From positions 1 through 64,000 of the forward strand of contig JAUSJA010000033.1 of the NCBI GenBank assembly GCA_030647905.1: DNA of 64,000 bases. Direction: 5' to 3'. How positions within the stretch are numbered: the stretch's first letter is position 1; the number at the start of each line of letters is the position of its first letter. This DNA comes from Gemmatimonadaceae bacterium (GTDB lineage Bacteria > Gemmatimonadota > Gemmatimonadetes > Gemmatimonadales > Gemmatimonadaceae). A program made the position numbers and the translations under genes. Positions 1-64,000 of this stretch are shown here, piece by piece. The notes below the pieces were generated by a model. That model worked only from the letters and a program-made list of their open reading frames with translations. It was not told the DNA's origin and searched no databases.

Positions 1-238
1 TAGTGGGTCAGTTTCGAGTTGGCAGGATGGAGGCGAGCCGCCCTGCGTGCCACGGAGACACGAAGACACGGTGAAAAACGCTTTAGAGGGAAAGGCGCTT
101 CATTCCGTTAATCAGAGTGCTCGAGTTCCCAGCAAAGACAACCTTCGTATGTCGATTCCAGCAATCCCAACAACCGTTTTCCTCCGTGTGCTTCGTGTCT
201 TGTGGCAAGTGCAGAGACATGGCTAAACTGACCCACTA
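1..238. repeat. MITE-like non-coding element with inverted ends
   Basis: The first 14 bases (tagtgggtcagttt) are repeated exactly in inverted orientation at 225-238, giving terminal inverted repeats. A second, imperfect inverted repeat lies inside: about 50-80 (cacgaagacacgg core) pairs with about 172-207 (its near reverse complement). No convincing reading frame lies between them. The layout fits a small non-autonomous element or a long-hairpin intergenic repeat. No transposase is visible, no target duplication can be checked because the left end coincides with the window edge, and the element may extend further left. Confidence 0.55.
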
Positions 239-406
239 CCCTGTCCGCCTGAAACCTTTTCCACCCTAAAGTGTCTAATCAAGGGAATCGTTAAGAGAAC
301 CCTTAACGCCATACTTGACGCCAGTTGATCGCGGTTGTACATACCGCAACGGCCAAACGGCGCCTTTTTCCAAAGTCGGGGTACCTATGCACGCATTTCC
401 GCAGAA

Positions 407-706
407 ATGATCGGCACAGCTCGACGTCGCCGCACGTCTACCAGCGACCCCCTAAAGAAGATTAGCCTCCAAATAAGCGAGTCCGTCTACGAGGCCGTAA
501 GGACGCTTGTTAGCGCCGGTGAGGTCGCCAGTACTAATGTGTTTGTCGAGGAAGCCGTCAGGGGCAAGCTAAGAGAGCGCCGCAAGGCGAAGATCTATGC
601 GGCATATGAGCAAGCGGCCCGTGACCCTGCCTTCTTGCGAGACATGAACGCCGATCTCGAGGCGTTTGACGTGACTCTTTCGGATGGACAGGCGCCGATC
701 CGTTAG
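407..706 (+). CDS. MazE/RHH-type antitoxin
   Basis: Small basic-then-acidic protein of about 99 aa, the usual shape of an antitoxin: an N-terminal DNA-binding part (KKISLQISESVYEAV, ribbon-helix-helix-like) followed by a charged, probably flexible C-terminus that would wrap the toxin. It is placed here mainly because its stop codon (704-706) overlaps the GTG start of a clear MazF/PemK toxin, the standard coupled TA arrangement. The frame is open further upstream to a TTG at 335, but the ATG at 407 is the more believable start; neither has a good ribosome site. It would neutralise the toxin and repress its own promoter. Exact antitoxin family uncertain. Confidence 0.6.
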   Translation: MIGTARRRRTSTSDPLKKISLQISESVYEAVRTLVSAGEVASTNVFVEEAVRGKLRERRKAKIYAAYEQAARDPAFLRDMNADLEAFDVTLSDGQAPIR

Positions 707-1095
707 TGCCTTACCTCGGATTAGTTCGCCGGTGGGACACTTATTGGGCTGACCTGGAACCCGGGGTAGGCCGTGAGCAAAAAGGCGCGAGGCGGCCCGT
801 AATCGTAATCTCGAACGATGGCTTTAATGCAAAGTTCGAGATGGTAACGGTCGTGTCGCTGACAAAGCTGGAAGGCAAGCAACGAACGGTATACCCGTTT
901 GAGGCCGTGCTGCCGAAGGGCACAATTACCCCGGACCACGCCAGTATTGTTTTGATTCATCAAATCCGTGCAATCTCGAAGCTACGACTGCTGGAGCCAA
1001 TCGGGTCAATCTCGGACGAGGGACAACGAGAGGAGATTGAGCTTCGGATACTCGAACACCTGGAAATTGCGTTTGAGGAAGATGACACCTTCTAG
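706..1095 (+). CDS. MazF/PemK-type mRNA interferase toxin
   Basis: A 129-aa protein with the MazF/PemK fold signature: an N-terminal R-R-W-D-T-Y-W-A-D-L-E-P-G-x-G-x-E-Q stretch (about residues 8-25), then RRPVIVISND, then a central VVSLTKL strand and a late HQIRAISKLRL segment. Family members are sequence-specific endoribonucleases that arrest growth when the antitoxin is degraded. The GTG start overlaps the antitoxin stop by one base (TAGTG), so translation is coupled. Length is normal (about 110-130 aa) and no key segment is missing. Confidence 0.85.
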   Translation: MPYLGLVRRWDTYWADLEPGVGREQKGARRPVIVISNDGFNAKFEMVTVVSLTKLEGKQRTVYPFEAVLPKGTITPDHASIVLIHQIRAISKLRLLEPIGSISDEGQREEIELRILEHLEIAFEEDDTF

Positions 1096-1098
1096 AAT

Positions 1099-1542
1099 AT
1101 GACGCAGGATGACAAAGGATCCGGCCGTCGCAACTACGCGTCCGGCGCACTATGGGAGCCGCTGGTTGGCTACTCGCGTGCGGTGAGAGTGGGCGCGCAT
1201 GTCCACATCTCGGGGACCACCGCCACCGCGGATGACGGCACGATCGTCGGCCGCGGAGACCCCTACGCGCAGACGGTGAAGACTCTCGCCAACATCAAGC
1301 GCGCGCTCGAAGCGGTCGGGGCAACGCTGGAAGACGTCGTCCGGACGCGGATATATGTCACCAACATCGCGGAGTGGGAGCACGTCGGGCGTGCGCACGG
1401 CGAAGTGTTCGGCTCCATCCGCCCGGCAACATCCATGGTCGAGGTGAGCGCGCTCATCTCTCCGGACATGCTGGTGGAGATCGAGGCGGATGCGTTTCTC
1501 GGACCGGCGGTGGAAACATCGCCCGAGCCGCCGGCCCACTGA
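1099..1542 (+). CDS. RidA/YjgF family protein
   Basis: 147-aa RidA-family (Rid, YER057c/UK114) protein. The diagnostic C-terminal half is present: [18 protein letters not shown] followed by F[12 protein letters not shown] and a late E-I-E-A-D-A strand. The TRIYV Arg corresponds to the carboxylate-binding Arg of active RidA deaminases, which hydrolyse reactive enamine/imine intermediates made by PLP enzymes. It starts 3 bases after the toxin gene ends and lies 4 bases before the phzF-like gene, so it probably forms a two-gene unit with the latter. Whether it belongs to the toxin-antitoxin transcript is unclear. Confidence 0.88.
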
Positions 1543-1546
1543 CCGG

Positions 1547-2500
1547 ATGACATACCGATACCATACCGCCGACGTCTTCACGGACGCGCCGTTCGGAGGA
1601 AACCAGCTCGCCGTGATCCCCGATGCGCGCGGACTGACGACGGCGCAGATGAACTCGATCACGCGCGAGTTCAACTTCTCGGAGACGGTGTTCGTGCTGC
1701 CGCCCGAGGACCCGAAGCACACGCGCCGCATCAGGATATTCACGCCGGGCTCCGAGCTTCCGTTCGCCGGACATCCGACGGTGGGAACGGCGTTCGTTCT
1801 CGCGGCGACTGGCGAGATCGTGTTGGCCGGTGACGAGACTCGTATCGTGCTCGAGGAAGGAGTGGGACCGGTGCAAGTGACGATCCGCGCTGAGAACGGG
1901 CGGCCGGTTTTCGCCCAGCTCACGGCGGCCAAGCTGCCCGAGAAGGGACCTGGATCGTACGATGTGGCCACGATTGCGTCGGTTTTGTCTCTCGACACGG
2001 CGGACATTGACGCCGGCGGCACTTACGCGATCGAAGCGGTATCGGTGGGCGTCCCATTCCTGTTCGTTCCGATCTGCACCCTCGGCGCCCTCGGGCGCGC
2101 CCGCATCAGAATGGACCAGTGGGAGGAGCACCTGCGCGATTCATGGGCATCGGAGATTTTTCTCTTCGTCGAGGACGATGCGTCTCACGCGCGCGACGGC
2201 GTGCGGAACGGCGACGGCGTGATGCGCGCGAGAATGTTCGCGCCGACGCTCGGCATTCCCGAGGATCCAGCCACTGGCAGCGCCGCCGCGAGCTTCGGCG
2301 GATACCTCGCGTGGCGCTCGTCGAAGCGCGACGGCACTCTCCGTTACACGATTCACCAGGGCGTCGAGATGGGCAGGCCGAGCCGTCTCGATGTCGAAGC
2401 CGATGTGAGAGACGGGGATGTTACGGCTATCCGTGTCGGGGGAGCGTCGGTTCTCGTCAGCTCGGGGACGCTGCACGTTCCTCAGCGCCAAAGTCGGTGA
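1547..2500 (+). CDS. PhzF family isomerase/epimerase-like protein
   Basis: 317-aa protein of the phenazine biosynthesis PhzF family (diaminopimelate-epimerase fold). The N-terminus (YHTADVFTDAPFGGNQLAVI) carries the hallmark FTDxPFxGNxLAV motif, with NFSETVFV and FAGHPTVGTAF following, and the second half has the DPATGSAAASFGGYL motif. The Glu of SETVF corresponds to the catalytic Glu of PhzF. The start was taken as the ATG at 1547 because it begins the conserved N-terminus; the frame is open upstream but overlaps ridA. Without phenazine genes nearby, the substrate is unknown. Confidence 0.88.
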   Translation: MTYRYHTADVFTDAPFGGNQLAVIPDARGLTTAQMNSITREFNFSETVFVLPPEDPKHTRRIRIFTPGSELPFAGHPTVGTAFVLAATGEIVLAGDETRIVLEEGVGPVQVTIRAENGRPVFAQLTAAKLPEKGPGSYDVATIASVLSLDTADIDAGGTYAIEAVSVGVPFLFVPICTLGALGRARIRMDQWEEHLRDSWASEIFLFVEDDASHARDGVRNGDGVMRARMFAPTLGIPEDPATGSAAASFGGYLAWRSSKRDGTLRYTIHQGVEMGRPSRLDVEADVRDGDVTAIRVGGASVLVSSGTLHVPQRQSR

Positions 2501-2537
2501 GCGCGGCGATGACCAGAATCGCTGCACGAGCGCAAAA

Positions 2538-2563
2538 CGCCTGGCCGGTTTCCCGGCCAGGCG
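2538..2563. terminator. Stem-loop between convergent genes
   Basis: Perfect 11-bp stem (cgcctggccgg / ccggccaggcg) with a TTTC loop lies between the stop of the phzF-like gene and the stop of the leftward gene at 2620. On the minus strand the stem is followed by a short T tract (from aaaa at 2533-2536), so it most likely ends the leftward transcript and may act in both directions. Confidence 0.65.
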
Positions 2564-2619
2564 CTCAACGATTCGGCCTGCTGGACTTCGGCGACGGGAT
2601 CGCCGTCGCCCGGATCGCG

Positions 2620-2964
2620 CTACTGAACGAAGTTGAACAGTCCGTACAGACCGACGGCGGCACCCGTGACGGCGATCAGCAGGCCGGCCGTACCACCGAT
2701 TATCGCACCGATGATGAGCGCGGCGCCTCCCACCACCATCAGGGCGACGTTGTTGCCCGCGCCGAGGCGGCGTTCCGCCATCGTAGCGGCCGTCCTCGCC
2801 GAGGCGGGAGCCGTGCGACGGATACCGACGGTGCTCGATGCCATCGTCGGACCGGCAGTGCTACGGGGCTGCGAAGCGGCCGGCGTCTGCGCGACCGCAA
2901 AGGCGGCCGGCGAAGTCACGCCGAGCACGGCGACAGTGATGAGGGAAATGACCTTGCGTTTCAA
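2620..2964 (-). CDS. Small exported membrane protein, unknown function
   Basis: 114-aa protein. Residues 1-26 form a signal peptide (MKRKVISLITVAVLG then a PAAFAVAQ-type cleavage region). A low-complexity Pro/Ser/Thr/Ala stretch follows. The C-terminal 45 residues (VALMVVGGAALIIGAIIGGTAG and on to the end) form one or two glycine-rich transmembrane segments. I recognise no family. Similar short secreted glycine-zipper-like proteins are common in Gemmatimonadota. It is a single-gene unit ending at the stem-loop at 2538-2563. Confidence 0.7.
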   Translation of the reverse strand: MKRKVISLITVAVLGVTSPAAFAVAQTPAASQPRSTAGPTMASSTVGIRRTAPASARTAATMAERRLGAGNNVALMVVGGAALIIGAIIGGTAGLLIAVTGAAVGLYGLFNFVQ

Positions 2965-3154
2965 ATTGCTCTCCTGTGTGCGTTCGTCGGTATTACCTGA
3001 CGAAAGATAAGCGGGTGTTCACCACCGTCCAGCGGCTTGACTCGCGAACATTGCGCGCGGTCCGCCGGAACGCCGCGCTTCTTTCCTTCTGCAAATAGCG
3101 GGCTCTATCCTGGCACCCCGGTCGTTTCCCCTGTCGCCGGCGCGGTGAGCCCGA

Positions 3155-3973
3155 TCAGCCTCGGCGTCTCCGCTCGGGAACTCGGACGGTTCCCTTCACG
3201 ACGTCGTACCTGATCGTCCCGCTGCCGCCGTTGTCCACGACGAAATCTCCACCCACCCGGTCTACGTCAATGTTGCCGGAGCCGTCACTCACGACGCGCA
3301 TGGTGCCGCCCACGCCGGACACGTCCATGTTGCCGGAGCCGTCGGATTCCACGGTGAAATCGCCAGTGACGTTGCTCGCCCTGATCTCTCCCGAGCCGTC
3401 ATCCACGACCACGTTTCCTTCGACTCCGCTGATGACGAGGTTGCCCGAGCCGTCACTGACTCTCACGTCGCCATGCGAGCCACGGATGTTGATCTCACCG
3501 GATCCATCGTGGAGAACGAGCGGCCCCGTGTTGATGAACTCCGCGTCGCCGCTGCCGTCGCTCACGTCGAGCGCAATCGAAGTCGGGACCTCGATCACAA
3601 GGTCGAGCTCCATGCGTCCATTGTCGCCGTTCATGAGATTCCAGAATCCGATCGTGGTGACCGGCATGTTCGCCTTGATGAAAACGACATCACCGCGTCG
3701 CTCGGCGATGAGCTTGATGTTTGCGAGGCGTCCACGCCGGCTCGAGCGCGCGCTGCCGCGCACGCGCACCTTGGTCAGACCGCTCTGACCTTCGACGCGG
3801 AGGCCCCCCGCCGCCGCCTCGATTCTCACCGATCGCGCCCCGCGCGCATCCACTTCGGCGTTGCGCGGCGCGGTGAAGAGCTCGAGCGCCTCGGTCCGCA
3901 CCGGAATGAACGCGGCCGTGACGATGAGCAGTCCCGGCAGTGCCCTCCGTATTCCGATCATTGTGCGTATCAT
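3155..3973 (-). CDS. Secreted DUF4097-like beta-repeat protein with DGSG motifs
   Basis: 272-aa protein with an N-terminal signal sequence (LLIVTAAFIPVRTEA). The C-terminal two thirds is a regular array: about seven copies of a 19-21 residue unit centred on DGSG(N/E/D)(I/M/L), each followed by a short hydrophobic strand (for example VSDGSGNLVISGVEGNVVV). This is the right-handed beta-helix-like pattern of DUF4097 and related putative adhesins. Function unknown; likely an envelope or surface protein. The repeats differ enough in DNA to look old. It is a single gene, divergent from nothing obvious. Confidence 0.75.
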   Translation of the reverse strand: MIRTMIGIRRALPGLLIVTAAFIPVRTEALELFTAPRNAEVDARGARSVRIEAAAGGLRVEGQSGLTKVRVRGSARSSRRGRLANIKLIAERRGDVVFIKANMPVTTIGFWNLMNGDNGRMELDLVIEVPTSIALDVSDGSGDAEFINTGPLVLHDGSGEINIRGSHGDVRVSDGSGNLVISGVEGNVVVDDGSGEIRASNVTGDFTVESDGSGNMDVSGVGGTMRVVSDGSGNIDVDRVGGDFVVDNGGSGTIRYDVVKGTVRVPERRRRG

Positions 3974-4103
3974 CGAGCCTCCTTTACCTGGCGATGAAGC
4001 AATCCACAGGGCTCTTGGAAAGCGGGCGTGCAGCCCCCATTGGCGACTGCTGACTGTCTTTGGATGCCTTCAGAGCCCATACGGTTTGGTTCCTGGCCGG
4101 GTT

Positions 4104-4649
4104 TCAGTCTCCCTGGAGAGCTTTCCTGAGCGCGGCTTCGAGGTCCTGTTTGCCGCCGAGCCCCGTGTAGACGACGGTACCCCTGGCGTTGACGATGACG
4201 ACGTAGGATGTGGCGGGAACGTCGTACGCCTCCGTGGCGTTTCCGTTCGCGTCCCAGAAAGTCTCGTGCGCATAGCCGTGCTTCGCGGCGTACGCTTTCA
4301 CCCTCTCGCGCGACTGGTTAACGGATACAGCCACGCCGACGAACTTCACTCGCGACCTGTACTTCTTCTGGAGTGAGAGCAGCGACGGCTCGAGCTCCTT
4401 GCAGTTGGGGCACCAGAAGGCCCAGAACTCGATGAGCATCGGCGTCTTGCCGACGTAAGCACCGAGATCGGCGGCCTTGCCGTCGAGCGTCTGCACTTTG
4501 GCGCCGGGCGCGCGGGCTCCGACGGCGATTCCCGATTCCTGGGAAGTCGCGACATGAGGCAGGACCACGATGGCAACCACGATGGCAACCGCGATGGCAA
4601 CCGCGATGAGCGAGGCGCGAAGAATTCCGCGGAACAGTGGCAGGACCAT
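4104..4649 (-). CDS. TlpA/ResA-like membrane-anchored thioredoxin
   Basis: 181-aa thiol-disulfide oxidoreductase. An N-terminal membrane anchor (about residues 10-33, Ala/Val/Ile-rich) is followed by a thioredoxin fold with the active site WCPNCKE near residue 80 and the cis-Pro region DVPATSYVV near residue 145. It should face the periplasm and pass reductant to cytochrome c or other exported thiols. It lies 37 bases downstream of a CcdA/DsbD-type membrane protein on the same strand, the partner that would reduce it with electrons from cytosolic thioredoxin. The anchor is encoded partly by a 12-bp tandem repeat (4565-4612). Confidence 0.87.
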   Translation of the reverse strand: MVLPLFRGILRASLIAVAIAVAIVVAIVVLPHVATSQESGIAVGARAPGAKVQTLDGKAADLGAYVGKTPMLIEFWAFWCPNCKELEPSLLSLQKKYRSRVKFVGVAVSVNQSRERVKAYAAKHGYAHETFWDANGNATEAYDVPATSYVVIVNARGTVVYTGLGGKQDLEAALRKALQGD

Positions 4650-4686
4650 GCTTCGAGTCTAGACGAGGAGCTCGAAGCGCGCCAGT

Positions 4687-5403
4687 TCAGAAGAGCAGCT
4701 GGCCCATCTTCACCAGGTAGTACTCCGCGACGCCGAGCATGATCAGCGCGAAGCCGCGCTTGATCAAGATCATCCACGCGCCAGCGCGCGGGAGGCGCGA
4801 CACGGAGCCGCTGAAGATGCCGACGACGACAAGCAATGCACACATGCCCACCGAAAAACTCAGGAGATAGACGAATCCGAGCGCGGCGCGCTGGGTAGCC
4901 GTGACCCACGTGAGGACGGCAGCCATCACCGGGGCAGAGCACGGTGCGGCGACCAGTCCGGAGACTGCGCCCATGACGAGCGCGCCGGAAACGCGGCCGG
5001 CGGTGCCCGCCGTGGAAGCCCGGTTGAGCAGCGACGATGGAATGCGAATCGGAATGACGTCAAGCATAGAGAGCGACGCGAGCACCAGCAGGTTGGCCAT
5101 GGCGAAGTAGAGCCACGGATTGGTGCTCACCGTGCCGAATATCGTCCCCGTCATCCCGGCGACAACGCCTAGCGACGCGTAGACGATCGAAAGTCCGGCG
5201 ACGTATGCGAGGGTCAGGACGACCGCTCGGCCGCGGGGTGCGCCGCCATCGCCCACCGATTGCCCGCCGACGATCGCCGCGGTGATCGGGATCATCGGGT
5301 AGATGCAGGGCGTGAGACTGGTGAGGACGCCGGCGACGAACAGGACGCCGATGGCGAGCGCCGGACTCGATGAGAGCTGGGCTGAAATACCGGTGAAATC
5401 CAT
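4687..5403 (-). CDS. CcdA/DsbD-type transmembrane electron carrier
   Basis: 238-aa polytopic membrane protein of the CcdA / DsbD-beta family with about six transmembrane helices. The two redox cysteines sit in the family motifs: TSLTPCIYPMIPI near residue 32 (first helix) and VAAPCSAPVMAAV near residue 153 (fourth helix). It moves reducing equivalents across the inner membrane from thioredoxin to periplasmic acceptors. The neighbouring TlpA-like gene immediately downstream is the obvious acceptor. Length is normal for the stand-alone CcdA form, lacking the flanking DsbD alpha and gamma domains. Confidence 0.87.
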   Translation of the reverse strand: MDFTGISAQLSSSPALAIGVLFVAGVLTSLTPCIYPMIPITAAIVGGQSVGDGGAPRGRAVVLTLAYVAGLSIVYASLGVVAGMTGTIFGTVSTNPWLYFAMANLLVLASLSMLDVIPIRIPSSLLNRASTAGTAGRVSGALVMGAVSGLVAAPCSAPVMAAVLTWVTATQRAALGFVYLLSFSVGMCALLVVVGIFSGSVSRLPRAGAWMILIKRGFALIMLGVAEYYLVKMGQLLF

Positions 5404-5521
5404 GGCATAAAGGTAGTGCGGGGCCGTGGCACCGGCCGTCTGACGACGTGGGAGAGTCCCGCTTCCGGTTGTAGATTTGTTGGCTCATGCCAATCCACCA
5501 GCAGAATCTCTCGAACCAGCA

Positions 5522-7771
5522 ATGACAGCAGCCAATACCAGATCGGCCTCAGCCAGGACGGCGGCCGCGTCACGTGCGAACACCGATACGGGCGCGGGCT
5601 ACGAGCCCTCGTACAAGGCAGCGGGAATCGCGGCGCTCGCGGTGTTCGTCCTCTACTTCGTGACGATCGCGCCTTCAACGGCGATGTGGGACACCGGCGA
5701 GTACATGGCGGCGGCGAAGGTGCTCGGCCTGCCGCACCCGCCGGGCAATCCGTTCTTCATGCTGATCGGCCACGTTTTCGGAGAGCTGCCGCTGCCAGGA
5801 AGCTACGCGCAGCACATCAACACAATGTCCGCGCTGGCAAGCGCATGCTCTGCCGGGTTCTGGTTCCTGATCACCGAGCGAATTCTTTCCGGGTGGCTGC
5901 CGCGAAGCTGGCAGAGACTTACCGGCGCGGCGCTCGCGACTCTGATCGGCGCGACGGCATTCACCGTGTGGAACCAGAGCGTGGTGAACGAGAAGGTGTA
6001 CACCATCTCGCTCTTCTTCTTCACCGCCGTGTCATGGCTGATGATCTCGTGGACCGACGACCCGGAAGGTCCGAAGGCGGAGCGGAGACTGATACTCGTC
6101 GCGTATCTGCTCGGGCTCGGCTACGCGAATCACCCTGCGGGCCTCCTCGCCGCGCCGGCGGTCGGCGTGGCGATACTGGTACGCCGCTGGCAGACATTCC
6201 TCAGCTGGCGCCTCATCGTGAAGGGCGTGCTGGTTTTCTGCCTCGGACTGACGCCGTTCATCTACGAGCCGATCCGCGCCGCCTATTTCCCGCCACTCAA
6301 TGAGGGCGAGCCGACGGCATGCGTGGACAAGATTGAGACGTCGTGCACGTTCAGCGAGCTGACGAAGAAGCGGCTCATGGACAACATCAACCGCGAGCAG
6401 TACGGAAAGAAGCTGGAGCGCGGGGCGCCCTACACCGCGCAGGTCGGAATGTGGTGGTTGTACTTCAAGTGGCAGTGGCTGCGCGACGCCTACAACGAGA
6501 ACGCCGCGCTCCAGGCGATACTCGCCGTGCTCTTCCTGTCGCTCGGTCTGATAGGAGGGTACGTCCACTGGACCAACGACCGGCGAACGTTCTGGTATTT
6601 CGGGCCGCTGATGTTCACACTGACGTTGGTGCTGATCTACTACATGAACTTCAAGTACGGATGGTCACAGTCGCCTGAGCTTGGCGACAACGTCGAGCGC
6701 GAAGTGCGCGACCGCGACTACTTCTACATATGGAGCTACTCCGCCTGGGGCGTGTGGGCGGCGCTGGGTCTGGTGTACATCTGGCAGGCGGTGGCGCAGA
6801 TCCTCGACAGGTCGACTGACGACGTTCCCGACAAGGCGGGTTACGCGACCCGTCGCTCGTGGCTGCTGGCAACGCCGCTGCTGCTGATCGCGTGCGTGCC
6901 GCTCGTCGGGAACTGGAACGCCGCGTCGCACCGCGGCGACACCTTTGCCGCGGAGTGGGGCAAGGACATGCTCAACTCGGTCGAGCCGTACGGCATTCTC
7001 ATAACGAACGGCGACAACGACACATTCCCTCTCTGGTACGCACAGGAAGTGGAAGGGGTCAGACAGGACGTGCTGGTGCTCGTGACGTCGTACCTCAACA
7101 CCGACTGGTTCGTGCGGCAGATCATCCGCCGCCCGATCCGCGAATACGACGCGGCGAAGGGGCCGGCGATCTATCGCGGGAAGACGTGGCCGAAGCCGAA
7201 GGGACCGCCGCTCAAGTGGTCGTACGCCGAAGCGGACGCACAACCCGACTACATCGAGCTGCGCGAGCCGCAGATCTTCAAGCAGCGCGACCTCGTCGCG
7301 ACGATTCAGCCCGGTTATCTGACGCGCGACCAGATCGTCACACTGTCGCTCATCAAGGATGCATACCCGGAGCGCTCGATCTACTTCTCGACAGGCGGTT
7401 ACGGACGCTCGCTCGGGCTGGCCGCATACACGCTGCGCCAGGGTCTGGTGGAGAAGCTCGTCGAGAAGCCGGTCGTCGCGACGAAGGACACAGTGCAGGT
7501 CGGCGACGGATTCCTCGACGTGCCAACGTCATACACGCTGTGGACGCAGGTGTACAAGGGACCGCAGGAGCTGATAGACGAAGGCGGGTGGGTGGATCGC
7601 CCGTCGTTCGGCATCCCGTACACGTACACGGTAACCGGTTATGTTCTGTCCGAAGCGCTCAAGGCGAATGGAAAAACGGCCGAAGCGGCCCAGCTGATGA
7701 GCAGCGTGCAGAAGATGGCGGCGGCGGCGAGGATAACCGACGTCCTCGCCACCCTCAGCGGAGACCGCTAG
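5522..7771 (+). CDS. DUF2723 integral membrane protein (GT-C-like)
   Basis: 749-aa multi-pass membrane protein. The N-terminal third carries the DUF2723 hallmark: TIAPSTAMWDTGEYMAAAKV followed by LPHPPGNPFFMLIGHVF, with the acidic residues in the first loop expected of GT-C glycosyltransferases. About ten transmembrane helices follow. A soluble C-terminal part contains NGDNDTFPLWYAQEVEGVRQ, a conserved segment in bacterial members. The family is related to protein O-mannosyltransferase-like enzymes; substrate unknown. The start was chosen at the ATG at 5522, since an upstream ATG at 5477 gives an unconvincing extension. Divergent from ccdA. Confidence 0.82.
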   Translation: MTAANTRSASARTAAASRANTDTGAGYEPSYKAAGIAALAVFVLYFVTIAPSTAMWDTGEYMAAAKVLGLPHPPGNPFFMLIGHVFGELPLPGSYAQHINTMSALASACSAGFWFLITERILSGWLPRSWQRLTGAALATLIGATAFTVWNQSVVNEKVYTISLFFFTAVSWLMISWTDDPEGPKAERRLILVAYLLGLGYANHPAGLLAAPAVGVAILVRRWQTFLSWRLIVKGVLVFCLGLTPFIYEPIRAAYFPPLNEGEPTACVDKIETSCTFSELTKKRLMDNINREQYGKKLERGAPYTAQVGMWWLYFKWQWLRDAYNENAALQAILAVLFLSLGLIGGYVHWTNDRRTFWYFGPLMFTLTLVLIYYMNFKYGWSQSPELGDNVEREVRDRDYFYIWSYSAWGVWAALGLVYIWQAVAQILDRSTDDVPDKAGYATRRSWLLATPLLLIACVPLVGNWNAASHRGDTFAAEWGKDMLNSVEPYGILITNGDNDTFPLWYAQEVEGVRQDVLVLVTSYLNTDWFVRQIIRRPIREYDAAKGPAIYRGKTWPKPKGPPLKWSYAEADAQPDYIELREPQIFKQRDLVATIQPGYLTRDQIVTLSLIKDAYPERSIYFSTGGYGRSLGLAAYTLRQGLVEKLVEKPVVATKDTVQVGDGFLDVPTSYTLWTQVYKGPQELIDEGGWVDRPSFGIPYTYTVTGYVLSEALKANGKTAEAAQLMSSVQKMAAAARITDVLATLSGDR

Positions 7772-7848
7772 TCGCGGACGAGAATTCGTGAGTGGTATCA
7801 TCGGGGCCTCTGACACTCGATCGCTGAAAACGGTTCTGTCGTCGGAAG

Positions 7849-10602
7849 TCAGAAGTCGAGATGATTCCAGTTGGCAATGGCATTGATCGCCAGCGCGAAC
7901 GACCCCTGCGATTGCCACCGCCACAGCGGTCGAATTCCGAACAGGACGACATGCCCCTTCCCGACCGGCGCATCCACGACCGCGGCTTTCCCGGCCAGCT
8001 CGCTGCCTCCCGCGAGAAGCCCGGAGACGAGCAGCGAATCAGCGTTCGTGTGGTACCGGAGGATCACCTTTGCCCGCGTAGCCTCGCGCGCGGCGACGAT
8101 GGCCGGATTCACCCCTGCGGTTTCGGCGGTCGTGTCGCGTGGCGTCACGGACATTACGGGCGCCTGATTGAAGTAGATGGGGAAGCTCCCGCTCTCGTAC
8201 CCATAAAGAAGCGGACTGCCTGTCGCGACTGGCTGAGCACGATAGATCCCGCCGCGGGCGTTGAGCTGGCTCGTCGTGTTGACGCTGACGCTCGTATTGA
8301 AGCCCATGTCAATCGGCAAGCGGCTGGAGTTGCCTGACGTCAGCAGGAGTCCGCCCCTCTCGACGAATCTTCTGAGCGCAGCCAATCCATCAAACCCCAT
8401 CCCGGGGCGAATGTCATCGGTTTCATCCCACTTGCCGAGGTTGGGGTAGGCTGCCGTTTTCTTCCATGGTATCGGCGGCCCCACCATCGGACGGCCATTC
8501 ACGAGCGCGGTGACGGGCCCGCTGACGTGCGGATAGACCACGACGTCGAAGCGGTCGAGCGTGCCCGCCTTACGGAGCTGCTGGTCGGAGATGTAGGTGA
8601 ATGGGATTCCCATCTGCTCGAACGCAAAGCGCACCCAGCCCTCGTTCTGCGTCTCTAGCCATGAGTGCATGAGCGCCACGCGGGGAACCGAGGTAGCGTG
8701 CTTTGCCACCGTTATGGGCGATGCTGACGACGCGGCGGTGAGGCCCAGTGCCATGACGGCTTCACGCGCGCTCGCCGGGGCATTCTCGATGATGTAGGTC
8801 CCGGCCGGATAGTTGGCGCCGTCCGCCTTGAATGCGGCTTCGGCGACGCTCACCTTCGCCGAGCCCGTCTTCCATGGGAGGACGGCCGACCGCCAATCGC
8901 CCATGTGCTTGACGAGTAGCGTACCTGTGGCGGGAACAGAGCCGCGCACCGATGCACCGGTCGTGAGAAGCTGCATCGGCTTCGCGAGAATCGTCGAGTC
9001 GGCGACCTTGATCGTCTCGACGTGGCGGAGCGCGTCGAGTGTCCATCCGGTGTCGTCGTAAGGACGAGGATCGTCGGCCTTGTACTTCTGGATCGCGAGC
9101 AGAGTCCGGACCGTTGCCGAGTATGGCTGGTCGAGGCGGACGATCCAGTCGCCGGCGTGGACTGCGGTGGAAGTCGTGTCTTTTGCTCCCGATTTCACGC
9201 GGAAATCGTTCGTAGCGGCGTGCACCTCCGACCCCTGCGCGCGGAACAGATTCACCAGGTCAGCCGCTTCGGCCGGGTGCCTCTGATTTCGCGGAATCAC
9301 GAACGCGTACGGCGCCGACGTGCGGCCGCGTTCGATCATTCGCTCTGCCTTGGCAACGTAATTCGTGAGGAAGGTCTGGCGATGATCTGCGACATACCGG
9401 AGCGCGATCAGCGCTCCCGACTGCTGGTAATTGATGTTGCTCCTGATGCACCATTTCACGCCGTTCACAGGCGGATTCGGACGATCCCACCTGCGCTCCG
9501 TGCTCGACGCGGGCAGGCGCACCGTGAGGCAGTCCGCGCCGCGCGATGTGTACGTCTCGTAGAAGCGGCCGATCGAGTTGTGCAGGTTGGCAACGGCGAG
9601 AAGCGTGTAGTTCGGGGCCCAGCCGTCGTAGAAGCCGTGCGTCCACACGCCTGGAAGACCGCGACGCGTGAGCTCGGTGATCTCCTGATAGGCGAGGGTG
9701 TGCCACTCGTCCACTACTATTGGATCGAACTCGTCGTTGTACGGGCCGGTGCCGGTGCTCGTATAGAGAAATGGAACAGACTCGTGCAGGTCGTGCACGA
9801 CGACGGGCTTCCAGCGGAGAAACGCCGCCATTACGTTCTGCGTCAGCTTCTGCGACAGCACGATTCCGTCGCGATTGTTGTCGTGCGCAGTGTACTTGCC
9901 CCAGTAGATGAGAGGAACGCCACCCGGTCCGAGCTTCAGGTCGCGCGCCTCCTTGTCCGCATCAACCATCCGGTCGCGTCCGTCCACCTCGGTCACCGGC
10001 GTGATGATCGTAATGACGTTGGCGCGTATCGCCTTCGAGTTCTCGGATTCATCCACGGCCAGGCGATAGGCAAGCTCCATCAGCATCTCGGGGCTTCCGG
10101 TCTCCGGCGAGTGAATCGAGCCCGAGAGCCAATAGATGGGCCTGGCTTCCTTGATGAGCCGGGCCTTCGCCGAGTCGCTCAGGCCACGCGGATCGGCGAG
10201 CTTCGCCAGCTCGGTCCGGTACTTCTCGAGATTCTGAATCGTCGCTTCGTCGGCGATCACGAGCCCGATCATCTCCCGTCCTTCGTCGCTCATGCCGAAC
10301 GAGAAGAGCTTCGTACGCGGCGATGCGTCAGCCACCGCCTTGAAATAGCGATTCAGCTCGGCGACATGCGACAGCTTTCCGATCGTGCCCGGCACGTAGC
10401 CAAGGACCTTGAGCGGAGTCGGAACGGTGCTCGATGCCGGCAACGTCTCGACGAGCTCGGTCGTGAACTTCCACCGCGGATCAGTCGGCGTGAGCTCCTT
10501 GATTCGAGCGGAGTAGGCGCTGTCTATCGGCTGCTGCGCGGCGGCGAGCACGGGCACGGCCGCGACAGCCGCGGCGAGGAGAGCGGATCGGATTGACTTC
10601 AT
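7849..10602 (-). CDS. Secreted M14-family zinc carboxypeptidase-like protein
   Basis: 917-aa exported protein. Residues 1-23 (MKSIRSALLAAAVAAVPVLAAAQ) are a signal peptide. The peptidase M14 domain follows, with the zinc motif GSIHSPETGSPEM (H-x-x-E, near residue 145) and downstream VVHDLHES supplying a further His. The C-terminal half, including VALMHSWLETQNEGWVRFAFEQ, is a glutamine-amidotransferase-like segment typical of this long M14 subgroup. It would cleave C-terminal residues of peptides outside the cytoplasm. It is last in a minus-strand operon after an APC permease (13 bases between them), suggesting peptide scavenging. The start at 10602 begins the signal peptide. Confidence 0.85.
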   Translation of the reverse strand: MKSIRSALLAAAVAAVPVLAAAQQPIDSAYSARIKELTPTDPRWKFTTELVETLPASSTVPTPLKVLGYVPGTIGKLSHVAELNRYFKAVADASPRTKLFSFGMSDEGREMIGLVIADEATIQNLEKYRTELAKLADPRGLSDSAKARLIKEARPIYWLSGSIHSPETGSPEMLMELAYRLAVDESENSKAIRANVITIITPVTEVDGRDRMVDADKEARDLKLGPGGVPLIYWGKYTAHDNNRDGIVLSQKLTQNVMAAFLRWKPVVVHDLHESVPFLYTSTGTGPYNDEFDPIVVDEWHTLAYQEITELTRRGLPGVWTHGFYDGWAPNYTLLAVANLHNSIGRFYETYTSRGADCLTVRLPASSTERRWDRPNPPVNGVKWCIRSNINYQQSGALIALRYVADHRQTFLTNYVAKAERMIERGRTSAPYAFVIPRNQRHPAEAADLVNLFRAQGSEVHAATNDFRVKSGAKDTTSTAVHAGDWIVRLDQPYSATVRTLLAIQKYKADDPRPYDDTGWTLDALRHVETIKVADSTILAKPMQLLTTGASVRGSVPATGTLLVKHMGDWRSAVLPWKTGSAKVSVAEAAFKADGANYPAGTYIIENAPASAREAVMALGLTAASSASPITVAKHATSVPRVALMHSWLETQNEGWVRFAFEQMGIPFTYISDQQLRKAGTLDRFDVVVYPHVSGPVTALVNGRPMVGPPIPWKKTAAYPNLGKWDETDDIRPGMGFDGLAALRRFVERGGLLLTSGNSSRLPIDMGFNTSVSVNTTSQLNARGGIYRAQPVATGSPLLYGYESGSFPIYFNQAPVMSVTPRDTTAETAGVNPAIVAAREATRAKVILRYHTNADSLLVSGLLAGGSELAGKAAVVDAPVGKGHVVLFGIRPLWRWQSQGSFALAINAIANWNHLDF

Positions 10603-10615
10603 GTCGAGCGAAACC

Positions 10616-11929
10616 TCAGGAAGCGGTGGGAACAGGCGTGCGACGCGCACGCATGAGAATGTAGATGAGCGTGAGTACGGCGATTGCCACTCCGATTGCG
10701 ATGAACTCCTGTCGCGTGGAGCTGCTCATGAGCCAGATCACCATTGCCGACGCCAGCAATGGAATGACAGGTCCTCCCGGTACGCTGAACGGAACCGAGC
10801 CGTCGGCGCGAACATCCCTGCGCTGAAGCTGAATCGTGGCGAGACAGCAGATCAGGTAGACGATCAGCGTCGCGAGAACCGAAAGGACCACCAGCGCGGT
10901 GAAGCTTCCCGTGACGGCGAACCCGGCGCAGAGGACCACGTGAATCAGGATCGCCACATGAGGCGTGCGGAACCTGTCGTGAATCCTGCTCGTGAACGAC
11001 GGCAGGAGACCGTCGCGCCCGAGGGCGTAGATCGTTCGAGGGGAGGCCAGGACGTCTCCCGCGACGTATCCGAAGGTGGAGATTGCGGCCCCGGCGAGCA
11101 TGAGAATCCACCCGGCACTTCCGATCGCTCTTCGGGCAGCTTCGGCGAGCGGCGCCTGCGTGTTAGCCGCAAGATCGGCGCCGAGCACGCCCTGGGAGAC
11201 TATCTGAATGGAAATGTAGAGCAGTGTTACAACGACGAGTCCGATGAACACGGCGCGCGGTACCGTGCGCGCGGGGTCGCGAACCTCCCCGCTCGGAGTA
11301 AGCGCCGACTCGACACCGAGGAAAGCGAACATCAGCATGACCGACGTGCGGGCAACGTCTCCAGCCGCCGGCATGCCAGGCCACGAGAGGTTCGATCCCT
11401 TCACCGCGAAGAAGCCCACGGTCACCAACACGAGCAGCGGAATGAGCTTGGCTGCAGTGACCGTCTGCACCGTTCTGCTTCCCGCCTTCACTCCACGGAT
11501 GTTGATCGCGGCGAACAATGCATACATGGCAAGGAGGAACGCCGTCCGCGCCGCTGGCTTTGCGAACAGAGGAAAGATCTGCGCGAGCGTGTCCACACAG
11601 ACGTTCGCGACCGCGGCCGATGCGAGTACGTTCGTGCCGAACCAGAGACACATGGCGACCATGAAGCCTATGTATGGTCCGAACGCGATTTCGGCGTAGG
11701 CATATGTCCCGCCCGACAGTGAGACTCTGCTTCCCGCCTCGGCGAAGCATATGACGATCAGCGTCATTGCCACCGCGCAGACGAGATAGATCACCGGCGC
11801 CGCATTTCCAACCATTCCGGCGACCACCGCCGGGAGAACGAAGATGCCCGCGCCTACTGTGTAGTTGATGATCGCAGCGGAAAGCCCGCGCACTCCCACC
11901 GCTCTGATAAGTCCTTCGTCAGTCTTCAT
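10616..11929 (-). CDS. APC-family amino acid permease
   Basis: 437-aa integral membrane protein with about 12 transmembrane helices. The first helix has the APC signature (GLSAAIINYTVGAGIFVLPA), with the unwound GAGIF segment that binds the amino acid alpha-carboxylate, followed by YAYAEIAFGPYIGFM. Probable proton- or exchange-coupled amino acid transporter; specificity not visible. Its ATG overlaps the stop of the DUF4403 gene (ATGA at 11926-11929), and it is followed after 13 bases by the M14 peptidase, so the three are co-transcribed. Uptake of products from the secreted peptidase would be a coherent role. Confidence 0.87.
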   Translation of the reverse strand: MKTDEGLIRAVGVRGLSAAIINYTVGAGIFVLPAVVAGMVGNAAPVIYLVCAVAMTLIVICFAEAGSRVSLSGGTYAYAEIAFGPYIGFMVAMCLWFGTNVLASAAVANVCVDTLAQIFPLFAKPAARTAFLLAMYALFAAINIRGVKAGSRTVQTVTAAKLIPLLVLVTVGFFAVKGSNLSWPGMPAAGDVARTSVMLMFAFLGVESALTPSGEVRDPARTVPRAVFIGLVVVTLLYISIQIVSQGVLGADLAANTQAPLAEAARRAIGSAGWILMLAGAAISTFGYVAGDVLASPRTIYALGRDGLLPSFTSRIHDRFRTPHVAILIHVVLCAGFAVTGSFTALVVLSVLATLIVYLICCLATIQLQRRDVRADGSVPFSVPGGPVIPLLASAMVIWLMSSSTRQEFIAIGVAIAVLTLIYILMRARRTPVPTAS

Positions 11930-13374
11930 TGTCCCTGTCTCACGGTGAGTCTGGCGCTGGCATCCGCCTGCGCGCGCAGCCTGATGGCTGTCCGGCGCGC
12001 GTGAACCGAAAGTCCCTGCACACGCTTCACGTCGGCGGCGAGCCTCACACCCGGCGCCAGATCGCGGTTGAGTCCCTTGAGAAGCTGCTCCTTTCCCGTC
12101 TGCATGACGTCGCCCACCGACCAGCGGGCCTGGCTTCGGATGAAGTCGCGCACTTCGTCGTGCTTCACCCACTCCACACCGCGCACCAGGAGGCTGGCCG
12201 ATCCGACGTCGTAGTCCAGATCGGGCACAAAGAGCTCGTTGGTGCCGGGATCGTACCTGGGAGTACCCACGAGGTAGATGCGACCGTTGGTCGCTCCCTT
12301 GAAGAGCAGCTCGAGCGCCAGCTTGCCTCCGCCGATTCCGAACAGGCGGACATCCTTTACCTCGAAGGTCTGTCCGCCGCGCTCGATTTTCTTCCCGTTA
12401 ACGTGCTTGCGCAGCAGATCGGTTGCGAGGTCGTAGCCGATGACGCCTTCGAGAAGAATGTGAAGTCCATCGCCGACCGCCGCGGGATAGAGCGGTGGAA
12501 GTGGACTTTCCGTCGCCTCGGGCCGGCGACCCGTAACGACGACTGGCGAGGCCGAGAATCCCAGCGCGGTGACGAGGGTCTTCTTCACGCCGACCGACTG
12601 TCCCATCCGAACTGCCGAGGGGTTGATGAGAAGCCACACGCTGTCCGTGAGCGGAATCGGCCGCTCGAGCAGGTGCCACCAGCTCTCGAATCTCGAGCGG
12701 ATGTCAATCGAGGCGATCTTTCGATCTATCATCGGACGCTGCTTCTCCAGCACTTCCTTCGTTGCGCTTATCACCCGGTTGGTAACGTCAATGTTGAGGA
12801 ACGTCACCCGGCACTGGTCGCGACGCTCGTCACTGTAGGGTACGACCCGGGCGACGCGCGTCTTTCCGCGCAGATTCCACGCGGGAGTGATCTGGAGATC
12901 CGACGACATCGCGACGCGTGCGCGCGGACGCTCGTCGTCAATGCCGCACGAGCTCGATATCTCAGGGCCGACAGGGGGCTTGTACCATCCCCTTCCCTTG
13001 TAATGCACGACGGCGGAGATGTTGGCCGTCTGGCCGTTGAGGGAGACTGAGAAAGGGTCTCGCGTGGCCTCGAAAGCGATGTGCATCCGCTTGTTCGCGA
13101 GCTGATTCCGCTCGTTGATGTTCCCGAACTTCCTCGGCACCGCCTTCTCCAGCGCCAGCGCGACCGGCGTGAGGTCGTAGGTGAGCGGGATGTCGAGTGT
13201 AGAAGTGGGAAGCGTCGGAAGGGTATCGATGTCGGCGAGCATCGCCGGCGCAGGCGCATCGACGTCGAGCCTGGTCTTGCAGCCGGTCGCGACAAAAGCG
13301 GCGGCGACGAGCGGCGCCAGAAATCGAAACGCGCGAGCGCCGCGACGCGTAATGAGTGCGCGCGGATCGGTCAC
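11926..13374 (-). CDS. DUF4403 family lipoprotein
   Basis: Protein of about 482 aa with a lipoprotein signal (LAPLVAAAFVATGCKT) and the long DUF4403 body: N-terminal PLTYDLTPVALALEKAVPRKFG, a central WNLRGKTRVARV, and VRGVEWVKHDEVRDFIR near the C-terminus. DUF4403 proteins are predicted envelope proteins of unknown role with tubular-lipid-binding-like repeats. The start is uncertain: the GTG at 13374 is used because it gives a normal signal sequence, while an in-frame ATG at 13530 would add an atypical leader that overlaps the promoter region of the divergent lemA gene. First gene of the operon with the APC permease. Confidence 0.75.
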   Translation of the reverse strand: MTDPRALITRRGARAFRFLAPLVAAAFVATGCKTRLDVDAPAPAMLADIDTLPTLPTSTLDIPLTYDLTPVALALEKAVPRKFGNINERNQLANKRMHIAFEATRDPFSVSLNGQTANISAVVHYKGRGWYKPPVGPEISSSCGIDDERPRARVAMSSDLQITPAWNLRGKTRVARVVPYSDERRDQCRVTFLNIDVTNRVISATKEVLEKQRPMIDRKIASIDIRSRFESWWHLLERPIPLTDSVWLLINPSAVRMGQSVGVKKTLVTALGFSASPVVVTGRRPEATESPLPPLYPAAVGDGLHILLEGVIGYDLATDLLRKHVNGKKIERGGQTFEVKDVRLFGIGGGKLALELLFKGATNGRIYLVGTPRYDPGTNELFVPDLDYDVGSASLLVRGVEWVKHDEVRDFIRSQARWSVGDVMQTGKEQLLKGLNRDLAPGVRLAADVKRVQGLSVHARRTAIRLRAQADASARLTVRQGQ

Positions 13375-13547
13375 GATTGACCGGAAGCCGGTTCGCGTGG
13401 TCTCAGGGGTTGGCAAGGGCACCCCAACCTGTGGCTGAACAGGATGATTATCAATAGCGACGGGCTGGGCCGCGGGTATCTTTGACACACTGCGGCCATC
13501 CGGCCAGTTGCGCGGTGGTCTGGACATCATGCCTCTGGAGGCGATTC

Positions 13548-14129
13548 ATGTTCGGGATAGTGCTCCTCGCTCTCATCGTCATTTTCGTTTTCTTCGCGAT
13601 CGGCGCGTACAACCGTCTCGTGTCGCTGAAGAACCAGGTGGCGAACGCCTGGAAGCAGATCGACGTGCAGCTCAAGCGGCGCCACGATCTCATCCCGAAC
13701 CTGATCAACACGGTCAAGGGCGCGATGAACTTCGAGAAGCAGACTCTCGAGGCTGTAGTGGCGGCGCGCAATCAGGCGATCGCCGCGTCGGGCACCGGCA
13801 ACGTGGCGGCGACGGCTCAGGCGGAGGCGCAGCTCACCGGCGCCCTTTCGAGACTGCTTGCCGTGGTCGAGGCCTATCCCGACCTCAAGGCGACTGGCAA
13901 TGTCGCGCAGCTCCAGGAAGAGCTCACCGCGACGGAGAACAAGATCGGTTTCGCGCGCCAGCTCTACAATGACACGGCCACGCAGTACAACACCGCGCAG
14001 CAGACATTTCCCACCATGCTGTTCGCTGGAATGGCCGGCGCGTCGCCGGCGACGCTCTGGGAGATCACCGACGACGGTGAGCGCGCTGTCCCGCAGGTGG
14101 ACCTCACGCTCGGCGCGCCGCCCAAATGA
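13548..14129 (+). CDS. lemA: LemA family protein
   Basis: 193-aa LemA protein: one N-terminal transmembrane helix (MFGIVLLALIVIFVFFAIGAY), then the highly conserved NAWKQIDVQLKRRHDLIPNL motif and a long alpha-helical cytoplasmic or periplasmic bundle ending with a short linker. LemA proteins are envelope-associated and in many bacteria are encoded beside an HtpX-like M48 metalloprotease. That is also the case here, but the downstream protease is broken. A good ribosome site (ggagg, 7 bases before the ATG) fixes the start at 13548. Confidence 0.92.
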   Translation: MFGIVLLALIVIFVFFAIGAYNRLVSLKNQVANAWKQIDVQLKRRHDLIPNLINTVKGAMNFEKQTLEAVVAARNQAIAASGTGNVAATAQAEAQLTGALSRLLAVVEAYPDLKATGNVAQLQEELTATENKIGFARQLYNDTATQYNTAQQTFPTMLFAGMAGASPATLWEITDDGERAVPQVDLTLGAPPK

Positions 14130-14619
14130 CCGTGGCGGGCAACCTGTTCGCCCTGAAGACGCACACATTGCCGTCACGGCCGGGCTACTCGACACGGTAA
14201 GCCGCGAAGAGCTGCAGGCCGTCGTCGCGCATGAGATGGGACACGTCGTGAACTACGACGTGAGGCTCATGACGCTGCTCACCGCGCTCGTCGGAATGGT
14301 CGCGCTGGTCAAGATCGGCGGCTCGAACGTCAAGCCCACCGCCATTCCGAAGAGCTCCGCGCAGCTATGCATCGCCGACCCGTTCCATTCGGTGTGGGGT
14401 GATCGCGAAGGAAAGCTCGCCGATCTGATGGCGACGCATCCGCCGCTGCGCGAGCGGGTCGAGCGTCTTCGCCAGATGGCGTATCAGAATGCGGGTAGTT
14501 ACGACCCGCCCCCGGGTACAGTGGAGAGTCGTGACATCCCCCCGCCGAATGTTTCGGTTCCGACCATCTCGTGCAGCAGCGCAAGCGCGAGTGCCAGCGC
14601 CAGGGGAGTCGCGCTATAG
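14126..14619 (+). pseudogene. Degraded M48 (HtpX-like) metalloprotease
   Basis: An ATG at 14126 overlaps the lemA stop (ATGA) and starts a short frame reading TVAGNLFAL; the reading then has to shift into another frame at about 14150 to continue as PEDAHIAVTAGLLDTVSREELQ. The zinc motif HEMGH is intact (about 14230-14244). The sequence then jumps from the helix after the motif to an IADPFHSVWGDREGK-like segment and the final ATHPPLRERVERLRQM, so both the N-terminal membrane part and a central block including the expected third zinc ligand region are missing or shortened. About 160 codons remain of the usual 280-330. Likely a decayed partner of lemA; a sequencing indel would explain the frameshift but not the missing blocks. 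Confidence 0.7.
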
Positions 14620-16467
14620 CTGCCCGGATGCACGCGATACGGCCGGCAGCTCCTCGAGCGGCGACGGAGTCTCGGGGGTGAAATCCTCTCCCGGGTTGAT
14701 GAACCGGTCGCGCTCAATTCCATACTGCTTGTCATACAGCTGGCGATATCGTCCGTTCAGCGCAACGAGCTCGCGGTGCGTTCCACGCTCGACGATCTCG
14801 CCTCCTTCGAGAACGAGGATCTGGTCGGCGCTTTCGATTGTCGAGAGCCGGTGGGCTATGACGAAAGTCGTGCGGCCACGGCGGAGCGATCGGAGGCCGT
14901 CGCGAATCATCGCCTCGCTCTCGCTGTCGAGACTCGACGTGGCCTCGTCGAGGATCAGGATGCGGGGATCGGCGAGAATCGCGCGGGCGATGGCGACTCG
15001 CTGCCGCTGCCCGCCGGAGAGCTTGACTCCGCGCTCGCCGACGATCGTGTCGTATCCGTGCTCGAATCCGTTGATGAACTCGTCGCAATGCGCGATCCGG
15101 CTCACCTCGCGGATCTCCTCTTCCGTAGCCTCGGGCCGCGCGAACGCGATATTCTCGCGGACCGTTCCATCGAAGAGAAAATTGTCCTGCATCACGACGC
15201 CGAGCTGCGAGCGGTAGTCGCGCAGGCGAACGTCCACCAGCTCCTGGTCGTCCACCAGGATCTCACCGGATTCGGGACGATTGAACGCCATCACGAGTCC
15301 GATCATCGTGCTCTTGCCAGAGCCGCTCGATCCGACGAGAGCGGTAGTGGATCCCGCCTCCGAAACGAACGACACTCCCTTGAGCACCGGCACGCCGGGC
15401 ACGTAGGCGAAGCTCACTTTGCGGAACTCCACCCGGCCGCTGATCTCGCCCATGTGCGCGCGCTGCTCGTCTTCCTGATCCTCGGTCGCCATGTCGCGGA
15501 TCTCGCGGATGCGATCGAGTCCCGCGAAGGCCTCGCTGATCTGTGTTCCCACCGAAGCAATCTGGATCAGCGGCGCGGCCACGAGGCCCACGAAGAAGAC
15601 GTACATCACGAGCCCGCCGAGCGTCATGGATCCATTCAGGATCGAGCGTCCGCCAACGATGATCATGAGCACGCCGATCGCTCCGACGATGAGCGTCGCA
15701 CCCGTACCGACGATGGACGTCCCGGTGATCGAGCGCTTCACGTTGTCGAACAGCCGCTCGACGCCTTCGCCGAACAGCTTCTCCTCGCGATGCTCGGCCA
15801 CATAGATCTTGAGGATTCGAACTCCGCCGAGCGATTCGGCGAGCCGTCCGGTGACTTCGGCGTTGATGACGCTCCGCTCCCGGAACAGCGGGCGCAGCCG
15901 CGCGAACGCCACTGCCATCAGCCCGCCGAACGAGAGGAGCACGACGAGCATGATCCCGGTGAGTCTCCAGTTCAGCGCGAAGAGAACTCCGATGCCGATG
16001 ATCGCCGTGAGAAGGCCGCCGGTCAACTGGATGAGTCCCGTTCCGACAAGATTGCGGACCCCTTCGGCATCGGTCATGATGCGCGAGATCAGTATGCCGG
16101 TCTTGGTGGAATCGAAATACGACACCGGCAGATGGAGAACGTGCTTCTGCACGTTCATGCGCATGTCGGCGATCGCCCGCTGTGCCGCGATGCTCACCAC
16201 CTGCGAGAGCGCGTACGTCGTCGCGGCCTGTACGAGAACGGCGACGGCCGCGGCGAGCGCGATCGGAATGAGCAGATCGCCGCGGTGCTTGGCGAGCACT
16301 TCGTCTATCAAATACTTGGAGCTCGCCGGAAGCACGAGTCCGGACAGCCGGTTGATGAGCATCAGGACCAGCCCGATGGTCAGCGACCGGCGATGGCGCC
16401 AGACCAGCTCGCGCGCCTCGGCCCACGCTCTTTGATAGTTGATGCTCTTCTTCGGTTTGGCGCTCAA
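14614..16467 (-). CDS. MsbA-like ABC exporter (fused permease-ATPase)
   Basis: 617-aa half-transporter. Residues 25-330 form the six-helix type IV exporter domain. Residues 355-595 form the nucleotide-binding domain with Walker A VGSSGSGKST, Q-loop VMQDNFLFDGT, signature LSGGQRQRVAIARA, Walker B ILILDEATS and the switch His in VIAHRLST. All catalytic residues are present, so a homodimer should be active. Closest in style to the MsbA/lipid A and drug exporter group; the substrate cannot be read from sequence. Its 3' end overlaps the end of the M48 remnant by a few bases in convergent orientation. Confidence 0.9.
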   Translation of the reverse strand: MSAKPKKSINYQRAWAEARELVWRHRRSLTIGLVLMLINRLSGLVLPASSKYLIDEVLAKHRGDLLIPIALAAAVAVLVQAATTYALSQVVSIAAQRAIADMRMNVQKHVLHLPVSYFDSTKTGILISRIMTDAEGVRNLVGTGLIQLTGGLLTAIIGIGVLFALNWRLTGIMLVVLLSFGGLMAVAFARLRPLFRERSVINAEVTGRLAESLGGVRILKIYVAEHREEKLFGEGVERLFDNVKRSITGTSIVGTGATLIVGAIGVLMIIVGGRSILNGSMTLGGLVMYVFFVGLVAAPLIQIASVGTQISEAFAGLDRIREIRDMATEDQEDEQRAHMGEISGRVEFRKVSFAYVPGVPVLKGVSFVSEAGSTTALVGSSGSGKSTMIGLVMAFNRPESGEILVDDQELVDVRLRDYRSQLGVVMQDNFLFDGTVRENIAFARPEATEEEIREVSRIAHCDEFINGFEHGYDTIVGERGVKLSGGQRQRVAIARAILADPRILILDEATSSLDSESEAMIRDGLRSLRRGRTTFVIAHRLSTIESADQILVLEGGEIVERGTHRELVALNGRYRQLYDKQYGIERDRFINPGEDFTPETPSPLEELPAVSRASGQL

Positions 16468-16614
16468 GGCTGTCGGGACAGGGGCGGTGTGAGGCGGAGC
16501 CGGGCCTTACATTCCATCATCCCGGACAGCATAACGATAACCGTCCGGACGCGGTCGCGTGCAAGCGGCCGCGTCGTCTTTGTTCCCATCTCCGAAACAG
16601 GATCCGATCGCCGA

Positions 16615-17949
16615 ATGCCGAATCTCCAAAGACTCCGCAGCGCTGCACCTGCAGCCCTGCTTGCCCTGTGCCTCACCGCGGGCGTCGCTCCACTTTCCGG
16701 CCAGGTGTTGTCGCCCGCCGAGCAGAAAATGCGTGCCTATGTACATCAGCACGTCGCCGATCAGACCGCATTTCTCGAGAAGGTGGTCAATATCAGCTCG
16801 GGCACCATGAATCATGCTGGTGTTCGCGCCACAGGCGACGCGTTCGCGGCGGAGCTCAAGGCGCTTGGCTTCGAGACGCGGTGGGTCGGGATGCCTCCGG
16901 AGATGAAGCGCGCCGGTCACCTGTTCGCCGAGCACCGGGCACGAAAGGGTAGAGGAGCGAAAACGGGGATGACTGTTCTGCTGCTGGGGCATCTCGACAC
17001 CGTTTTCGAGGGCGAGAGCCAGAGGTACACGCTGATTGACGACTCCACGGCGAAGGGAGCCGGCACGGGCGACATGAAGGGTGGAGACGTCGTATTTCTG
17101 TATGCGCTCAAGGCGATGGCGGCGGCAGGGACACTGGCCGACGCGAACATCATCGTCGCGTTGATGGGCGACGAGGAAAGCGGGGGAGAGCCGGACAGCG
17201 TGTCGCGCCGCGACCTCGTCGAGGCAGCGAAGCGAAGCCAGGCGATTCTGGCGTTCGAGGAAGACGCAGGCAAGGCGACGATCGCGCGGCGCGGCTTCAG
17301 CTCATGGCAGGTTGCCGTGACGGCGCGGCAGGGCCATTCGGCGGGAGTGTTCTCGAAGGGATCGGGCTACGGCGCGATCTACGAGGTCGCGCGGATTCTC
17401 GACGAATTCAGGGAAGCGCTGTCGTCGGAGCCCAATCTCACGTTCAATCCCGGCGTGATCGTCGGCGGGACCACGGTCACGTTCGACAGCTCGACGCTCT
17501 CGGGTACGACGGCGGGCAAGCTCAACATCATCGCACCATCGGCGTTCGTCGAAGGTGATCTTCGATTTCTGACCGCGGATCAGCTCAACAGCGCCCGCGC
17601 GAAGATGACCGGGATCGTTTCGATGAGCCTGCCCGGCACTTCGTCGAAGATCACGTTCGCCGACGGCAATCCTTCCATGCCGCCGACTCCGGGCAACTAC
17701 GCGCTGCTGGCGGTGCTCGACAGTGTTACGCGCGCGCTGGGTCAGGGCCCGACAGAGGCGCTCGATCCGGGGCAGCGTGGCGCGGGCGACATCTCCTACG
17801 TCGCGCAGTACGCTGACGCGCTCGACGGGCTCGGCGTGAATGGAAGCCGCTCGCACACGCCGGACGAGACGGTGAACCTCAAGTCGCTTCCGATCGCCAC
17901 CGAGCGCGCGGCGGTGCTCATCAACCGCCTGGTGCACCGCAAGCGCTAG
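16615..17949 (+). CDS. Secreted M20-family metallopeptidase
   Basis: 444-aa protein with a signal peptide (residues 1-30, ending near SGQV) and an M20 dizinc peptidase core: LLLGHLDTVFEGE (first zinc His and Asp), GTGDMKGGDV (bridging Asp), and LMGDEESGGEPDS (catalytic Glu and zinc Glu). The lid domain lies at about residues 230-345, and the last zinc His is in NGSRSHTPDETVNL. Resembles glutamate carboxypeptidase/CPG2-type enzymes. The ATG at 16615 is used because it begins the signal peptide; a much longer open frame upstream runs antisense to the ABC transporter and is not coding. Its stop overlaps the convergent maleylacetate reductase stop. Confidence 0.88.
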   Translation: MPNLQRLRSAAPAALLALCLTAGVAPLSGQVLSPAEQKMRAYVHQHVADQTAFLEKVVNISSGTMNHAGVRATGDAFAAELKALGFETRWVGMPPEMKRAGHLFAEHRARKGRGAKTGMTVLLLGHLDTVFEGESQRYTLIDDSTAKGAGTGDMKGGDVVFLYALKAMAAAGTLADANIIVALMGDEESGGEPDSVSRRDLVEAAKRSQAILAFEEDAGKATIARRGFSSWQVAVTARQGHSAGVFSKGSGYGAIYEVARILDEFREALSSEPNLTFNPGVIVGGTTVTFDSSTLSGTTAGKLNIIAPSAFVEGDLRFLTADQLNSARAKMTGIVSMSLPGTSSKITFADGNPSMPPTPGNYALLAVLDSVTRALGQGPTEALDPGQRGAGDISYVAQYADALDGLGVNGSRSHTPDETVNLKSLPIATERAAVLINRLVHRKR

Positions 17950-19013
17950 TCGCTCAGGTACGCTTCATCCCCGGTGAAGGCAGCGACGAGCAGCTCGCTG
18001 ATTCCTTCCCGGGTGACGGCACGCGGGTTGGGGTACTGGCGCGCCACCGCAAGCTCGGCGGCGCGATCGAGATCTTCCTCGTGCATTCCGATCTCACGCA
18101 ACGAAAGGGGCGCGCCGATTGCCCGTCCCAGCGCGTGCAGCCGCGTCGGCGTATCGCCACCGTCGAGCGCGCGCGAGACTGATTCCATCGCCCCGTGCGC
18201 GGCGGCGCGATTGTACGCGGCGGTGTACGGCAGCAGCACCGCATGAGTCTCGGCATGCAGGAGATCGAAACTTCCGCCAATGGTGTGGCAGAGCTTGTGG
18301 TGCAGCGCCATCTGCACCGTCCCAAGCGAGAATCCGGCGAGCCATGCGCCGCGCAGCGCGGCCGATCTCTCTTCACCATCGGACGGAGCGGTGACGAGAT
18401 TAGGCAGGGCACGCGACAACAGGCGAATTCCTTCCTGCGCGGCCAGCGAGGTGAGCGGATTGGCGTCGGCAGCGTAAAGCGCTTCGACGCAGTGAGCGAC
18501 GGCGTTCAGCCCGCTGCATGCAGTCGTTCGCGGCGGAAGCCCGAGCGTGAGATCGGGATCGTAGATAACGACCCTCGGCTGCACGCGCGGATTCCGGCCC
18601 GTCTCCTTTCTGCCTTCGGTCGTGAGCCCCCAGATCGGGGTCATCTCGGATCCGCCGTAGGTCGTCGGCACGGCCAGGATCGGGAGCGTAGTGCTCAGCG
18701 CTACTGCCTTCGCCACGCCGATGGCTGACCCGCCTCCGAGCGCGACGATGCAATCCGCTCTCGAAGACGAAGCGGCCTCGCGCGCCGCGAGTGCAATCGC
18801 CTGCGGCACGTGCGCCACCGCCCTTTCGAAGCTTTCGACGATCCGGCCGCCAAGCATCGCGCGCGCGCTTTCCGCGAGTGATGAGCGCCCCGGGGTGGAT
18901 ACGAGCATCACCCGTGTTGCGCCAAGCCGGTCCAGCTCTACCATTGCCTGCGCGAAGCATCCCGCGCCGAAAACGACACGCGATGCCTGCGATTCGAATG
19001 TGAAGGAGCTCAC
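17946..19013 (-). CDS. Maleylacetate reductase (iron-containing alcohol dehydrogenase family)
   Basis: 355-aa group III alcohol-dehydrogenase-like protein. The NAD(P) part has IVALGGGSAIGVAKA and the family motif VPTTYGGSEMTPIWG. The metal region contains AHCVEALYAADANP and LHHKLCHTIGGSFDLLHAETH with the conserved His residues. It reduces maleylacetate to 3-oxoadipate, the step after ring cleavage of hydroquinone or hydroxyquinol. Its GTG start overlaps the stop of the upstream alpha/beta hydrolase gene (GTGA), and a VOC ring-cleaving dioxygenase lies before that, so the three form one aromatic catabolic operon. Confidence 0.88.
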   Translation of the reverse strand: MSSFTFESQASRVVFGAGCFAQAMVELDRLGATRVMLVSTPGRSSLAESARAMLGGRIVESFERAVAHVPQAIALAAREAASSSRADCIVALGGGSAIGVAKAVALSTTLPILAVPTTYGGSEMTPIWGLTTEGRKETGRNPRVQPRVVIYDPDLTLGLPPRTTACSGLNAVAHCVEALYAADANPLTSLAAQEGIRLLSRALPNLVTAPSDGEERSAALRGAWLAGFSLGTVQMALHHKLCHTIGGSFDLLHAETHAVLLPYTAAYNRAAAHGAMESVSRALDGGDTPTRLHALGRAIGAPLSLREIGMHEEDLDRAAELAVARQYPNPRAVTREGISELLVAAFTGDEAYLSD

Positions 19014-19657
19014 GATTCCGTGCCGGCTGCCCCTATCATCATCGCGCGCACGGCCGCGATCTCATCCTCGTTGACGAGATGGCCCATCCCCGGGTACAGC
19101 CGCATCGTGACTCGCGCGTTCATCCGCTCGAGTACCGCTGCCGAGTCGCGCACGCGTTGCGCCGGGACATGGCCGTCCACGTCGCTGCACCCCAGAAACG
19201 CCGGCGTCTCGCCGAAGTCGCCGTCGTAGTCCCGCGTCGTCCCGTCGGGTCCGATGAGGCCGCCGCTGAGGCAGGCGATTCCTCCGTACCGCATCGCGTG
19301 CCGCGCCGCGTACTCGAGCGACAGGCACGCTCCCTGTGAAAATCCAAGCAGCATCGTGCGCCCGGCGGGAATTCCCGCGTCACGGATGCGCGCGATCACG
19401 TCACCGATCGCGGCGAGTCCCGACGTGATGCCGGGCTCATTGCCCGGAATCGGAGCCATGAACGAATTCGGATACCACGTGTCGCCGCTCGCCTGCGGAG
19501 CGAGGAAGGCGAAACCGCTGGCGCCGAGCGCGGGCACAAGGGTGAGGATGCTTTCGGCGGTCGCCCCGCGACCGTGCACAAGGACCATCGCGGCGGTCGC
19601 GCGCTCAAGCGGCTCGCCCGCCATGCGCACGGGTTGATCCTGATGCGGTTCCGCCAT
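19010..19657 (-). CDS. Phospholipase/carboxylesterase-type alpha/beta hydrolase (MhqD-like)
   Basis: 215-aa small alpha/beta hydrolase of the carboxylesterase/phospholipase family. The nucleophile elbow is LLGFSQGACLS (Ser near residue 113); the acid and base lie in GCSDVDGHVP and PGMGHLVNEDE. Similar hydrolases (MhqD in Bacillus) are encoded beside hydroquinone dioxygenases, and that is the context here: 32 bases downstream of a VOC dioxygenase and overlapping the maleylacetate reductase. It probably hydrolyses an acylated or acyl-halide-like ring-fission product; this is inferred. The ATG at 19657 with a ggagac ribosome site was chosen over an upstream start. Confidence 0.85.
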   Translation of the reverse strand: MAEPHQDQPVRMAGEPLERATAAMVLVHGRGATAESILTLVPALGASGFAFLAPQASGDTWYPNSFMAPIPGNEPGITSGLAAIGDVIARIRDAGIPAGRTMLLGFSQGACLSLEYAARHAMRYGGIACLSGGLIGPDGTTRDYDGDFGETPAFLGCSDVDGHVPAQRVRDSAAVLERMNARVTMRLYPGMGHLVNEDEIAAVRAMMIGAAGTES

Positions 19658-19689
19658 TCGCTCGTCTCCCTGATTCACATCATCACCGG

Positions 19690-20793
19690 TCAACCAACAG
19701 CTGCGGCAGCGTCCGGCGTGCGATTCCACGGGTCCACAGTGATCGGCTCGAGCGAGGCTTCGATCCTGTCGCGGCTTGCGGCAAGCCACGGCGGGAGCAT
19801 GAGACTCTCGCCCAGCGATTCGGCCGTCTCGTCCACGTGGAATCCGGGACCGAGCGTCGCCAGCTCAACGATGTGTCCGTCGGGATCGTGCATGTAGATG
19901 CTCTTGAAGTACACGCGGTCCATCACCGGCGTCACCTGCAGGCCGGCGGAGACGAGCTTCTCGCGCCACTCGAGCTGCGTTTCGTCGTCAGCGACGGCGA
20001 GCGCGAAGTGATGCGTTTGTCCGGCGCCCATCCGTACGGGCTTCTCGCGATCGGGCTTGCGCTCGAAGTAGGTGACGAGCGTGCCCGGCCTGCCGTCGCC
20101 GACTCCCCAGTACCAGTGGAACGATCTGGGATCGTCGAAGTTGTTCGTGCGCTTCACGAGGCGCATCCCGAGCAGCCCGCTGTAGAAGGCATTGGTCCGC
20201 TCGATGTCCTCACCGATGGCGGTGAGGTGATGAATTCCATGCTCGAGCCGCATGGAGGGCGTGATCGCGGGCACTGGCTCCGGCCACGTTGTAGCCTGTA
20301 TGCGCGCCTTGTCGCGATTTCCGGTGAGCATCTCGGGCGGCGGCGCGCGATGCGACATGCCGAGCTGATCGGCGGGCTCGTCGCGCGTCCATCCCGGACC
20401 GCGAGTCGCGATCTCCACGATCGTTCCGTCGGGATCGCTGATGTAGATGCTGGTGAAGTAATGCCTGTCGAGCGGACCGTTGACGGCGATTCCCATGTCC
20501 ACCAGGTGGCGCTTCCACCTGAGCAAACCATCGTAGTCGGCGACGTGCAGCGCGAAGTGATGAGTACCGCCAATGCCCGGAGCTCCGTGAGTGGCGTTCG
20601 GCCACTCGAAGAACGTGATGAGCGATCCGGGGTCGGCGGACTCGTTGCCGAAGTAGAGATGGTACGAGGTGGGCGCGTCGAAGTTGACGGTGCGCTTCAC
20701 CAGTCTCAGACCCAGCACGCGCGTGTAGAAATCAGTGGTGCGCTGGGCGGACTGGCAGACGATCGTGATGTGATGCAGGGAGAGGATGGACAT
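19690..20793 (-). CDS. Ring-cleaving VOC dioxygenase (MhqO/MhqA type, hydroquinone-like substrate)
   Basis: 367-aa protein made of two vicinal-oxygen-chelate modules, about residues 1-160 and 180-340, each opening with an LHHITIV / IHHLTAI strand that supplies a metal His. Later metal ligands sit in THHFALHVAD and the Glu of SDPDGTIVEI, mirrored by THHFALAVAD and HDPDGHIVELAT. This is the layout of hydroquinone-type dioxygenases such as MhqO/MhqA and LinE/PcpA relatives. With the downstream hydrolase and maleylacetate reductase it would convert a 1,4-diphenol to 3-oxoadipate. Start at 20793 from the conserved N-terminal MSILSLHH. Confidence 0.85.
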   Translation of the reverse strand: MSILSLHHITIVCQSAQRTTDFYTRVLGLRLVKRTVNFDAPTSYHLYFGNESADPGSLITFFEWPNATHGAPGIGGTHHFALHVADYDGLLRWKRHLVDMGIAVNGPLDRHYFTSIYISDPDGTIVEIATRGPGWTRDEPADQLGMSHRAPPPEMLTGNRDKARIQATTWPEPVPAITPSMRLEHGIHHLTAIGEDIERTNAFYSGLLGMRLVKRTNNFDDPRSFHWYWGVGDGRPGTLVTYFERKPDREKPVRMGAGQTHHFALAVADDETQLEWREKLVSAGLQVTPVMDRVYFKSIYMHDPDGHIVELATLGPGFHVDETAESLGESLMLPPWLAASRDRIEASLEPITVDPWNRTPDAAAAVG

Positions 20794-20814
20794 GGCCGGA
20801 GGAGATCGGGTCCC

Positions 20815-20836
20815 GGCCGCCCTCACAGTGGCGGCC
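20815..20836. terminator. Stem-loop between cytochrome c and dioxygenase genes
   Basis: Perfect 7-bp stem ggccgcc / ggcggcc with an 8-base loop, in the 125-bp gap between the cytochrome c gene end and the dioxygenase start (both minus strand). No clear T tract, so it could be a terminator, an operator or a leader structure of the ring-cleavage operon. Confidence 0.35.
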
Positions 20837-20918
20837 TTCCATGAACTTTCGCGCACATCACGCCGCGCCGCTAGTCAGGACGCGCGCGTCGTCCTCCTAC
20901 CCGCTACCCGCTGAACTT

Positions 20919-21461
20919 CTACTTCAACGACCGGACATACGCGACGAGCGCCGTGACCTGATCGCTCGACAGATGCTTGCTCTTGTGAGCCGAGGACGAA
21001 AGCGTTCCGGTGCCGTTGGCGATGCGGTTGGCGAGATCGGCGTCGCTACGTCCCTGTACCGTGCTGCTGCGGAGATCGGGGATTTTGTTTTTCCTTCCCA
21101 TCGCCGTGTTGCCGCTGGCGTCGGCGCCGTGACAGGAGACGCACTTGCTCTTGAAGATCGACTGCCCCGTGGAGACCAGCGACGCGTTCGACGAAGGCGC
21201 TGGCGAAGGCGTCGAACTCGTCGTGGGAGCGGGCGCGGCGGGCGGCTTCGCCTCCGTCGCCGGCGGCGCGGTATTCGCGGGTGGCGGCGTGCTCTTGCTC
21301 GTCGTCGAGCCGGCCGTGCTCGGTGTGGTGTCCGTCACCGGCGCGGACATCGACACCGTCGCCGTCGTCTCACTGCCCGTCGTCTTCACGTTGTCGGTCT
21401 GCTTACAGCCGACGGTGGCCAGAAGGAGGAGCGAAGCGCACAAACTGATGATCGTCTTCAT
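20919..21461 (-). CDS. Cytochrome c lipoprotein with Pro/Thr-rich linker
   Basis: 180-aa exported c-type cytochrome. The N-terminus is a lipoprotein signal (LCASLLLLATVGCKQ). Residues 25-90 are a low-complexity Thr/Ser/Pro/Ala linker that would lift the domain off the membrane. The C-terminal 85 residues are a class I cytochrome c domain with haem motif CVSCHG, a conserved IPDL turn and a final helix LSSDQVTALVAYVRSL. Probably a small electron carrier for a membrane complex or for aromatic oxidation; the partner is not visible. The start at 21461 begins the lipoprotein signal. Confidence 0.85.
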   Translation of the reverse strand: MKTIISLCASLLLLATVGCKQTDNVKTTGSETTATVSMSAPVTDTTPSTAGSTTSKSTPPPANTAPPATEAKPPAAPAPTTSSTPSPAPSSNASLVSTGQSIFKSKCVSCHGADASGNTAMGRKNKIPDLRSSTVQGRSDADLANRIANGTGTLSSSAHKSKHLSSDQVTALVAYVRSLK

Positions 21462-21626
21462 CGGAATCCTTTTCGTCTTGAGCCTGACAGCACGATGGGC
21501 GCGAGCGGTCGCGACGGCCCGCTCGGCCTGCTGGCGCTGCATCCCACTCAGGCAATTGGCGTACCAGCCAGAGTACCGCCGCGTGACCTGTCCCCGTCGG
21601 CCCCTCGGCCTTGTCGGAGCGGCAGG

Positions 21627-21908
21627 TCACGTGTCTTGCGCCGACGGGCGCGCGCGTCGTGCGCGCCACAGGTTGAACAACCAGGAGCCGAGGAGCTGGC
21701 CCGTCACGGCGCTGGCCAGCATGAACGGGACGAACCACCAGCCGAGGCCGAACGAGAGCCGCATCAGGATGACGAAGGGGATGGGCAGGTGAATCGCAAG
21801 AAACCACTGCCACGAGAGCCTGCGCACGGTCGCCCGGTATGCTCCGAACGGCAGATTGATGGCGATGGCCAGGAGTATCGTGACTGATTCGAGTTCGAGA
21901 TTCGTCAT
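21627..21908 (-). CDS. Small conserved membrane protein, unknown function
   Basis: 93-aa protein with two or three hydrophobic helices (SVTILLAIAINLPFGAYRA, FLAIHLPIPFVILMRLSFGL, FVPFMLASAVTGQLLGSWLF) and a basic tail. I do not recognise a named family, though short two- to three-helix proteins of this kind are common. The ATG at 21908 gives a sensible N-terminus; the frame is open slightly upstream. It is divergent from the large membrane protein at 22058 and shares its intergenic region, including the CRP/FNR-like palindrome. Confidence 0.6.
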   Translation of the reverse strand: MTNLELESVTILLAIAINLPFGAYRATVRRLSWQWFLAIHLPIPFVILMRLSFGLGWWFVPFMLASAVTGQLLGSWLFNLWRARRARPSAQDT

Positions 21909-21992
21909 ACGGAATTTCGTGTAAGGACTCAGACAGTATAGGGCAAAGTCCACCTCGACAGGCACTGTACTCTCCCAGGATGTTCATGTAGG

Positions 21993-22008
21993 TGTGATTT
22001 TGATCACA
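21993..22008. promoter_or_regulatory. CRP/FNR-family operator
   Basis: Perfect TGTGA-N6-TCACA palindrome, identical to the core consensus of a CRP site and close to FNR-family sites. It lies 50 bases before the start codon of the gene at 22058 and 85 bases before the divergent gene starting at 21908, a good distance for activation of either. The regulator is not in the window. Confidence 0.6.
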
Positions 22009-22057
22009 TTCTCCAAAGATGCGGGATTGAGTTTTTATCTACTTGCAGGGAGAAACC

Positions 22058-23803
22058 ATGGCGGATCGGCTTTCGGCGCTGGAGCAGCAACTCCTGGACT
22101 TGCAGCAGAGGCTGGAGAAGCTGGAAAAGCGCATGGACGCCGGTGTGCTGCCGGCTGCGCATGCTGGCACCCTGCGGGAGCTGCGCCCGCGGACAGTTGT
22201 TGAACCTCCTGGTGAAGATGAAGAATTGGCAGCAATCGCTTTCAACTTCACTTCCTTTCTTACGCTTTCAGGAAGGAGCCTGATCATCCTGGGGGGCGCG
22301 TACCTGATTCGGGCTATTACCGAAAGCCGCACGCTGCCCGCGCCGGCAGGAGTAGCGCTCGGACTGGCTTACGCGGTGTTGTGGATCCTTGCCGCAGGTC
22401 GTGCAGCGGGAAAGGGCCTTAAGGGTGATGCCACGTTCCATGTCGTGGTCGCGACCGTCATTGCCTTTCCTCTCATCTATGAAGCCACGGTTCGCTTCCA
22501 TTTTCTCGGGCATCAATCCAGTGCGACTGCTCTGGGTTTTCTATCTGTCCTTTCGCTCGCGATCGCGTGGCGGTTCAGCCATCAGATCATGGCCTGGATC
22601 ATCACCGTGGCCGCTCTGATCACCGCAGTGGTTATCATGGCAAATACCGGCGCGGTGCTCTCGTTCGGGGCCTTCCTGTTAGTGCTTGGGCTTTCCACCT
22701 TGTGGCTGGGATACGACCGGGAGTGGACCCTTCTGCGCTGGCCGGTGGCCTTGGCGGTGGACTTTGTCGCGCTAGGTCTCGTGCTGCGGGCCATTGGGCC
22801 GGAGCGACCAGATCCACCCGCCATGGTCATTGGTTTGCTCATGGCCCTGGTGGGTAGCTACATCGCGAGTTTCGCTGTGCGAACCCTCGTTCGCGGTCGC
22901 GATATTGTGCCTTTCGAAATCTTCCAAACCGCCGCCAGCATCCTTCTGGGGCTAGGTGGATCGGTGGTCGTGGTGCGGGCCACTCACTCCGCAGTTGAAC
23001 CGCTCGGTGTGATCAGTCTGGCTCTGGGCGTGGGGTCCTATGCGGTGGCCTATGCATTCATAAGCCGAACGCACGGGAAGAGCGTGAATTTCTATTTCTA
23101 TACGGCTCTGGCGTTGGTGTTCGCGCTGGCCGGTCTCCGCCTCCTGCTTGGAGACACGCTTCTCGTTCTTTCGTTCTGTGCGCTTGCCCTGATCGTCACG
23201 CTGTTAGGGAGACGATTCAACCACCCCGCATTGCTGCTTCATGCATTCACTTACCTGTTGGGAGCCGCCTGGGTTTCCGGCCTGCTGAAGGATGCGGAAT
23301 CGTCCATTCTGGGTGATGCGGCGGCCCGTCTCCGGGAGTCGGGGTGGATTGGATGGTTGGTGCTGCTGGCCTCCGTCGGATGTGCGCTCACCTTGAATCG
23401 CAAGCGGGAATCTCAGGTTGGCCTCATGACCCGCGTGGCCCGGCTGGGTCAGGTAGGACTTCTGGTGCTGCTGCTGGGTGGAACGACCATTTATCTTCTC
23501 GTGGTTCTGATCACCCAGCTTCGCGGCCATCCCCTGGAACAGGGCGGGATCGCCACCCTTCGAACGGTGGTATTCGCTTGTTCCGCCGTCACTTTGGCAG
23601 CCAGCGCTCGCCGTTGGAAGATCCATGAAATGGGTTGGCTGGCCTGGGTCCTCTTGGGGGGAACGAGTCTGAAGGTGCTGGTCGAGGATCTGCGGTATTC
23701 CGGCCCTTCGTTGCTTTTCATGGCCTTCGCCATCATCGGAATCGCATTCATTCTTGTGCCCAGGCTCCTGTCGAAGACGCGATCAGTAACACATTCGGGA
23801 TAG
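22058..23803 (+). CDS. Large multi-pass membrane protein (DUF2339-like)
   Basis: 581-aa protein. It opens with a short coiled coil (LSALEQQLLDLQQRLEKLEKRMDAG), then about 16 hydrophobic helices run to the C-terminus with short loops. This is the general plan of DUF2339-type membrane proteins, but I cannot confirm the family. A clear ribosome site (cagggaga, 22046-22053) fixes the ATG at 22058. Its codon use is visibly richer in A/T third positions (ctt, att, ttt, gaa) than its neighbours, suggesting acquisition from another lineage. Its stop is one base before the 49-bp repeat at 23805, so the 3' side looks like a recombination junction. Confidence 0.7.
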   Translation: MADRLSALEQQLLDLQQRLEKLEKRMDAGVLPAAHAGTLRELRPRTVVEPPGEDEELAAIAFNFTSFLTLSGRSLIILGGAYLIRAITESRTLPAPAGVALGLAYAVLWILAAGRAAGKGLKGDATFHVVVATVIAFPLIYEATVRFHFLGHQSSATALGFLSVLSLAIAWRFSHQIMAWIITVAALITAVVIMANTGAVLSFGAFLLVLGLSTLWLGYDREWTLLRWPVALAVDFVALGLVLRAIGPERPDPPAMVIGLLMALVGSYIASFAVRTLVRGRDIVPFEIFQTAASILLGLGGSVVVVRATHSAVEPLGVISLALGVGSYAVAYAFISRTHGKSVNFYFYTALALVFALAGLRLLLGDTLLVLSFCALALIVTLLGRRFNHPALLLHAFTYLLGAAWVSGLLKDAESSILGDAAARLRESGWIGWLVLLASVGCALTLNRKRESQVGLMTRVARLGQVGLLVLLLGGTTIYLLVVLITQLRGHPLEQGGIATLRTVVFACSAVTLAASARRWKIHEMGWLAWVLLGGTSLKVLVEDLRYSGPSLLFMAFAIIGIAFILVPRLLSKTRSVTHSG

Positions 23804-23804
23804 A

Positions 23805-23853
23805 CTCACCGATGCACGAACTCCGCCTTCGAGCGGGGGCCGTTGGCGAGAAA
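23805..23853. repeat. 49-bp direct repeat, copy 1 (displaced gene end)
   Basis: Identical over 49 bases to 31242-31290. The other copy is the last 15 codons plus stop of the 3-hydroxyacyl-CoA dehydrogenase/enoyl-CoA hydratase gene (coding FLANGPRSKAEFVHR on the minus strand). Here the same 15-codon end stands alone, with no gene body in front of it. It therefore marks either an attachment-like duplication of a gene 3' end, a recombination scar, or an assembly join. Confidence 0.85.
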
Positions 23854-23882
23854 GCATGTATGGCGTCGGTCCGGCGCAGCGG

Positions 23883-25961
23883 TCAGCGGCGCTTGGCTCT
23901 TGTCGGCGACTCCGGTTTTGGCAGGAAGTTTTCCATCACCCAGACCTCCAGATTCACCTTGACATCGTCGATCGCCACTCGACGGCCGTCGGGGTGCAGC
24001 CGCAGCCCCCCTGTCAACTGACCGGCAACGTTTAGCCCCATCCGCTGCGGTTCTCCGCCCTCGGCTGCGACACGCCACAACTGCCATTGCTGATTCCTGT
24101 AGGGAACCTGCGCCTCTCGTTTGATACCTTTCAGAAAGGCGACGTAGCGGCCGTCCCGCGTCCACGTCGGCGAACCCCAAAAGGGGATCTCCTTCTCGCC
24201 GTCGACCCTGACCAACTCCCGGGTCTCTCCCCCAGCGGCTGGCATGACGAGCAGGATCTGTGACCCGCTCTCGTTCACAGCGATCACGACTCGCCGGCCA
24301 TCGGGCGACCGCACGCCCGCGTAGAGCCCTCGTTTCTCAATGACTACCGTCTCCTGGCCGGACCGTAGATCGTGGGCCACGAGACCAGACTTCTTGACGT
24401 AGAAGATCGTGTTGCTGTCCCGGGAAAACCCGAAGCGCGGCCAGCCTCCCAAAGCCGGAAGCGGCATCAGCGAAGTCACTTGCCCCGTTTGGACATCAAC
24501 TCGTATCAGGCTCTTGCCCTTCCCAGCCTCATCTGCCGGAACCACGACGGCCTTTCCGTCCGGCGTCCAGCGTAGGCTACCCATCCCGATTGTCCTCTCC
24601 CCGACCCGAAGCTCTCGCTCCTCGCCCGTGTCCATTGAGCGGATGATCACAGCCTGGCTTGGCTCGCTGGAGACAATGCCCGCGAGCGAGCGTCCATCAG
24701 GAGACCAGTCTGACCCACGCATGTTGCCGTGCCGGAATGCAGATTGTGACGGTGAGAGCACGTTTCCAATGGCCGAGTCGAGCTCGGCAATCTGGACGCC
24801 CCAAACGTTGTTGTTGACCGCGTAGTAGAAGGCACCCGAGCGGGTGAACCCCATGGGCAGGAAACCCCAGTCCTTCTTGACGAACACCGGTTCGCCCTGC
24901 GCCTTCCCGCCGGCCACCGCGACGAGCCACGCGTCGGCCGATCCCGAACGCTCACTGGAGAACAGAATGTGCTTCCCGTCCGGAGCCCAGCCCATGACGC
25001 TGTGGTTCGACCGATCCGGGATGAGCGGCGACTCAATCCCCGTCTGAAGTTCGAACAGCGAGAACCCCTCCATGGTGGACCACGCGATGTACCATCCGTC
25101 AGGCGAGAACACTCCGCCCGGAGAGAGTCCTCTTCCCGCCGCCTTCAGCAGTTTCGCCGAGCCGTCAGCGACGGCCACCAGCATCATGTCGCGGGATCCA
25201 TCGATCTTCGTGAATTCGGCAAGCAACTGCCTGCCGTCAGGCGACCATGCCAACGGGATGTGGTGTTGGATTCCACTTTCGGCGGCCCGCAGAACCCGCG
25301 GCTTCGAGCCGTCGAGCCCGACGACGTAGAGGTCGTACCCGCCGCTCGAGCCGCTCGAGCCGCTCCAGGCGTAGGCGATGCTCTTGCCGTCGGGCGAGGG
25401 TACGGAGTACTCGGCGAACCCCCCCGACCCAGTCAGGCTGCCCTGGTCGGTCAACCGCCGGTTCTGGCCGGTGGCGAGGTCGCGGATGGCGACATTTCCG
25501 CCAGCCTCCCAGTCCGTGATCGAGAGGAAACGGCCGTCGGGCGAAACCTTGCCCGTCACATCCGCTCCCGCCCACACCCTCCTCACGGCCAGCGTCGAGC
25601 CGTTTGTCGCGACTGTCGCACCCGCCGAGAGAGCGCCGAGGCGTGCACGGGCGACCGCCACTTGCTCGGACTGATCCGCGTAATCGCGAATCACGCGCTG
25701 ATACGAACTCGTGGCGTCCGCGTTCCCCAGCTTCTCGTACGCCTGCCCAAGCTGCACAAGTGTCCTCGCGCTCAGCGCGCGATCGGTGGAGTGCTCGTTG
25801 AGGATGCGCTGATACAGGGCAATCGCGGACTTCAAGTCGCCATCAACGCGCTCCTTCCGGAGTGCCTGCTGAAAGAGATCGGTCCCACTCTGCGCCGACG
25901 CCGGTGAGGTGCCGGCAAGGGTCAGGAGCACGGCAAGACATGTCAGGACGATGCGCTTCAT
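23883..25961 (-). CDS. Exported TPR-plus-TolB/WD40-like beta-propeller protein
   Basis: 692-aa protein with a signal peptide (residues 1-24, LLTLAGTSPASAQ). A TPR-like segment follows at about residues 25-110 (SAIALYQRILNEHSTDRALSARTL and LGQAYEKLGNADATSSYQRVI). A TolB/PD40-type propeller then runs to the C-terminus with repeated SPDGR(S/F/W) blades (VSPDGRFL, PSPDGKSIAYA, WSPDGRQL, WSPDGRSL, WTPDGKAV, RSPDGRRV). Predicted periplasmic scaffold or sensor; function unknown. It is the last gene of a minus-strand unit after the histidine kinase and response regulator, with a 103-bp gap, so it may be their target. Confidence 0.82.
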   Translation of the reverse strand: MKRIVLTCLAVLLTLAGTSPASAQSGTDLFQQALRKERVDGDLKSAIALYQRILNEHSTDRALSARTLVQLGQAYEKLGNADATSSYQRVIRDYADQSEQVAVARARLGALSAGATVATNGSTLAVRRVWAGADVTGKVSPDGRFLSITDWEAGGNVAIRDLATGQNRRLTDQGSLTGSGGFAEYSVPSPDGKSIAYAWSGSSGSSGGYDLYVVGLDGSKPRVLRAAESGIQHHIPLAWSPDGRQLLAEFTKIDGSRDMMLVAVADGSAKLLKAAGRGLSPGGVFSPDGWYIAWSTMEGFSLFELQTGIESPLIPDRSNHSVMGWAPDGKHILFSSERSGSADAWLVAVAGGKAQGEPVFVKKDWGFLPMGFTRSGAFYYAVNNNVWGVQIAELDSAIGNVLSPSQSAFRHGNMRGSDWSPDGRSLAGIVSSEPSQAVIIRSMDTGEERELRVGERTIGMGSLRWTPDGKAVVVPADEAGKGKSLIRVDVQTGQVTSLMPLPALGGWPRFGFSRDSNTIFYVKKSGLVAHDLRSGQETVVIEKRGLYAGVRSPDGRRVVIAVNESGSQILLVMPAAGGETRELVRVDGEKEIPFWGSPTWTRDGRYVAFLKGIKREAQVPYRNQQWQLWRVAAEGGEPQRMGLNVAGQLTGGLRLHPDGRRVAIDDVKVNLEVWVMENFLPKPESPTRAKRR

Positions 25962-26064
25962 GGTGCCCTCTGTGTGGATCAGGAGACGTTCTGGTTGTTC
26001 TCCAAACTGGAGCATGCTGCCCCGCCATGTGTCACGTGCGCTTCCAGTAAATGCAAAGTTTTTG

Positions 26065-26745
26065 TCACGAGACGAACTTGTAGCCCACGCCATGTACCGT
26101 GAGCAGATGCCGCGGATTGCCTGGATCGTCTTCGATCTTTGCGCGCAGCGACGCCACGTGATTGTCCACCGTGCGCGTCGTGGGATACTCGCGATACTCC
26201 CATACCTCCTCCAGCAACTCGGACCGCGTGACGACTTTTCCCGCGCGGCCGACGAGCAGACGAAGCGTTCCGAACTCCTTGCGCGTCAACTTGAGCGGAG
26301 TTCCACTTCGCTGCGCCTCGAAGCGCCGGAAATCCACGACGACATCGCCAAACCTCACCTCGTCGGGAAGTTGCGTGGTGGGGTTGCGACGGCGAAGCAG
26401 TGCGCGCACGCGCGCCTGCAACTCACGGAGCGAAAACGGCTTGGTGAGATAGTCGTCCGCGCCGAGATCGAGGCCATGCACGCGATCCGTTTCTTCGCCG
26501 CGCGCGGTGAGCATGAGAATCGGAACGCTCGCCCCTGATTCGCGGAGCCGCCGGCACACGTCGAAGCCGCTCAGCTTCGGCAGCATCACGTCGAGGATCA
26601 CCAGATCGAACCCCCCATCGCGAGCCATGCGAAAACCCGAATCTCCATCAATCGCCGTCACCACATCGTACGACTCAAGCCTGAGATTGTCGCTCAACCC
26701 GCGCAGGATTGCAGGATCGTCCTCCACCACGAGCAGGCGGCTCAT
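26065..26745 (-). CDS. OmpR/PhoB-type response regulator
   Basis: 226-aa two-component regulator. The receiver domain (1-118) has the acidic pocket EDD near residue 8, phospho-acceptor Asp in LVILDVMLPK (near 51), and the switch residues in MLTARG and DDYLTKPF. The C-terminal winged helix (128-226) has LTRKEFGTLRLL and the recognition-helix region TVDNHVASLRAKIEDDP. Its ATG overlaps the end of the histidine kinase gene by 4 bases, so the pair is translationally coupled. It probably controls the adjacent TolB-like gene. Confidence 0.92.
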   Translation of the reverse strand: MSRLLVVEDDPAILRGLSDNLRLESYDVVTAIDGDSGFRMARDGGFDLVILDVMLPKLSGFDVCRRLRESGASVPILMLTARGEETDRVHGLDLGADDYLTKPFSLRELQARVRALLRRRNPTTQLPDEVRFGDVVVDFRRFEAQRSGTPLKLTRKEFGTLRLLVGRAGKVVTRSELLEEVWEYREYPTTRTVDNHVASLRAKIEDDPGNPRHLLTVHGVGYKFVS

Positions 26746-28700
26746 CTGCCTGGCTCGAGCGGGAGGTGAATCGAGAACGTGCTCCCCCGTCCCACCTCGC
26801 TCTCGATTTCCAGACGGCCGCCGTGCGCGGTTACGATGTGTTCGACGAGTGTAAGACCCAACCCGGCGCCTGGAATACCTGCATTTTCTGCCGAGGGTAC
26901 GCGATAGAACTTCTCGATCACGCGCGCCTTGTGCGTGGCGGGAATTCCCACGCCGCGGTCCTGAACGTCGATGATCGCCTCGCCATTCACGCGGCGCAGG
27001 CGCAGGTCGATGTCGCGGCTCTCGCCCGAGTACTTCATGGCATTGGTGAGCAGGTTGAGCACCGCTTGCTCCACGGCATCCTCGTCGGCGGCCACGCGTG
27101 GCAGCGCGTCAGCCGTTTCCACGTGAAGGCGAAATCCGTGCTGCGCCAGTGGATACTGCAGCATCCGCGCGCAGCGCTCGACGACGTCGGCCAGCGTCGT
27201 CGGCTCCAACCGGTACTGCTTCTGGCCGCGCTCGATCTTCGAGAGGTCGAGCACATTATCGAGGAGCCGCGTCAGGCGTTCCGTCTCGTTGACGATTGTG
27301 TCGAGGTATTCGCGCCGAGTGGCGGGATCCTGGAAATGATCGAGCGACAGCGTTTCCGCGAACATTCGGATCGCCGTCAGGGGCGTTTTCAATTCGTGCG
27401 ATACGCTGGCGACGAATTGCGACCGCAGGTTGGCCAGGCGCAGCTCGCGCCGCACGTCGAACCAAAGCAGGTAGGCGCCGAACAGCGTGACGCCAAGGAC
27501 GACAATGAGCGTGCCGAGGTAGAACGGTCGCGCGATGCCACGGTCCCCGGACAGCCCGCTGACGGGCCCGAGCTCCATGCTCAGAAAGGCGAAGTCAGGG
27601 CCCAGCAGCCGTTCCGCTGTGTCGCCAGGCAGCGCCATACGAATGTGGCCGCTCACCCCGAGTTCTGATGGGAGGGTGCGGTTGACCGTCGTCAGAAAGC
27701 GTGCAGCGTCGATCGCAATGAGCACCGACGCCCTATCTCCTGCGATCGTCGCCGCGCCCACGAACCAAGGCTCGCGCCCATACATGATCCAGCGCGGCGC
27801 ACCAGACGTCGCACCGGCGTGCAGCAGCGGGCGAAGTCCAAGCTCAGGAAGCTCCGACTCCAAGGCGACGGTTTGCTCCGCTGTACGGATGCGCTCATCG
27901 AGAAGGCGTCGCAGCGACGCGGACTGTTCGACCTCGCGCTCGCGCGACGCACGAGGCGTCAGGGTATCGACAATCTGTCGAAGCATATAGAGCGCTTCAG
28001 GCGCGAGACAACACCGCTGGCGGGTCTCGTCAGATAGCCGGTCCAGCACGCGCACCGGTCCGCTATCGGTCAGCTTTGTGGCGGCATAGAGCGCGAGCGG
28101 CACCCCATGTTCGTCGGCGGCATCGAAGCCGAGCGCGAAGACCTGCGCGTACTGCGCCGTCGCCTCGCGAGCTTGACCAAGCCTTGCGAGCACGCGAGCG
28201 AGTGCGAGTTGTGCATAACCCGCCTGTTCGGTGCGACGACCCGCGGCTATTGCCTCCCGATACAGCGCGGCCGCTTCCACGAGATTTCCGCGCCCGAACT
28301 CCTGAGACTCGGCGAGGCGAAGCTTGTCGCCAAATACTCCCCCGGACGAAGCGGAGGAAAGGCTCACGCGGGCTACCGCTTGCCATGGCGGCACGAGGCG
28401 GCCACCAACAACGTCGGCGACGAGCCGCACGCTGGAATCGGTGTACGACAGATTGCGGGCGACAGAGCTGCGCGCGGCACGCGTGCTCAACTCCTGCGAC
28501 GTGATGCTTTCCAGTCGTGCACGAAGGGCCTGCCGAACCTGCACGAATACGCGAGCCCGGTCGTCCACAGAGCGCTTCCCGGCCAGCTCGCGCTCCTGCC
28601 GCATGCTCTGCACCGTGAGCAGTACGAGCACGGCACAAGGCAGAAGGACGGCCGCCAGAAACAGCGCGATGAGGCGCCGTTGAGAGCGTAAGACCATCAT
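26742..28700 (-). CDS. Sensor histidine kinase with TPR-like periplasmic region
   Basis: 652-aa membrane kinase. A first transmembrane helix lies at about 10-30 and a second at about 395-415 (FYLGTLIVVLGVTLFGAYLLW); between them is a large sensor region with TPR-like helical repeats (NLVEAAALYREAIAAG, YAQLALARVLARLGQAREATAQY). The kinase core has the H box FVASVSHELKTPLTAIRMF, N box AVLNLLTNAMKYSG, G1 DRGVGIP and G2 GAGLGLTLVEHIV, all intact. A TPR-type sensor suggests it reads a protein or peptide partner. Partner regulator is the next gene downstream. Confidence 0.9.
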   Translation of the reverse strand: MMVLRSQRRLIALFLAAVLLPCAVLVLLTVQSMRQERELAGKRSVDDRARVFVQVRQALRARLESITSQELSTRAARSSVARNLSYTDSSVRLVADVVGGRLVPPWQAVARVSLSSASSGGVFGDKLRLAESQEFGRGNLVEAAALYREAIAAGRRTEQAGYAQLALARVLARLGQAREATAQYAQVFALGFDAADEHGVPLALYAATKLTDSGPVRVLDRLSDETRQRCCLAPEALYMLRQIVDTLTPRASREREVEQSASLRRLLDERIRTAEQTVALESELPELGLRPLLHAGATSGAPRWIMYGREPWFVGAATIAGDRASVLIAIDAARFLTTVNRTLPSELGVSGHIRMALPGDTAERLLGPDFAFLSMELGPVSGLSGDRGIARPFYLGTLIVVLGVTLFGAYLLWFDVRRELRLANLRSQFVASVSHELKTPLTAIRMFAETLSLDHFQDPATRREYLDTIVNETERLTRLLDNVLDLSKIERGQKQYRLEPTTLADVVERCARMLQYPLAQHGFRLHVETADALPRVAADEDAVEQAVLNLLTNAMKYSGESRDIDLRLRRVNGEAIIDVQDRGVGIPATHKARVIEKFYRVPSAENAGIPGAGLGLTLVEHIVTAHGGRLEIESEVGRGSTFSIHLPLEPGR

Positions 28701-28870
28701 GATAAGAGGGCCGGGGAAAATCGCGGGTCTGTTACAACTTATAGGTGCTCAGGATGCAGATGTCATGAAAATGTCACGTAGCTGAGCGCGAGCGTTCAGC
28801 GACACGATTCCGGGTAATGCTCCCCGATCTCATTGACGCCGTAGGGGCTGGTGATGGTTTCGCGCACTCA

Positions 28871-30982
28871 TCACATACTCGGGCCGCCACCCAACTGCCG
28901 CCACAAATAAGCATACGTAAGCGCCAAACTCTTCGCCCTCTGCTCGTTCGTAACCCCCGCACCGTGGCCGCCTTCAGTATTCTCGAAATAATAGAACGGC
29001 AATCCCATTGACTCCATTTTCGCCGCCATCTTTCTGGCATGTGCGGGATGCACGCGATCGTCCCGCGTCGTCGTCGTGAACATCACCTTGGGGTATTTTG
29101 TACCAGCCCGAAGATTCTGATAGGGCGAGTACTTCGAGATGTAAGCCCACTCCTCCGGCTTGTCAGGATCGCCATACTCCGCCATCCAGCTCGCGCCGGC
29201 GAGCAGGTGGTTGTAGCGCTGCATGTCGAGCAGTGGTGACTGGATCACAACCGCCTTATACAGCTCCGGCTTCTCGGTGAACGCAACGCCCACGAGCAAG
29301 CCGCCGTTACTGCCGCCCATGATCCCCAGATGCTCTGGTGATGTTATGCGTTGGCGTATCAGCTCTTCGGCGACCGCCGCGAAGTCGTCATAAATGCGCT
29401 GGCGATTCTCCTTGAGACCAGCGCGATGCCACGCCGGGCCGAACTCTCCGCCGCCGCGGATGTTCGCGAGCACATAAGTCCCGCCGCGCTCGAGCCAGTT
29501 GGCGCCGACCGTAGCGCTGTATGATGGCGTACTCGACGACTCGAACCCGCCGTAAGCGTAGAGCAGCGTCGGATTATTGCCATCGTGCGCCATCCCCTCG
29601 CGGTGCACGATAAAGAAGGGGATCTTCGTTCCGTCCCTCGACGTCGCTTCCATCTGCTCTACGTGCAGGCCTTTCGCGTCGAACTGCGCCGGCAACCGCT
29701 TCACCTCGGAGACTTTCCCATCCTCGCTCGCGAGATAGAGCGTGGTTGGCTGAATGAAGTTCGTGTAAGAGAAGAAGAACCGGTTTGACCTGGGCGAGCT
29801 CGCCATCACGGCAATGCCGCCGAGGTCAGGTGCCGGCACTTTCTCGAACGACCAGGCGCCGTTCTCGTGGCGGTACCGGCGCAGCTCGCCGCGCACGTTA
29901 TTGAGCACGTTGATCAGCAGATAGTCGCGCGTGGACGCGATGCTGTTGATCGTTTCGCGAGGCCCGGGCTGTATCACCAGCTTCGGGTCACGCTTGCCGG
30001 CGAGAAAGTCGTCGACCGGCATCGCCACGAGTGATCCCGTGCCCCATGTCTTCCCACCAACCTGCCACGGATCGCGCACGTACACGACCATCTGATCGCG
30101 CACCAGATACAGATCCGCGTCCGCCGGGACGTCGAGCTTGACCAGGCGGCCGTCCCGATACAGCGACTTCGTACCCTCGTAGAAAGTCTTGTTGTCGTAG
30201 ACCACGACGTAGCGCCGATCGCCCGCGTCGCTCGCTCCTGTAAACGCCCCCATATGCTCGGCGGGCGTCTCGTACACTATCGTCGCGGAGGACAGCGGTG
30301 TACCACGTTTCCAGAGCTTGATCACGCGCGCGTAGCCGGAGGTGGTCATCGAGCCCGGTCCGAAGTCCGTGCCCACCAGGAGCGTGTTCGCGTCGACCCA
30401 CGCGGTAGACTTCTTTGCCTCCGGCAGCCGGAACCCATCCTTCACGAACTGACCGCTCCGGAGATCGAACTCGCGAGCCTCGCTCGCGTCCGACCCACCG
30501 CGCGAGAGAGAGACCATGCACAGCCGCTCCTCCGGATCGAAGCAATCGGCGCCACCCCACGACCACGTCACGCCTTCCGCCTTGGCCAGAGTGTCCACGT
30601 CGAGCACGGTCTCCCACTTCGGATTGCCGGCGATGTAATCGCTCCAGCTCGTCCGCCGCCAAATACCGCGCTTGTGATCGGCATCCTGCCAGAAGTTGTA
30701 GAGCATGTCTCCGACGATGCGCGGATACGCGATTCTGTCCTTCGAGTCGAGGATCTGTTTCGTGCGATCGTAGATCGATTGATAGAGCGGCGTGGCGCCG
30801 AGCACCGCGATGGTCGCCGCGTTCTTGGCGTTGACCCAGTCCATCGAGCGCTTGCCGTCGATATCCTCGAGCCAGATGAATGGATCCGTCGCAGTCTGTT
30901 GCGCGGCCAGCGCGACCGGTACGATCGCGGAGCAGGAGAGAAGAGCAAAAAGGCCGAGCGAAGTGGCTGTGTTTCGTTTCAT
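28871..30982 (-). CDS. Prolyl oligopeptidase family serine peptidase (S9A)
   Basis: 703-aa secreted peptidase. Residues 1-27 form a signal peptide (LFALLSCSAIVPVALAAQ). The propeller domain follows (about 30-425), opening with DPFIWLEDIDGKRSMDWV, the S9A N-terminal signature. The alpha/beta hydrolase domain has the nucleophile in GIMGGSNGGLLVG, the acid in TTTRDDRVHPAHARKM and the catalytic His in NTEGGHGAGVTNEQ. All three catalytic residues are present, so it should cleave after Pro in short peptides. Start at 30982 chosen from the signal peptide. A single gene, 170 bases upstream of the histidine kinase. Confidence 0.92.
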   Translation of the reverse strand: MKRNTATSLGLFALLSCSAIVPVALAAQQTATDPFIWLEDIDGKRSMDWVNAKNAATIAVLGATPLYQSIYDRTKQILDSKDRIAYPRIVGDMLYNFWQDADHKRGIWRRTSWSDYIAGNPKWETVLDVDTLAKAEGVTWSWGGADCFDPEERLCMVSLSRGGSDASEAREFDLRSGQFVKDGFRLPEAKKSTAWVDANTLLVGTDFGPGSMTTSGYARVIKLWKRGTPLSSATIVYETPAEHMGAFTGASDAGDRRYVVVYDNKTFYEGTKSLYRDGRLVKLDVPADADLYLVRDQMVVYVRDPWQVGGKTWGTGSLVAMPVDDFLAGKRDPKLVIQPGPRETINSIASTRDYLLINVLNNVRGELRRYRHENGAWSFEKVPAPDLGGIAVMASSPRSNRFFFSYTNFIQPTTLYLASEDGKVSEVKRLPAQFDAKGLHVEQMEATSRDGTKIPFFIVHREGMAHDGNNPTLLYAYGGFESSSTPSYSATVGANWLERGGTYVLANIRGGGEFGPAWHRAGLKENRQRIYDDFAAVAEELIRQRITSPEHLGIMGGSNGGLLVGVAFTEKPELYKAVVIQSPLLDMQRYNHLLAGASWMAEYGDPDKPEEWAYISKYSPYQNLRAGTKYPKVMFTTTTRDDRVHPAHARKMAAKMESMGLPFYYFENTEGGHGAGVTNEQRAKSLALTYAYLWRQLGGGPSM

Positions 30983-31241
30983 GATATCTCCAGTGGGACG
31001 TCGCACGGCGTTTAATATCCCCCGCAACGGTTGTCCGATAGTCCTACTGGCCGCGCAGAGCGACATCAACGGTGTAACCGTCCTTCGCCAGCAGCATGCG
31101 GAGGAGCTCTACCGCACTTTCGTTCACGTGACGTAGCAGCTCGAGCTGTCCACCCGCCGCGGTGAGCTGCGCTCTCGCCTGACGCTGAATGGCATCTCCT
31201 GTCTTCGCGCGTAAACGGGTTCCACAGTGCGCAGCGATCAG

Positions 31242-31290
31242 CTCACCGATGCACGAACTCCGCCTTCGAGCGGGGGCCGTTGGCGAGAAA
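31242..31290. repeat. 49-bp direct repeat, copy 2 (native gene end)
   Basis: Exact match to 23805-23853. This copy is embedded in the 3' end of the 3-hydroxyacyl-CoA dehydrogenase/enoyl-CoA hydratase gene and includes its stop codon plus one base. The encoded end fits the usual C-terminus of crotonase-type proteins, so this is the ancestral copy. The 7.4 kb between the two copies carries the TolB, two-component and S9 peptidase genes. Confidence 0.85.
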
Positions 31291-33285
31291 ATTCCCCACG
31301 CCAATCCGCATGTCCTCGGTCGCACAGCACTGCCCGAACATCTCCGATTCGAAGTGCAGGCCTTCGGGGAGTGGCTTGCTGCATCCTTCGAGCAGCGCGC
31401 GGCACATCAGTGCGTCAATGGCGCGGCTCCTGTGGCCAAGCTCGACCGGGGGAAGTTCCGCCGGCGTCGCCATCGCACCTGGATCAATCACCGGGAGCGT
31501 GACGTCGCCGCGCGCCGCCGCGCGCGCGAGCTCGATCGCCCGGTCCACTACGTCCCCGTCAACCTCCTCGCGAATCAAACCGCAAGCAACCGCCTCCGGT
31601 CCCGACAGACCGCGCCCGGTGCGCAGCATTTCCGCGGCCTTGCTGATGCCCACCAGACGCGGGAGACGCTGTGTAGCGCCGGCGCCGGGGACGATCCCGA
31701 GGTTTACTTCGGGTTGTGCAACCGCCAGCGCGAGACCTTTGCGCGCGACGCGCGCAGTGCAGCACATGGCGAGCTCATTGCCCCCTCCCAACGCCGAGCC
31801 GTTGAGCGCGCACACGACGGGTTTCCCCAGCTGTTCGATCAGATTCCCGGCGCGCTTCGAACGCTCCGACGTCATCGTGCCGTGCGCCGGACTTTCGATA
31901 CGCGACAGAAAGTTCACGTCGGCGCCGGAGACGAATGACTTGGTGCCAAAACCGGTCAGCACTACGGCCGCGATTTTCGGGTCCGACTTCAAGGCGACGA
32001 AGCTTTCGTAAAGTTGTTCGAACACGTCATCGTTGAGCGCGTTGAGCACGCGCGGCCGGCGAATGGTGAGCACGGCAACGTCGAGCGCGTCGCGCCTGAG
32101 CACGTGGTTGACGCGGAACGGATGCCCGTCGCGCGCCTGATCCGAGATGCAGCGCGGAACGGCAAACCCCGAATGGCTTGCGGCGTACGCTTCGACCAGC
32201 GTCAGCGCTGTACCGACCCCCAGCTCATTCATGAACCCGAACGGCGAGCGCATCGCGAGCCCGGTTTCAACTGCGACCTCGAGGTCGGCGAGTGAGATGA
32301 TCCCGCTGTCGAGAATCTGTCCCACGAGACCGAAATACGCGCCGCGCATTGCGTCGCGTATCCGCTCCTCCTGTTCCGGCGGCATGACGATGTGTTCGTC
32401 GCGCCCGGGAACGTCCCACGGTTTGCCCGAGGTGATCGCGTCCCGCATCAGCCGCGGTGAACGCCACCAGATGCCGAGCTTCGATGTCATTTCATCGAGC
32501 GCATGATTGGTGATCGGGTTGCCCCCCGTGAGGTTCATCGCCGTGAACGGGCCCACGCCAAGGCCAAGGGCGGTGCGCGCGGCCGCATCGACCTCCCTGG
32601 TCGACCCCAGCCCCTCTTCCACCGCGAGGGCCGCGGCGAGGAACAGCCCTTCGAACACAGGGTTCACGGCGAAGCCATACCGCCCGCCAACCCGGACGGG
32701 CACTTTGCCGATCTCCTCATACAGCGCCATCAATGCGTCGACGAGCGCCGGGGCGGTCTCGCGACCGGGCACAATCTCCACCAGCGCGTTGCGGTCGGCC
32801 GGGAAGAAGTAATGAATGACGAGGGTGAGGTGTCGCGCGCCAAGAGACGCGAAGAGCTCATCGGGTTCGATGTGCGATGAGTTCGACGCGAGAATCGCCC
32901 CGGGACCGCACAGCTCTTCGAGTTGGGCGAAGATGCGACGCTTGACGTCGAGGTTCTCCGTGGCCGCCTCGATGACGAGACTCGCGCCGCGCAGCTGCTC
33001 GTAGTCGCTGGTGAAGGTGAGCAGGCGCCCCATGCGCTCTGCCGCCTCCGGGGTGAACGCGCCGCTCTCGCGCCCCTTGGCGATTTTCTGCTCCACCCTG
33101 GCGCGTCCGCGCTCGAGCGCCGCGGTGGAGACGTCAACGACGACGACGGCAACATCGCGGGCGCACAGGGACTTGGCGAAATACAGCGCGATGTCGGGAC
33201 CGATCTGCCCCGATCCGACGACACCGATCTTGTCGATCTGGAAACCTCTGAAGGTGTATCCCACTGTCGAATCCTCCGGTTGCAA
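31243..33285 (-). CDS. 3-hydroxyacyl-CoA dehydrogenase / enoyl-CoA hydratase fusion
   Basis: 680-aa bifunctional beta-oxidation enzyme with the dehydrogenase half first: NAD site IGVVGSGQIGPDIA (residues 20-33), then SNSSHIEPDEL and IHYFFPADRNALVEIVPG (catalytic His), and a helical domain to about 380. The crotonase half follows (about 400-680) with the oxyanion segments FVSGADVNFL and NGSALGGGNELAM, and the second catalytic region PEVNLGIVPGAGATQRLPR. Domain order is the reverse of FadB/FadJ. It should hydrate an enoyl-CoA and oxidise the 3-hydroxyacyl-CoA, for example 3-hydroxypimeloyl-CoA. The upstream 24-bp block with a TetR-type palindrome is shared with the benzoyl-CoA reductase operon, which ties it to that pathway. 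Confidence 0.88.
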   Translation of the reverse strand: MQPEDSTVGYTFRGFQIDKIGVVGSGQIGPDIALYFAKSLCARDVAVVVVDVSTAALERGRARVEQKIAKGRESGAFTPEAAERMGRLLTFTSDYEQLRGASLVIEAATENLDVKRRIFAQLEELCGPGAILASNSSHIEPDELFASLGARHLTLVIHYFFPADRNALVEIVPGRETAPALVDALMALYEEIGKVPVRVGGRYGFAVNPVFEGLFLAAALAVEEGLGSTREVDAAARTALGLGVGPFTAMNLTGGNPITNHALDEMTSKLGIWWRSPRLMRDAITSGKPWDVPGRDEHIVMPPEQEERIRDAMRGAYFGLVGQILDSGIISLADLEVAVETGLAMRSPFGFMNELGVGTALTLVEAYAASHSGFAVPRCISDQARDGHPFRVNHVLRRDALDVAVLTIRRPRVLNALNDDVFEQLYESFVALKSDPKIAAVVLTGFGTKSFVSGADVNFLSRIESPAHGTMTSERSKRAGNLIEQLGKPVVCALNGSALGGGNELAMCCTARVARKGLALAVAQPEVNLGIVPGAGATQRLPRLVGISKAAEMLRTGRGLSGPEAVACGLIREEVDGDVVDRAIELARAAARGDVTLPVIDPGAMATPAELPPVELGHRSRAIDALMCRALLEGCSKPLPEGLHFESEMFGQCCATEDMRIGVGNFLANGPRSKAEFVHR

Positions 33286-33359
33286 CCGGGCTTAACTCGC
33301 GGCCGGGGGGCGCGCATGCAGGGCAATCACCCTTGAACACCGGCCCTCGGCAACTGACA

Positions 33360-33390
33360 TGTATTATATCGAACGTACGTTCGCAATTCA
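33360..33390. promoter_or_regulatory. Operator (CGAACGTACGTTCG) with -10 box for the leftward gene
   Basis: A 14-bp perfect palindrome CGAACGTACGTTCG at 33370-33383 lies directly upstream of a perfect minus-strand TATAAT (33363-33368), 75-80 bases before the start of the dehydrogenase/hydratase gene. A repressor bound there would sit between the -35 and -10 boxes. The 24 bases 33360-33383 are identical to 45354-45377 in front of the benzoyl-CoA reductase operon, and similarity extends about 45 bases to the left in both places. Predicted ligand-responsive site for the TetR protein encoded at 53712. Confidence 0.75.
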
Positions 33391-33481
33391 GGATAGGGCG
33401 GCGGTTGGTCGGATCAAGGAGCCGTCGTCTGCAGACGCCGTAAAGCGGCACCGTCCACAAGCCATGGCGGAGTTCGGCTGC

Positions 33482-36400
33482 TTACTGCGAACGTCGCTTT
33501 GCAACGAGCGCGCTCCAGCGTGCCATGACATCCCTGTACTGCTGTCTCGCCTTCGCCACAGCATCCAACTCTCTCGCGGTGGGAGCGACATCGGCTTCCT
33601 GCATCGCCATCGCCGCCGCCATCATCGCCGCACGTGCACTCTCCAGAGTAGCCGGCCCACTCGGCGCCTGACGGAATCCGGGCCTCGTGCCACTCACAGG
33701 TGGCGGTGCGATGGAGTCGACCTGCGACTTCAACGCCGAGTCGCCGGCACTCGTCAGTCGATCGGACATCGCACGCGCCGCCACGTAGGCTGCGCGCAGC
33801 GCGACCGCTCCGTCGTACATCTCACGCGAAAGCGCCGCGACCTGCGCGATCGCTGACGCGGGGGTCTTCACGCGAGGGTCGAGAACGAGCGTGAGCGGCT
33901 GCGTCCAGATCTTGCCATCGGCAACGAGGCGCACTGTGTACGAGCCTGGCGGCGCCCACGGCGTAGTTGCGGCGAAGTACGTTCGATGCGGCACCGCTCC
34001 GGTTGCCGACTCGCTGGGCGCCGTTCCATCGATGGGATCGTATCTCATGTCCCAGCTGAAGCGATGCATTCCCGCACGCGACGATAGCGCCACGTCCGGA
34101 GCGGCCCAGTACAGGGGAACCGAACAGCGTGGCGCGCCGGGATTCCGCTGGCAGATCCCGTAATACGCCTCAGGATTCAATGCCGGATCGGGTCCGGGAA
34201 TCGTGTCGCTGCTCGAGTATGCGCGAATGACCTTGCCCGCTGCATCCACGATCTCGAGTCTCACCGTGCCGGCATTCGCGGCAAGGTGGTAGTCGATGAT
34301 CGCACCGGGCGGTGGATTCTCGCCCGCCGGAACGTCCGGCGGCCACGGAGTTGGATCGTTCTCCGCGAAGCGCACGCGGACTGCTGTTGCCGGCTTCACC
34401 AGATATGATGCGAGCCGCGTGTTGGCAGCAGTCGCCATCGCCCTGAGCGGCGTCACGTTGTCGAGAATCCAGAAACCTCGGCCGTGCGTGGCGGCGATGA
34501 GGTCCGAGCAGAGGCAGGCGGAGTCGTCTTTCAATTGAAGATCGCGCACGGAGATCGCCGGCATGTTGAGGCGAAGCGATTGCCAGTGATCGCCGTCGTC
34601 ACGCGAGACCCACACCTGGGTGTCCGTACTACCATACAGTAGTCCCTTGACCTGCGGATCCTCGCGGATCGAGTTCGTCACCGAGCCAGGCGCGATACCG
34701 GTGTTGATTTCCGTCCACGTGCGCCCGCCGTTGTGCGTCCGCCACAGGTGGGGATTCATGTCGTTGACACGCATCGTATTCGCGGCCGCGTACGCCGTGT
34801 TCACGTCGAAGTGCCCCGCCTCGATGTTGAAGATGCGCGTCCATGGCTTGATCTCGGGCGGCGTAACGTTCGTCCACTTCGCGCCGCCGTCGGTCGTCAC
34901 CTGGATGTTGCCGTCGTCGGTGCCCGCCCAGATGACGCCGATGTTCTTCGGCGAAGGCGAGAGCGCCGTAATCGCTCCGAGCGGGACAGGGGTGACGCCG
35001 CTCGCGTACTTGCCGGCGTTCGCGGGCACTTCCCAGGTCTGCCGGGCGAGGTCGGGGCTGATGCGGGTCCATTCCTTGCCGCCGTTTGTCGTCTTCCATA
35101 CTGCGTTGGAGACGTAGTACAGCGTGTTGGGATCGGGCGGCGACCAGTTGATCGGCATTGTCCGAACGTTGCGGTTGTAGCTCTCGCTGTTCGGGCCTTT
35201 GGCGCTCATGTCAGGTCCGACGTATGTCGTCTGCGACGTCCTGCGATTGTACAGCGACACGTTGGTGCGCGCGCTTCCGTAGACCAGGTCCGGATCCTTC
35301 GGGTCTGGCGCGGCGATTCCATACTCCTGGATATTCGCCGGATGCCAGTCGTGGAAAGTGATCATCCCGTCGGGTGAGCGGCTGTCGACACAGGCGGAAC
35401 CGGCATCCTGCTGGCCGCCGCATACACGGTATGCGAAAGTATTGTCCGTGGAGACGTGATACATCGCGGCCGCCGGCTGCGTATACCAGTTGCTCCATGA
35501 CACGCCGCGGTTGGCCGAGACGACCCCGCCCTGATCGGAGATGGCGAGGATGATGTCGGTATTGTCCGGATTGATCCAGATGCGCTGGTAGTCGTCGCCT
35601 CCCGGCGAGCCACGCACGGCGGTCCATGTGACGCCGCCGCTCTCGGAGCGCCACATGACAACCGATGCGCTGTAGATCACGTTCTCGTTCTTCGGATCGA
35701 CGGTAACTGTAGGAAGGTCGCCGCCGCCGATGCGCGCGAGCGGCCGCGGATCCACGACTTGAGTCGAGTCGCTGATTACGGGTGCCCAGTGCTCGCCGCC
35801 GTCGGTGGTCTTGTAGAGATTCACCACGCCGGTGACGCTGTTGGTCGGTGTCGCCGTGGATGCGAGCGCATAGATCACCTTCGAGTTGCTCGGTGCGATC
35901 GCGATGTTCGCCTGGATTACGCCCGGCAATCCAGTGGTGAGCTGCTTCCATGTGGTGCCGCCGTCGGTGGACTTGAACACGCCGTTGGCCGCATCGCCGA
36001 ATCCCTGTCCTTCGATGAAGCTCTGCTGCTGCTGCCAGAGCGCCGCGTAGACGATGTTCGGATTGGCCGGATCTATGCGGACATCGTTGCCGCTCGTGTA
36101 CTCGTCCCGGTAGAGAACCTTCTCGAACGTTTGTCCGCCGTCGGTGGAGCGGAAGATTCCGCGCTCCTCGTTCTGCCCGTACGGATGGCCAAGTACTGCG
36201 ACGAAGAGGCGTTCGGGATTCCCGGGATCGACGTCTATGTACGCGATCATCTGGCTGTTGCGGAGGCCGAGGTGCGTCCACGTCTTGCCGGCGTCGGTGG
36301 ACTTGTACATCCCGTCGCCGGTAGCGAGGTCGGGTCGAATGATTCCGGCGCCGCTGCCTACATAGATGATGTTGGGGTTGGATGGCGCGACTGCGATGGC

Positions 36401-36676
36401 GCCGATCGATCCCGTGGGCTGGTCGTCGAAGAGCGGGAACCAGTTGGAGCCGAAGTCGGTCGAGCGCCAGACTCCGCCGTTGTCGAAGGTGATGTAGAAG
36501 GTGTTCGGCTGCGATGGCACTCCTGCCGCGGCGCGCCCCCGGCCCCCGCGAAACGGCCCGATGTGGCGCCAGTGCATCTCGGCGCTCGGAATGACGAGTG
36601 ATTGCGCGTCAGCGGCGGAGCCGAAGGTCGCAAGGGAAGCGATGAACAGGAATGAGCGCAGGGGCGACGCGCGCAC
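33482..36676 (-). CDS. Large secreted VPS10/BNR beta-propeller protein
   Basis: 1064-aa exported protein with a signal peptide (residues 1-25, ending SAADAQS). Many BNR/sortilin-like blades follow, each with the S-x-D-x-G-x-x-W signature: FKSTDGGTTWKQLT, YKTTDGGEHWAPV, WKTTNGGKEWTRIS, WRTHNGGRTWTEI, VSRDDGDHWQSL. The C-terminal 250 residues are a beta-sandwich followed by a helical tail (PATAVRVRFAENDPTPWPP, then YDGAVALRAAYVAARAMSD). Such proteins are annotated as glycosyl hydrolase-like or VPS10-domain proteins and are abundant in Gemmatimonadota and Acidobacteriota. No catalytic residues can be assigned. Monocistronic. Confidence 0.82.
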   Translation of the reverse strand: MRASPLRSFLFIASLATFGSAADAQSLVIPSAEMHWRHIGPFRGGRGRAAAGVPSQPNTFYITFDNGGVWRSTDFGSNWFPLFDDQPTGSIGAIAVAPSNPNIIYVGSGAGIIRPDLATGDGMYKSTDAGKTWTHLGLRNSQMIAYIDVDPGNPERLFVAVLGHPYGQNEERGIFRSTDGGQTFEKVLYRDEYTSGNDVRIDPANPNIVYAALWQQQQSFIEGQGFGDAANGVFKSTDGGTTWKQLTTGLPGVIQANIAIAPSNSKVIYALASTATPTNSVTGVVNLYKTTDGGEHWAPVISDSTQVVDPRPLARIGGGDLPTVTVDPKNENVIYSASVVMWRSESGGVTWTAVRGSPGGDDYQRIWINPDNTDIILAISDQGGVVSANRGVSWSNWYTQPAAAMYHVSTDNTFAYRVCGGQQDAGSACVDSRSPDGMITFHDWHPANIQEYGIAAPDPKDPDLVYGSARTNVSLYNRRTSQTTYVGPDMSAKGPNSESYNRNVRTMPINWSPPDPNTLYYVSNAVWKTTNGGKEWTRISPDLARQTWEVPANAGKYASGVTPVPLGAITALSPSPKNIGVIWAGTDDGNIQVTTDGGAKWTNVTPPEIKPWTRIFNIEAGHFDVNTAYAAANTMRVNDMNPHLWRTHNGGRTWTEINTGIAPGSVTNSIREDPQVKGLLYGSTDTQVWVSRDDGDHWQSLRLNMPAISVRDLQLKDDSACLCSDLIAATHGRGFWILDNVTPLRAMATAANTRLASYLVKPATAVRVRFAENDPTPWPPDVPAGENPPPGAIIDYHLAANAGTVRLEIVDAAGKVIRAYSSSDTIPGPDPALNPEAYYGICQRNPGAPRCSVPLYWAAPDVALSSRAGMHRFSWDMRYDPIDGTAPSESATGAVPHRTYFAATTPWAPPGSYTVRLVADGKIWTQPLTLVLDPRVKTPASAIAQVAALSREMYDGAVALRAAYVAARAMSDRLTSAGDSALKSQVDSIAPPPVSGTRPGFRQAPSGPATLESARAAMMAAAMAMQEADVAPTARELDAVAKARQQYRDVMARWSALVAKRRSQ

Positions 36677-36972
36677 GGGTACTCCTCGTTAAATGGGCCG
36701 ACGGTCGAGGTAACCTGCCGAGAGGGGGTGGGTCTCGCCAGAGCTTTGAAACCTGAGACTGCTACCTTGGATGCATTCCCGCTGCGCGTCCGCGTACCCG
36801 CCCGGACTGCCGGACTCGGAACACGGCTTGAGGGAACACGGCTACAATCCACCGGTAGTATTGCGTTTTCCGGGCAACGGCGTTCCTTCTGTGCGCTTGA
36901 AGCCGGTCGGATGACTGGCTCGCCGGCATTCCGTCGAGCCGATACCCCATCGCGCTTCCCGGCGGAAAGAGG
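36677..36972. other. Intergenic stretch, no gene recognised
   Basis: Between the start of the leftward beta-propeller gene and the dinB remnant. It must contain the leftward promoter. No supported coding sequence; the open frames here have no recognisable protein features. Confidence 0.5.
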
Positions 36973-37068
36973 TGGACGATCGGCGAGCTCATCCTCGGCA
37001 TTGCCCAGCACGATGCGTATCACACCGGCCAGATCCAGATGCTCAAGAGACTGTGGGCCGCACGGTAG
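36973..37068 (+). pseudogene. dinB-family gene remnant (C-terminal end only)
   Basis: 32 codons reading WTIGELILGIAQHDAYHTGQ and on to a stop at 37066-37068. The HDxYHTGQI block is the last metal-binding His motif of DinB/DUF1572-type four-helix proteins, which are normally 150-170 aa. No earlier DinB motifs are found upstream in any frame on this strand, so only the 3' end survives. It lies in a 465-bp gap between two intact genes. Confidence 0.75.
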
Positions 37069-37141
37069 GGGCGATCACTCAGTCGTTGCAAGAGTGATAA
37101 ACTTCCTCGATGCAATACAGCCATGACATGAGGTCGTCGCG

Positions 37142-38410
37142 TTGACCTCACCCCCTGACAACTCGATCCCGCTCACTGCCTTCGACGAGGAAATACGCGC
37201 GAAGCAGTTAGCCGACATGAAGATGCGCGCCGCCGGACTACTCGTCCTGGCGGCGATCGCCTTCGGATTCTCCCACTACTTCGGCGCACGCTACCCCTGG
37301 CTCGGGTGGGTCCAGGCGTTCTCGGAAGCAGCCATGGTCGGCGGGCTCGCCGACTGGTTCGCGGTGACGGCGCTGTTCAAGCACCCGATGGGAATCCCTA
37401 TACCGCACACCGCCATCATCCCGACCCGCAAGGACCGCGTAGGCGCAGTCCTCGGCGCATTCGTAGAGCGAAATTTTCTCAACCGCAACGTCATCGAAGC
37501 CAGGCTGATCGACGCCAGACTTGGCGAGCGGCTCGCGCGATTCCTCAGTGATCCCGTCAACAGCAGAGCCGTGGCGCGGCATGCGGCGCGCGGTCTGGTC
37601 GCCGCCGCGGAATCACTGCGCGACGAAGACGTGCAGGGGATGATCGACGCGACGATCGCCGAGCGAATTAGGAAGACGCGTGTTGCGCCGCTCATCGGCA
37701 GAGGACTGTCGCTCATGACGACCGGCGACCGCCACCAGGAGTTGCTCGACGAGGGAATCAAGCTTGCCGCGCGAGCAGTCACCGAAAACGAGGATCTCAT
37801 TCGCCGCCGGATCGAGGCCGAGACACCGTGGTGGGTGCCGGGCGTCGTGGACGACAAGATTCTCAAGAAGATCATGCGGGGAATGGAGCGCACGCTGGCC
37901 GAAGTGCGCGACGACAGGAATCACCCGCTGCGCGAGCGATTCGATACCGCGCTCAAGAAGTTCATCGACGATCTCCACAACTCTCCCGAAGTGATGGCGC
38001 GCGCCGAGGAGCTGAAGGAGGAGCTTTTGAGCGCGGATGCGGTGCGGCATTTCTCCGCATCGATCTGGACAGACACCAAGGCCACTCTGGTGCGGCGTGC
38101 AGAACGCGCTGAGGAGTCGGACGTCGATACGATCTCGACCGGACTGGCAAGTCTCGGCAAAGCGATCCTCGACGATCCGATGTTACTCGAGCGCGTGGAT
38201 GGGTGGCTGCGCAACGGCGTCGTAGGCCTCGTCGAGCGATATCAATCGGAAGTGAGCGACCTGATCGCGCATACGGTGCGCGGCTGGGATCCGACCGCGA
38301 CGTCGCAGCGGATCGAGCTCGCCATTGGCCGTGACCTTCAGTTCATCCGCATCAACGGGACGATTGTCGGCGGACTCGTCGGTCTGATCCTCTACGCAAT
38401 AACACGGTAG
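37142..38410 (+). CDS. DUF445 family membrane protein
   Basis: 422-aa DUF445 protein. An N-terminal transmembrane helix (about 29-48) is followed by the family signature SEAAMVGGLADWFAVTALFKHPMG with IPHTAIIPTRKDRVG, then long alpha-helical cytoplasmic segments, and a final C-terminal helix (GTIVGGLVGLILYAITR). Function unknown; related to YjiN of E. coli. The start is a TTG at 37142 preceded by a gaggt ribosome site. It may co-transcribe with nothing on either side; the next rightward gene is 206 bases away. Confidence 0.85.
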   Translation: MTSPPDNSIPLTAFDEEIRAKQLADMKMRAAGLLVLAAIAFGFSHYFGARYPWLGWVQAFSEAAMVGGLADWFAVTALFKHPMGIPIPHTAIIPTRKDRVGAVLGAFVERNFLNRNVIEARLIDARLGERLARFLSDPVNSRAVARHAARGLVAAAESLRDEDVQGMIDATIAERIRKTRVAPLIGRGLSLMTTGDRHQELLDEGIKLAARAVTENEDLIRRRIEAETPWWVPGVVDDKILKKIMRGMERTLAEVRDDRNHPLRERFDTALKKFIDDLHNSPEVMARAEELKEELLSADAVRHFSASIWTDTKATLVRRAERAEESDVDTISTGLASLGKAILDDPMLLERVDGWLRNGVVGLVERYQSEVSDLIAHTVRGWDPTATSQRIELAIGRDLQFIRINGTIVGGLVGLILYAITR

Positions 38411-38616
38411 CCAGACGCCAGACGCACTACGGAGGCGTCGAAGCGGCTACGATGCTTTGCGTCTGGTTGATGCAGTTCGTGTACGTGGTGATGTCAGGTC
38501 CTGTTTCCAAAGTGCTCATACGTGCATATTCTGCGCGCCGCGCCTGTGCTGGCCGGTTCCAACCATCGACCCGCGCCGCACAGCATCTGGCGTGGGCAAG
38601 AGACTACGAGAGGATC

Positions 38617-39948
38617 ATGCGTTCATTTAGTATTGCTGCTTTGTTGCTTGCCGCGTTGCCTGCATCGGCAGCGGCGGCGGGGTTTTCGGGCCCTGCCATC
38701 GGCCCCGTGCCGGTCGAGTTCATCCTGTTCGGCCTCGTGCTGGCGTGTGTGGCGCTGTTCCACCGGCACACGTTCGGCATCGCGGTCACCGGCGTCATCG
38801 TCATTACGCTGTACAAGATCATCGCATCGCCCTTTGTGACGGGCGCTGGCGTGAGTGGCTTCGGGCTGCACCTGGAGCATGAGTGGGTGATCCTGGTCAA
38901 CCTCGGATTGCTGCTGCTCGGTTTTGCGCTGCTGGCCAGGCACTTCGAGGAGAGCGGGGTTCCCGCCGTGCTCCCGCGGTTCCTTCCGAACGACTGGAAG
39001 GGCGCCTTCGTGTTGCTGCTGATGATCTTCGTGCTGTCGAGCTTCCTGGACAACATCGCGGCGGCGATGATCGGCGGCGCCATGGCGCACACCGTGTTCA
39101 AGGGCAAGGTGCATATCGGCTACCTCGCCGCCATCGTGGCGGCGTCGAATGCGGGGGGTGCCGGCAGCGTGGTCGGCGACACCACGACAACCATAATGTG
39201 GATTGCCGGCGTGAGCCCGCTCGAAGTGGTGGAAGCCTTCGTCGGTGGAGGGTTGGCGATACTGGTCTGCGGCATCCCCGCTGCCATGGCACAGCAGAAG
39301 TACTCCCCCATGCAGTCTGATTCGGCGTCAAATGCCCGGGTCGACTGGACGCGGGTGGGCGTGGTCGCTTCCATCCTGGCGGCGGCGGTGATCGTGAACG
39401 TGGTGGTCAACGTCCATTACCACGAAATATCGGATCGCGCTCCGTTCCTTGGCGCGGCGGTCTGGGTGGCGATTCTCGGGACGGCGGCGTTGCGCAAGCC
39501 TGAGTGGAAGCTCCTGCCCGAGACCCTCAAGAGTTCGATCTTCCTGCTCTCGCTGGTGCTGTGCGCGTCGATGATGCCGGTGGAAAAACTTCCGGCGGCG
39601 GGGTGGCCCACGGCGCTCGGGCTCGGGTTCCTTTCGTCGGTCTTTGACAACATCCCGTTGACGGCGCTGGCGCTCGCGCAGGGCGGCTACGACTGGGGTT
39701 TCATTGCCTATGCGGTTGGCTTCGGGGGCTCGATGATCTGGTTCGGCTCTTCGGCCGGCGTGGCACTGTCGAGCATGTATCCTGAGGCGCGGAACGCAGG
39801 CCAATACCTGAAGAAGGGCTGGTTCGTCACGGTGGCGTACATCGTGGGCTTCTTCTTCATGCTGCAGATTCTCGGGTTCCATCCGGGCAGCACACCCAGG
39901 ACGGCCCGGCCCGCGGAGACGACTGCGCCAGCGGCCGTGGTGCGCTGA
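38617..39948 (+). CDS. NhaD-type Na+/H+ antiporter, copy 1
   Basis: 443-aa membrane protein of the ion transporter/citrate-permease superfamily with about 12 helices and an N-terminal signal-like helix. NhaD-type features are the paired discontinuous-helix motifs SSFLDNIAAAMIGG (about 148) and SSVFDNIPLTALAL (about 345), each with the conserved Asp-Asn, and SNAGGAGSVVGDTTTTIMW in between. It would expel Na+ or Li+ in exchange for protons. The ATG at 38617 has a gagagg ribosome site. A paralogue differing at roughly one residue in eight lies at 43805, and the 90 bases upstream of both are also similar, so a segmental duplication is likely. NhaA is encoded next to it. Confidence 0.82.
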   Translation: MRSFSIAALLLAALPASAAAAGFSGPAIGPVPVEFILFGLVLACVALFHRHTFGIAVTGVIVITLYKIIASPFVTGAGVSGFGLHLEHEWVILVNLGLLLLGFALLARHFEESGVPAVLPRFLPNDWKGAFVLLLMIFVLSSFLDNIAAAMIGGAMAHTVFKGKVHIGYLAAIVAASNAGGAGSVVGDTTTTIMWIAGVSPLEVVEAFVGGGLAILVCGIPAAMAQQKYSPMQSDSASNARVDWTRVGVVASILAAAVIVNVVVNVHYHEISDRAPFLGAAVWVAILGTAALRKPEWKLLPETLKSSIFLLSLVLCASMMPVEKLPAAGWPTALGLGFLSSVFDNIPLTALALAQGGYDWGFIAYAVGFGGSMIWFGSSAGVALSSMYPEARNAGQYLKKGWFVTVAYIVGFFFMLQILGFHPGSTPRTARPAETTAPAAVVR

Positions 39949-39972
39949 CAGGACGTGATGGCCCACTCCGCC

Positions 39973-41316
39973 TCACTGCTTCGCGACGTTTCTCAGCAGG
40001 AGATACCCGGCCGCGCCCGCGAGAATCGAACCCGCCAGGATACCGAACTTCGCCGCGTCCATCTGCCCCGATTCGCCGAAGGCAAGACCGGCGACAAAGA
40101 GCGACATTGCGAATCCAATTCCGCCGATCCACGACACGGCGTGAATCATTTGCATCGTCACACCGGTGGGCAGTGATGCGCCGAGAAAACGCACGGCGAA
40201 CCAGCTGCACGCCGTGATGCCAATCGGCTTGCCGGCGAGGAGGCCGAGCGTCACACCAATCGTGATTGGACTGCTGACAAAGCGTTCAATCGTATCGACG
40301 CGCACGCCGGCGTTCGCGAGGGCAAAGATGGGCATGATGACGAACGCGACGGTGGCGTGGAGCGCGTGCTCCAACCGAAGCAGTGGTCCCTGAACGTCGC
40401 CGCTCGCGAGATCGAGCTGGTGTATCGCCTCTTGTTGTCCCTTGCTCGTCAGCACCAGCAGGTCGCCGGTCTCCGTGCGATCGAATTCATCCAGTAGCGC
40501 ACGAGCACGTGTGGAGTACTGGTCGGCGTTGATAGTTGTGTGCGCGGGGATGACGAGCGCAAGAATCACACCGGCGATCGTCGCATGAAGCCCCGACGAC
40601 AGGAGGGCGAGCCAGAGGAGAACGCCGAGAAGCAGATAGGGTGGCAGGGAGGTGATCCTGAAGGCGTTCAGGCAGATCAGTACAGCAACGATCGCCACGG
40701 CGGCGCCAACGGCGAGCCACGAGATACTCGTGGTGTAGAAGACGGCGATCACCAGCACGGCACCCATGTCATCCACGATCGCGAAGGCTGTGAGGAACAC
40801 CTTCAGCCCAATGGGAACGCGCGACCCTACAAGCGCAAGCACGCCGAGCGCGAACGCGATGTCCGTCGCCATCGGAATGCCCCAGCCGGCTGCACCTTCG
40901 CCGCGGAGGTTGAGCATTGCGTACAAGGCCGCTGGAACGATCATCCCGCCGATTGCGGCCGCGATCGGGAGGGCCGCCTGCCGGATCGAGGCCAGTTCGC
41001 CGACCAGCAATTCGCGCTTGATCTCGAGGCCGACCAGCAGAAAGAACACGGCCATCAGCCCGTCGTTGATCCAGTGCTGAAGCGACTTGACCAGTGGCGC
41101 GGAGGGTGGACCGATCGCGATGACGGACTGCCAAAGCGAGAAGTAGCGGTCCCCCCACGGGGAGTTGGCCCATGCGAGCGCTAGGAGCGTGCATGCGAGC
41201 AGCGCAATCCCGCCCAGCGCGCCGGTGTGCGCAAATTCCTGGAACGGTTGCAGCGCGCGCGTCAACAGGCGGTTTCGGGGAGGCCGGTGCGAGCGGGTGT
41301 GGGAGTCCGAAGGCAT
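39973..41316 (-). CDS. nhaA: NhaA Na+/H+ antiporter
   Basis: 447-aa NhaA-type antiporter. Visible family features are the N-terminal FAHTGALGGIALLACTLLALAWANSPW, then HWINDGLMAVFFLLVGLEIKREL, WGIPMATDIAFALGVLAL (containing the paired Asp region), and LTAFAIVDDMGAVLVIAVFYT with the two adjacent catalytic Asp residues. The C-terminal bundle is complete. A normal NhaA is 380-440 aa, and the extra length is in a cytoplasmic loop (TETGDLLVLTSKGQQEAIHQL). Convergent with copy 1 of the NhaD-type gene, 24 bases apart. Two types of sodium antiporter side by side suggest a sodium-rich or alkaline niche, or a Na+ circuit. Confidence 0.92.
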   Translation of the reverse strand: MPSDSHTRSHRPPRNRLLTRALQPFQEFAHTGALGGIALLACTLLALAWANSPWGDRYFSLWQSVIAIGPPSAPLVKSLQHWINDGLMAVFFLLVGLEIKRELLVGELASIRQAALPIAAAIGGMIVPAALYAMLNLRGEGAAGWGIPMATDIAFALGVLALVGSRVPIGLKVFLTAFAIVDDMGAVLVIAVFYTTSISWLAVGAAVAIVAVLICLNAFRITSLPPYLLLGVLLWLALLSSGLHATIAGVILALVIPAHTTINADQYSTRARALLDEFDRTETGDLLVLTSKGQQEAIHQLDLASGDVQGPLLRLEHALHATVAFVIMPIFALANAGVRVDTIERFVSSPITIGVTLGLLAGKPIGITACSWFAVRFLGASLPTGVTMQMIHAVSWIGGIGFAMSLFVAGLAFGESGQMDAAKFGILAGSILAGAAGYLLLRNVAKQ

Positions 41317-41429
41317 GGAGGCAACGTAAGGACCGCGGATCACTACGAGAAGTCCGTGGCAGGGTCGCCGCCGGGCCGGCCAACGCCGGACGGGAGCGAA
41401 GTGTGGCGGTCTTGACGCGCCGGGGCGCG

Positions 41430-41654
41430 TCACTCGACAGCCGTTTGGCCCCCCATAGCGAGTTGGCGTCGAAGACTACCGTCGTTACCCAGTGCGACGA
41501 GGGGCACAAGTTCGTGCCGGAGATCCTGGGGCTCGATACTGGCGAGTAGCAGGCGGCGCGCCACGTGGTGCGCCGCCTCACGCGTGCGCAGCACGAAGAG
41601 GTCGACGATGGTGATGCCGCCTGGGGGCGGGAACGCCCAGGTGGCAGCGGGCAT
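41430..41654 (-). CDS. Short hypothetical protein, doubtful
   Basis: 74-codon frame (ITIVDLFVLRTREAAHHVARR in the middle) in the 363-bp gap between nhaA and the rightward chimeric gene. No family recognised. It starts 25 bases from the divergent gene at 41680 and might share its promoter region (taatat at 41667-41672 on the plus strand). In high-GC DNA a frame this short can occur by chance, so it is listed mainly to describe the gap. Confidence 0.25.
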   Translation of the reverse strand: MPAATWAFPPPGGITIVDLFVLRTREAAHHVARRLLLASIEPQDLRHELVPLVALGNDGSLRRQLAMGGQTAVE

Positions 41655-41679
41655 TTCGAGTTTTCCCTAATATACAACC

Positions 41680-42612
41680 ATGCGGCTTTCGCTCCGGTTC
41701 ATCGTTCCGCTGCTCCTCGCGCTCGCAGCCTTCGCCTACGCGCTGGTGCCGTTCGTCGACGGGCTCACACAACAGTGGTTTGTGCGGGACGTCGAGCTGC
41801 GCTCAACCCTCGTCGCGAATTCCGTGCAGGAACAACTGCGCGACCTGCTGCGCGCAGGCAATAGCACGCGCATGACACAGTTCTTCACCCGTCTCACGCA
41901 GGACGAACGCCTCTTCGCCGTCGGCTTCTGTGCCCCCCAAGGTCGTGCGCCCGTGGCAACGCGGTCGTTTCCTGCGGAGATCAAGTGCGCCGACCTCGAG
42001 AAGTTCGCGGAACCGGCTGCACGCCAGCTCGGCACCGCGCGAAGTTCACTCCACGTTACCATCTCGCCCGTTGAACTCGACGGGGTCTCCGCCGGCTCGC
42101 TGGTGCTCGTGCACGACATGAGCTTCATCGGTCGCCGCAGTGCGGAGACACGGAAGTACCTGTTCTATCTTTTCGTGGGCCTCAGCGTTGTCGTCTCGCT
42201 CATCACGGTGGTCATCGCGCAACTGAGCTGGCGCGGGTGGGTGCAGGGACTGCGCGCCCTGATGCGTGGTGAAGGCCTGCTGCGTCCTTCCGGAAAGGAT
42301 GAACCCTCGGAGCTGCGGCGAGGCGACTTCGTGTTTCGTTACGTGGATGAGGATGGGTTCGGAAAGCCCCAGAACGCGTTCCTGGTGTGCACGTTCTGGT
42401 ACGTCAGCGCTCTCGCGGCACTCGGCCGTCGCGACGAGGCGCGGGCACTGTTCGAAACGCTCCTCGCCTGCCGCAACCGGCACGGCCTGCTGGCGGAGCA
42501 CATCGATCCGTTGACGCGCGAGCAGTGGGGAAACTTCGTGCAGACGTACAGCATGGTGGGACTCATTGGTTGCGCGGTCCGTCTTTCGATGCGATGGGAC
42601 CAGGCGTTCTAG
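41680..42612 (+). CDS. In-frame deletion chimera: OtsA N-terminal sensor region joined to GH15 C-terminus
   Basis: 310-aa open frame. Residues 1-205 match the N-terminal membrane extension found on some trehalose-6-phosphate synthases: a transmembrane helix at 5-25, an extracytoplasmic part, a second helix at 158-180, and the LSWRGWVQGLRALMRGEGLLRP linker that normally leads into the GT20 domain. From about residue 215 the sequence becomes the C-terminal end of a GH15 trehalase/glucoamylase-like protein: FGKPQNAFLVCTFWYVSALA, then RDEARALFETLLACRNRHGL, HIDP and WGNFVQTYSMVGLI. The GT20 catalytic domain and most of GH15 are absent. Neighbouring otsA-GH15 genes appear to have been fused by a deletion of about 3 kb. 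Probably non-catalytic. Confidence 0.72.
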   Translation: MRLSLRFIVPLLLALAAFAYALVPFVDGLTQQWFVRDVELRSTLVANSVQEQLRDLLRAGNSTRMTQFFTRLTQDERLFAVGFCAPQGRAPVATRSFPAEIKCADLEKFAEPAARQLGTARSSLHVTISPVELDGVSAGSLVLVHDMSFIGRRSAETRKYLFYLFVGLSVVVSLITVVIAQLSWRGWVQGLRALMRGEGLLRPSGKDEPSELRRGDFVFRYVDEDGFGKPQNAFLVCTFWYVSALAALGRRDEARALFETLLACRNRHGLLAEHIDPLTREQWGNFVQTYSMVGLIGCAVRLSMRWDQAF

Positions 42613-42627
42613 CCTCGTGCAGGAGCG

Positions 42628-42834
42628 CTACGCGCTCTTGCGGAAGAACACTAGCATCGGCCTGATGCCACAACCGATCCACAGAACAACAAACCACCAC
42701 ACGCTCACATTCAGAATCTCTGGTATGAGCTTCACGATGATGAGGGCCAGGAACATCGCGGCACCGAGTGCAAGCTTCGTGTCGACAATACCGAGCCGCC
42801 TGGCTCGAGAGTCAAAGTACTCCCAGAGTGACAT
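42628..42834 (-). CDS. Small membrane protein, unknown function
   Basis: 68-aa protein with two hydrophobic helices (LALGAAMFLALIIVKLIPEIL and SVWWFVVLWIGCGIRPMLVFF). The ATG at 42834 has a g-rich ribosome site upstream (aaggggggg). The start lies 40 bases downstream of the stop of another small membrane protein on the same strand, so the two form a pair. No family recognised. Confidence 0.6.
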   Translation of the reverse strand: MSLWEYFDSRARRLGIVDTKLALGAAMFLALIIVKLIPEILNVSVWWFVVLWIGCGIRPMLVFFRKSA

Positions 42835-42874
42835 CGTCTTGCCCCCCCCTTGAATTCGTGTCGTCGAGCTCCGT

Positions 42875-43228
42875 CTACCGGAAACCAGGCCCGAGCGCCC
42901 ACACCAGGGCAAACACCGCAGCGCCAGCGAGCAGCACAATCAGCAGGTAGCGCTTGAAGTGGGCCATCGTGGCCGGCTCGTCGTTAATTGTCGTCCCCTC
43001 AAATCGGGCGATGTCGATGTAGCGGGCGCCAATCATCAGAGCAATGATAAGCCAGTAGGCCAGATCCGCGATTGACCAGCCGGCGCTCTCATAGATCAAG
43101 AACGCCACAACGACCAGTGCGAGGTTGCCAGCCAACATCCAGACGAGCCGTGCGAGGCACCCGACTGGACTCTGGTCCTGGGGTTGTGAGGGGGGTTGTT
43201 CCACCTTTTTGACCGCCATCGTCGCCAC
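42875..43228 (-). CDS. Small membrane protein, unknown function
   Basis: 117-aa protein: a basic, Pro/Gln-rich N-terminus (about 1-22) followed by three hydrophobic helices (LVWMLAGNLALVVVAFLIYES, IADLAYWLIIALMIGARYI, RYLLIVLLAGAAVFALVWAL). No family recognised. Probably co-transcribed with the 68-aa membrane protein downstream. Confidence 0.65.
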   Translation of the reverse strand: MATMAVKKVEQPPSQPQDQSPVGCLARLVWMLAGNLALVVVAFLIYESAGWSIADLAYWLIIALMIGARYIDIARFEGTTINDEPATMAHFKRYLLIVLLAGAAVFALVWALGPGFR

Positions 43229-43448
43229 GCCTCTCGCCTCCGTGAGGAAGCGAACGCTGTGGCTGGCGGCCCGACCAGCTTGTCATGTCCTCCGAGGGGT
43301 GTTGCGCTCCCGCGGACCCCGTGCTGTCCCTGTGTGCCGTAGCGTAACAGTTTCGGTGCCTCCGGGCAACCGCGGATCACGAGGACTGTTTGCTATCAAC
43401 GCCATGTTGCGTGACCGTCACCATTCATGTTGGGCACACCACAAACGC
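43229..43448. other. Intergenic stretch, no gene recognised
   Basis: Upstream of the small membrane protein pair (leftward promoter expected here), ending at the stem-loop of the pntB remnant. No supported coding sequence. Confidence 0.4.
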
Positions 43449-43476
43449 ACGGGCCGCCGCAATTGCGACGGCCCGT
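43449..43476 (-). terminator. Strong stem-loop after the pntB remnant
   Basis: An 8-bp stem acgggccg / cggcccgt encloses a further self-complementary cgcaattgcg. On the minus strand it follows the pntB stop by about 40 bases and is followed by a short T-rich stretch. It looks like the original transhydrogenase terminator, retained after the gene was lost. Confidence 0.6.
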
Positions 43477-43513
43477 GGAACGCGTGGCGACAGTGCGTCG
43501 AGCTACTCTCGCA

Positions 43514-43681
43514 CTACTCCACGGTGCGCACCTCGTTGATGAGGGCCGTCAGCGACTTCTTTGCATCGCCGAACAGCATCGAGTTCTTGCGGTCGTAGAA
43601 CAGCTCGTTGTCGATGCCGGCGAAGCCCGGATTCATCGACCGCTTCATTGGGTTGGCCCGGTCCATGTCCAGCAGCGACGG
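43514..43681 (-). pseudogene. pntB: pntB remnant (NAD(P) transhydrogenase beta, C-terminal end)
   Basis: About 55 codons on the minus strand ending at a TAG (43514-43516). They read LLDMDRANPMKRSMNPGFAG, then IDNELFYDRKNSMLFGDAKK and the last residues. This is the conserved C-terminal NADP-binding end of PntB (K-R-S-M-x-x-G-[FY]-A-G-[IV]-x-N-x-L-F and M-L-F-G-D-A-K). The other roughly 400 residues are missing; the sequence to the right is the upstream region of the second NhaD-type gene. The break at about 43682 is therefore a rearrangement point. Confidence 0.8.
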
Positions 43682-43689
43682 CTACGACC

Positions 43690-43804
43690 TGTCCCCAATA
43701 TGTTAACCCGCGCATATTTCGCGAGCCGCGCCTGACATGGCGGGTTCCCACACAATCAACCCCGCGCTGCGCAGCATCTGGCATGGGCAACAGACAAGAA
43801 ATTC
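43690..43804. repeat. Duplicated upstream region of the NhaD-type genes
   Basis: Aligns with about 38510-38616 in front of copy 1: both contain a cgcgcatatt/cgtgcatatt start, a cgccgcgcctg-like block and the shared cagcatctggc(g/a)tgggcaa segment just before the start codon. This shows that the duplication covered the promoter as well as the gene. Confidence 0.6.
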
Positions 43805-45127
43805 ATGCGTTCATTGAGTATTGCGGCATTGCTGCTTGCCGCGTTGCCTGCACCGGCGGTAGCGGCCGGGTTTTCGGGCCCTGCCATCGGCCCTGTACCG
43901 ATCGAGTTCATCCTGTTCGGCCTGGTGCTGGCAGGCGTGGCCCTGTTCCACCTGCACACGCTGCGCATCGCCGTCATTGGCGTCATCGTCATTACGCTCT
44001 ACAAGCTCATCGCGTCGCCGTTTGAGACGGGTGCAGGTGTTGGTGGCTTTGGGCTGCACTTGGCGCATGAGTGGGTGATCCTGACCAACCTCGGCCTGCT
44101 GCTGCTCGGTTTTGCGCTGCTGGCGAAGCACTTCGAGGAGAGCGGGGTTCCCGCCATCCTCCCACGGTTCCTGCCGGATGACTGGAAGGGCGCCTTCGTG
44201 CTGCTGGTGCTGATCTTCGTGCTGTCGAGTTTCCTGGACAACATCGCGGCGGCGATGATCGGCGGGACCATCGCGCACACGGTGTTCAAGGGCAAGGTCC
44301 ATGTTGGCTACCTCGCCGCCATCGTGGCGGCCTCAAACGCGGGCGGCGCCGGCAGCGTGGTAGGTGATACGACAACGACGATGATGTGGATTGCCGGAGT
44401 GAACCCGCTCGAAGTAATTGAAGCCGCCATCGGTGGAGCGTTGGCGTTGATGGTCTTCGGCATTCCCGCAGCGCTGGCGCAGCAGAAGTACTTCCCCATC
44501 GAGGCGGACCCGGCATCGGATGCCCGGGTCGACTGGACGCGGGTTGGCGTGGTTGCCGCGATCTTGGCTTCGGCCGTCACCGTAAACGTGGTGGTCAACG
44601 TCCACTTCCACGAGATTTCGGATCGCGCACCGTTCCTTGGCGCCGCAGTTTGGGTGGCAATTCTCGGAACCGCTGCGCTGCGCCGACCCGAGTGGAAGCT
44701 CCTGCCGGAGACCCTCAAGAGTTCAATCTTTCTGCTCTCGCTGGTGCTCTGCGCGTCCATGATGCCAGTTGAGAAACTGCCGCTGGCGTCGTGGCCCACG
44801 GCGTTCGGGCTGGGCTTCACCTCGGCGGTGTTCGACAACATCCCACTGACCGCGCTGGCGCTTAAGCAGGGAGGTTATGACTGGGGCTTCCTGGCCTATG
44901 CGGTTGGGTTCGGCGGCTCGATGATCTGGTTTGGGTCGTCGGCAGGCGTGGCGCTCTCCAGCATGTATCCGGAGGCGCGCGATGCGGGCCAATACCTGAA
45001 GAAAGGCTGGTTCGTCACGGTGGCGTACATCGTGGGCTTCTTCTTCATGCTGCAGGTCCTCGGGTTCCATCCAGGCAGTACGCCCAGGACAGTACAGACT
45101 CCGGCGGCCGCTGCCGCGGTGCGCTGA
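43805..45127 (+). CDS. NhaD-type Na+/H+ antiporter, copy 2
   Basis: 440-aa paralogue of the protein at 38617, collinear over its whole length with most residues identical; differences are spread evenly and mostly conservative. Both DNIAAAMIGG and DNIPLTALAL motifs and the GDTTTTMMW segment are intact, so both copies should be functional. The largest variation is in the loop QQKYFPIEADPASDAR and in the C-terminal tail. Keeping two similar but diverged antiporters suggests either dosage need or different regulation. The position next to the pntB remnant marks the duplication boundary. Confidence 0.82.
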   Translation: MRSLSIAALLLAALPAPAVAAGFSGPAIGPVPIEFILFGLVLAGVALFHLHTLRIAVIGVIVITLYKLIASPFETGAGVGGFGLHLAHEWVILTNLGLLLLGFALLAKHFEESGVPAILPRFLPDDWKGAFVLLVLIFVLSSFLDNIAAAMIGGTIAHTVFKGKVHVGYLAAIVAASNAGGAGSVVGDTTTTMMWIAGVNPLEVIEAAIGGALALMVFGIPAALAQQKYFPIEADPASDARVDWTRVGVVAAILASAVTVNVVVNVHFHEISDRAPFLGAAVWVAILGTAALRRPEWKLLPETLKSSIFLLSLVLCASMMPVEKLPLASWPTAFGLGFTSAVFDNIPLTALALKQGGYDWGFLAYAVGFGGSMIWFGSSAGVALSSMYPEARDAGQYLKKGWFVTVAYIVGFFFMLQVLGFHPGSTPRTVQTPAAAAAVR

Positions 45128-45158
45128 AGACCACGCGCGACTGAGTTTGAGTAGAGGT

Positions 45159-45180
45159 TGCCCGGTCTTACGGCCGGGCA
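45159..45180 (+). terminator. Stem-loop after NhaD-type copy 2
   Basis: 7-bp perfect stem tgcccgg / ccgggca with an 8-base loop, 32 bases after the stop codon. There is no clear T tract, so termination is plausible but not certain. It separates the antiporter gene from the benzoyl-CoA reductase promoter region (45181-45395), which otherwise holds no supported gene. Confidence 0.45.
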
Positions 45181-45353
45181 GCCATCGGATCCACGATCTC
45201 GATGAAGGCGAATGGAAGTCGGTGTCTCGCGTGCAGACGCGGCGGATGCCGTCCTCAGCAATACCGACCTCTCGACGTTCCTCGACACGAACCGCATTCA
45301 GGGGCCCGGGTGTCGGCCAATCGCCCTTGACTTCGGCCCTCAACAACGGACAT

Positions 45354-45378
45354 TGTATTATATCGAACGTACGTTCGA
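45354..45378. promoter_or_regulatory. Operator (TCGAACGTACGTTCGA) of the benzoyl-CoA reductase operon
   Basis: A 16-bp perfect palindrome at 45363-45378 lies 18 bases before the bcrC start codon. The 24 bases 45354-45377 are identical to 33360-33383 in front of the dehydrogenase/hydratase fusion gene, and the 45 bases to the left are also similar. Location and symmetry fit a TetR-type repressor site, and a TetR gene lies inside this operon (53712). A -10-like TATTAT (45356-45361) overlaps the left edge. Confidence 0.75.
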
Positions 45379-45395
45379 AATTGGAAGGGGGTCGA

Positions 45396-46580
45396 ATGGG
45401 CTCTGGAGACGCTCCAACGCGCGCCGCGCTCGTGGAAAAGGCCCGCGACATCTACGACGACCTCGACTTCGGCGCAGTCCGCCGATGGCTCGCGGACCAT
45501 CCGGGACGGAAGGCGGCGGGCTACCTCCCAGTCTACGCGCCGCGCGAGATCATGCACGCGTGCGGATTGCTGCCGGTGGGCATCCACGGGGGCGGCGACC
45601 GGCTCGAGATCATTCGCGGCGACGCCTTCTACCAGTCGTACATCTGCCATCTGCCGCGCTCGGTCATCGAGTTGGCGCAGTCGGGGCGGCTCGACATGCT
45701 GTCGGCGGTGCTGTTCCCGTCAACGTGCGACGTGATCCGCAACCTCTCGGGAATGTGGAAGCTGCTCTACCCCGAGGCGTACGTCCGCTACATCGACGTG
45801 CCGCAGACTCCCGACAAGGGCGCCGCGGCGGACTTCTGGGAGAGCGAACTCCGCCGCCTGGTGCGCGACCTCGGCCGTGTCTCAGGACATCACCCGACGG
45901 ACGCCGAGCTGCGCTCGTCGGTGGAACTCTATAATGAAACGCGGGCGATGGTGCGCGCGCTCTACACGGCGCGGCGTGAGCGCCCGTGGGACCTGCCCAC
46001 CGAAGAGCTGTACGTCCTGCTTCGCGCGGGCGAGCTGATCCCCGCGGAGGAGTTCATCGCAATGTCGCGCGATTATCTCGCCGCGGTGGAGGCGGAACCC
46101 AGGCGTCCCCGCGACAACAGCCGCGTGGTCGTGGTTGGCGCGTTCTGCGAGCAACCCCCGCTCGGGCTGATCATGTCGATCGAGCGCGCCGGCTGCTACA
46201 TCGTGGACGACGACTTTCTGCTCGGCAATCGCTTCCTCACGCGCGACGTGCCGCTCGACGGCGATCCGGTGCGCGCTCTGGCCGAAGCGTTCGTCTCCAA
46301 CGACCAGCGTACGTCGGTGCTCTTCGAGAGCGACCCGCTCGGCAAGAAGCGGCTGATGAAGGAATGCGTAGCCGCCGCCAACGCCGACGGGATCATCTTC
46401 GCAACACCGAGCTTCTGCGACCCGGCGCTGCTCGACCAGCCGATGCTCCGTGCGGGCGCCGAGAATGCGAGCATCCCGTGCATCGCGTTCAAGTACGCCG
46501 AGAACACCGGGCAGTTCCAGCAGTTCCGCGAACAAGCCGGGACGTTCGCCGACTCGATCAAGCTCTGGGGGGACGCCTGA
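45396..46580 (+). CDS. bcrC: Benzoyl-CoA reductase subunit C-like (BcrC/BadD)
   Basis: 394-aa active-site subunit of the class I benzoyl-CoA reductase family (HgdB/HgdC superfamily), about the size of BcrC (roughly 43 kDa). Three conserved cysteines, C84 (SYICHLPRS), C111 (FPSTCDVIR) and C341 (TPSFCDPAL), are in the positions expected to ligate a [4Fe-4S] cluster. With subunit B it would bind the aromatic acyl-CoA and receive low-potential electrons from the ATPase pair. First gene of the operon: ribosome site ggaaggggg, ATG at 45396, TGATG overlap with the next gene. The gene order C-B-A-D is the same as in Thauera and Rhodopseudomonas. Confidence 0.9.
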   Translation: MGSGDAPTRAALVEKARDIYDDLDFGAVRRWLADHPGRKAAGYLPVYAPREIMHACGLLPVGIHGGGDRLEIIRGDAFYQSYICHLPRSVIELAQSGRLDMLSAVLFPSTCDVIRNLSGMWKLLYPEAYVRYIDVPQTPDKGAAADFWESELRRLVRDLGRVSGHHPTDAELRSSVELYNETRAMVRALYTARRERPWDLPTEELYVLLRAGELIPAEEFIAMSRDYLAAVEAEPRRPRDNSRVVVVGAFCEQPPLGLIMSIERAGCYIVDDDFLLGNRFLTRDVPLDGDPVRALAEAFVSNDQRTSVLFESDPLGKKRLMKECVAAANADGIIFATPSFCDPALLDQPMLRAGAENASIPCIAFKYAENTGQFQQFREQAGTFADSIKLWGDA

Positions 46581-47854
46581 TGGCTGAAGCGCTGAAGGAC
46601 CGCTCGATGGTGCTGCAGAAGGAGATGATCGCGAACCATTTCGCGCGGCTGGCGCGGGCCCCGGAAACGGGCGAGCCGGTGGTCTACACGTTCGTGCCCG
46701 GCAACCTCACCGAGCTGATTCGCTCGTTTGACGCACTCCCGGTACTACCCGAGATCAACGCGTTGCAGTCGGGGATGCGAAAGCTCTCAGGCGACTACAT
46801 CGCCGAGGCGGAGCGCGCCGGCCATTCCGAGGACGTGTGCACTTACGTGAAGTGTGACATCGGGATGATGCGCTCGGGCAACCTCGGACCAGGCGGCTTG
46901 AAGCTCCCCAAACCCGACTTGCTGCTCCTATCGTACACGGGCTGTTACACGTTCATGAAGTGGTTCGAGCTACTGCGCGAGGAGTATGACTGCCCGACAG
47001 TCATGTTCCACGTTCCGTACCAGGGCGACGGCGTGCTCGAACCGGAGCACCGCAACTACATGCTGCGGCAGCTCAAGGAGCAGGTGATTCCAGCGCTCGA
47101 GAAGGCGACAGGGCGCAAGTACGACGAAGACAAGTTGCGGCACCATCTCGCGCTCTCCGCGAAAGCCGAGGACGACCTGGTGGCCGTTCTGCAAGCGGGA
47201 AAGAACAGGCCGAGTCCGATTGATGGCTACTTCGGCACCGTTTACTACGTAGGGCCGATCTTCAGCGCATTTCGCGGAACCGAGGAAGGCGTCGAGTACT
47301 ACCGCGCGCTGCGACAGGAAGTCGAGGAGCGCGCGGCGCTGGGCCTGGGCCCCATCACACCGGACGGGCCGCTCGAGGGCGAGCGTTACCGGCTGGTGGT
47401 CGAAGGCCCGCCGAACTGGACACACTTCCGTGACTTCTGGAAGATGTTCTCCGACGAGAAAGCCGTGGTGGTCGCATCCACGTACACGAAGGTCGGCGGC
47501 ACCTACGATTTCGGCTTCAGGCACAATCCCGACGATCCGCTGGGCACACTGGCCGACTACTGCAGCGGGTGTTACACGAACCTGAATCTGCCGACCCGAA
47601 TCGAAATGATTTCTCGTTACATCGAGGAATATCAGGCCGACGGATTCCTGATCAACTCGGTCAAGTCGTGCAACTCGTTCTCGGCGGGCCAGTTGATGAT
47701 TCTCCGCGAAGTCGAGAAACGCACCGGCATACCGGGGGCATTCATCGAGTCCGATCTCGTGGATCCGCGCTATTTCTCAGCCGCGAACATCAAGAACCGG
47801 CTGGAGAGCTATTTCCAGATGATCGACGCGCGGCGACTGGGGAAGACAGCGTGA
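46580..47854 (+). CDS. bcrB: Benzoyl-CoA reductase subunit B-like (BcrB/BadE)
   Basis: 424-aa second active-site subunit (BcrB size, about 49 kDa). Cluster cysteines are C87 ([11 protein letters not shown]), C122 ([13 protein letters not shown]) and C364 ([10 protein letters not shown]); a further CSGCYTNL pair lies at 328-331. The substrate region has [15 protein letters not shown] and [17 protein letters not shown]. Together with BcrC it forms the ring-reducing half of the enzyme, converting benzoyl-CoA to cyclohexa-1,5-diene-1-carbonyl-CoA. Start ATG overlaps the bcrC stop (TGATG), and its stop overlaps the bcrA start (GTGA). Confidence 0.92.
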
Positions 47855-49122
47855 GTTGCGTCGTTGGCATCGACCTCGGCTCGACCACCACGAAAGCGGT
47901 CATCCTCGACGAGAACCGCGAGGTGCTCGGGCGCGGTATCACGAACTCCCGCTCCAATTACGACCTCGCCGCGGCGGTCGCGAAGACCGAGGCGTTCATC
48001 AACGCGCGGTTCGGACTCATCGAGCAGCAACTCCAGGCGACCAAGACTGTGGCGATGGTGAGCCGCCTGCGCCGCGCCTTCGTGATGGAGCAGATACTCC
48101 AGCAGTTGCGGCGGCTCGAGCAGCTGATGCTCGAAGAGAGCGAACGATCGGCGCCGGAACAGCTCAAGCCGGCGTTCAGGACGAGCATCGAGGAGATCTG
48201 CAAGCAGATCACGCTGGAAGAAGAGCAACGGTTCAAACAACCGCCGATGCTGCGCTCGGATTTCTTTCGCGATGCGGCGGGTTCGGCCTTCATGCGCATC
48301 GCCGAGCAAATCGCCGACCCGGCCGGTGTGAGCTTCGACCGCCTGGTGGGCGTGTACGACAAGTGCATCCTTCGGGTGGAGAACGAGCCACTCGACCTCG
48401 ACTTCCGCGATCACATCGGCGACGCGTTGCGGCGCGTGGGCGACCCCCCCGGCCTCGCCGACGCGATCGAGTACGCGGTTGCGAAAGACCTGGCGCCCTC
48501 GTACACGGTGGGAACGGGGTACGGCCGGGCGCGCCTTCCCTTCCCCAAGGAGCAGATCCGCTCCGAGATCCTGTGTCACGGGCTCGGCGCACACGCGATG
48601 TTCCCGGGCACGCGCACGGTACTCGACATCGGCGGGCAGGACACGAAGGCGATTCAGGTGGATCCGCAAGGCATCGTCACGAACTTCCAGATGAATGACC
48701 GGTGCGCGGCGGGTTGCGGGCGCTACCTCGGTTACATCGCCGACGAGATGAACCTCGGACTCCACGAGCTGGGACCCCTGGCCGAGCAATCGAAGCGGTG
48801 CGTGAAGATCAACTCCACGTGCACCGTGTTCGCCGGCGCGGAACTGCGCGAGCGTCTCGGACTCGGCGAGAAGCGCGAAGACATTCTCGCGGGATTGCAC
48901 CGGGCGATCGTGATTCGCGCGATGAGCCTGCTCGCGCGCTCCGGGGGTGTATCGGATGAGTTCACATTCACGGGGGGCGTGGCGAAGAATTCCGCCGCCG
49001 TGCATGCCATTCGTGACCTCGTCGGAGAGAACTACGGTGAGCGTACGCTCAATATCTCCCCGGACAGCATCTTCACGGGCGCCCTTGGCGCGGCGCTCTT
49101 CGCCAGCCGGATAGCCGCATGA
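47851..49122 (+). CDS. bcrA: Benzoyl-CoA reductase ATPase subunit A (BcrA/BadF)
   Basis: 423-aa ATPase of the BadF/BadG/BcrA/HgdC (ASKHA) family. Phosphate-1 motif [12 protein letters not shown] (6-17), phosphate-2 [10 protein letters not shown] (259-268), cluster cysteines C285 in [20 protein letters not shown] and C324 in STCTVFAG, and adenosine motif TFTGGVAKN. The long insertion between the two halves (about 90-230) and the CAAGCGRYL motif are specific to BcrA rather than to the shorter HgdC type. It hydrolyses ATP to lower the potential of electrons delivered to BcrBC. GTG start at 47851, within the bcrB stop. Confidence 0.93.
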
Positions 49123-50009
49123 CACATGTCAGCGCGGGAATAGATGTTGGCAGCGGCGCCGTAAAAGTGGCCGTGATGCGAACGGACGGCGACAAGGAAG
49201 AGACGGTCATCGCGAAAGAGTCGGCGCGAATCCGGCGCCGCGAAGTCGCCAAGGTCGTGGACGAAGTGTTCGAGGCCGCGGTGTCAGCGGCGGACGTGGA
49301 CGATATCCACTACATCGCCACGACCGGCGAGGGGGCGGAGTTCCCGTTCGCGACGGGGCACTTCTACGGCATGACGACGCACGCGCGAGGCGCGCTGTAT
49401 CTCGATCCGCGCGCGAGGGCAGTGCTCGATGTCGGCGCGCTGCACACACGTGCCGTCGCGATGGACGCGCGCGGGCGCGTGTTGGACTACAAGATGACAA
49501 GCCAGTGCGCGTCGGGCTCCGGGCAGTTCCTCGAGAACATCGCCCGCTATCTCGGCGTCTCGCACGACGAGATCGGCGCGCTTTCGATGGAGGCGAAGAA
49601 GCCGGAGAAGGTGAGCTCGATCTGCGCGGTGCTCGCGGAGACCGATGTCATCAACATGGTGTCGCGGGGAATCACGACACAGGACATCCTGCGCGGCGTA
49701 CACGAGAGCATGGCTGACCGCTTCGTGCGTCTCCTTCGATCGCTCCAGTTCGACGGCCCCGCGTTCGTGAGCGGAGGACTCGCGTCGGACGTCGGATTGC
49801 TCAGTGCGTTGCGCGACGGTCTCGCCAGGAAGGCAGGTGCGGCCACCGTTCCGTTCGACGTAGTGACGCACGCGGACGCCATTTTCGCCGGTGCGATCGG
49901 CGCTGCGCTGTGCGGGGGATTCCGGTACCGGAAGTTGGGCCAGGGGGGCGTCGCGTGGGCCGCCGCGCAGAGCATGGCCTCGGCCAGCTCGGGCACGGGG
50001 ATCGGATGA
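49119..50009 (+). CDS. bcrD: Benzoyl-CoA reductase ATPase subunit D (BcrD/BadG)
   Basis: 296-aa second ATPase subunit. Phosphate-1 motif [13 protein letters not shown]; the phosphate-2 region reads [10 protein letters not shown] (104-113), the form typical of BcrD in place of DIGGQD; cluster cysteines C130 ([13 protein letters not shown]) and C169 ([11 protein letters not shown]). BcrA and BcrD hold one [4Fe-4S] cluster between them. The ATG overlaps the bcrA stop (ATGA), and its own stop overlaps the next gene. Completes a class I, ATP-dependent benzoyl-CoA reductase; no ferredoxin gene is adjacent, unlike in Thauera. Confidence 0.92.
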
Positions 50010-50884
50010 CAATCGCGGCGATCGCCTATCACCGGCCGGCCAGCCTGGCGGAGGCGTGCGCGCTCGGCCAGCATTATGGGAGCGACGCGGCGTATCTGGC
50101 CGGGGGGACAGAGTTGATCCCCGACTATCAGCGCGAGCGGGAGACGGCGCGACATCTGATCGCGCTCGACAGCATTCGCGAACTGCGGGGGATCTCAGAG
50201 GAGGCCGGGCTGCTGAGAATCGGCGCGCTCACGACCATCGCCGAGATCGCCGCATCGCCGCTCGTGCGCGCGCGGCTCCCGGCGCTCGCTGACGCCGCGC
50301 GCGCGATCGGCAGCCCGCAGATCCGGAGCATGGCGACGATCGGCGGGAATTTCTGCCGCGCTGTGCCGTGTGCCGACACCCCACCCGCCGCCATCGCGTG
50401 TGCAGCTCGCGTGCGGCTCGTTGGCGTGCTGGGGGCCCGCGAGCTCGACGCCGAGGACTTCTTCACTGGCGTGCGGAAAACCGCGCTCGACCCGGGAGAT
50501 GTGCTGGTCGAGATCGTAGTGCCCGCGCAGCCCCACCACTCGGGCGCGAGCTACCAACGCTTCGCCCGGCGGCGTGGCCCTGCGCTCGCGGTCGCGGCGG
50601 TGGCGGCGCGGGTGACGCTCGAGAATGGGAAAATCACGGGCGCGCGCATCGCACTCGGTGCCGTGGCGCCGACCCCGATCATCGCAGCGCGAGCGGCCGC
50701 GCTGCTCGAAGGGGAGCCGCCATCCGACGCGCTCTTCGAGCGGGCGGCTGCGCTGTGCGCGCAGGACGCTCTGCCGATCAGCGACGTGCGCGGGTCGGCC
50801 GACTACCGGACGGAACTCGTCGGCGTACTTGCCCGGCGGGCGCTTCACGAAGCCGTGGCACGCGCGGCAGGTTGGGCCCAATGA
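50006..50884 (+). CDS. Molybdenum hydroxylase FAD-binding subunit
   Basis: 292-aa FAD subunit of the xanthine dehydrogenase/CO dehydrogenase family: YLAGGTELIPDYQ (pyrophosphate loop, 31-43), IGSPQIRSMATIGGNFCRA, and DTPPAAIACAARV. Context suggests a hydroxybenzoyl-CoA reductase (HcrB). But the extra [4Fe-4S] insertion, a roughly 40-residue block with four cysteines that is diagnostic of HcrB, is absent after the GGNFCRA segment. It may therefore be a hydroxylase for another ring, or a cluster-less reductase variant. ATGA overlaps join it to bcrD and to the next subunit. Confidence 0.85.
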   Translation: MTIAAIAYHRPASLAEACALGQHYGSDAAYLAGGTELIPDYQRERETARHLIALDSIRELRGISEEAGLLRIGALTTIAEIAASPLVRARLPALADAARAIGSPQIRSMATIGGNFCRAVPCADTPPAAIACAARVRLVGVLGARELDAEDFFTGVRKTALDPGDVLVEIVVPAQPHHSGASYQRFARRRGPALAVAAVAARVTLENGKITGARIALGAVAPTPIIAARAAALLEGEPPSDALFERAAALCAQDALPISDVRGSADYRTELVGVLARRALHEAVARAAGWAQ

Positions 50885-53715
50885 GCGGCGAGCTCATGAT
50901 CCGCCTGAATGTGAACGGCGAAGACCGCACGCTTGCCGTTCGGCCGAATGCGACGCTGCTCTCGGTGCTGCGGGACGACCTCGATCTCACGGGCGCAAAG
51001 CGGGGATGCGGCACGGGGGACTGCGGCGCGTGCACCGTGCAGGTAGAGGGCGAACCAATGGCGTCGTGCCTGCTGCTCGCCGTGGCCGCGAACGAAAAGC
51101 GCATTACCACGGTCGAGGGACTCGCCCGCGACGGTGATCTGCACCCACTGCAGAAATCGTTCGTCAAGCATGGCGCGCTCCAGTGCGGCTACTGCACGAG
51201 TGGCGCGCTGATGTCGGCCAAAGCGCTCGTTGACCGGGATCCCGATCCATCACGCGAAGACATCAAGACATCGCTCAGCGGGAATCTCTGCCGGTGCGGT
51301 GCGTACGGTCGGATGGTCAGCGCGGTTGAAGGGTGGAAGGAATATGATGGCGTGGCGCTCGACGCACGGCCGCACGCGCACGGCGAACGCGACCAGCAGC
51401 GGGACCACGCCGTGGTCGGCCACGGCGTCACGCGGTACGACGGGCCCGACAAGGTGACGGGCCGCGCGAAGTACACCGCTGACCTGCGGTTTCCCGGCAT
51501 GCTTCACGGAAAGCTGCTTGGGAGTCCCATCGCGCACGGGCGCATCACGCGGCTCGACGTTTCCAAAGCCCGCGCGTTGCCGGGTGTCGTTGATGTGCTC
51601 ACCGCCGCCGATGTACCGGATGGGTGGTACGGCGTCAGTCCCGCACGCGAGGACGAGCAGATTCTGGCCAGGGATCGCGTCCGCTACGTCGGCGACGAGA
51701 TCGCCGCGGTCGCCGCGGTGGACGAGGAGACCGCTGAGCACGCCATCAAACTCATCGAAGTGGAGTTCGAGGAACTTCCGGCGGTGTTCGATCCGCAGGC
51801 GGCGATGGCGCCGGGCGCACCGGTGATTCATCCCGAGAAGCCGCGCTATGCCGGCAACATCAACACGCGCGTGGACTGGGACTTCGGCGACGTGGAGAAG
51901 GGGTTCGCCGAAGCGGACCACGTGCGCGAGCAACGGTTCGTCGGCAACCGCACCTACCAGGCGCCGATGGAGCCGCACGCGGCGCTCGCGCGCTGGGAGC
52001 ACCACGCCGGCCGGCTCACGATCTGGTCGTCCACGCAAACACCGCACTACGTCCATCGTTCGCTGTCGCGGATGCTCGGCATCCCGATGGGGAACATTCG
52101 CGTGATCCGGCCGCCGGTAGGCGGCGGCTTCGGAGCCAAGGCCGAGGCGACGCCACTCGACTTCTGCTCCGCGATTTTCGCGAAGCGGACCGGCCGGCCG
52201 GTGATGATGGAGTACTCGCGCGAGGAGATGTTCAGGCACTTCCGCGGGCGCCACAAGCAGTACATCGACCTGAAGATCGGCGTGAAGCGCGACGGCACGA
52301 TCACCGCCGTGGAGCAGCGCGTCGTGCTCGACGGCGGCGCATACACGTCGTACGGCGTGATCACGGCGTACTACGCGGGCTCGATGCTGCCCACGCTCTA
52401 CAAGATGCCGAACTACCGCTACCGCGGCACACGCGTCTATACGAACCTGCCCGCATCGGGGGCGTTCCGTGGCCACGGCGTGCCGCAGCCGCGGTTCGCG
52501 TTCGAGTCGCTGCTCGACATGATCGCGGAAGACATCGGGCTCGATCCAATCGAGATTCGGCTCAGGAACGCGATGACGCCGAACACGCGCACGTGCAACG
52601 CGCTCGACATTACGTCGTGTGAGTTCACGGCAACGCTTCAGCGCGCGCGCGACACGTCAAAGTGGATCGAGAAGAAGGGCAAGCTGCCGCGCGGCAGGGG
52701 AATCGGGGTCGGATGCGGTGGGTTCGTTTCCGGCGCCGGGTATCCGATCTATCGGTCCGATTTTCCGCATTCGAACGCCGTCATCCGCGTGCACGAGGAC
52801 GGCACCGGCGTGTCGCTGCACATCGCCGCCGCGGAGATCGGCCAGGGATCCGACACCGTGCTCGTGCAGATGGCGGCGGAAGAGCTGGGGGTGCCTTACG
52901 AATGGGTATGGCTCGCGGATTGCGACACGACGACGAGTCCGCTGGATCTCGGCTCGTACTCGAGTCGGGTCACACTGATGGCCGGCCACGCGGTTCAGCG
53001 CGCGGCAGCGAAAGTGCGCGCGCAGCTGCTCGCGGTCGCTGCCACAGAGTTGTCGCGCGACGTCGCGTCGCTCGTCGCGAGGGGGGGCCGGATCTTCGCG
53101 AACAATGATCCCGCTATGGCAATGGACTGGGCCGTGGCTGCACGGCTCGCGTTCTCAGCGCAAGGCCCGGTCGTCGGGACGGGATCGTACCAACCGCCGA
53201 AGAATCTTGGCGGCGACTTCAAAGGAGGCGCCGTTGGCACATCGCCGGCGTACAGTTTCTCGACCGTGGTCGCAGAGGTCACGGTGGACCTGGAGACCGG
53301 TCAGGTCTCGGTGGATCGGGTGACGGACTTCAGCGACGCGGGCACGGTGATCAATCCGATCACGTTCCACGGCCAGGTGGAAGGTTCGATCGTGATGGGG
53401 CTCGGCGAAACGCTGCTCGAGGACACACTTTTCGACGCGAAGGGACGTGCCATGAATCCAAACCTGCACGATTACCTGATCCCGACGATGCTCGAAATTC
53501 CAGAGATTCACACGGCAGCGGTCGAAAGCTTCGAACCCAACGGTCCGTTCGGCGCGAAGGAAGTCGGGGAGGGATCCCTGCTCCCGGTGCTCGGCGCGAT
53601 CGCCAACGCGATCTACGATGCGTGCGGCGTCCGCGTCACCGAGTTGCCCATCACGCCCGAAAAGATCCTGCGCGGCCTGGCGAAACACGCCCCGGTCAAT
53701 GGAGTCCCCGCATGA
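50881..53715 (+). CDS. Fused [2Fe-2S] and molybdenum-binding hydroxylase subunit
   Basis: 944-aa fusion of the small iron-sulfur and large Mo subunits. Residues 1-160: plant-type [2Fe-2S] cluster C43, C48, C51, C63 (GCGTGDCGACTV) and a second cluster C102, C105, C137, C139 (QCGYCTSGALM, GNLCRCGAYG). Residues about 180-940: Mo-cofactor domain with PPVGGGFGAKAEATPLDF, AAAEIGQGSDTVLVQ and the C-terminal GPFGAKEVGEGSLLPV containing the active-site Glu. HcrA-like features are the last motif and VTELPITPEKIL. The fusion of small and large subunits is itself unusual for hydroxybenzoyl-CoA reductases, which keep them separate. Likely dehydroxylates or hydroxylates the aromatic acyl-CoA before or instead of ring reduction. 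Confidence 0.87.
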   Translation: MSGELMIRLNVNGEDRTLAVRPNATLLSVLRDDLDLTGAKRGCGTGDCGACTVQVEGEPMASCLLLAVAANEKRITTVEGLARDGDLHPLQKSFVKHGALQCGYCTSGALMSAKALVDRDPDPSREDIKTSLSGNLCRCGAYGRMVSAVEGWKEYDGVALDARPHAHGERDQQRDHAVVGHGVTRYDGPDKVTGRAKYTADLRFPGMLHGKLLGSPIAHGRITRLDVSKARALPGVVDVLTAADVPDGWYGVSPAREDEQILARDRVRYVGDEIAAVAAVDEETAEHAIKLIEVEFEELPAVFDPQAAMAPGAPVIHPEKPRYAGNINTRVDWDFGDVEKGFAEADHVREQRFVGNRTYQAPMEPHAALARWEHHAGRLTIWSSTQTPHYVHRSLSRMLGIPMGNIRVIRPPVGGGFGAKAEATPLDFCSAIFAKRTGRPVMMEYSREEMFRHFRGRHKQYIDLKIGVKRDGTITAVEQRVVLDGGAYTSYGVITAYYAGSMLPTLYKMPNYRYRGTRVYTNLPASGAFRGHGVPQPRFAFESLLDMIAEDIGLDPIEIRLRNAMTPNTRTCNALDITSCEFTATLQRARDTSKWIEKKGKLPRGRGIGVGCGGFVSGAGYPIYRSDFPHSNAVIRVHEDGTGVSLHIAAAEIGQGSDTVLVQMAAEELGVPYEWVWLADCDTTTSPLDLGSYSSRVTLMAGHAVQRAAAKVRAQLLAVAATELSRDVASLVARGGRIFANNDPAMAMDWAVAARLAFSAQGPVVGTGSYQPPKNLGGDFKGGAVGTSPAYSFSTVVAEVTVDLETGQVSVDRVTDFSDAGTVINPITFHGQVEGSIVMGLGETLLEDTLFDAKGRAMNPNLHDYLIPTMLEIPEIHTAAVESFEPNGPFGAKEVGEGSLLPVLGAIANAIYDACGVRVTELPITPEKILRGLAKHAPVNGVPA

Positions 53716-54365
53716 CCGCCCGGCCCATCGCGCACATCGACGCAGTACGTCCATCGCGGCTGGTTCGCGCGTCGTCGCAGAAAAAACTCGACCGGCTGCT
53801 GAAGAAGACGGCCGCGCTCATCGCGAAAAACGGGTTCAACGCGATGACAATGCGCGACCTGAGCACGGCGCTCGGCACGAGTCTGGCGGGGCTGTACCAC
53901 TATTTCGCGAGCAAGGAAGATCTGCTCTTTCAGCTGCAATACCGCACTTTCGCGTCGCTGCTCGAGCAGCAGGAGAAGATCGCTGAGCAGCCGGGCACGC
54001 CGGAGGAGCAGCTCGCGCGATTGCTCACCGGCCACCTGCAGTTCTACTCGCGGCACACGAACGAGCTCAAGGCATGCACGTTCGAGATGGAGTCGCTTGG
54101 CCCCAAGCCCTACAAGATCGTCGAGGAGATTCGACGCCGTTACTACAGGCTGATGGCCTCGGCGGTCGCGCAGGTCACTGACGGGCCGGCGGCCGGCACG
54201 AGGGAAACCAGGCAGAGCCGGCACACGGCGCTGTTCATCTTCGGGATGCTGAACTGGATTTTCATGTGGTACGAGCCGTCGCGGCACGGGACGGTCGAGC
54301 AGATCGGACAGGAAATGCGCGACTTGCTGTTGAACGGCCTTCGGCGCACAAAACGAAGCAGTTGA
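53712..54365 (+). CDS. TetR-family transcriptional regulator
   Basis: 217-aa regulator. The N-terminal helix-turn-helix (about 28-75) reads LLKKTAALIAKNGFNAMTMR followed by DLSTALGTSLAGLYHYFASKEDLLF, the standard TetR layout; the helical C-terminal domain binds a ligand and mediates dimerisation. It sits inside the operon it probably controls (its ATG overlaps the hydroxylase stop), giving autoregulation. The palindromes at 33370 and 45363 are the natural candidate sites; an aromatic or alicyclic acyl-CoA is the likely inducer by analogy with other TetR regulators of acyl-CoA pathways. Confidence 0.88.
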   Translation: MTARPIAHIDAVRPSRLVRASSQKKLDRLLKKTAALIAKNGFNAMTMRDLSTALGTSLAGLYHYFASKEDLLFQLQYRTFASLLEQQEKIAEQPGTPEEQLARLLTGHLQFYSRHTNELKACTFEMESLGPKPYKIVEEIRRRYYRLMASAVAQVTDGPAAGTRETRQSRHTALFIFGMLNWIFMWYEPSRHGTVEQIGQEMRDLLLNGLRRTKRSS

Positions 54366-54396
54366 TCCCGGAGGCGGCGCCAGCGCCTTTGGGATC
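54364..54396 (+). terminator. Stem-loop between the tetR and thiolase genes
   Basis: Outer stem gatccc / gggatc (54364-54369 with 54391-54396) encloses an inner aggcg / cgcct stem, and the structure is followed by ttcattt. It starts inside the tetR stop codon and ends about 20 bases before the thiolase start. It could act as a partial terminator or attenuator that lowers expression of the downstream beta-oxidation genes relative to the reductase. Confidence 0.5.
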
Positions 54397-54417
54397 TTCA
54401 TTTATGAGGAGGGTTCA

Positions 54418-55629
54418 GTGCAGTTCAACGATGTCTGGATTCCCTACGGTGGGTACTGGTCCACGCCGTTCACCCCGTGGCAGGGGGCGTTCGCGACGCT
54501 GGCGCCGATTCCGTTCGCCGCCGAAATGGCGGCACGCGCCTTGTCGGATCGCGGCGTCGCCGCAACCGACATCGACGGTCTCTGCCTCGGCACGACCGTC
54601 GCGAGCAAGCATTCCTTCTACGGTGCTCCGTGGTTCGCCGGGCTGGCGGGCCTCGGCCACGTGGGTGGACCGACGATCAACCAGGCGTGCGCGACGTCGG
54701 TGCGCTGCCTGGTGCAGGCCGCACAGGAGCTCGAATCGAAGAGCGCACACACCTACCTGGCCGCCACCGCCGACCGCACCAGCAACGGTCCGCATGTGTT
54801 CTACCCGAATCCCGCTGGTCCAGGCGGCACGGGCGACTCAGAGAACCTCGTGCTCGACAGTTTCGGGCACGACCCGTACGCCAGGAATTCGATGCTGCAG
54901 ACCGCGGAGAATGTGGCACGCGAGGCCGGAATCACACGCGAAGCGCAGGAAGAGGTCACCCTTCTGCGCTACAAGCAATACGAGCGCGCGCTCGCCGACG
55001 ACAGCGCGTTTCTCAGGCGCTACATGTTGTGGCCGGTGGAGATCAAGGACGCGCGAGGCAAGAAGGTGCTCGCGACGGTGACTGGGGACCAGGGTGTCTT
55101 TCCGACCACGGCGGACGGACTCGCCGGACTCCGGCCCGTGATGGAGGGGGGCACGGTCACATTTGGCACGCAGACACACCCCGCCGATGGCAACGCGGCC
55201 ATGTTGCTCACGTCGGGCCGCGACCGCGCCCGCTCTCTCGCGCGGAATGGCACAGTGGACGTGCAACTGCTCTCGTACGGACAGGCGCGCGTCAAGAAGG
55301 GCTTCATGCCGATGGCGGTGCTTCCCGCCGCGAAGCTCGCGCTCGAACGCGCGGGAATCCAGCCGAACGCGCTGGCCAGCGTCACGACGCACAACCCGTT
55401 CGCCGTAAATGACGTGTACCTCATGCGGGAGTTGAAGCTCGACGCCGAGCGGATGAACCGCTACGGATGTTCGCTCGTGTGGGGCCACCCACAGGGACCG
55501 ACAGGGCTCCGGTCGATCATCGAACTGATCGAGGACCTGACGATCCTGGGCGGCGGATATGGACTGTTCACCGGCTGTGCCGCAGGCGACAGCGCCGCCG
55601 CGGTCGTGCTGAAAGTCAGCGTGCGCTGA
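54418..55629 (+). CDS. Thiolase family acyl-CoA acetyltransferase
   Basis: 403-aa thiolase-superfamily protein. The N-terminal nucleophile is in TINQACATSVRCLVQA (Cys near 88). C-terminal motifs are THNPFAVNDVYL (His), YGCSLVWGHPQGPTG (His) and LFTGCAAGDSAAAVVLKV, where Cys takes the place of the usual C-x-G-G-G-x-G cysteine. It is divergent from housekeeping thiolases but keeps the expected catalytic residues. Best guess is cleavage of 3-oxopimeloyl-CoA to glutaryl-CoA and acetyl-CoA, given the neighbours. GTG start at 54418 behind a strong gaggaggg ribosome site. Confidence 0.8.
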   Translation: MQFNDVWIPYGGYWSTPFTPWQGAFATLAPIPFAAEMAARALSDRGVAATDIDGLCLGTTVASKHSFYGAPWFAGLAGLGHVGGPTINQACATSVRCLVQAAQELESKSAHTYLAATADRTSNGPHVFYPNPAGPGGTGDSENLVLDSFGHDPYARNSMLQTAENVAREAGITREAQEEVTLLRYKQYERALADDSAFLRRYMLWPVEIKDARGKKVLATVTGDQGVFPTTADGLAGLRPVMEGGTVTFGTQTHPADGNAAMLLTSGRDRARSLARNGTVDVQLLSYGQARVKKGFMPMAVLPAAKLALERAGIQPNALASVTTHNPFAVNDVYLMRELKLDAERMNRYGCSLVWGHPQGPTGLRSIIELIEDLTILGGGYGLFTGCAAGDSAAAVVLKVSVR

Positions 55630-55659
55630 ACCATACGAATGGCCGAGAGGACCTTTACG

Positions 55660-56616
55660 ATGAACTATTTCGCCCCGAAAGAGGCTGCCGGATTCGGATT
55701 CAAGGACATCCTGTACGAGAAGAAAGACTGGGTAGGACGCATCACGATCAACCGGCCCGAGTCGTTCAATTGTTACACGACTGCCACGCTGCAGGAGCTG
55801 ATCACCGCGATCGACGACGCCTCGACCGACGACAACGTCGGCGTGATCGTGCTGACGGGCGCCGGCGACAAGGCGTTCTGCACGGGCGGCGATGTGAAGG
55901 AATACGCGAACACCTACACCAGGAGCCCGCACGACTACTTCAAGTACATGGGGCTCTTCGCCAAGTACATCGAGAGCATTCTGCGCAGCGGCAAGGTGAC
56001 GATCGCGCGTATCAACGGGATCGCGGTCGGCGGCGGCAACGAGACCCAGCTGGCGTGCGATCTCGCGGTCATGGCTGACGACACCTATCTCGGCCAGGTT
56101 GGAACGAGTGTGGGGAGCGTTGCCTGTGGCGGCGCGACCCAATGGCTGTCGATCCACGTGGGGGACCGCCGCGCACGCGAAATGCTGTTTCTCAATCCGC
56201 GCATCCCCGCGGCAAAGGCGCTCGAATGGGGACTCGTGAACCGTGTTGTTCCGCGTGCCCAACTCGACGAAGAAGTGGCGACGCTCGTCAAGCAGTTGCT
56301 CGAGAAGTTCCCCGAATGCACGCGTTACACCAAGCAGCAGGTGAACTACTGGAAGGAAGTGTCGTGGCACGCCACCGTCGGGCATGCGCGCGACTGGCTC
56401 TCGACACACTTCACCACGCTCGAGCCCTACGAGGGGATGCAGGCGTTCGTGGAGAAGCGGAAAGTGGACTTCATGGGACTGCGGCGCAAAGCCGCCGGAG
56501 CGGGAAGCAGCGAATTCCTCTGGGGCCCATACAGCAAGGCGTGCACCAAGTGCGGCGCGAAGGGTATTCCGGAGCAGTTCACTTACTGCGGCGGTTGCGG
56601 CGCCGCGCTCACATAG
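55660..56616 (+). CDS. Oah/BamA-like ring hydrolase (crotonase) with C-terminal zinc ribbon
   Basis: 318-aa crotonase-fold protein. Landmarks shared with 6-oxocyclohex-1-ene-1-carbonyl-CoA hydrolase are NRPESFNCYTT, LTGAGDKAFCTGGDVKEYA, YFKYMGLF, RINGIAVGGGNETQLACDLAV, YLGQVGTSVGSVACGGATQW and WGLVNRVVP. The roughly 45-residue block that follows VVP in Oah (normally about 375 aa) is missing. Instead the last 25 residues form a CxxC-x11-CxxC zinc ribbon (C295, C298, C310, C313) that Oah does not have. It probably hydrates and opens the alicyclic ring to give 3-hydroxypimeloyl-CoA. Start at 55660 has a gagagg site; an in-frame ATG lies at 55639. Confidence 0.72.
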   Translation: MNYFAPKEAAGFGFKDILYEKKDWVGRITINRPESFNCYTTATLQELITAIDDASTDDNVGVIVLTGAGDKAFCTGGDVKEYANTYTRSPHDYFKYMGLFAKYIESILRSGKVTIARINGIAVGGGNETQLACDLAVMADDTYLGQVGTSVGSVACGGATQWLSIHVGDRRAREMLFLNPRIPAAKALEWGLVNRVVPRAQLDEEVATLVKQLLEKFPECTRYTKQQVNYWKEVSWHATVGHARDWLSTHFTTLEPYEGMQAFVEKRKVDFMGLRRKAAGAGSSEFLWGPYSKACTKCGAKGIPEQFTYCGGCGAALT

Positions 56617-56629
56617 CACTGCGAATGTC

Positions 56630-57379
56630 ATGAGTCTCGAACTCGCTGGTCAGGCGGCGCTGGTCACTGGCGCTGGACGCGGCATCGGCGCGGCGATCGC
56701 GCGCGAGTTCGCGCGCGCTGGTTGCGACGTGGCGCTCGTGGAGTTCGGGGCGTTCAATGAAGCGCAAAGCCTGGCCGATGAGCTGCGCCGGTCAGGGAGG
56801 CGCGCGGTCGCGATCCGCGCCGACGTCTCGGATGTCGGCGCGGCTGAGCGGGCGGTCGCGGCCACGGTTGAGGCGTTCGGCCGGCTCGATCATCTCGTGT
56901 GCAACGCGGGCATCACGCGCGATGCGATGATCTGGAAGATGACGGAAGAAGCCTGGGACCAGGTGATCGACGTCAATCTCAAAGGCTGTTTTGCGTACTG
57001 CCGCGCGGTGGCGGGCTTGTTTCGCACTCAGCAGCACGGGCGCATCGTGAACATCGCGTCGATCAACGGGCTGCGCGGAAGGGCCGGGCAGGCGAATTAC
57101 GCGGCATCGAAGGCGGGGATCATCGCGCTCACGCGTACGCTCGCGCGCGAGCTAGGGCCGAAGGGAGTGAACGTGAATTGTGTCGCCCCCGGCATGGTGC
57201 GAACCGAAATGGCGGCGAAACTCCCGCCGACCGTCCTCGAGAAAGCCATCGCCGAAACGGCCCTCGGCCGGATCGCCGAGCCGGAGGACGTGGCGCGCGT
57301 CGTCGTCTTTTTGTGCAGTGAAGCCGCACGCCACATCACGGGAGAAGTCATCAGAGTGGATGGGGGCCAGTTGGCATGA
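56630..57379 (+). CDS. SDR-family dehydrogenase (hydroxyacyl-CoA, BadH/Had role)
   Basis: 249-aa classical short-chain dehydrogenase/reductase: cofactor site TGAGRGIGAAIA (13-24), NAG in LVCNAGITRD, and catalytic Ser-Tyr-Lys in IASINGLRGRAGQANYAASKAG, with the C-terminal ITGEVIRVDGGQ. In Thauera the 6-hydroxycyclohexene-carbonyl-CoA dehydrogenase (Had) is a zinc MDR enzyme, while in Rhodopseudomonas BadH is an SDR. An SDR sits here between the ring hydrolase and the dienoyl-CoA hydratase, so it most likely oxidises the cyclic hydroxyacyl-CoA to the ketone that the hydrolase opens. Thirteen bases after the ring-hydrolase stop. Confidence 0.82.
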   Translation: MSLELAGQAALVTGAGRGIGAAIAREFARAGCDVALVEFGAFNEAQSLADELRRSGRRAVAIRADVSDVGAAERAVAATVEAFGRLDHLVCNAGITRDAMIWKMTEEAWDQVIDVNLKGCFAYCRAVAGLFRTQQHGRIVNIASINGLRGRAGQANYAASKAGIIALTRTLARELGPKGVNVNCVAPGMVRTEMAAKLPPTVLEKAIAETALGRIAEPEDVARVVVFLCSEAARHITGEVIRVDGGQLA

Positions 57380-57415
57380 CACGTGAGAGATATGCATGAA
57401 CGGAGCGCGGACGCG

Positions 57416-58189
57416 ATGACCGGGAACGCAAGCCTCGTGAGGTATGAGGTGCGCGATGGCATCGCGCACGTGACGCTCGACGCACCGCCGCTCAACATCC
57501 TGAGCGCGGCGATGATGCTGCAACTCACCGACGCACTGGAACGCGCGCAAGCGGATCGCTCACTCACTGCGGTTGCGGTTGGCTCGAATGGTCGTGCGTT
57601 CTCCGCCGGCGCGGACATCGGCGAGCACCGTCCCGAGCAGGCTCCCGGGATGATCGCCGCCTTCAGCCGTCTGTTCCGCGTGCTGGGGGCGAGCGAGTTG
57701 CCCCTTGTCATGGCTGTAGACGGGGCGGCGCTTGGGGCGGGATTCGAGCTGGCGATGATGGCCGACGTGCTCCTCGCGAGCGATCGCGCGACGTTCGGTC
57801 AACCGGAAATCCGGCTTGGCTTCTTCGCGCCGGTTGGCGTCACCGCGTTGCCGGCGCGTATCGGACTCGCGCGTGCGCTTGAAATCACATGCACGGGACG
57901 CACGTACACGGCGGCGGAGATGCTCGCGATGGGCCTTGTGTCGCGCGTCATCGCGTTTGCCGAGCTGCCGGCGGCGATAGACGGTGTGCTCGCGGACCTG
58001 CGGCGCTCGAGCCCGCTCGTGATGCGGATGAACGTGCGGTTGACGCGAACGCTCTTCGGCCAGCCATTCGAGGATGCGCGCTGTGCGGCGGAACGTGTGT
58101 TCCTTGGCGAACTCATGGCGACGGAAGACGTCCGCGAAGGACTCGCGTCCTTCTTCGAGAAGCGCCGGCCGGCGTGGAAAAACCGATGA
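57416..58189 (+). CDS. Cyclohexa-1,5-diene-1-carbonyl-CoA hydratase-like (Dch)
   Basis: 257-aa crotonase, the size of Dch. Distinguishing features are LDAPPLNILSAAMMLQL at the N-terminus, FSAGADIGEHRPEQAPGMIA with the His-Arg-Pro turn characteristic of this subgroup, VDGAALGAGFELAMMADVLL, and FGQPEIRLGFFAPVGVTALP. It should add water to the conjugated diene made by benzoyl-CoA reductase. GTG at 57383 and ATG at 57392 are alternative starts; the ATG at 57416 is preferred because it begins the conserved N-terminus and follows a ggag site. Completes the early pathway: reductase, hydratase, dehydrogenase, hydrolase. Confidence 0.82.
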   Translation: MTGNASLVRYEVRDGIAHVTLDAPPLNILSAAMMLQLTDALERAQADRSLTAVAVGSNGRAFSAGADIGEHRPEQAPGMIAAFSRLFRVLGASELPLVMAVDGAALGAGFELAMMADVLLASDRATFGQPEIRLGFFAPVGVTALPARIGLARALEITCTGRTYTAAEMLAMGLVSRVIAFAELPAAIDGVLADLRRSSPLVMRMNVRLTRTLFGQPFEDARCAAERVFLGELMATEDVREGLASFFEKRRPAWKNR

Positions 58190-58220
58190 GCGGCGCGGGC
58201 GCGCGGGAGCGACCAGAGCG

Positions 58221-60536
58221 ATGAGAATCCTGATCGTCGGTGCAGGCGCGCTGGGAGGGCTCGTGGGAGCATTCCTCACGCGTGCAGGAGAGGATGTGAC
58301 GCTCCTCGAGACGAATGTTGCCCGCGCACATCTGCTCAACACGGACGGACTGCACATCGTGCAAACAGGACGCGATGAATCCATCACCGTTCCTCTGCGC
58401 GTCGTGACGTCGGCGGAAGGGCTCGAGCCGTTCGATCTCGTGTTCATCGCGGTCAAGACGTATCAGACCGAGGACGCCGTGAAGGCAGCGTTGCCGGCCG
58501 CGCATGCGGGCACGCGATTCCTGTCGATGCAGAACGGCATCGGCAATACGGAGGTCGTGGCAGGCCTTGTCGGTCCCGATCGCGTGCTGTGCGGCATCAC
58601 GTACCACAGCGTGCAGCACGTCGGCCCGGGGCGGCTGCAGTTCCGCGCCGGGATCAAACCGATCCAGATCGCACCATTCGACGGGGTCGTGACCCCCGCG
58701 ATCGACGCGATCGGCGAGACGTTTCGCCGCGCGGGGCTCGATACGACGGTCGTCGCGAACATCGACCACGCTGTGTGGCACAAGTTGCTGCACAACGCGG
58801 CAATCAATCCCGTCTCCGCCATCACCGGCCTCACCTGCCGCGAGATCCTCGGAGACGAAGACCTGCTGGCGTTCATACGCGACTTGTGCGCGGAAATTGT
58901 CGCCGTGATGCGCGCGCGCGGCGTTCCCATCGTCGATGAGGAAGATCCGTTCCGTCCGCTGCTCGGATCACTTAACGCGCTCGGAAACAATCGGCCGACG
59001 ATGTGGCAGGATCTCGCGCGGGGCGTGCGGACGGAAGTGGACGCACTCAACGGAGCGGTCGTGGCGGAGGCGAAACGACTCGGGTTGCTCGCGCCGCACA
59101 ATGCGGCGCTCGTGCGGTTCGTGCATTCACGCGAGCGGCAACGGTTTCTCAACCGGCAGCACATCACGCGCTCGCTGGGACTCGACAGCACGTCCCGAAC
59201 GAACCGGATGAGTTCCGCTGCCGGTGGCACCTTTGCGGCTGCGCGGCGGGCGGACCGCGGGAACCAGCCACAGGCACCGCCGCTCGAAAGCACGCGGCGG
59301 CTGAAGGAAATCGTGCAGGCGTACTACCGCGACCTTGGTGCCGCCTCCGATGATCCCAACCGGTTCGTCGCAGCGTGTTCAAGCCTCGCCCCCGTGGAGA
59401 TCGTTCGCGCGCTCGGAATCGCTCCCTACTCTCCGGAGAACCATGCGGTGCTCATCAGCGCGCGTCATGAAGCGGCGCGCTATCTGGCGCGCGCGTCCAC
59501 GGAAGGGTTCTCCGAGTTCTCCAGCTCAGCGATGCGCGCGGACATCGGTGCACTTCTGGCGCAAAGCAGCCCGCTCATCGCGGCTCATGGGATCAAAGGT
59601 CCGCCGCGCCCCGATGTCGTCGTCTACTCGACCAACACGGGGCAGGAACTGCTGCGCTGGTTCGAGTTCTATGGCGCCCACTTCGGCGTGCCCGTTGTGG
59701 GCCTCCATCCGTCGTCGGCGCTGCACGAGATGGACAGCACCGAATTGTACGGCGCGGTCGAGCAGTTGTTGCGTCTGGTCGAGCAAGTCGAACGCGCCAC
59801 CGGTCTTACGCTCTCCATGGACCGGCTTGGCGAAACGGTGGCGTACACGGCGCAGGCGGCGAAACTGTGGGGCGACATTCTCGATCTCGCGCGCGCGGCG
59901 CCGGCTCCGCTGACGTTTTTTGACATGCTGACCCACATGACACCGATGGTTGTGCTCCGCGGCACGCCAGAGGCGGTCGCATACTACCAACTATTGAAGA
60001 GCGAAGTCGAAAACCGTATTGCGAACGGCACCGCGGCGGTGCCCGGCGAGCGGCAGCGCTTCTACTGGGACGGTCCGCCAATCTGGAGTGCGCTGCGGCC
60101 GCTCGCGCAGATCTTCGCCGACCGGGGGGTCGCGATCGTGGCGTCGACGTTCTGCGCGACGTTCACGCTCACGGGGCTCGACCCGCGCGACCCGGTCGAG
60201 AGCATCGCGCGGACCTACGCCTCCGTGTTCAGCAATCGCTCGGAGCGATATCAGCGCGACTACCTCGCCGACAAGTTCGCGCGGTTCGGCGTCGACGCGG
60301 CGGTCTTTCACGATTCCCGCACGACACCCGAAGCGAGTCACGTGCGCTACGGGCTCGCGGTTCGGGCCGAGCGGCAGACGGGCGTGCCGGCGTTCGTGAT
60401 CGAGGCCGATTCGCACGACGAGAGACTGTTTTCGGCCGATCGACTGCAACAGCGGCTCGGGGAATTCCTGGAACAGCATGAACCGCAGACAGCGGGCGTC
60501 GGCGGGCGCCAGCGAATGGACACGAGGAGGAGGTAG
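58221..60536 (+). CDS. Ketopantoate-reductase-like domain fused to a cysteine-less HgdB/BcrB-type subunit
   Basis: 771-aa fusion. Residues 1-325 are a complete ApbA/PanE-type reductase: NAD(P) site GAGALGG (7-13), with K188, N192, N196 and E272 of ketopantoate reductase conserved (VWHKLLHNAAINP, TEVDALNGAV). A linker (about 326-355) leads to an HgdB/BcrB-type domain (356-755) that is collinear with the protein at 61376 (LTFFDMLTHMTPMVVLRG, FYWDGPPIW, VAIVASTFC). The three cluster-ligating cysteines of that family are replaced: S435, G474 and S699. The second half is therefore a cluster-less partner subunit, and the first half offers a nicotinamide site. I know of no described protein with this architecture. 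Start at ATG 58221, 31 bases after the Dch-like gene. Confidence 0.85.
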   Translation: MRILIVGAGALGGLVGAFLTRAGEDVTLLETNVARAHLLNTDGLHIVQTGRDESITVPLRVVTSAEGLEPFDLVFIAVKTYQTEDAVKAALPAAHAGTRFLSMQNGIGNTEVVAGLVGPDRVLCGITYHSVQHVGPGRLQFRAGIKPIQIAPFDGVVTPAIDAIGETFRRAGLDTTVVANIDHAVWHKLLHNAAINPVSAITGLTCREILGDEDLLAFIRDLCAEIVAVMRARGVPIVDEEDPFRPLLGSLNALGNNRPTMWQDLARGVRTEVDALNGAVVAEAKRLGLLAPHNAALVRFVHSRERQRFLNRQHITRSLGLDSTSRTNRMSSAAGGTFAAARRADRGNQPQAPPLESTRRLKEIVQAYYRDLGAASDDPNRFVAACSSLAPVEIVRALGIAPYSPENHAVLISARHEAARYLARASTEGFSEFSSSAMRADIGALLAQSSPLIAAHGIKGPPRPDVVVYSTNTGQELLRWFEFYGAHFGVPVVGLHPSSALHEMDSTELYGAVEQLLRLVEQVERATGLTLSMDRLGETVAYTAQAAKLWGDILDLARAAPAPLTFFDMLTHMTPMVVLRGTPEAVAYYQLLKSEVENRIANGTAAVPGERQRFYWDGPPIWSALRPLAQIFADRGVAIVASTFCATFTLTGLDPRDPVESIARTYASVFSNRSERYQRDYLADKFARFGVDAAVFHDSRTTPEASHVRYGLAVRAERQTGVPAFVIEADSHDERLFSADRLQQRLGEFLEQHEPQTAGVGGRQRMDTRRR

Positions 60537-60539
60537 CCC

Positions 60540-61379
60540 ATGCCAGACAGCGCGAGCGGAATCGCGGCGGGAGTGGACGTCGGAACGGAGTGCGTGAAGG
60601 CCGTCGTGATAACGGATGCCGGTCGCACGCTCGGTCGCTCGGTGATACCGACGCGCGGCTACTTCCAGGTCTGCGCATACGAAGCGCTGACCGCCGCTCT
60701 CGATGATGCGCACAGGCGGCTTGACGAGCTGACGGGGATCGGAGCGACTGGCTTCGCCATGACGTGCGTGCCGAACGCGACGGTCACGATAACGGAATCG
60801 GTGTCGCACGCGCGGGGCGCGTTTCATCACCGGCAACACGCCATGACGCTGGTGAACATCGGCGGCGGCGATCCGCACGTGATCATCGTTGACGCTGCGG
60901 GGCGCCGGGTCGGGGAGCGCGGCATGCGGCGCTGTGCGGTGGGGGTCGGGAGTTTTCTGATGTTTTCGGCGCGCCACCTCGACGTGAACGCGACCCAACT
61001 CGACGAGCTCGCCGCTGCGGCCGGCAACGATGCGGCAGCGGTGAGCAGCTATTGCTCGGTGTTCTCCGCATCAGAAGTGCTTGAACGGCTGCGTGAGGGC
61101 GCCACGCGCGAGCAGGTGGCGCTGGGCTGCATACGGTCCATCGCGCAGCGCGTGCTGGAACTCGGTGGCTTCGAAGATCCCGTCGTGATATCGGGGGGCG
61201 TTGCCGAGTATTTCCCAGGCGTGCTGCGTGCGCTGGAATCGCTCTCGGGATTGCAGCTGACCACGCTGCCGGAGCCGATCTTCACTGGCGCATTCGGCGC
61301 GGCACTCGCAGCGTTCAGTGACCAGTGGGAAGATCCAGCGCGCCGCGGCGTCGACCAGGCAGAAGGAGCGCTGAAATGA
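60540..61379 (+). CDS. Divergent BadF/BcrD-type ATPase subunit
   Basis: 279-aa ASKHA ATPase of the BcrA/BcrD/HgdC family. The fold is clear: phosphate-1 GVDVGTECVKAVV (11-23), cluster cysteines C132 (MRRCAVGVGSFLMFS) and C172 (SSYCSVFSASEVL), and late VVISGGVAEYFPGVL. The phosphate-2 motif is altered to NIGGGDPHVI (106-115), with Asn for the first Asp and no Gln-Asp pair, and the GSTTTK loop is GTECVK. It probably plays the BcrD role, holding the shared cluster with limited or no ATP hydrolysis, beside the canonical ATPase at 62620. Strong ribosome site gaggaggagg just before the ATG. Confidence 0.85.
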   Translation: MPDSASGIAAGVDVGTECVKAVVITDAGRTLGRSVIPTRGYFQVCAYEALTAALDDAHRRLDELTGIGATGFAMTCVPNATVTITESVSHARGAFHHRQHAMTLVNIGGGDPHVIIVDAAGRRVGERGMRRCAVGVGSFLMFSARHLDVNATQLDELAAAAGNDAAAVSSYCSVFSASEVLERLREGATREQVALGCIRSIAQRVLELGGFEDPVVISGGVAEYFPGVLRALESLSGLQLTTLPEPIFTGAFGAALAAFSDQWEDPARRGVDQAEGALK

Positions 61380-62620
61380 CCGAACTGGCCAGCACCAACG
61401 CGCTACGCGCCACCATGGACGCGTATTACCGTTCGTTGGCTGATGCCGCCCTCCGCAAGACCGCACCGGTAGCCTGGTGCACGAGTGCGGGGCCGGTGGA
61501 ATTGCTGCGCGCGCTGGGCTTTGCCGTGCATTTTCCCGAAAACCACGCGGCGATGATGGGAGCCGCGCGCACGGCGAGCCGTTACCTGCCGCTGGCGCAC
61601 GCGCAGGGATACTCGCAGGACATCTGCTCGTACCTGACGAGCGACATCGGCGCGTACCTCGCGGGCGAGTCGCCGCTCAAAGCTTACGGATTGGAGCGCG
61701 CGCCAGCGCCTGACGTCCTCGTGTTCAACACCAACCAGTGCCGGGATGTCCGTGACTGGTTCGAGTGGTACGGACGCGAGCTACACGTTCCCGTGGTTGG
61801 CGTGCACTCTCCGCGCTCGATCGACGACGTCACCGAAAGTGACATCGATTCGGTGACCAGGCAGCTCGAGTCGCTGGTGGCTCCACTCGAGCAGGTGGCC
61901 GGCACGCGGCTCGACGACGCGCGGCTGATGGCCGCCATGCGCGCGTCGAGGGACGCCGCGCGACTATGGGGGACATGTCTCGGGACAGCGTCGGCCCGCC
62001 CGGCGCCGTTGACCTTCTTCGACGGCTCCATCCACATGGGGCCGGCCGTGGTGCTTCGTGGAAGCGACGACGCTCCGGCGTACTACCGGACGCTGCTCGC
62101 AGAACTCGAGCAGCGGGTCGAAAACCGTGTCGCCGCCGTGCCGGGCGAGACACTGCGCCTGTATTGGGACGGCATGCCGGTCTGGGGACGGTTGCGGGCG
62201 CTATCGACGATGTTCGCTGAGTTCCATACCGCGGTCGTGGCTTCGACCTACTGCAACAGCTGGGCATTTGCGGACCTCGACCCCGCTGAGCCGTGGCGGT
62301 CCGTCGCCCGTGCCTCGCTCGAACTGTTCATCGCGCGCTCCGAAGCACCGAAGGAGCGGTACATCGCCCGCATGGTGAAATTCTACGACGTCGATGGCGT
62401 GATTTTCCACGACTGCCGCACGTGCCCAAACAATTCGAACACGCGCTACGGCATGCCGGGACGTATCACCGAACGCCTTGGGATCCCGACACTGGTGCTC
62501 GACGGGGACGTCAACGATCTGCGGTGTTTCTCCGACGAGCAGGCGCGCACGAATATCGAGGGATTCGTCGAACAACTGACCGATGCGCGCGGGGCGACGT
62601 CAGCGAGGGGATCGCGCTGA
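61376..62620 (+). CDS. HgdB/BcrB-type active-site subunit of a second reductase/dehydratase
   Basis: 414-aa protein of the 2-hydroxyacyl-CoA dehydratase/benzoyl-CoA reductase family. All three cluster cysteines are present: C84 (SQDICSYLTSD), C122 (NTNQCRDVRDWFE) and C347 (IFHDCRTCPNNS, with C350 nearby). Other landmarks are WCTSAGPVELLRALG, YWDGMPVWGRL and VVASTYCNSWAF. It is collinear with, and clearly a paralogue of, the C-terminal half of the fusion protein at 58221, so the two probably form a heterodimer with a single cluster. ATGA overlap with the upstream ATPase and TGATG overlap with the downstream one. Confidence 0.87.
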   Translation: MTELASTNALRATMDAYYRSLADAALRKTAPVAWCTSAGPVELLRALGFAVHFPENHAAMMGAARTASRYLPLAHAQGYSQDICSYLTSDIGAYLAGESPLKAYGLERAPAPDVLVFNTNQCRDVRDWFEWYGRELHVPVVGVHSPRSIDDVTESDIDSVTRQLESLVAPLEQVAGTRLDDARLMAAMRASRDAARLWGTCLGTASARPAPLTFFDGSIHMGPAVVLRGSDDAPAYYRTLLAELEQRVENRVAAVPGETLRLYWDGMPVWGRLRALSTMFAEFHTAVVASTYCNSWAFADLDPAEPWRSVARASLELFIARSEAPKERYIARMVKFYDVDGVIFHDCRTCPNNSNTRYGMPGRITERLGIPTLVLDGDVNDLRCFSDEQARTNIEGFVEQLTDARGATSARGSR

Positions 62621-63432
62621 TGAAATTCTACGCCGGCGTCGACAGCGGATCCTGGACGACGAAGGCAGCCGTCATCGACGAAGAGGGCCACGTGCTCGGC
62701 ACCGCCGTTACGCGGTCCGGCGCCGACCTGGCCGCGGCGGCCGAACGCGCGTATGCGACGGCCCTGGCAAACAGCGGCCGTACGGGCGACGACATCGAGG
62801 CGGTATGGTCAACAGGTTTTGGCCGGAACACGATTCCATTCGCGGACGGATCGCGCACGGAACTCGACTGTCACGGGCGCGGCGTGGCCTATTACCTCAA
62901 GGGACCGCTCGTGGTGATCGACGTCGGCGGGCAGGACGCGAAGGTCATCCGTCTCGATGCCGCGGGGCATCGTCTGTCGCATCGCATGAACCGAAAATGC
63001 GCCGCCGGCACCGGGAGCTTCCTCGACGAAATCTCGCTGCGGCTTGGCATCGACATCGGCGAACTGAATGCGCTGGGTCGCGGCGCGACCGAGAGTCTGG
63101 AACTCTCGAGTTTCTGCACGGTGTTCGCCGGAACCGAGTTGCTCACGCTGATCCGCAGCGGCAAGCGACCCGCCGACCTGGCGATGGCTGCATACCGCTC
63201 GCTCGTCAAACGCATCGTCTCAATGGACGTACTTGAAGGTCGCATCGCTGCGACGGGCGGCGTCGTGGCCTACCATCCGATCGTTGTCGAGCTGATCGGC
63301 GCTGCATGTCGCGGCGAAGTGGTCGTGCCTCCCCACCCTCAGGAGATCGGCGCGTTTGGCGCGGCGCTCGCCGCATTGGCCGCGTGCGAGGAGCACGACA
63401 CGTCGGACACGGCGGAGTTGGTTCAACCATGA
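62620..63432 (+). CDS. BadF/BcrA-type ATPase subunit (canonical)
   Basis: 270-aa ASKHA ATPase with intact motifs: GVDSGSWTTKAAV (6-18), DVGGQDAKVI (101-110), C127 in NRKCAAGTGSFLDE, C166 in SSFCTVFAGTELL, and AATGGVVAYHP. It is the short HgdC-type form without the BcrA insertion. Paired with the divergent ATPase at 60540, it would provide ATP-driven electron injection into the HgdB-type heterodimer. TGATG coupling to the subunit at 61376 and ATGA to the synthetase downstream. Confidence 0.88.
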   Translation: MKFYAGVDSGSWTTKAAVIDEEGHVLGTAVTRSGADLAAAAERAYATALANSGRTGDDIEAVWSTGFGRNTIPFADGSRTELDCHGRGVAYYLKGPLVVIDVGGQDAKVIRLDAAGHRLSHRMNRKCAAGTGSFLDEISLRLGIDIGELNALGRGATESLELSSFCTVFAGTELLTLIRSGKRPADLAMAAYRSLVKRIVSMDVLEGRIAATGGVVAYHPIVVELIGAACRGEVVVPPHPQEIGAFGAALAALAACEEHDTSDTAELVQP

Positions 63433-64000
63433 ACCTCGCTGGCTCATCCGTCCGCGACGGAAACGTCATTTACTCGCTGCTGTCGCCGATCGGCGAGCGC
63501 GAGACCGTCGGGGCAATGCTGGCGCGCAATGCGGCCCGGCTCGCAGACCACGCCATGTATGGCGTCAAGCAGCGCGACGGACAGTTTCATCGCGTCACGT
63601 GGGGGCAATGCCTGCGCGATGTCGTCACGTTCGGACGATTCCTGGCGGAGGCAGGCGTGGATCCGAACACGCGCGTCGTGTCTTTCTCGCCGAATCGCGG
63701 TGAGACGCTGGTCGTCGAGCTGGCGACGATGTGCCTCGGCGCGACGTACGTCCCGATCTTTGCCGGCTATCCCTCCGCGGAGGCGCGCGACCTCATCGAA
63801 TACGCTGATCCGACGGTGCTCGTCGTGCCCGGACAGCAGCAGATCATGCGGGCGTGCGTTCCGCAGACGGTGCGCGCACTGATCACACTGGATCCGCTCG
63901 CGGACGCCGAACGCGATGCGGTGCTGGCCGGCACGCGAGCGGCGCATACGACATTCGCCGGGGTGCTGGAGCGCGGAGCCAGCGATGCCGATGGCTCCAC
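63429..64000 (+). CDS. AMP-dependent acyl-CoA synthetase, partial (runs off window)
   Basis: First 190 codons of an AMP-forming ligase: ETVGAMLARNAARLADHAMYG, then RVTWGQCLRDVVTFGRFLAEAG, VVSFSPNRGETLVVELATMCLGATYVPIFAGYPSAEARDLIEYADP. The N-terminal pattern resembles long-chain fatty acid-CoA ligases (FadD15-like) more than benzoate-CoA ligases. The ATP and adenylation motifs lie beyond the window edge. Its ATG overlaps the stop of the ATPase gene, so it belongs to the same operon and probably activates the pathway's carboxylic acid. Confidence 0.82.
   Translation, partial: MNLAGSSVRDGNVIYSLLSPIGERETVGAMLARNAARLADHAMYGVKQRDGQFHRVTWGQCLRDVVTFGRFLAEAGVDPNTRVVSFSPNRGETLVVELATMCLGATYVPIFAGYPSAEARDLIEYADPTVLVVPGQQQIMRACVPQTVRALITLDPLADAERDAVLAGTRAAHTTFAGVLERGASDADGS

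Follow-up and report, generated by a model that had tools for sequence, protein, structure and literature searches.

A conserved four-gene module beside benzoyl-CoA reductase genes, possibly a one-cluster 2-hydroxyacyl-CoA dehydratase with a tethered 2-oxoacid reductase domain

A four-gene module, in which two HgdB-type proteins are combined with two BadF-type ATPases and one of the HgdB-type domains is fused to a ketopantoate reductase-like (KPR) domain, is conserved in at least four phyla of anaerobic ring-degrading bacteria, where it lies beside the ring-breaking enzyme. In the window, the stretch of 64 000 nucleotides from a Gemmatimonadaceae bacterium analysed here, the module occupies positions 58221–63432 of the forward (+) strand, on which all features described below are encoded. 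The four coupled open reading frames proposed in the first-pass annotation were confirmed: the KPR–HgdB fusion (58221–60536), the ATPase ActX (60540–61379), the stand-alone HgdB-type subunit HgdX (61376–62620) and the ATPase ActY (62620–63432), joined in order by a 3-nt gap, a 4-nt ATGA overlap and a 1-nt TGATG overlap. We tentatively read the module, at somewhat less than even confidence, as an atypical one-cluster 2-hydroxyacyl-CoA dehydratase (HAD) of the HAD/class I benzoyl-CoA reductase (BCR) superfamily to which an NAD-type 2-oxoacid reductase is tethered, an aryl 2-oxo acid being the likeliest substrate.

The fusion protein of 771 residues (ApbA at 3–154, ApbA_C at 180–304 and HGD-D at 389–752) comprises the KPR domain of the PanE/ApbA type (residues 1–310; 58221–59150), a linker predicted to be disordered (residues 301–351, with pLDDT below 50; 59121–59273) that may overlap the end of the KPR domain, and a HAD-alpha-like domain, FusH (about residues 356–755; 59286–60485). 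The fusion is genuine as first described; an assembly error or a frameshift joining two genes, with which the occurrence of an unfused KPR in Deltaproteobacteria would agree, is rejected, since the reading frame is open and collinear in many independent assemblies at 52–89% identity across phyla. Intact fusions are found in other Gemmatimonadota, in Krumholzibacteriota, in Eisenbacteria and in one Anaeromyxobacter MAG.

The KPR domain scores 251 bits against TIGR00745 (cut-off 141), contains both Pfam domains (PF02558 and PF08546), matches ketopantoate reductase and D-mandelate dehydrogenase in fold and, as had been claimed, retains the catalytic residues Lys188, Glu272 and Asn105. A glutamate follows strand beta-2, and an acidic residue occupies this position in nearly all orthologs, which suggests NAD(H) as the cofactor, unlike the E. 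coli PanE enzyme, which has an arginine there. D-mandelate dehydrogenases that combine the KPR fold with NADH have solved structures (3wfj, 5x20). The family score above cut-off, together with the finding of no other KPR homolog in the window's genome, could also indicate a housekeeping ketopantoate reductase serving CoA supply, fused by chance to an unrelated reductase or dehydratase made up of HgdX, FusH, ActX and ActY. This is highly improbable, since KPR is linked to ECH (enoyl-CoA hydratase), Had or HgdX genes across several phyla whether or not it is fused, and since an acidic residue follows beta-2.

The two HgdB-type domains differ in their predicted capacity to hold a cluster. In FusH the three ligand cysteines are replaced by S435, G474 and T702; the first two substitutions had been recognized earlier, while the third had been placed at S699, and the alignment shows T702 to be the matching residue. 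The cysteines are lost in every readable ortholog, and FusH also lacks the tyrosine two residues past the first cysteine, having A437 instead. HgdX retains C84 and C122 as originally noted; its third ligand, however, corresponds to C350 rather than to C347, because the family alignment has a cysteine at position 350 in HadB, BcrB, MbdO, HgdX and the nearest paralog HgdX2, while position 347 varies between C, A and S among HgdX orthologs. C84, C122 and C350 are kept in 17 of 17 sequences, as are the equivalents of S37 and E55 of HadB, so that HgdX presents the features of the alpha subunit of a 2-hydroxyacyl-CoA dehydratase. W34, S37, E55 and V125 are common to HgdX and HadB, whereas Bcr and Mbd subunits differ at positions 34, 37 and 125. 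The genomic contexts of HgdX2 (M1 peptidase, kinase, Fic and others) gave no functional hint.

HadB is the best PDB match to HgdX (PF06050) by sequence (164.8 bits, against 95.6 for MbdO and 93.1 for BzdO), and the predicted folds of both domains are HAD-alpha-like, with HadB first and BCR subunits next: the target-normalized TM-scores with HadB are 0.84–0.85 for HgdX and 0.92–0.93 for FusH (PF06050 at 389–752), against 0.73–0.77 and 0.80–0.83, respectively, for BCR alpha subunits. Against the NCBIfam HadB equivalog HgdX reaches 193 of the 750 bits required, far below the cut-off and still the best among the curated families matched; the equivalog cut-offs for BCR subunits are missed by both HgdX (133/487 bits) and ActY (114/578 bits), and the match to the double-cubane model NF040772 also falls short of its cut-off (47/350 bits). 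Phylogeny is less decisive. A FastTree analysis joined the HgdB-type parts of the module to HAD alpha subunits with a support of 1.0, which IQ-TREE did not uphold: there the HAD grouping received a support of 46/37 and a BCR grouping was not rejected (AU p = 0.44).

Of the two ATPases, ActX matches PF01869 and scores above the TIGR00241 cut-off, and ActY reaches 183 bits against TIGR00241. ActY carries the canonical phosphate motif DVGGQD. The variant NIGGGDP that had been put forward as a mark of asymmetry is indeed present in ActX of the window, but the D-to-N replacement is limited to some Gemmatimonadota and most ActX sequences read DIGGRDP. Both cluster cysteines of ActX are retained in all sequences aligned, and with those of ActY also conserved the two proteins match the BadF pair of class I BCRs, with two cluster cysteines each. 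ActX is a different second activator subunit, while known HAD activators are homodimeric; this heteromeric pair is BCR-like and not HAD-like, and counts against a dehydratase. The motif of the window's own BcrD, DVGALH, likewise deviates from DIGGQD.

The module had been described as lying directly after bcrCBAD. In fact bcrCBAD (45417–50009), in which BcrC, BcrB and BcrD exceed their NCBIfam cut-offs and BcrA falls just short (576 against 578), is separated from it by several other genes of the same cluster. These encode a 4-hydroxybenzoyl-CoA reductase-like molybdenum enzyme (hcrB-like and hcrCA-like genes for an FAD subunit and a fused gamma-alpha subunit; 50009–53715), with 948 bits against TIGR03194 (cut-off 995) and only 128/405 against TIGR03195 for the FAD subunit, followed by a TetR-family regulator (53697–54365), a thiolase-like protein (54418–55629), a BadI/Oah-like ring hydrolase with a zinc-ribbon-like cysteine motif at its C-terminus (55639–56616; TIGR03210 193 and TIGR03200 183 bits, both below cut-off), an SDR dehydrogenase of conserved cluster and gene order (56624–57379) and ECH (57383–58189; TIGR03189 146 bits, below cut-off). 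ECH lies directly upstream of KPR in nearly all loci and is the sole Dch-like candidate in 22 of the 23 genomes of the module family. On the other side an AMP-forming acyl-CoA ligase of 632 residues (ACS, from 63429) runs past the window's end at 64000 to about position 65327 of the contig (C33), and a ligase gene follows HgdX–ActY in nearly all mapped loci, locus L044 being the exception. No aromatic aminotransferase was found adjoining the module, which speaks against the dehydratase reading.

The link to benzoyl-CoA genes is strict. In a set of 395 Gemmatimonadota genomes, each of the 16 that carry the pair also has a class I BCR, and none of the 353 BCR-free genomes has the module (Fisher p = 1.3e-17, for genomes that are related and hence not independent). 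The module is missing from some BCR genomes and is therefore not required for the ring pathway to operate. In three Deltaproteobacteria KPR is unfused and adjoins Had, HgdX–ActY lies beside CoA ligases, and FusH and ActX are missing; HgdX–ActY is not favoured as the only BCR of these organisms, since two of them (G110 and G112) have AFOR-type proteins of ~647 residues followed by 4Fe-4S proteins, BamBC-like candidates for a class II enzyme.

A rival reading, along the lines of the earlier suggestion, is a second ATP-dependent ring reductase: HgdX would reduce another aryl-CoA, such as a hydroxybenzoyl-CoA, or a ring intermediate, and KPR would then move hydride to or from the product. Of the earlier interpretation, the sequences support the asymmetric pair of ATPases, the prediction of a single cluster at the active site, the attached nicotinamide-type domain and the close tie to BCR genomes; the ring reductase itself is not favoured and we consider it unlikely. 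The four-part make-up, which includes a pair of unlike ATPases just as class I BCR does, the confinement of the module to BCR genomes in Gemmatimonadota, the position of KPR next to ECH or Had and the ligases beside HgdX in some genomes agree with it, as does the failure of IQ-TREE to separate the two affinities; a benzoate-CoA ligase within the HgdX operon (G111, G421 and G426) is, moreover, not predicted by a 2-hydroxy-acid role. Against it, HadB is nearest by fold and sequence, and the module has neither a subunit of the BcrC/BzdN type nor a relay cluster that could hold two electrons, both HgdB parts being alpha-type and FusH lacking all ligands. Sites of the KPR type bind 2-oxo or 2-hydroxy acids in their free form, and ring intermediates carried as CoA esters have no free carboxylate. 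BCR genomes that lack the module have the 4-hydroxybenzoyl-CoA reductase-like enzyme just as often, which also weakens it as proof of a tyrosine route.

Reduction of cyclohexa-1,5-diene-carboxyl-CoA to the monoene, from which the Rhodopseudomonas-type badHKI branch begins (PMC9795900), would suit neighbours resembling badH (SDR), badK (ECH) and badI (the TIGR03210 match), but is very unlikely because the usual diene branch is present: Had (TIGR03201 above cut-off) occurs in 22 of the 23 module-family genomes, just downstream on the window's own contig, and canonical Oah in 11. The same coexistence rejects KPR as a replacement for Had. ECH, SDR and thiolase lend no independent support to side-chain beta-oxidation, as they fit ring cleavage and 3-hydroxypimelyl-CoA breakdown equally well, and the case for cleavage of aryl side chains from thiolase plus DUF35 is weakened by a genome (G081) that has this pair with BCR, Oah and Had and no module.

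The dehydratase reading is favoured by the absence of a beta subunit and of a relay cluster, since the HAD cycle needs one recycled electron, while storage of two or more is ascribed to BzdN (PMC11971306). The module resembles HadBC with HadI of C. difficile, the (R)-2-hydroxyisocaproyl-CoA dehydratase system (3o3m, 4eht), in alpha-subunit fold, three cysteine ligands, S37/E55 and BadF-type activators, and by pathway analogy in its adjoining 2-oxoacid reductase and CoA activation; it differs in lacking the beta subunit with its own cluster, in its second subunit, an alpha paralog that has no cluster and carries KPR, in having two different activators and in a ligase where HadBC has a CoA transferase. 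With class I BCRs (BcrCBAD; BzdNOPQ, 8s02; MbdONPQ, 9gai) it shares the two HgdB-type and two BadF-type proteins, the gene cluster and an ATPase off the DIGGQD motif, but both HgdB parts are alpha-type, no subunit with an [8Fe-9S] or other relay cluster is present, equivalog cut-offs are missed and KPR is fused. PanE/ApbA and the D-mandelate dehydrogenases (5hws, 3wfi, 5x20) share the Rossmann and C-terminal domains and catalytic Lys/Glu/Asn of KPR, which is set apart by its attachment to an HgdB domain through the disordered linker and by the acidic residue past beta-2 that suggests NAD(H). The double-cubane proteins (DCCP; 6eno, 7yyl) share the superfamily fold and a BadF-type reductase partner, but the family-model match is weak and there is no sign of the double-cubane ligand set.

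In the dehydratase scheme, HgdX would hold the sole active-site [4Fe-4S] cluster in a heterodimer with FusH, a pseudo-alpha subunit in place of the usual beta subunit, and ActX and ActY would share one bridging [4Fe-4S] cluster and use ATP to pass an electron straight onto HgdX. KPR would reduce a 2-oxo acid to the 2-hydroxy acid with NAD(H), the adjoining ligase would activate it, and HgdX would remove the 2-hydroxyl by ketyl-radical chemistry, a 2-enoyl-CoA being our best guess for the product. The logic is that of the Stickland reductive branch, which combines 2-oxoacid reductase, CoA activation, HAD and activator (PMC11574389). Because of the strict link to benzoyl-CoA genes, phenylpyruvate or 4-hydroxyphenylpyruvate, from Phe or Tyr, would be the likeliest substrate; the module would perhaps feed a phenyllactyl-type substrate toward benzoyl-CoA, the cinnamoyl- or coumaroyl-CoA being shortened to (4-hydroxy)benzoyl-CoA.

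The HAD/BCR members described in the literature examined have clusters in both catalytic subunits, and we know of no HAD with a cluster-free second subunit. A literature search for the module and the KPR–HgdB combination found no paper describing them, and a study of bcr genes in Krumholzibacteriota (PMC10936416) gave no match for HgdB, ketopantoate or BadF. The module may, with the same caution as above, represent a novel class of radical acyl-CoA enzymes driven by ATP, in which an alpha/pseudo-alpha dimer holds a single active-site cluster, a relay cluster is lacking and a hydride-transfer domain is covalently tethered. Such an enzyme would channel aryl 2-oxo acids from Tyr or Phe through radical dehydration to benzoyl-CoA in anaerobes, or would reduce a second aromatic ring intermediate. 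If so, its cluster-less subunit and nicotinamide-type domain would show the minimal needs of ATP-driven radical chemistry, and it would add an undescribed entry route or an unknown step to the anaerobic degradation of aromatic compounds in Gemmatimonadota, Krumholzibacteriota, Eisenbacteria and Deltaproteobacteria.

The segment at 58221-63432 comprises four ORFs, and the translational coupling that the first-pass annotation had claimed for them is seen for all four. In the first (58221-60536), Pfam places ApbA, ApbA_C and HGD-D in a single protein, a fusion of a PanE/ApbA ketopantoate/2-oxoacid reductase-like domain (KPR) with an HgdB-type domain (FusH); this is followed by ActX (60540-61379; BadF), the stand-alone HgdB-type subunit HgdX (61376-62620; HGD-D) and ActY (62620-63432; BadF), the two BadF-type ATPases of the module. 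The complete fusion is present in 6 of the 99 first relatives, and a pattern search recovered it, at 52-89% identity, from further Gemmatimonadota, Krumholzibacteriota, Eisenbacteria, an Anaeromyxobacter MAG and unassigned bacteria. The module is real and conserved and, within reach of our searches, undescribed. As disorder is predicted for the linker of the fusion (residues 301-351), KPR probably behaves as an independent domain on a tether. Across the whole genome to which the window belongs, the fusion was the only KPR homolog found.

Alignment of the orthologs shows that all three cluster-ligand cysteines are retained in 17 of 17 HgdX sequences and absent from FusH in each sequence covering the sites. 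Two of the three positions originally assigned to each subunit stand, C84 and C122 in HgdX and S435 and G474 in the fusion; the third ligand column falls at C350 of HgdX and not at C347, a position that is variable among orthologs, and at T702 of the fusion rather than S699. The KPR catalytic residues are intact as proposed, Lys188, Glu272 and Asn105 being present in all rows covering these sites, while the residue following beta-2 of this domain is Glu, once Asp, in the aligned orthologs. Both cluster cysteines are conserved in ActX. The replacement of DIGGQD by NIGGGDP in this ATPase holds for the window and its close kin but does not extend further, ActX elsewhere mostly presenting DIGGRDP. 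The window BcrD (49119-50009) carries DVGALH instead of DIGGQD, so that ATPase asymmetry is also a property of the true class I benzoyl-CoA reductase (BCR) here.

The closest PDB sequence to HgdX is HadB, the alpha subunit of a 2-hydroxyacyl-CoA dehydratase (HAD). The predicted models of HgdX and FusH, built on alignments only 10 and 12 rows deep and hence of moderate quality (pLDDT 75.6 and 77.0), also superpose best on HadB, with TMt values of 0.84-0.85 for HgdX and 0.92-0.93 for FusH versus 0.73-0.77 and 0.80-0.83, respectively, for MbdO/BzdO. HgdX further shares W34, S37 and V125 with HadB, positions at which BcrB/MbdO differ, while E55 is common to all. S37 and E55 have functional roles in HadB. 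Ser44 and Glu65 of BzdO have been described (PMC11971306). In the tree, HgdX and FusH form sister clades with joint support of 100/100, a pattern as would be expected after one duplication, and this topology does not separate HAD from BCR affinity for the joint clade. The module is best filed as a variant of the HAD/BCR superfamily, and we consider it rather likely that it represents a HAD-like one-cluster enzyme. A related family in Deltaproteobacteria, HgdX2 (L111-L117), shows approximately 40% identity to HgdX and is accompanied by a cluster-bearing beta subunit.

Three locus architectures were found. The arrangement in Gemmatimonadota is bcrCBAD-hcrB-hcrCA-tetR-thiolase-BadI/Oah-like-SDR-ECH-KPR.FusH-ActX-HgdX-ActY-ligase-Had, where ECH denotes an enoyl-CoA hydratase and Had and Oah are enzymes of the benzoyl-CoA ring pathway. 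Several other phyla present two units, hcrB-hcrCA-tetR-SDR-thiolase-DUF35-ECH-KPR.FusH-ActX-Had and HgdX-ActY-ADP-forming ligase-symporter. In the third type, from Deltaproteobacteria (L047-L049), KPR is unfused (308-314 aa) within thiolase-SDR-thiolase-DUF35-ECH-KPR-Had, HgdX-ActY-ligases lie at a separate site, and FusH and ActX are absent. One further genome (G426) carries HgdX-ActY followed by ADP- and AMP-forming acyl-CoA ligases and the benzoate-CoA ligase BclA; in the same genome a second, distant KPR (27% identity; L118:4201-5226) adjoins Had and Oah, a sign that the association of KPR with this pathway is a recurrent one.

Among the neighbouring genes of the window, 50009-53715 encodes a 4-hydroxybenzoyl-CoA reductase-like enzyme with fused gamma and alpha subunits. 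Its FAD subunit reaches a mere 128 of 405 bits with the 4-HBCR beta model, a low score shared by L043 and L048, and perhaps lacks the extra [4Fe-4S] domain. The BadI/Oah-like hydrolase at 55639-56616 falls under both curated cut-offs, bears a C-terminal zinc-ribbon-like Cys motif and occupies the place where Gemmatimonadota lack canonical Oah. Adjoining the bcr cluster, region 38452-45127 contains an NhaA gene (39973-41433), two NhaD-like antiporters and an nhaA-I riboswitch (43261-43319, minus strand).

In a survey of 395 Gemmatimonadota genomes, HgdX and FusH co-occur in 16 and BCR-type genes are found in 42, with the module absent from every BCR-free genome. The module is present in 15 of the 17 genomes with BcrB above the curated cut-off and in only one (G216) of the 25 with a more distant BcrB (206-226 bits); the single distant BcrB included in the tree (L100) groups with MbdO. 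The p-value for the association with BCR (1.3e-17) is an overstatement, the genomes being related and not independent. Since two genomes (G060 and G081) carry BCR, Oah and Had genes without it, the module is dispensable for that pathway. Had was found in 22 of the 23 module-family genomes; canonical cyclohexadienoyl-CoA hydratase (Dch) was not found in 22 of the 23, in which the operon ECH (57383-58189 in the window; mostly 130-160 bits) or a similarly weak match comes closest. The one genome with Dch above cut-off, G108, is without such an operon ECH.

In BzdNO the second subunit holds an [8Fe-9S] cluster on which electrons are believed to be gathered for the two-electron reduction of the ring, while in HADs one recycled electron is formally sufficient and a second cluster is nonetheless present (PMC11971306, PMC11574389). 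Provided that all four proteins of the module form one complex, electrons would have to pass straight from the ActX-ActY cluster to HgdX, because FusH is cluster-less. Such direct transfer would suit one-electron activation better than two-electron reduction, a matter of fit and not of proof. KPR plausibly serves, on balance, as a tethered 2-oxoacid reductase, and a role for the module in an aryl 2-hydroxyacyl-CoA pathway may be put forward tentatively.

Follow-up and report, generated by a model that had tools for sequence, protein, structure and literature searches.

The locus considered here lies in a window of 64,000 nucleotides of DNA from a Gemmatimonadaceae bacterium (contig JAUSJA010000033.1, positions 1 to 64,000), and it raises the question of whether a ketopantoate reductase-like (KPR) domain is truly joined in one protein to a subunit of the HAD/BCR superfamily and, if so, what such a protein may do.

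Architecture and reality of the fusion

The frame at 58221-60536 (+ strand) is a single ORF of 771 amino acids, with an ATG at 58221 and a stop at 60536. A Pfam search of its translation recovered both families, namely ApbA (PF02558, residues 3-154, 2e-35, 121.9 bits against a cut-off of 22.2) and ApbA_C (PF08546, residues 180-304, 3e-32, 111.9 bits, cut-off 22.7) in the KPR domain (residues 1-312, 58221..59156), and HGD-D (PF06050, residues 389-752, 2e-48, 166 bits, cut-off 28, profile positions 3-341 of 342) in the domain encoded at 59286..60536. The KPR half also scored 251 bits against TIGR00745 (cut-off 141). The structure model (AlphaFold2 with 12 orthologues, mean pLDDT 78) consists of two folded halves and a disordered joint, with pLDDT below 50 at residues 304-350. 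When the model was compared with solved structures by VIA-align, residues 355-758 matched HadB (3o3m_A) with Z 45.1 and rmsd 2.1 over 392 aligned residues, followed by BzdO (Z 42.5), MbdO (41.1) and the beta subunit HadC (31.4), and residues 1-309 matched both a ketopantoate reductase (5ayv, Z 34.9, rmsd 3.4, 298 aligned) and a D-mandelate dehydrogenase (5x20, Z 33.7, rmsd 3.1, 306 aligned). The first-pass annotation of the window had described a complete ApbA-type reductase at residues 1-325, an HgdB-type fold at residues 356-755 and a 30-residue linker between them. Domain search and fold comparison agree with the first two assignments; as for the linker, it is indeed present, of low complexity and probably flexible, as judged from pLDDT and from its variability among 12 loci, but it is somewhat longer than had been proposed (residues 313-355, 59157..59285).

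A search of 395 Gemmatimonadota genomes found 17 copies of the full-length fusion in 16 genomes, which span 8 of the 138 genera, two families and one order. A continuous frame crosses the linker in 12 loci (that of the window and 11 further ones), among which the linker differs in sequence and length; in the 11 further loci, stop codons occur only at residues 763-767, in 3 of the 11, and none of the 12 frames has a stop ahead of residue 763 other than where a shorter frame ends naturally. The fusion is therefore genuine and conserved, as the first-pass annotation had held in describing one continuous frame. A misassembly, or a stop codon lost at the linker, is ruled out by the 17 fused copies in 16 genomes, by the 12 frames read, by the variable linker and by the agreement of independent assemblies, and the idea that the homologues might always be separate genes in relatives is contradicted by the same 16 genomes.

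In a further 15 stretches, of which 12 surround other BcrB-type genes, no unfused KPR gene was seen beside HGD genes. Genomes G188 and G320 contain two other KPR genes, with 29% identity. A pattern scan of contigs, which could miss more distant fusions because its patterns were drawn from the KPR half only, returned 49 loci: 11 with the full fusion and one with a fragment of it at a contig end, all in Gemmatimonadota MAGs, and 37 with the KPR half alone. None of 72,556 plasmid records covered 80% of the fusion.

The KPR half belongs to the ApbA/PanE family, as both Pfam domains are above cut-off and the catalytic residues are kept. The positions of its catalytic Lys, Glu and Asn are those of the E. 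coli ketopantoate reductase; K188, N192, N196, N105 and E272 are invariant in all 12 orthologues aligned, and so is the GAGALGG motif. The KPR half thus appears to be an intact 2-oxoacid reductase and, because D-2-hydroxyacid (mandelate) dehydrogenases are among its closest folds, a possible producer of (R)-2-hydroxyacids.

The fused HGD half and its neighbour HGD2

Cys95, Cys128 and Cys380 of BzdO bind its catalytic [4Fe-4S]-OH2 cluster, whose open iron is flanked by Glu65 and His131, and the coordination in HadB is the same (PMC11971306). In our alignment (68 rows, the mistranslated L008 and L014 rows being disregarded), none of the 17 distinct copies of the fused HGD half (28 rows) has any of the three cysteines. 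They are replaced by Ser/Asn, Gly/Ser and Thr/Ala/Ser, respectively (S435, G474 and T702 in the window). All three are kept in every other member aligned, i.e. in the HadB, HadC, BzdO, BzdN, MbdO, MbdN, BcrB and BcrC rows, and also in three pairs that are encoded on plasmids and are either annotated as dehydratases or recognised as such. The Glu at the Glu65 site of BzdO is present in the fused half (12/12) and in HGD2, the product of the adjoining gene at 61376..62620 (+ strand). HGD2 has the three cysteines in all 14 distinct copies (15 rows; C84, C122 and C350 in the window, where the Glu is E55). The two proteins are 41% identical, and the motifs with the substitutions are easy to align by eye.

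Judged by its sequence, the fused HGD half is a pseudo-subunit which has lost the ligands of the [4Fe-4S] cluster. With all three cysteines gone, radical generation by this subunit in the established manner is excluded, and this role would fall to HGD2. Thus, the proposal that a hydride-transfer enzyme is joined here to a radical-type reductase subunit stands as far as the two families and their fusion are concerned, but not for the radical subunit, given the loss in 17 of 17 copies. It should be noted that the three cysteines, the Glu and the alpha lineage, all found in HGD2 (the structure model of which has a moderate mean pLDDT of 71), form a pattern common to the catalytic subunits of benzoyl-CoA reductases (BCR), which is therefore not diagnostic. 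Likewise, a reductase role is compatible with a missing His131, since MbdO has a Phe at this position in the alignment.

In a maximum-likelihood tree of 62 HGD proteins (L008, L014 and eleven duplicate rows were left out), the fused halves and the HGD2s form sister clades (support 99/99) on the alpha, or catalytic, side, apart from the beta, or electron-relay, side (100/100); their grouping with HadB rather than with BcrB is only tentative (84/56). The fused half is therefore of the alpha-type (HadB/BcrB) lineage suspected for it earlier, with HGD2 as its sister. These sequences are most simply read as the outcome of a gene duplication within the alpha type, after which one of the two copies lost its cluster. 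Against the solved proteins, HGD2 scored 165 bits with HadB, 96 with MbdO and 93 with BzdO, and the fused half 100, 51 and 51, respectively, while the BcrB of the operon scored 214 bits with MbdO and 130 with HadB. No equivalog cut-off was reached: for HadB (750) HGD2 scored 192.5 and the fused half 151 bits, for BcrB (486.6) the fusion scored 125.7 and HGD2 132.9, and for BzdO (448.6) the values were 64.9 and 91.6. The scores against the solved proteins suggest that the HGD pair is closer to HadB, a 2-hydroxyacyl-CoA dehydratase, than to the BCR subunits. The module has no beta-type subunit of its own: of the four HGD-D genes of the genome, the sole beta-type one is the bcrC of the operon.

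Purifying selection acts on the KPR half, on the fused HGD half (where dN is well below dS throughout) and on HGD2, the synonymous sites being strongly diverged in most of the pairs compared. The amino acid sequence of the fused HGD half changes faster than those of the KPR half and of HGD2 in 11 of 11 comparisons.

The surrounding operon and the distribution of the module

Two activase genes flank HGD2. The first, act1 (60540..61379, + strand), encodes a BcrAD/BadFG-type activase (PF01869, closest PDB protein 1hux) that retains the cluster cysteines and has NIGGGD in place of DIGGQD at the nucleotide motif, where its orthologues have NIGGRD, DIGGRD and others. The second, act2 (62620..63432, + strand), encodes an intact ATP-dependent activase, with canonical nucleotide motifs and both cluster cysteines (DVGGQD, KCAAGTG, FCTVF). 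The BcrD of the operon also departs at the nucleotide motif (DVGALHT). One member is divergent and the other intact in both the HGD and the activase pair, so that both pairs are asymmetric at the level of sequence.

Upstream on the same strand lie the genes of a class I benzoyl-CoA reductase: bcrC (45396-46580, TIGR02263, 492 bits, cut-off 421), bcrB (46580-47854, TIGR02260, 700 bits, cut-off 487), bcrA (about 47851-49122, TIGR02259, 576 bits, 2 bits short of the cut-off of 578) and bcrD (49119-50009, TIGR02261, 348 bits, cut-off 313). They are followed, still on the + strand, by a 4-hydroxybenzoyl-CoA reductase-like (Hcr-like) block at 50006..53715, composed of a FAD subunit (50006-50884) and fused 2Fe-2S/Mo subunits (50881-53715), and scoring 948 bits against TIGR03194, just below the cut-off of 995. 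Between this block and the fusion are encoded, all on the + strand, a TetR-type regulator (53622..54365, true start probably near 53712), a thiolase (54418..55629), a BadI/MenB/Oah-like ring hydrolase with a C-terminal zinc-ribbon-like tail (55639..56616, below all the equivalog cut-offs shown), a short-chain, FabG-like dehydrogenase (SDR, 56627..57379) and a crotonase-fold hydratase that is either Dch-like or cinnamoyl-CoA hydratase-like (57383..58189). Downstream of act2, an AMP-forming acyl-CoA ligase (PF00501, + strand) starts at 63426 and runs past the end of the window at 64000 to 65327; beyond the window, a 6-hydroxycyclohex-1-ene-1-carbonyl-CoA dehydrogenase (Had) is encoded at about 65324-66412 (TIGR03201, 425 bits, cut-off 339). 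The gene order is alike in long stretches of three other genomes and, up to the contig ends, in further loci. The exception is L032 of genome G187, where a different BCR type lies upstream, the SDR, thiolase and TetR genes are absent from the interval, and the Hcr-like genes lie downstream.

Matches to BcrB (E up to 1e-60) were found in 42 of the 395 genomes, 17 of them above the cut-off, and 15 of these 17 carry the fusion; the other two are G026 and G290. The BCR contig of G290 is only 5.9 kb long. In G187, the fusion occurs with another BCR type. An orthologue of the ligase is present in 16 of the 16 fusion genomes and in 0 of the 26 other BcrB-positive genomes, and one of the thiolase in 14 of 16 (G249 and G187 being without) and again in 0 of 26. 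Several of the twelve BcrB-positive clusters without fusion that were inspected contain BadI-like, crotonase, SDR and Had-like genes. Because the ligase and the thiolase follow the fusion and BCR pathways exist without the module, the fusion, act1, HGD2, act2 and the ligase are a unit added onto ring-cleavage pathways.

Other associations were considered and rejected. A tie between Hcr and the module holds for local gene order and not for whole genomes, Hcr-like homologues being present in 39 of the 42 BcrB-positive genomes. A canonical Oah occurs in G026, which is without the module, and a match over the Oah cut-off in none of the nine fusion genomes searched; the idea that the module replaces the canonical Oah was dropped, as there are clusters with a BadI-like gene and no module.

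Possible function of the fusion

The reading that we tentatively prefer, at somewhat less than an even chance, is that of a 2-hydroxyacyl-CoA dehydratase, activated by ATP and equipped with its own substrate-supplying domain, that would feed side-chain aromatics into the benzoyl-CoA pathway; the identity of the substrate is inferred. KPR enzymes convert 2-oxoacids to (R)-2-hydroxyacids, and HGD-D enzymes of the HadB kind use ATP-driven electron injection to remove the 2-hydroxyl of an (R)-2-hydroxyacyl-CoA via a ketyl radical. Accordingly phrased for this locus, the KPR domain would reduce an arylpyruvate derived from Phe or Tyr to the (R)-aryllactate with NAD(P)H, and the ligase would convert this to its CoA ester. 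With hydrolysis of ATP, act1 and act2 would supply the [4Fe-4S] cluster of HGD2 with one low-potential electron, and HGD2 would remove the 2-hydroxyl via a ketyl radical, so that cinnamoyl- or 4-coumaroyl-CoA is formed. The HGD half without a cluster would complete the dimer structurally and anchor the KPR domain. A hydratase, a dehydrogenase and a thiolase can turn cinnamoyl-CoA into benzoyl-CoA; here, the crotonase, SDR and thiolase would produce benzoyl- or 4-hydroxybenzoyl-CoA by beta-oxidation, to be taken over by the Hcr-like enzyme and BcrCBAD.

This reading agrees with the gene content and is supported by the invariant KPR residues, the closeness of the HGD pair to HadB, the Cys and Glu kept in HGD2, the sister relation and the purifying selection described above, the strict distribution of the ligase and, with two exceptions, of the thiolase, and the Hcr-like genes in the cluster. 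There is also evidence against it. The L032 locus of G187 has no SDR beside the module, and its genome yielded no orthologue of the thiolase. Known dehydratases carry a cluster in both subunits and usually have one activase gene, whereas BCR-type pairs have two; the module lacks a beta subunit, and its activases form a BCR-like pair. Moreover, the fusion offers no obvious channel, as the intermediate has to reach the ligase and come back. Finally, the crotonase may instead serve the ring pathway as a Dch, and the tree groups the HGD pair with HadB only tentatively.

The two activase genes, one of them divergent as in the BcrA/BcrD of the operon, would fit a second, substrate-specific ATP-dependent aryl- or dienoyl-CoA reductase, in which HGD2 would be catalytic, act1/act2 would act as a BcrA/BcrD-like pump, and the KPR domain would reduce or oxidise a ring ketone or hydroxyl after dearomatisation. 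The position of the module between the BadI-like, crotonase and Had genes, i.e. ring-processing genes (L032 included), and the best PDB match of act2, which is MbdQ (149 bits, against 143 for HadI), point in the same direction. However, the operon already holds a full bcrCBAD, the module is without a beta-type electron-relay subunit of its own, and ring processing does not appear to need it, as BadI-like and Had-like genes occur in module-free clusters. Because both HGDs are nearer to HadB than to MbdO or BzdO, while the BcrB of the operon is nearer to MbdO, a dehydratase is at least as likely as a reductase, and we regard the latter as rather unlikely.

It is less probable still that the cluster-free HGD half binds an acyl-CoA through its CoA channel and hands it over to the KPR domain, which would act directly on a CoA-bound 2-oxo or ring-oxo substrate. 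The conserved Glu (12/12), the preserved fold and the constraint on this half (dN well below dS) would suit such a role, and there is a structure of an archaeal KPR with bound CoA (5ayv, by its title), but KPR enzymes use free 2-oxoacids, and the faster change of the HGD half in 11 of 11 comparisons is more scaffold-like. Alternatively, the KPR half could be an NAD(P)H-binding sensor or scaffold without turnover, gating an ATP-costly enzyme; a degenerate fusion partner and a flexible linker would be in line with this, but the catalytic residues, needless for a sensor, are all invariant, and we consider it improbable. That the KPR half is the ketopantoate reductase of the cell (CoA biosynthesis), carried along by the fusion, is highly improbable: although the fusion is the sole ApbA_C match in 11 of the 16 fusion genomes and PanB is matched in 9, there is no PanB match in the other 7, G026 has PanB without any KPR match, and the presence of the fusion follows the ligase and BCR genes. 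The PanB distribution thus gives no support to the view that the KPR half is there for pantothenate biosynthesis, although this half may moonlight in genomes with PanB and no other KPR.

Among known systems, HadBC with its activator HadI (3o3m, 4eht) is the closest solved relative of both HGDs in sequence and fold, and HGD2 keeps the alpha ligand pattern; unlike HadBC/HadI, the module has two alpha-type subunits and no beta, one of the two being cluster-less and fused to a reductase, and two unlike activases. The class I benzoyl-CoA reductases BzdNOPQ, MbdNOPQ (8s02, 9gai) and BcrCBAD share the families, the two unlike activases and the operon context, but the module lacks an [8Fe-9S]/beta subunit, and its HGD pair falls below the BCR cut-offs. 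Ketopantoate reductases and D-mandelate dehydrogenases (5hws, 5ayv, 5x20, 8wl1) show the same complete fold and catalytic residues as the KPR half, which, in contrast, carries a C-terminal HGD-D domain and is encoded among aromatic-degradation genes. The chemistry proposed above for the dehydratase, from arylpyruvate through aryllactate and cinnamoyl-CoA to thiolysis to benzoyl-CoA, would be that of the FldBC phenyllactyl-CoA dehydratase route of Clostridium sporogenes (PMC13416013), and the same paper discusses a similar reaction sequence as one option for another anaerobe. Compared with the FldBC route, a ligase takes here the place of a CoA transferase, and the BCR pathway is in the same operon.

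No description of a KPR-HGD fusion was found in the open-licence literature, in agreement with the first-pass annotation, which knew of no precedent. The individual parts are known. What is apparently undescribed, to the extent that searches of that literature show, is the fusion itself, together with the alpha-type partner without ligands and the alpha/alpha-prime composition. It is conceivable, if doubtful, that they make up a single-[4Fe-4S] complex which is built on an alpha/alpha-prime core, is served by an asymmetric activase and lacks an electron-relay subunit. In it, a nicotinamide-dependent step would be directly coupled to radical chemistry at one and the same carbon, which passes from 2-oxo through 2-hydroxy to the dehydrated state.

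Among anaerobic reductions, some of the most difficult are carried out by the HAD/BCR superfamily. A conserved member without ligands, joined to an ordinary reductase and accompanied by an intact sister and asymmetric activases, is a natural experiment on the purpose of the second half of the dimer, and the path of the electron becomes testable with one cluster rather than two. The predicted side-chain entry into anaerobic benzoyl-CoA metabolism, for which no earlier study in Gemmatimonadota was found among titles and abstracts, concerns a phylum of soil and peat. If these readings are true, half of an ATP-activated radical enzyme would have turned into the cluster-free carrier of a hydride-transfer reductase, a new architecture in the superfamily, and Gemmatimonadota would possess an undescribed anaerobic route from arylpyruvates to benzoyl-CoA.

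Genes within and beside the cluster

The window encodes a 4-hydroxybenzoyl-CoA reductase-like protein (50881-53715) whose 2Fe-2S and molybdenum subunits are fused in a single frame of 944 amino acids, the gamma-like part spanning residues 6-150 and the alpha-like part residues 184-932. In the Thauera 4-hydroxybenzoyl-CoA reductase, the 2Fe-2S and molybdenum parts are separate subunits. A strongly conserved BadI/MenB/Oah-like hydrolase (55639-56616), which scores below all the equivalog cut-offs shown, carries a C-terminal CxxC...CxxC tail, and is also present in benzoyl-CoA reductase (BCR) clusters that do not contain the KPR-HGD fusion.

Flanks of the operon

A short way ahead of the cluster lie two genes (38452-39948 and 43805-45127) encoding membrane proteins, NhaD-like antiporters by eye, which closely resemble each other and apparently the product of a recent duplication. 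In three relatives (locus L018, at 11236-13281, and genomes G029 and G019), a fused FadJ-like 3-hydroxyacyl-CoA dehydrogenase/hydratase adjoins bcrC; none was seen upstream of bcrC within the window. A hemerythrin-like gene (HHE, assigned by eye) follows the operon on the opposite strand in several relatives (e.g. L031:18272-18940), and none was seen at the corresponding place in the genome of the window. Downstream of the operon in locus L016 (8600-19200, about 68.6-79.2 kb of the contig), inspection by eye only indicated BREX/Pgl-like phage-defence genes, namely a large ATPase, a PglX-like methylase and a PglZ-like gene.

Related operons and genes in the phylum

The genome bin G320 carries two fusion operons, on contigs C60 and C144, that differ in lineage (89% and 65% identity to that of the window); the genome may have both, or the bin may be a mixture. 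Further KPR-family genes (29% identity) were observed at L121 (G188:C140) and L122 (G320:C223), in open frames of unusual length (766 and 595 amino acids, respectively). A second BCR type was also observed (e.g. L032, on G187:C853), whose catalytic subunit clusters with MbdO of 3-methylbenzoyl-CoA reductase, and this type is scattered across several families of the phylum.

Follow-up and report, generated by a model that had tools for sequence, protein, structure and literature searches.

A predicted cluster-free dehydratase-type subunit fused to a ketopantoate-reductase-type domain in Gemmatimonadaceae

The first 64,000 nucleotides of contig JAUSJA010000033.1 from a Gemmatimonadaceae bacterium (GenBank assembly accession number GCA_030647905.1), here called the window, were found to carry genes for two paralogous HGD-D proteins, only one of which retains the cysteines that hold an Fe-S cluster in this family. 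The other forms the C-terminal part of a 771 aa fusion protein (FUS; 58221..60536, forward strand, ATG at 58221), the N-terminal part of which is of the ketopantoate-reductase type, and a profile search matched FUS to the Pfam families ApbA, ApbA_C and HGD-D, all above cut-off. The HGD-D domain of FUS (59280..60490, forward strand) scored 165.9 bits with PF06050 and the partner subunit (PAR; 414 aa, 61376..62620, forward strand) scored 211.7 bits, against a cut-off of 28.4, such that both belong to the superfamily. The two share 42% identity over 398 aligned residues with one single-residue gap (E 5e-110). Genes for two activases, activase 1 (60540..61379) and activase 2 (62620..63432, start at 62620), lie on the same strand between FUS and PAR and after PAR, respectively. 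The four genes adjoin or overlap one another here, as they do in Gemmatimonadota relatives, and in the window the stop and start codons of activase 1, PAR and activase 2 overlap. Five Acidobacteriota that carry FUS have their PAR gene elsewhere, either at a distance or on a different contig, a point against the pairing proposed below.

The catalytic aqua-[4Fe-4S] cluster of BzdO is held by Cys95, Cys128 and Cys380, and the coordination in HadB is the same (PMC11971306). C84, C122 and C350 of PAR (TGC codons at 61625, 61739 and 62423) align on the Cys triad of HadB, BzdO, BzdN (73/100/327), HadC and DCCP, and PAR also keeps W34, Y86, Y292 and E55. This proximal triad, present in PAR, is missing from FUS, where the three positions are occupied by S435 (AGC, 59523..59525), G474 (GGG, 59640..59642) and T702 (ACA, 60324..60326), all on the forward strand. 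C386 and C645 are the only Cys residues in the HGD-D domain of the window's FUS, and neither is at a triad position. An earlier sequence-only reading had reported these replacements together with S699 (TCC, 60315..60317, forward strand), and the codons, read directly, bear out all four residue numbers and substitutions. Its statement that all ligand positions had changed holds for S435, G474 and T702 and not for S699, which faces PAR C347 (TGC at 62414). That column is Cys in most Gemmatimonadota fusion orthologues; HadB has N there, MbdO V, BzdN Q324 and the majority of single-copy relatives Ala, so that S699 is ruled out as a fourth ligand position and the true ligands lost number three, not four. 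The HGD-D domain of FUS is predicted to bind no Fe-S cluster.

The same replacements recur beyond the window. Among 25 distinct fusion orthologues Cys was found at ligand position 1 in none (Ser or Asn in 25/25), at position 2 in none (Gly in 24/25, Ser in 1/25) and at position 3 in four, all from Acidobacteriota, with Thr, Ala or Ser in the rest, while the triad is intact in 35/35 PAR proteins or single-copy relatives. The survival of the third Cys in these four fusions indicates stepwise loss, with the third ligand the last to go. Judged by these alignments, ligand loss in FUS is an old, shared and clade-wide trait. Samples of 395 Gemmatimonadota genomes and 396 genomes of the Acidobacteriota phylum contained fusion orthologues in 16 and 7 cases, respectively; the Gemmatimonadota in this group are from soil and permafrost, and some Acidobacteriota also belong to it. 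Among named relatives the closest are MAGs of Gemmatimonadaceae, of which one shares 87% identity, and a plasmid collection gave remote matches only (<32% identity).

AlphaFold2 models were built from own-locus alignments, with a mean pLDDT of 80 for the fusion and 89 for PAR. Both models have the three-domain HGD-D fold and superpose on HadB, BzdO and MbdO with Z-scores of 42–49. HadB is the closest structure for both, with Z 47.1, 2.1 Å over 393 residues for FUS and Z 48.8, 1.8 Å over 396 residues for PAR. Thus a superposition of the kind that the sequence-only reading had proposed as a check (there on BcrB/HgdB), carried out here with predicted models, finds the fold of FUS retained.

The best explanation overall, to which a probability of about 0.6 was assigned, is that the HGD-D domain of FUS, within the 2-hydroxyacyl-CoA dehydratase/class I benzoyl-CoA reductase family, has become a pseudo-subunit free of any cluster, which would support the single catalytic cluster of PAR while keeping the activase docking surface and holding the reductase domain in place. 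The pattern of residue loss agrees with a pocket that no longer works as a catalytic site. Thirty-four positions are conserved in PAR, single-copy relatives and outgroups, and FUS keeps 27 of these; the seven exceptions comprise the three Cys, the equivalents of PAR Y86 and Y292, and two mild changes (L115V, G341A). The probability that all five pocket residues would fall among the seven losses by chance is P = 7.5e-5 (0.006 for the Cys alone). The two tyrosines correspond to BzdO Tyr97 and Tyr298, whose role is to bind the oxygen of the thioester (PMC11971306), and are replaced in FUS by A437 (59529..59531; Ala or Gly in 25/25) and F644 (60150..60152), both on the forward strand. As both substrate tyrosines are also gone, the whole catalytic pocket appears to have been dismantled, beyond the cluster alone.

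Several of the replacements are themselves fixed or nearly so across FUS, namely Gly at ligand position 2 (G474, 24/25), M438, F648 and H732 (each 25/25, the last being Asn in the partners) and P619 (24/25), and for this reason a new function may have arisen in the pocket. It could hold another ligand (a CoA ester, a substrate passed on by the reductase, or a flavin), which would make FUS an active or regulatory cluster-free subunit, not a scaffold. HgdAB enzymes bind flavin, and Glu406 of FUS (BzdO Glu65) is kept in 25/25 orthologues, both of which favour such re-use; however, no known binding motif was recognised in FUS and the two tyrosines that would hold a thioester are gone, so that re-use of the pocket is considered rather unlikely.

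A second alternative is that FUS binds a cluster through other Cys residues, for instance as the distal remnant of a double cubane. The double cubane of BzdN has the extra ligands Cys36, Cys263 and Cys293 (PMC11971306); C645 of FUS aligns with Cys263 and C386 is one residue off the Cys36 column. In many Gemmatimonadota orthologues three or four of a set of non-triad Cys (C386, W-C623, C645 and that of an HDC motif) are kept, and their retention, although inconsistent, speaks against a cluster-free FUS. However, none of these Cys is conserved across FUS, C645 and HDC being missing in most Acidobacteriota, BzdN Cys293 is unmatched, and the window's domain retains C386 and C645 only, which makes a cluster at this site improbable.

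Returning to the pseudo-subunit, selection on its gene was assessed by pairwise dN/dS (Nei-Gojobori) among orthologues, another of the checks proposed earlier. Values of 0.03–0.26 were obtained for the HGD-D domain of FUS and of 0.05–0.16 for PAR, that is, purifying selection on both. In the window's own clade FUS gave 0.22–0.26 against 0.10–0.12 for PAR, about twofold higher, relaxed yet still purifying, which indicates that the structure is less strictly conserved there; in other lineages FUS gave 0.03–0.16, similar to PAR. The fusion reading frame is intact in every aligned orthologue, and the 25 orthologues in independent genomes together with the dN/dS values rule out a pseudogene or an assembly error. 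That FUS is merely decaying and is kept solely through its attachment to a needed reductase domain is very improbable, since the twofold dN/dS in the window's clade, the long stem branch of FUS (0.88) and the additional loss of the HDC and W-C cysteines in that clade are outweighed by PAR-like values elsewhere, intact frames, the 27 deeply conserved positions kept and the conservation of the replacements themselves. The proposal of selection for structure without a cluster, put forward in the sequence-only reading, is thus upheld by the intact frames, the dN/dS range, the retained fold and the clade-wide lack of the triad, with the absence of the cluster itself predicted from residues.

A working model can be proposed on this basis. 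FUS probably pairs with PAR, as suggested by the shared operon and by the family to which they belong, and the sole catalytic three-Cys [4Fe-4S] cluster would be in PAR. Activases 1 and 2 have the BcrA/D-type ASKHA ATPase domain (PF01869, above cut-off) and one Cys pair per subunit, C132/C172 in activase 1 and C127/C166 in activase 2, with both pairs kept in all relatives aligned. With all four bridging-cluster Cys kept, the two activases would dock on the FUS-PAR heterodimer, and the ATP-driven electron may pass from the activase cluster directly to that of PAR with no relay cluster between. Known dehydratases receive the electron at the cluster of subunit A, from which it passes on to the catalytic cluster in subunit B (PMC8473912), so that direct transfer would be a departure from known heterodimers, in which the cluster of the other subunit is loaded first. 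The pseudo-subunit would retain the dimer and docking surfaces and tether the reductase domain, which may serve an adjacent step in this pathway. A more detailed version, put forward tentatively as less likely than not, is that this one-cluster enzyme receives the electron directly from a heterodimeric activase, and that an NAD(P)H-dependent reductase domain on its stripped subunit passes its substrate or its product on to the radical site. The phosphate motif of activase 1 is altered (NIGGGDPH instead of DIGGQD.K) and that of activase 2 is canonical (DVGGQD); an altered motif also occurs in BzdQ of the benzoyl-CoA reductase set located upstream (DVGALHT).

The reductase domain of FUS (58221..59160, forward strand) is of the PanE/ApbA ketopantoate-reductase type, with the nucleotide motif GAGALGG and a TIGR00745 score of 250.8 bits, above the cut-off of 141.35. 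The N-terminal half of the fusion model gave Z 35.0 to ketopantoate reductase and 34.5 to D-mandelate dehydrogenase. K188, N105 and E272 are invariant in 16 orthologues, and we take them to have the catalytic roles of their counterparts in E. coli PanE. This domain, here taken as 58221-59222, is the only match to ApbA_C (PF08546) in the genome from which the window derives. No published description of an HGD-D/ketopantoate-reductase fusion was found in the literature searched, the one hit being unrelated.

The genes preceding the fusion (54418..58189, forward strand) gave profile matches to a thiolase-like protein, an Oah-like crotonase, an SDR and a dienoyl-CoA-hydratase-like crotonase, in an order kept in relatives, and they tie the block to benzoyl-CoA breakdown. 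The Oah-like crotonase (55639-56616) has a Cys-rich, zinc-ribbon-like C-terminal tail (CTKCGAKGIPEQFTYCGGCG). About 8 kb upstream of the fusion is a canonical class I benzoyl-CoA reductase set (45387-50009; BcrC, BcrB and two activases), in which the BcrC/BcrB pair (45387-47854) scored 493 and 700 bits, above the NCBIfam cut-offs. Two HGD-D systems are thus side by side in this genome, an arrangement kept in several relatives, and as the block is tied to benzoyl-CoA breakdown and a genuine BcrC/BcrB pair is present, the fusion system is an extra HGD-D enzyme there. FUS and PAR are far below the cut-offs of the benzoyl-CoA reductase profiles (TIGR02260: 125.5 and 132.9 against 486.55; TIGR03191: 64.6 and 91.8 against 448.6), and with the true BcrCB pair upstream, the fusion system is disfavoured as the benzoyl-CoA reductase of this genome. 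Between the two systems are molybdenum hydroxylase genes (49973-53715) closest to 4-hydroxybenzoyl-CoA reductase, the alpha subunit scoring 948 bits, just below the cut-off of 995, and at this locus the 2Fe-2S and Mo domains are apparently fused in one ORF. Further upstream, a multi-pass membrane protein, as judged by eye, is encoded twice by near-duplicate genes (38452-39948 and 43805-45127) about 5 kb apart.

In a phylogenetic tree all FUS domains form one clade (support 100/100) on the stem branch mentioned above, sister to PAR and the single-copy relatives. An origin of FUS inside the PAR clade is disfavoured (AU p 0.024), a result weakened by the long branches. Some Acidobacteriota carry together a separate PanE-type reductase gene, one PAR-like HGD-D gene and one activase gene, in some cases accompanied by a CoA ligase and beta-oxidation genes; a search of the literature gave no account of this module. 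In four genomes of the Acidobacteriota phylum with the module, which are MAGs of unstated completeness, the HGD-D gene is the only one genome-wide. Separate parts and a single HGD-D gene suggest an ancestral homodimer in which both active sites were equivalent, and the simplest reading is that one of these was later dismantled: HGD-D and activase would have been duplicated from such a module of reductase, HGD-D and activase, after which one active site decayed. Direct descent of the fused reductase domain from the separate reductase genes is not supported, as the two are in separate clades of a quick tree, and the association of a reductase with HGD-D may have arisen twice.

These data suggest that one cluster site, of the two usual in this enzyme family, can be enough for function. 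Cys-to-Ala variants of BzdNO were too unstable to be obtained (PMC11971306), and FUS would be their natural counterpart; as a cluster-site variant under purifying selection, it makes the need for a relay cluster directly testable. The homologues also display the steps of the loss, from single-copy separate genes through Acidobacteriota fusions with one ligand left to Gemmatimonadota fusions with none.

Compared with known systems, the N-terminal domain of the fusion shares fold, nucleotide motif and the K188, N105 and E272 residues with ketopantoate reductase and D-mandelate dehydrogenase of the PanE family (PDB 5ayv, 5x20). FUS and PAR have the same fold as the HGD-D subunits of HadBC with HadI (PDB 3o3m), and PAR shares with HadB the three-Cys site, the Tyr after the first Cys and the Glu of the PEN motif, although with the HadB NCBIfam equivalog FUS and PAR scored 150.8 and 192.7, below the cut-off of 750. 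HadB and HadC are distant paralogues with a cluster in each, whereas FUS and PAR are both HadB-type and FUS is ligand-free; in addition, unlike in HadBC, one subunit is fused to a reductase and there are two activase genes. Two HGD-D subunits and two different activases also make up BcrCBAD, BzdNOPQ and MbdONPQ (PDB 8s02, 9g87, 9gai), and class I benzoyl-CoA reductase operons share dienoyl-CoA-hydratase-like and Oah-like genes with the block described here. Unlike these reductases, the FUS-PAR system is without a relay-cluster subunit of the BzdN/BcrC type; profiles for that type gave no match to FUS or PAR, both of which match HadB/BzdO. The chemistry of the family has been explained by losses of sub-clusters from a double-cubane ancestor, each subunit keeping a cluster (PMC11971306). 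The double-cubane site of DCCP (PDB 6eno, 7yyl) has six ligand Cys per subunit, whereas PAR is without an equivalent of the sixth and FUS without the entire proximal triad, and a full double cubane is ruled out in both as BzdN Cys293, the sixth ligand, has no counterpart in either. DCCP itself belongs to the same fold family and is a homodimer with one activase, like the state suggested for the single-copy relatives in Acidobacteriota.
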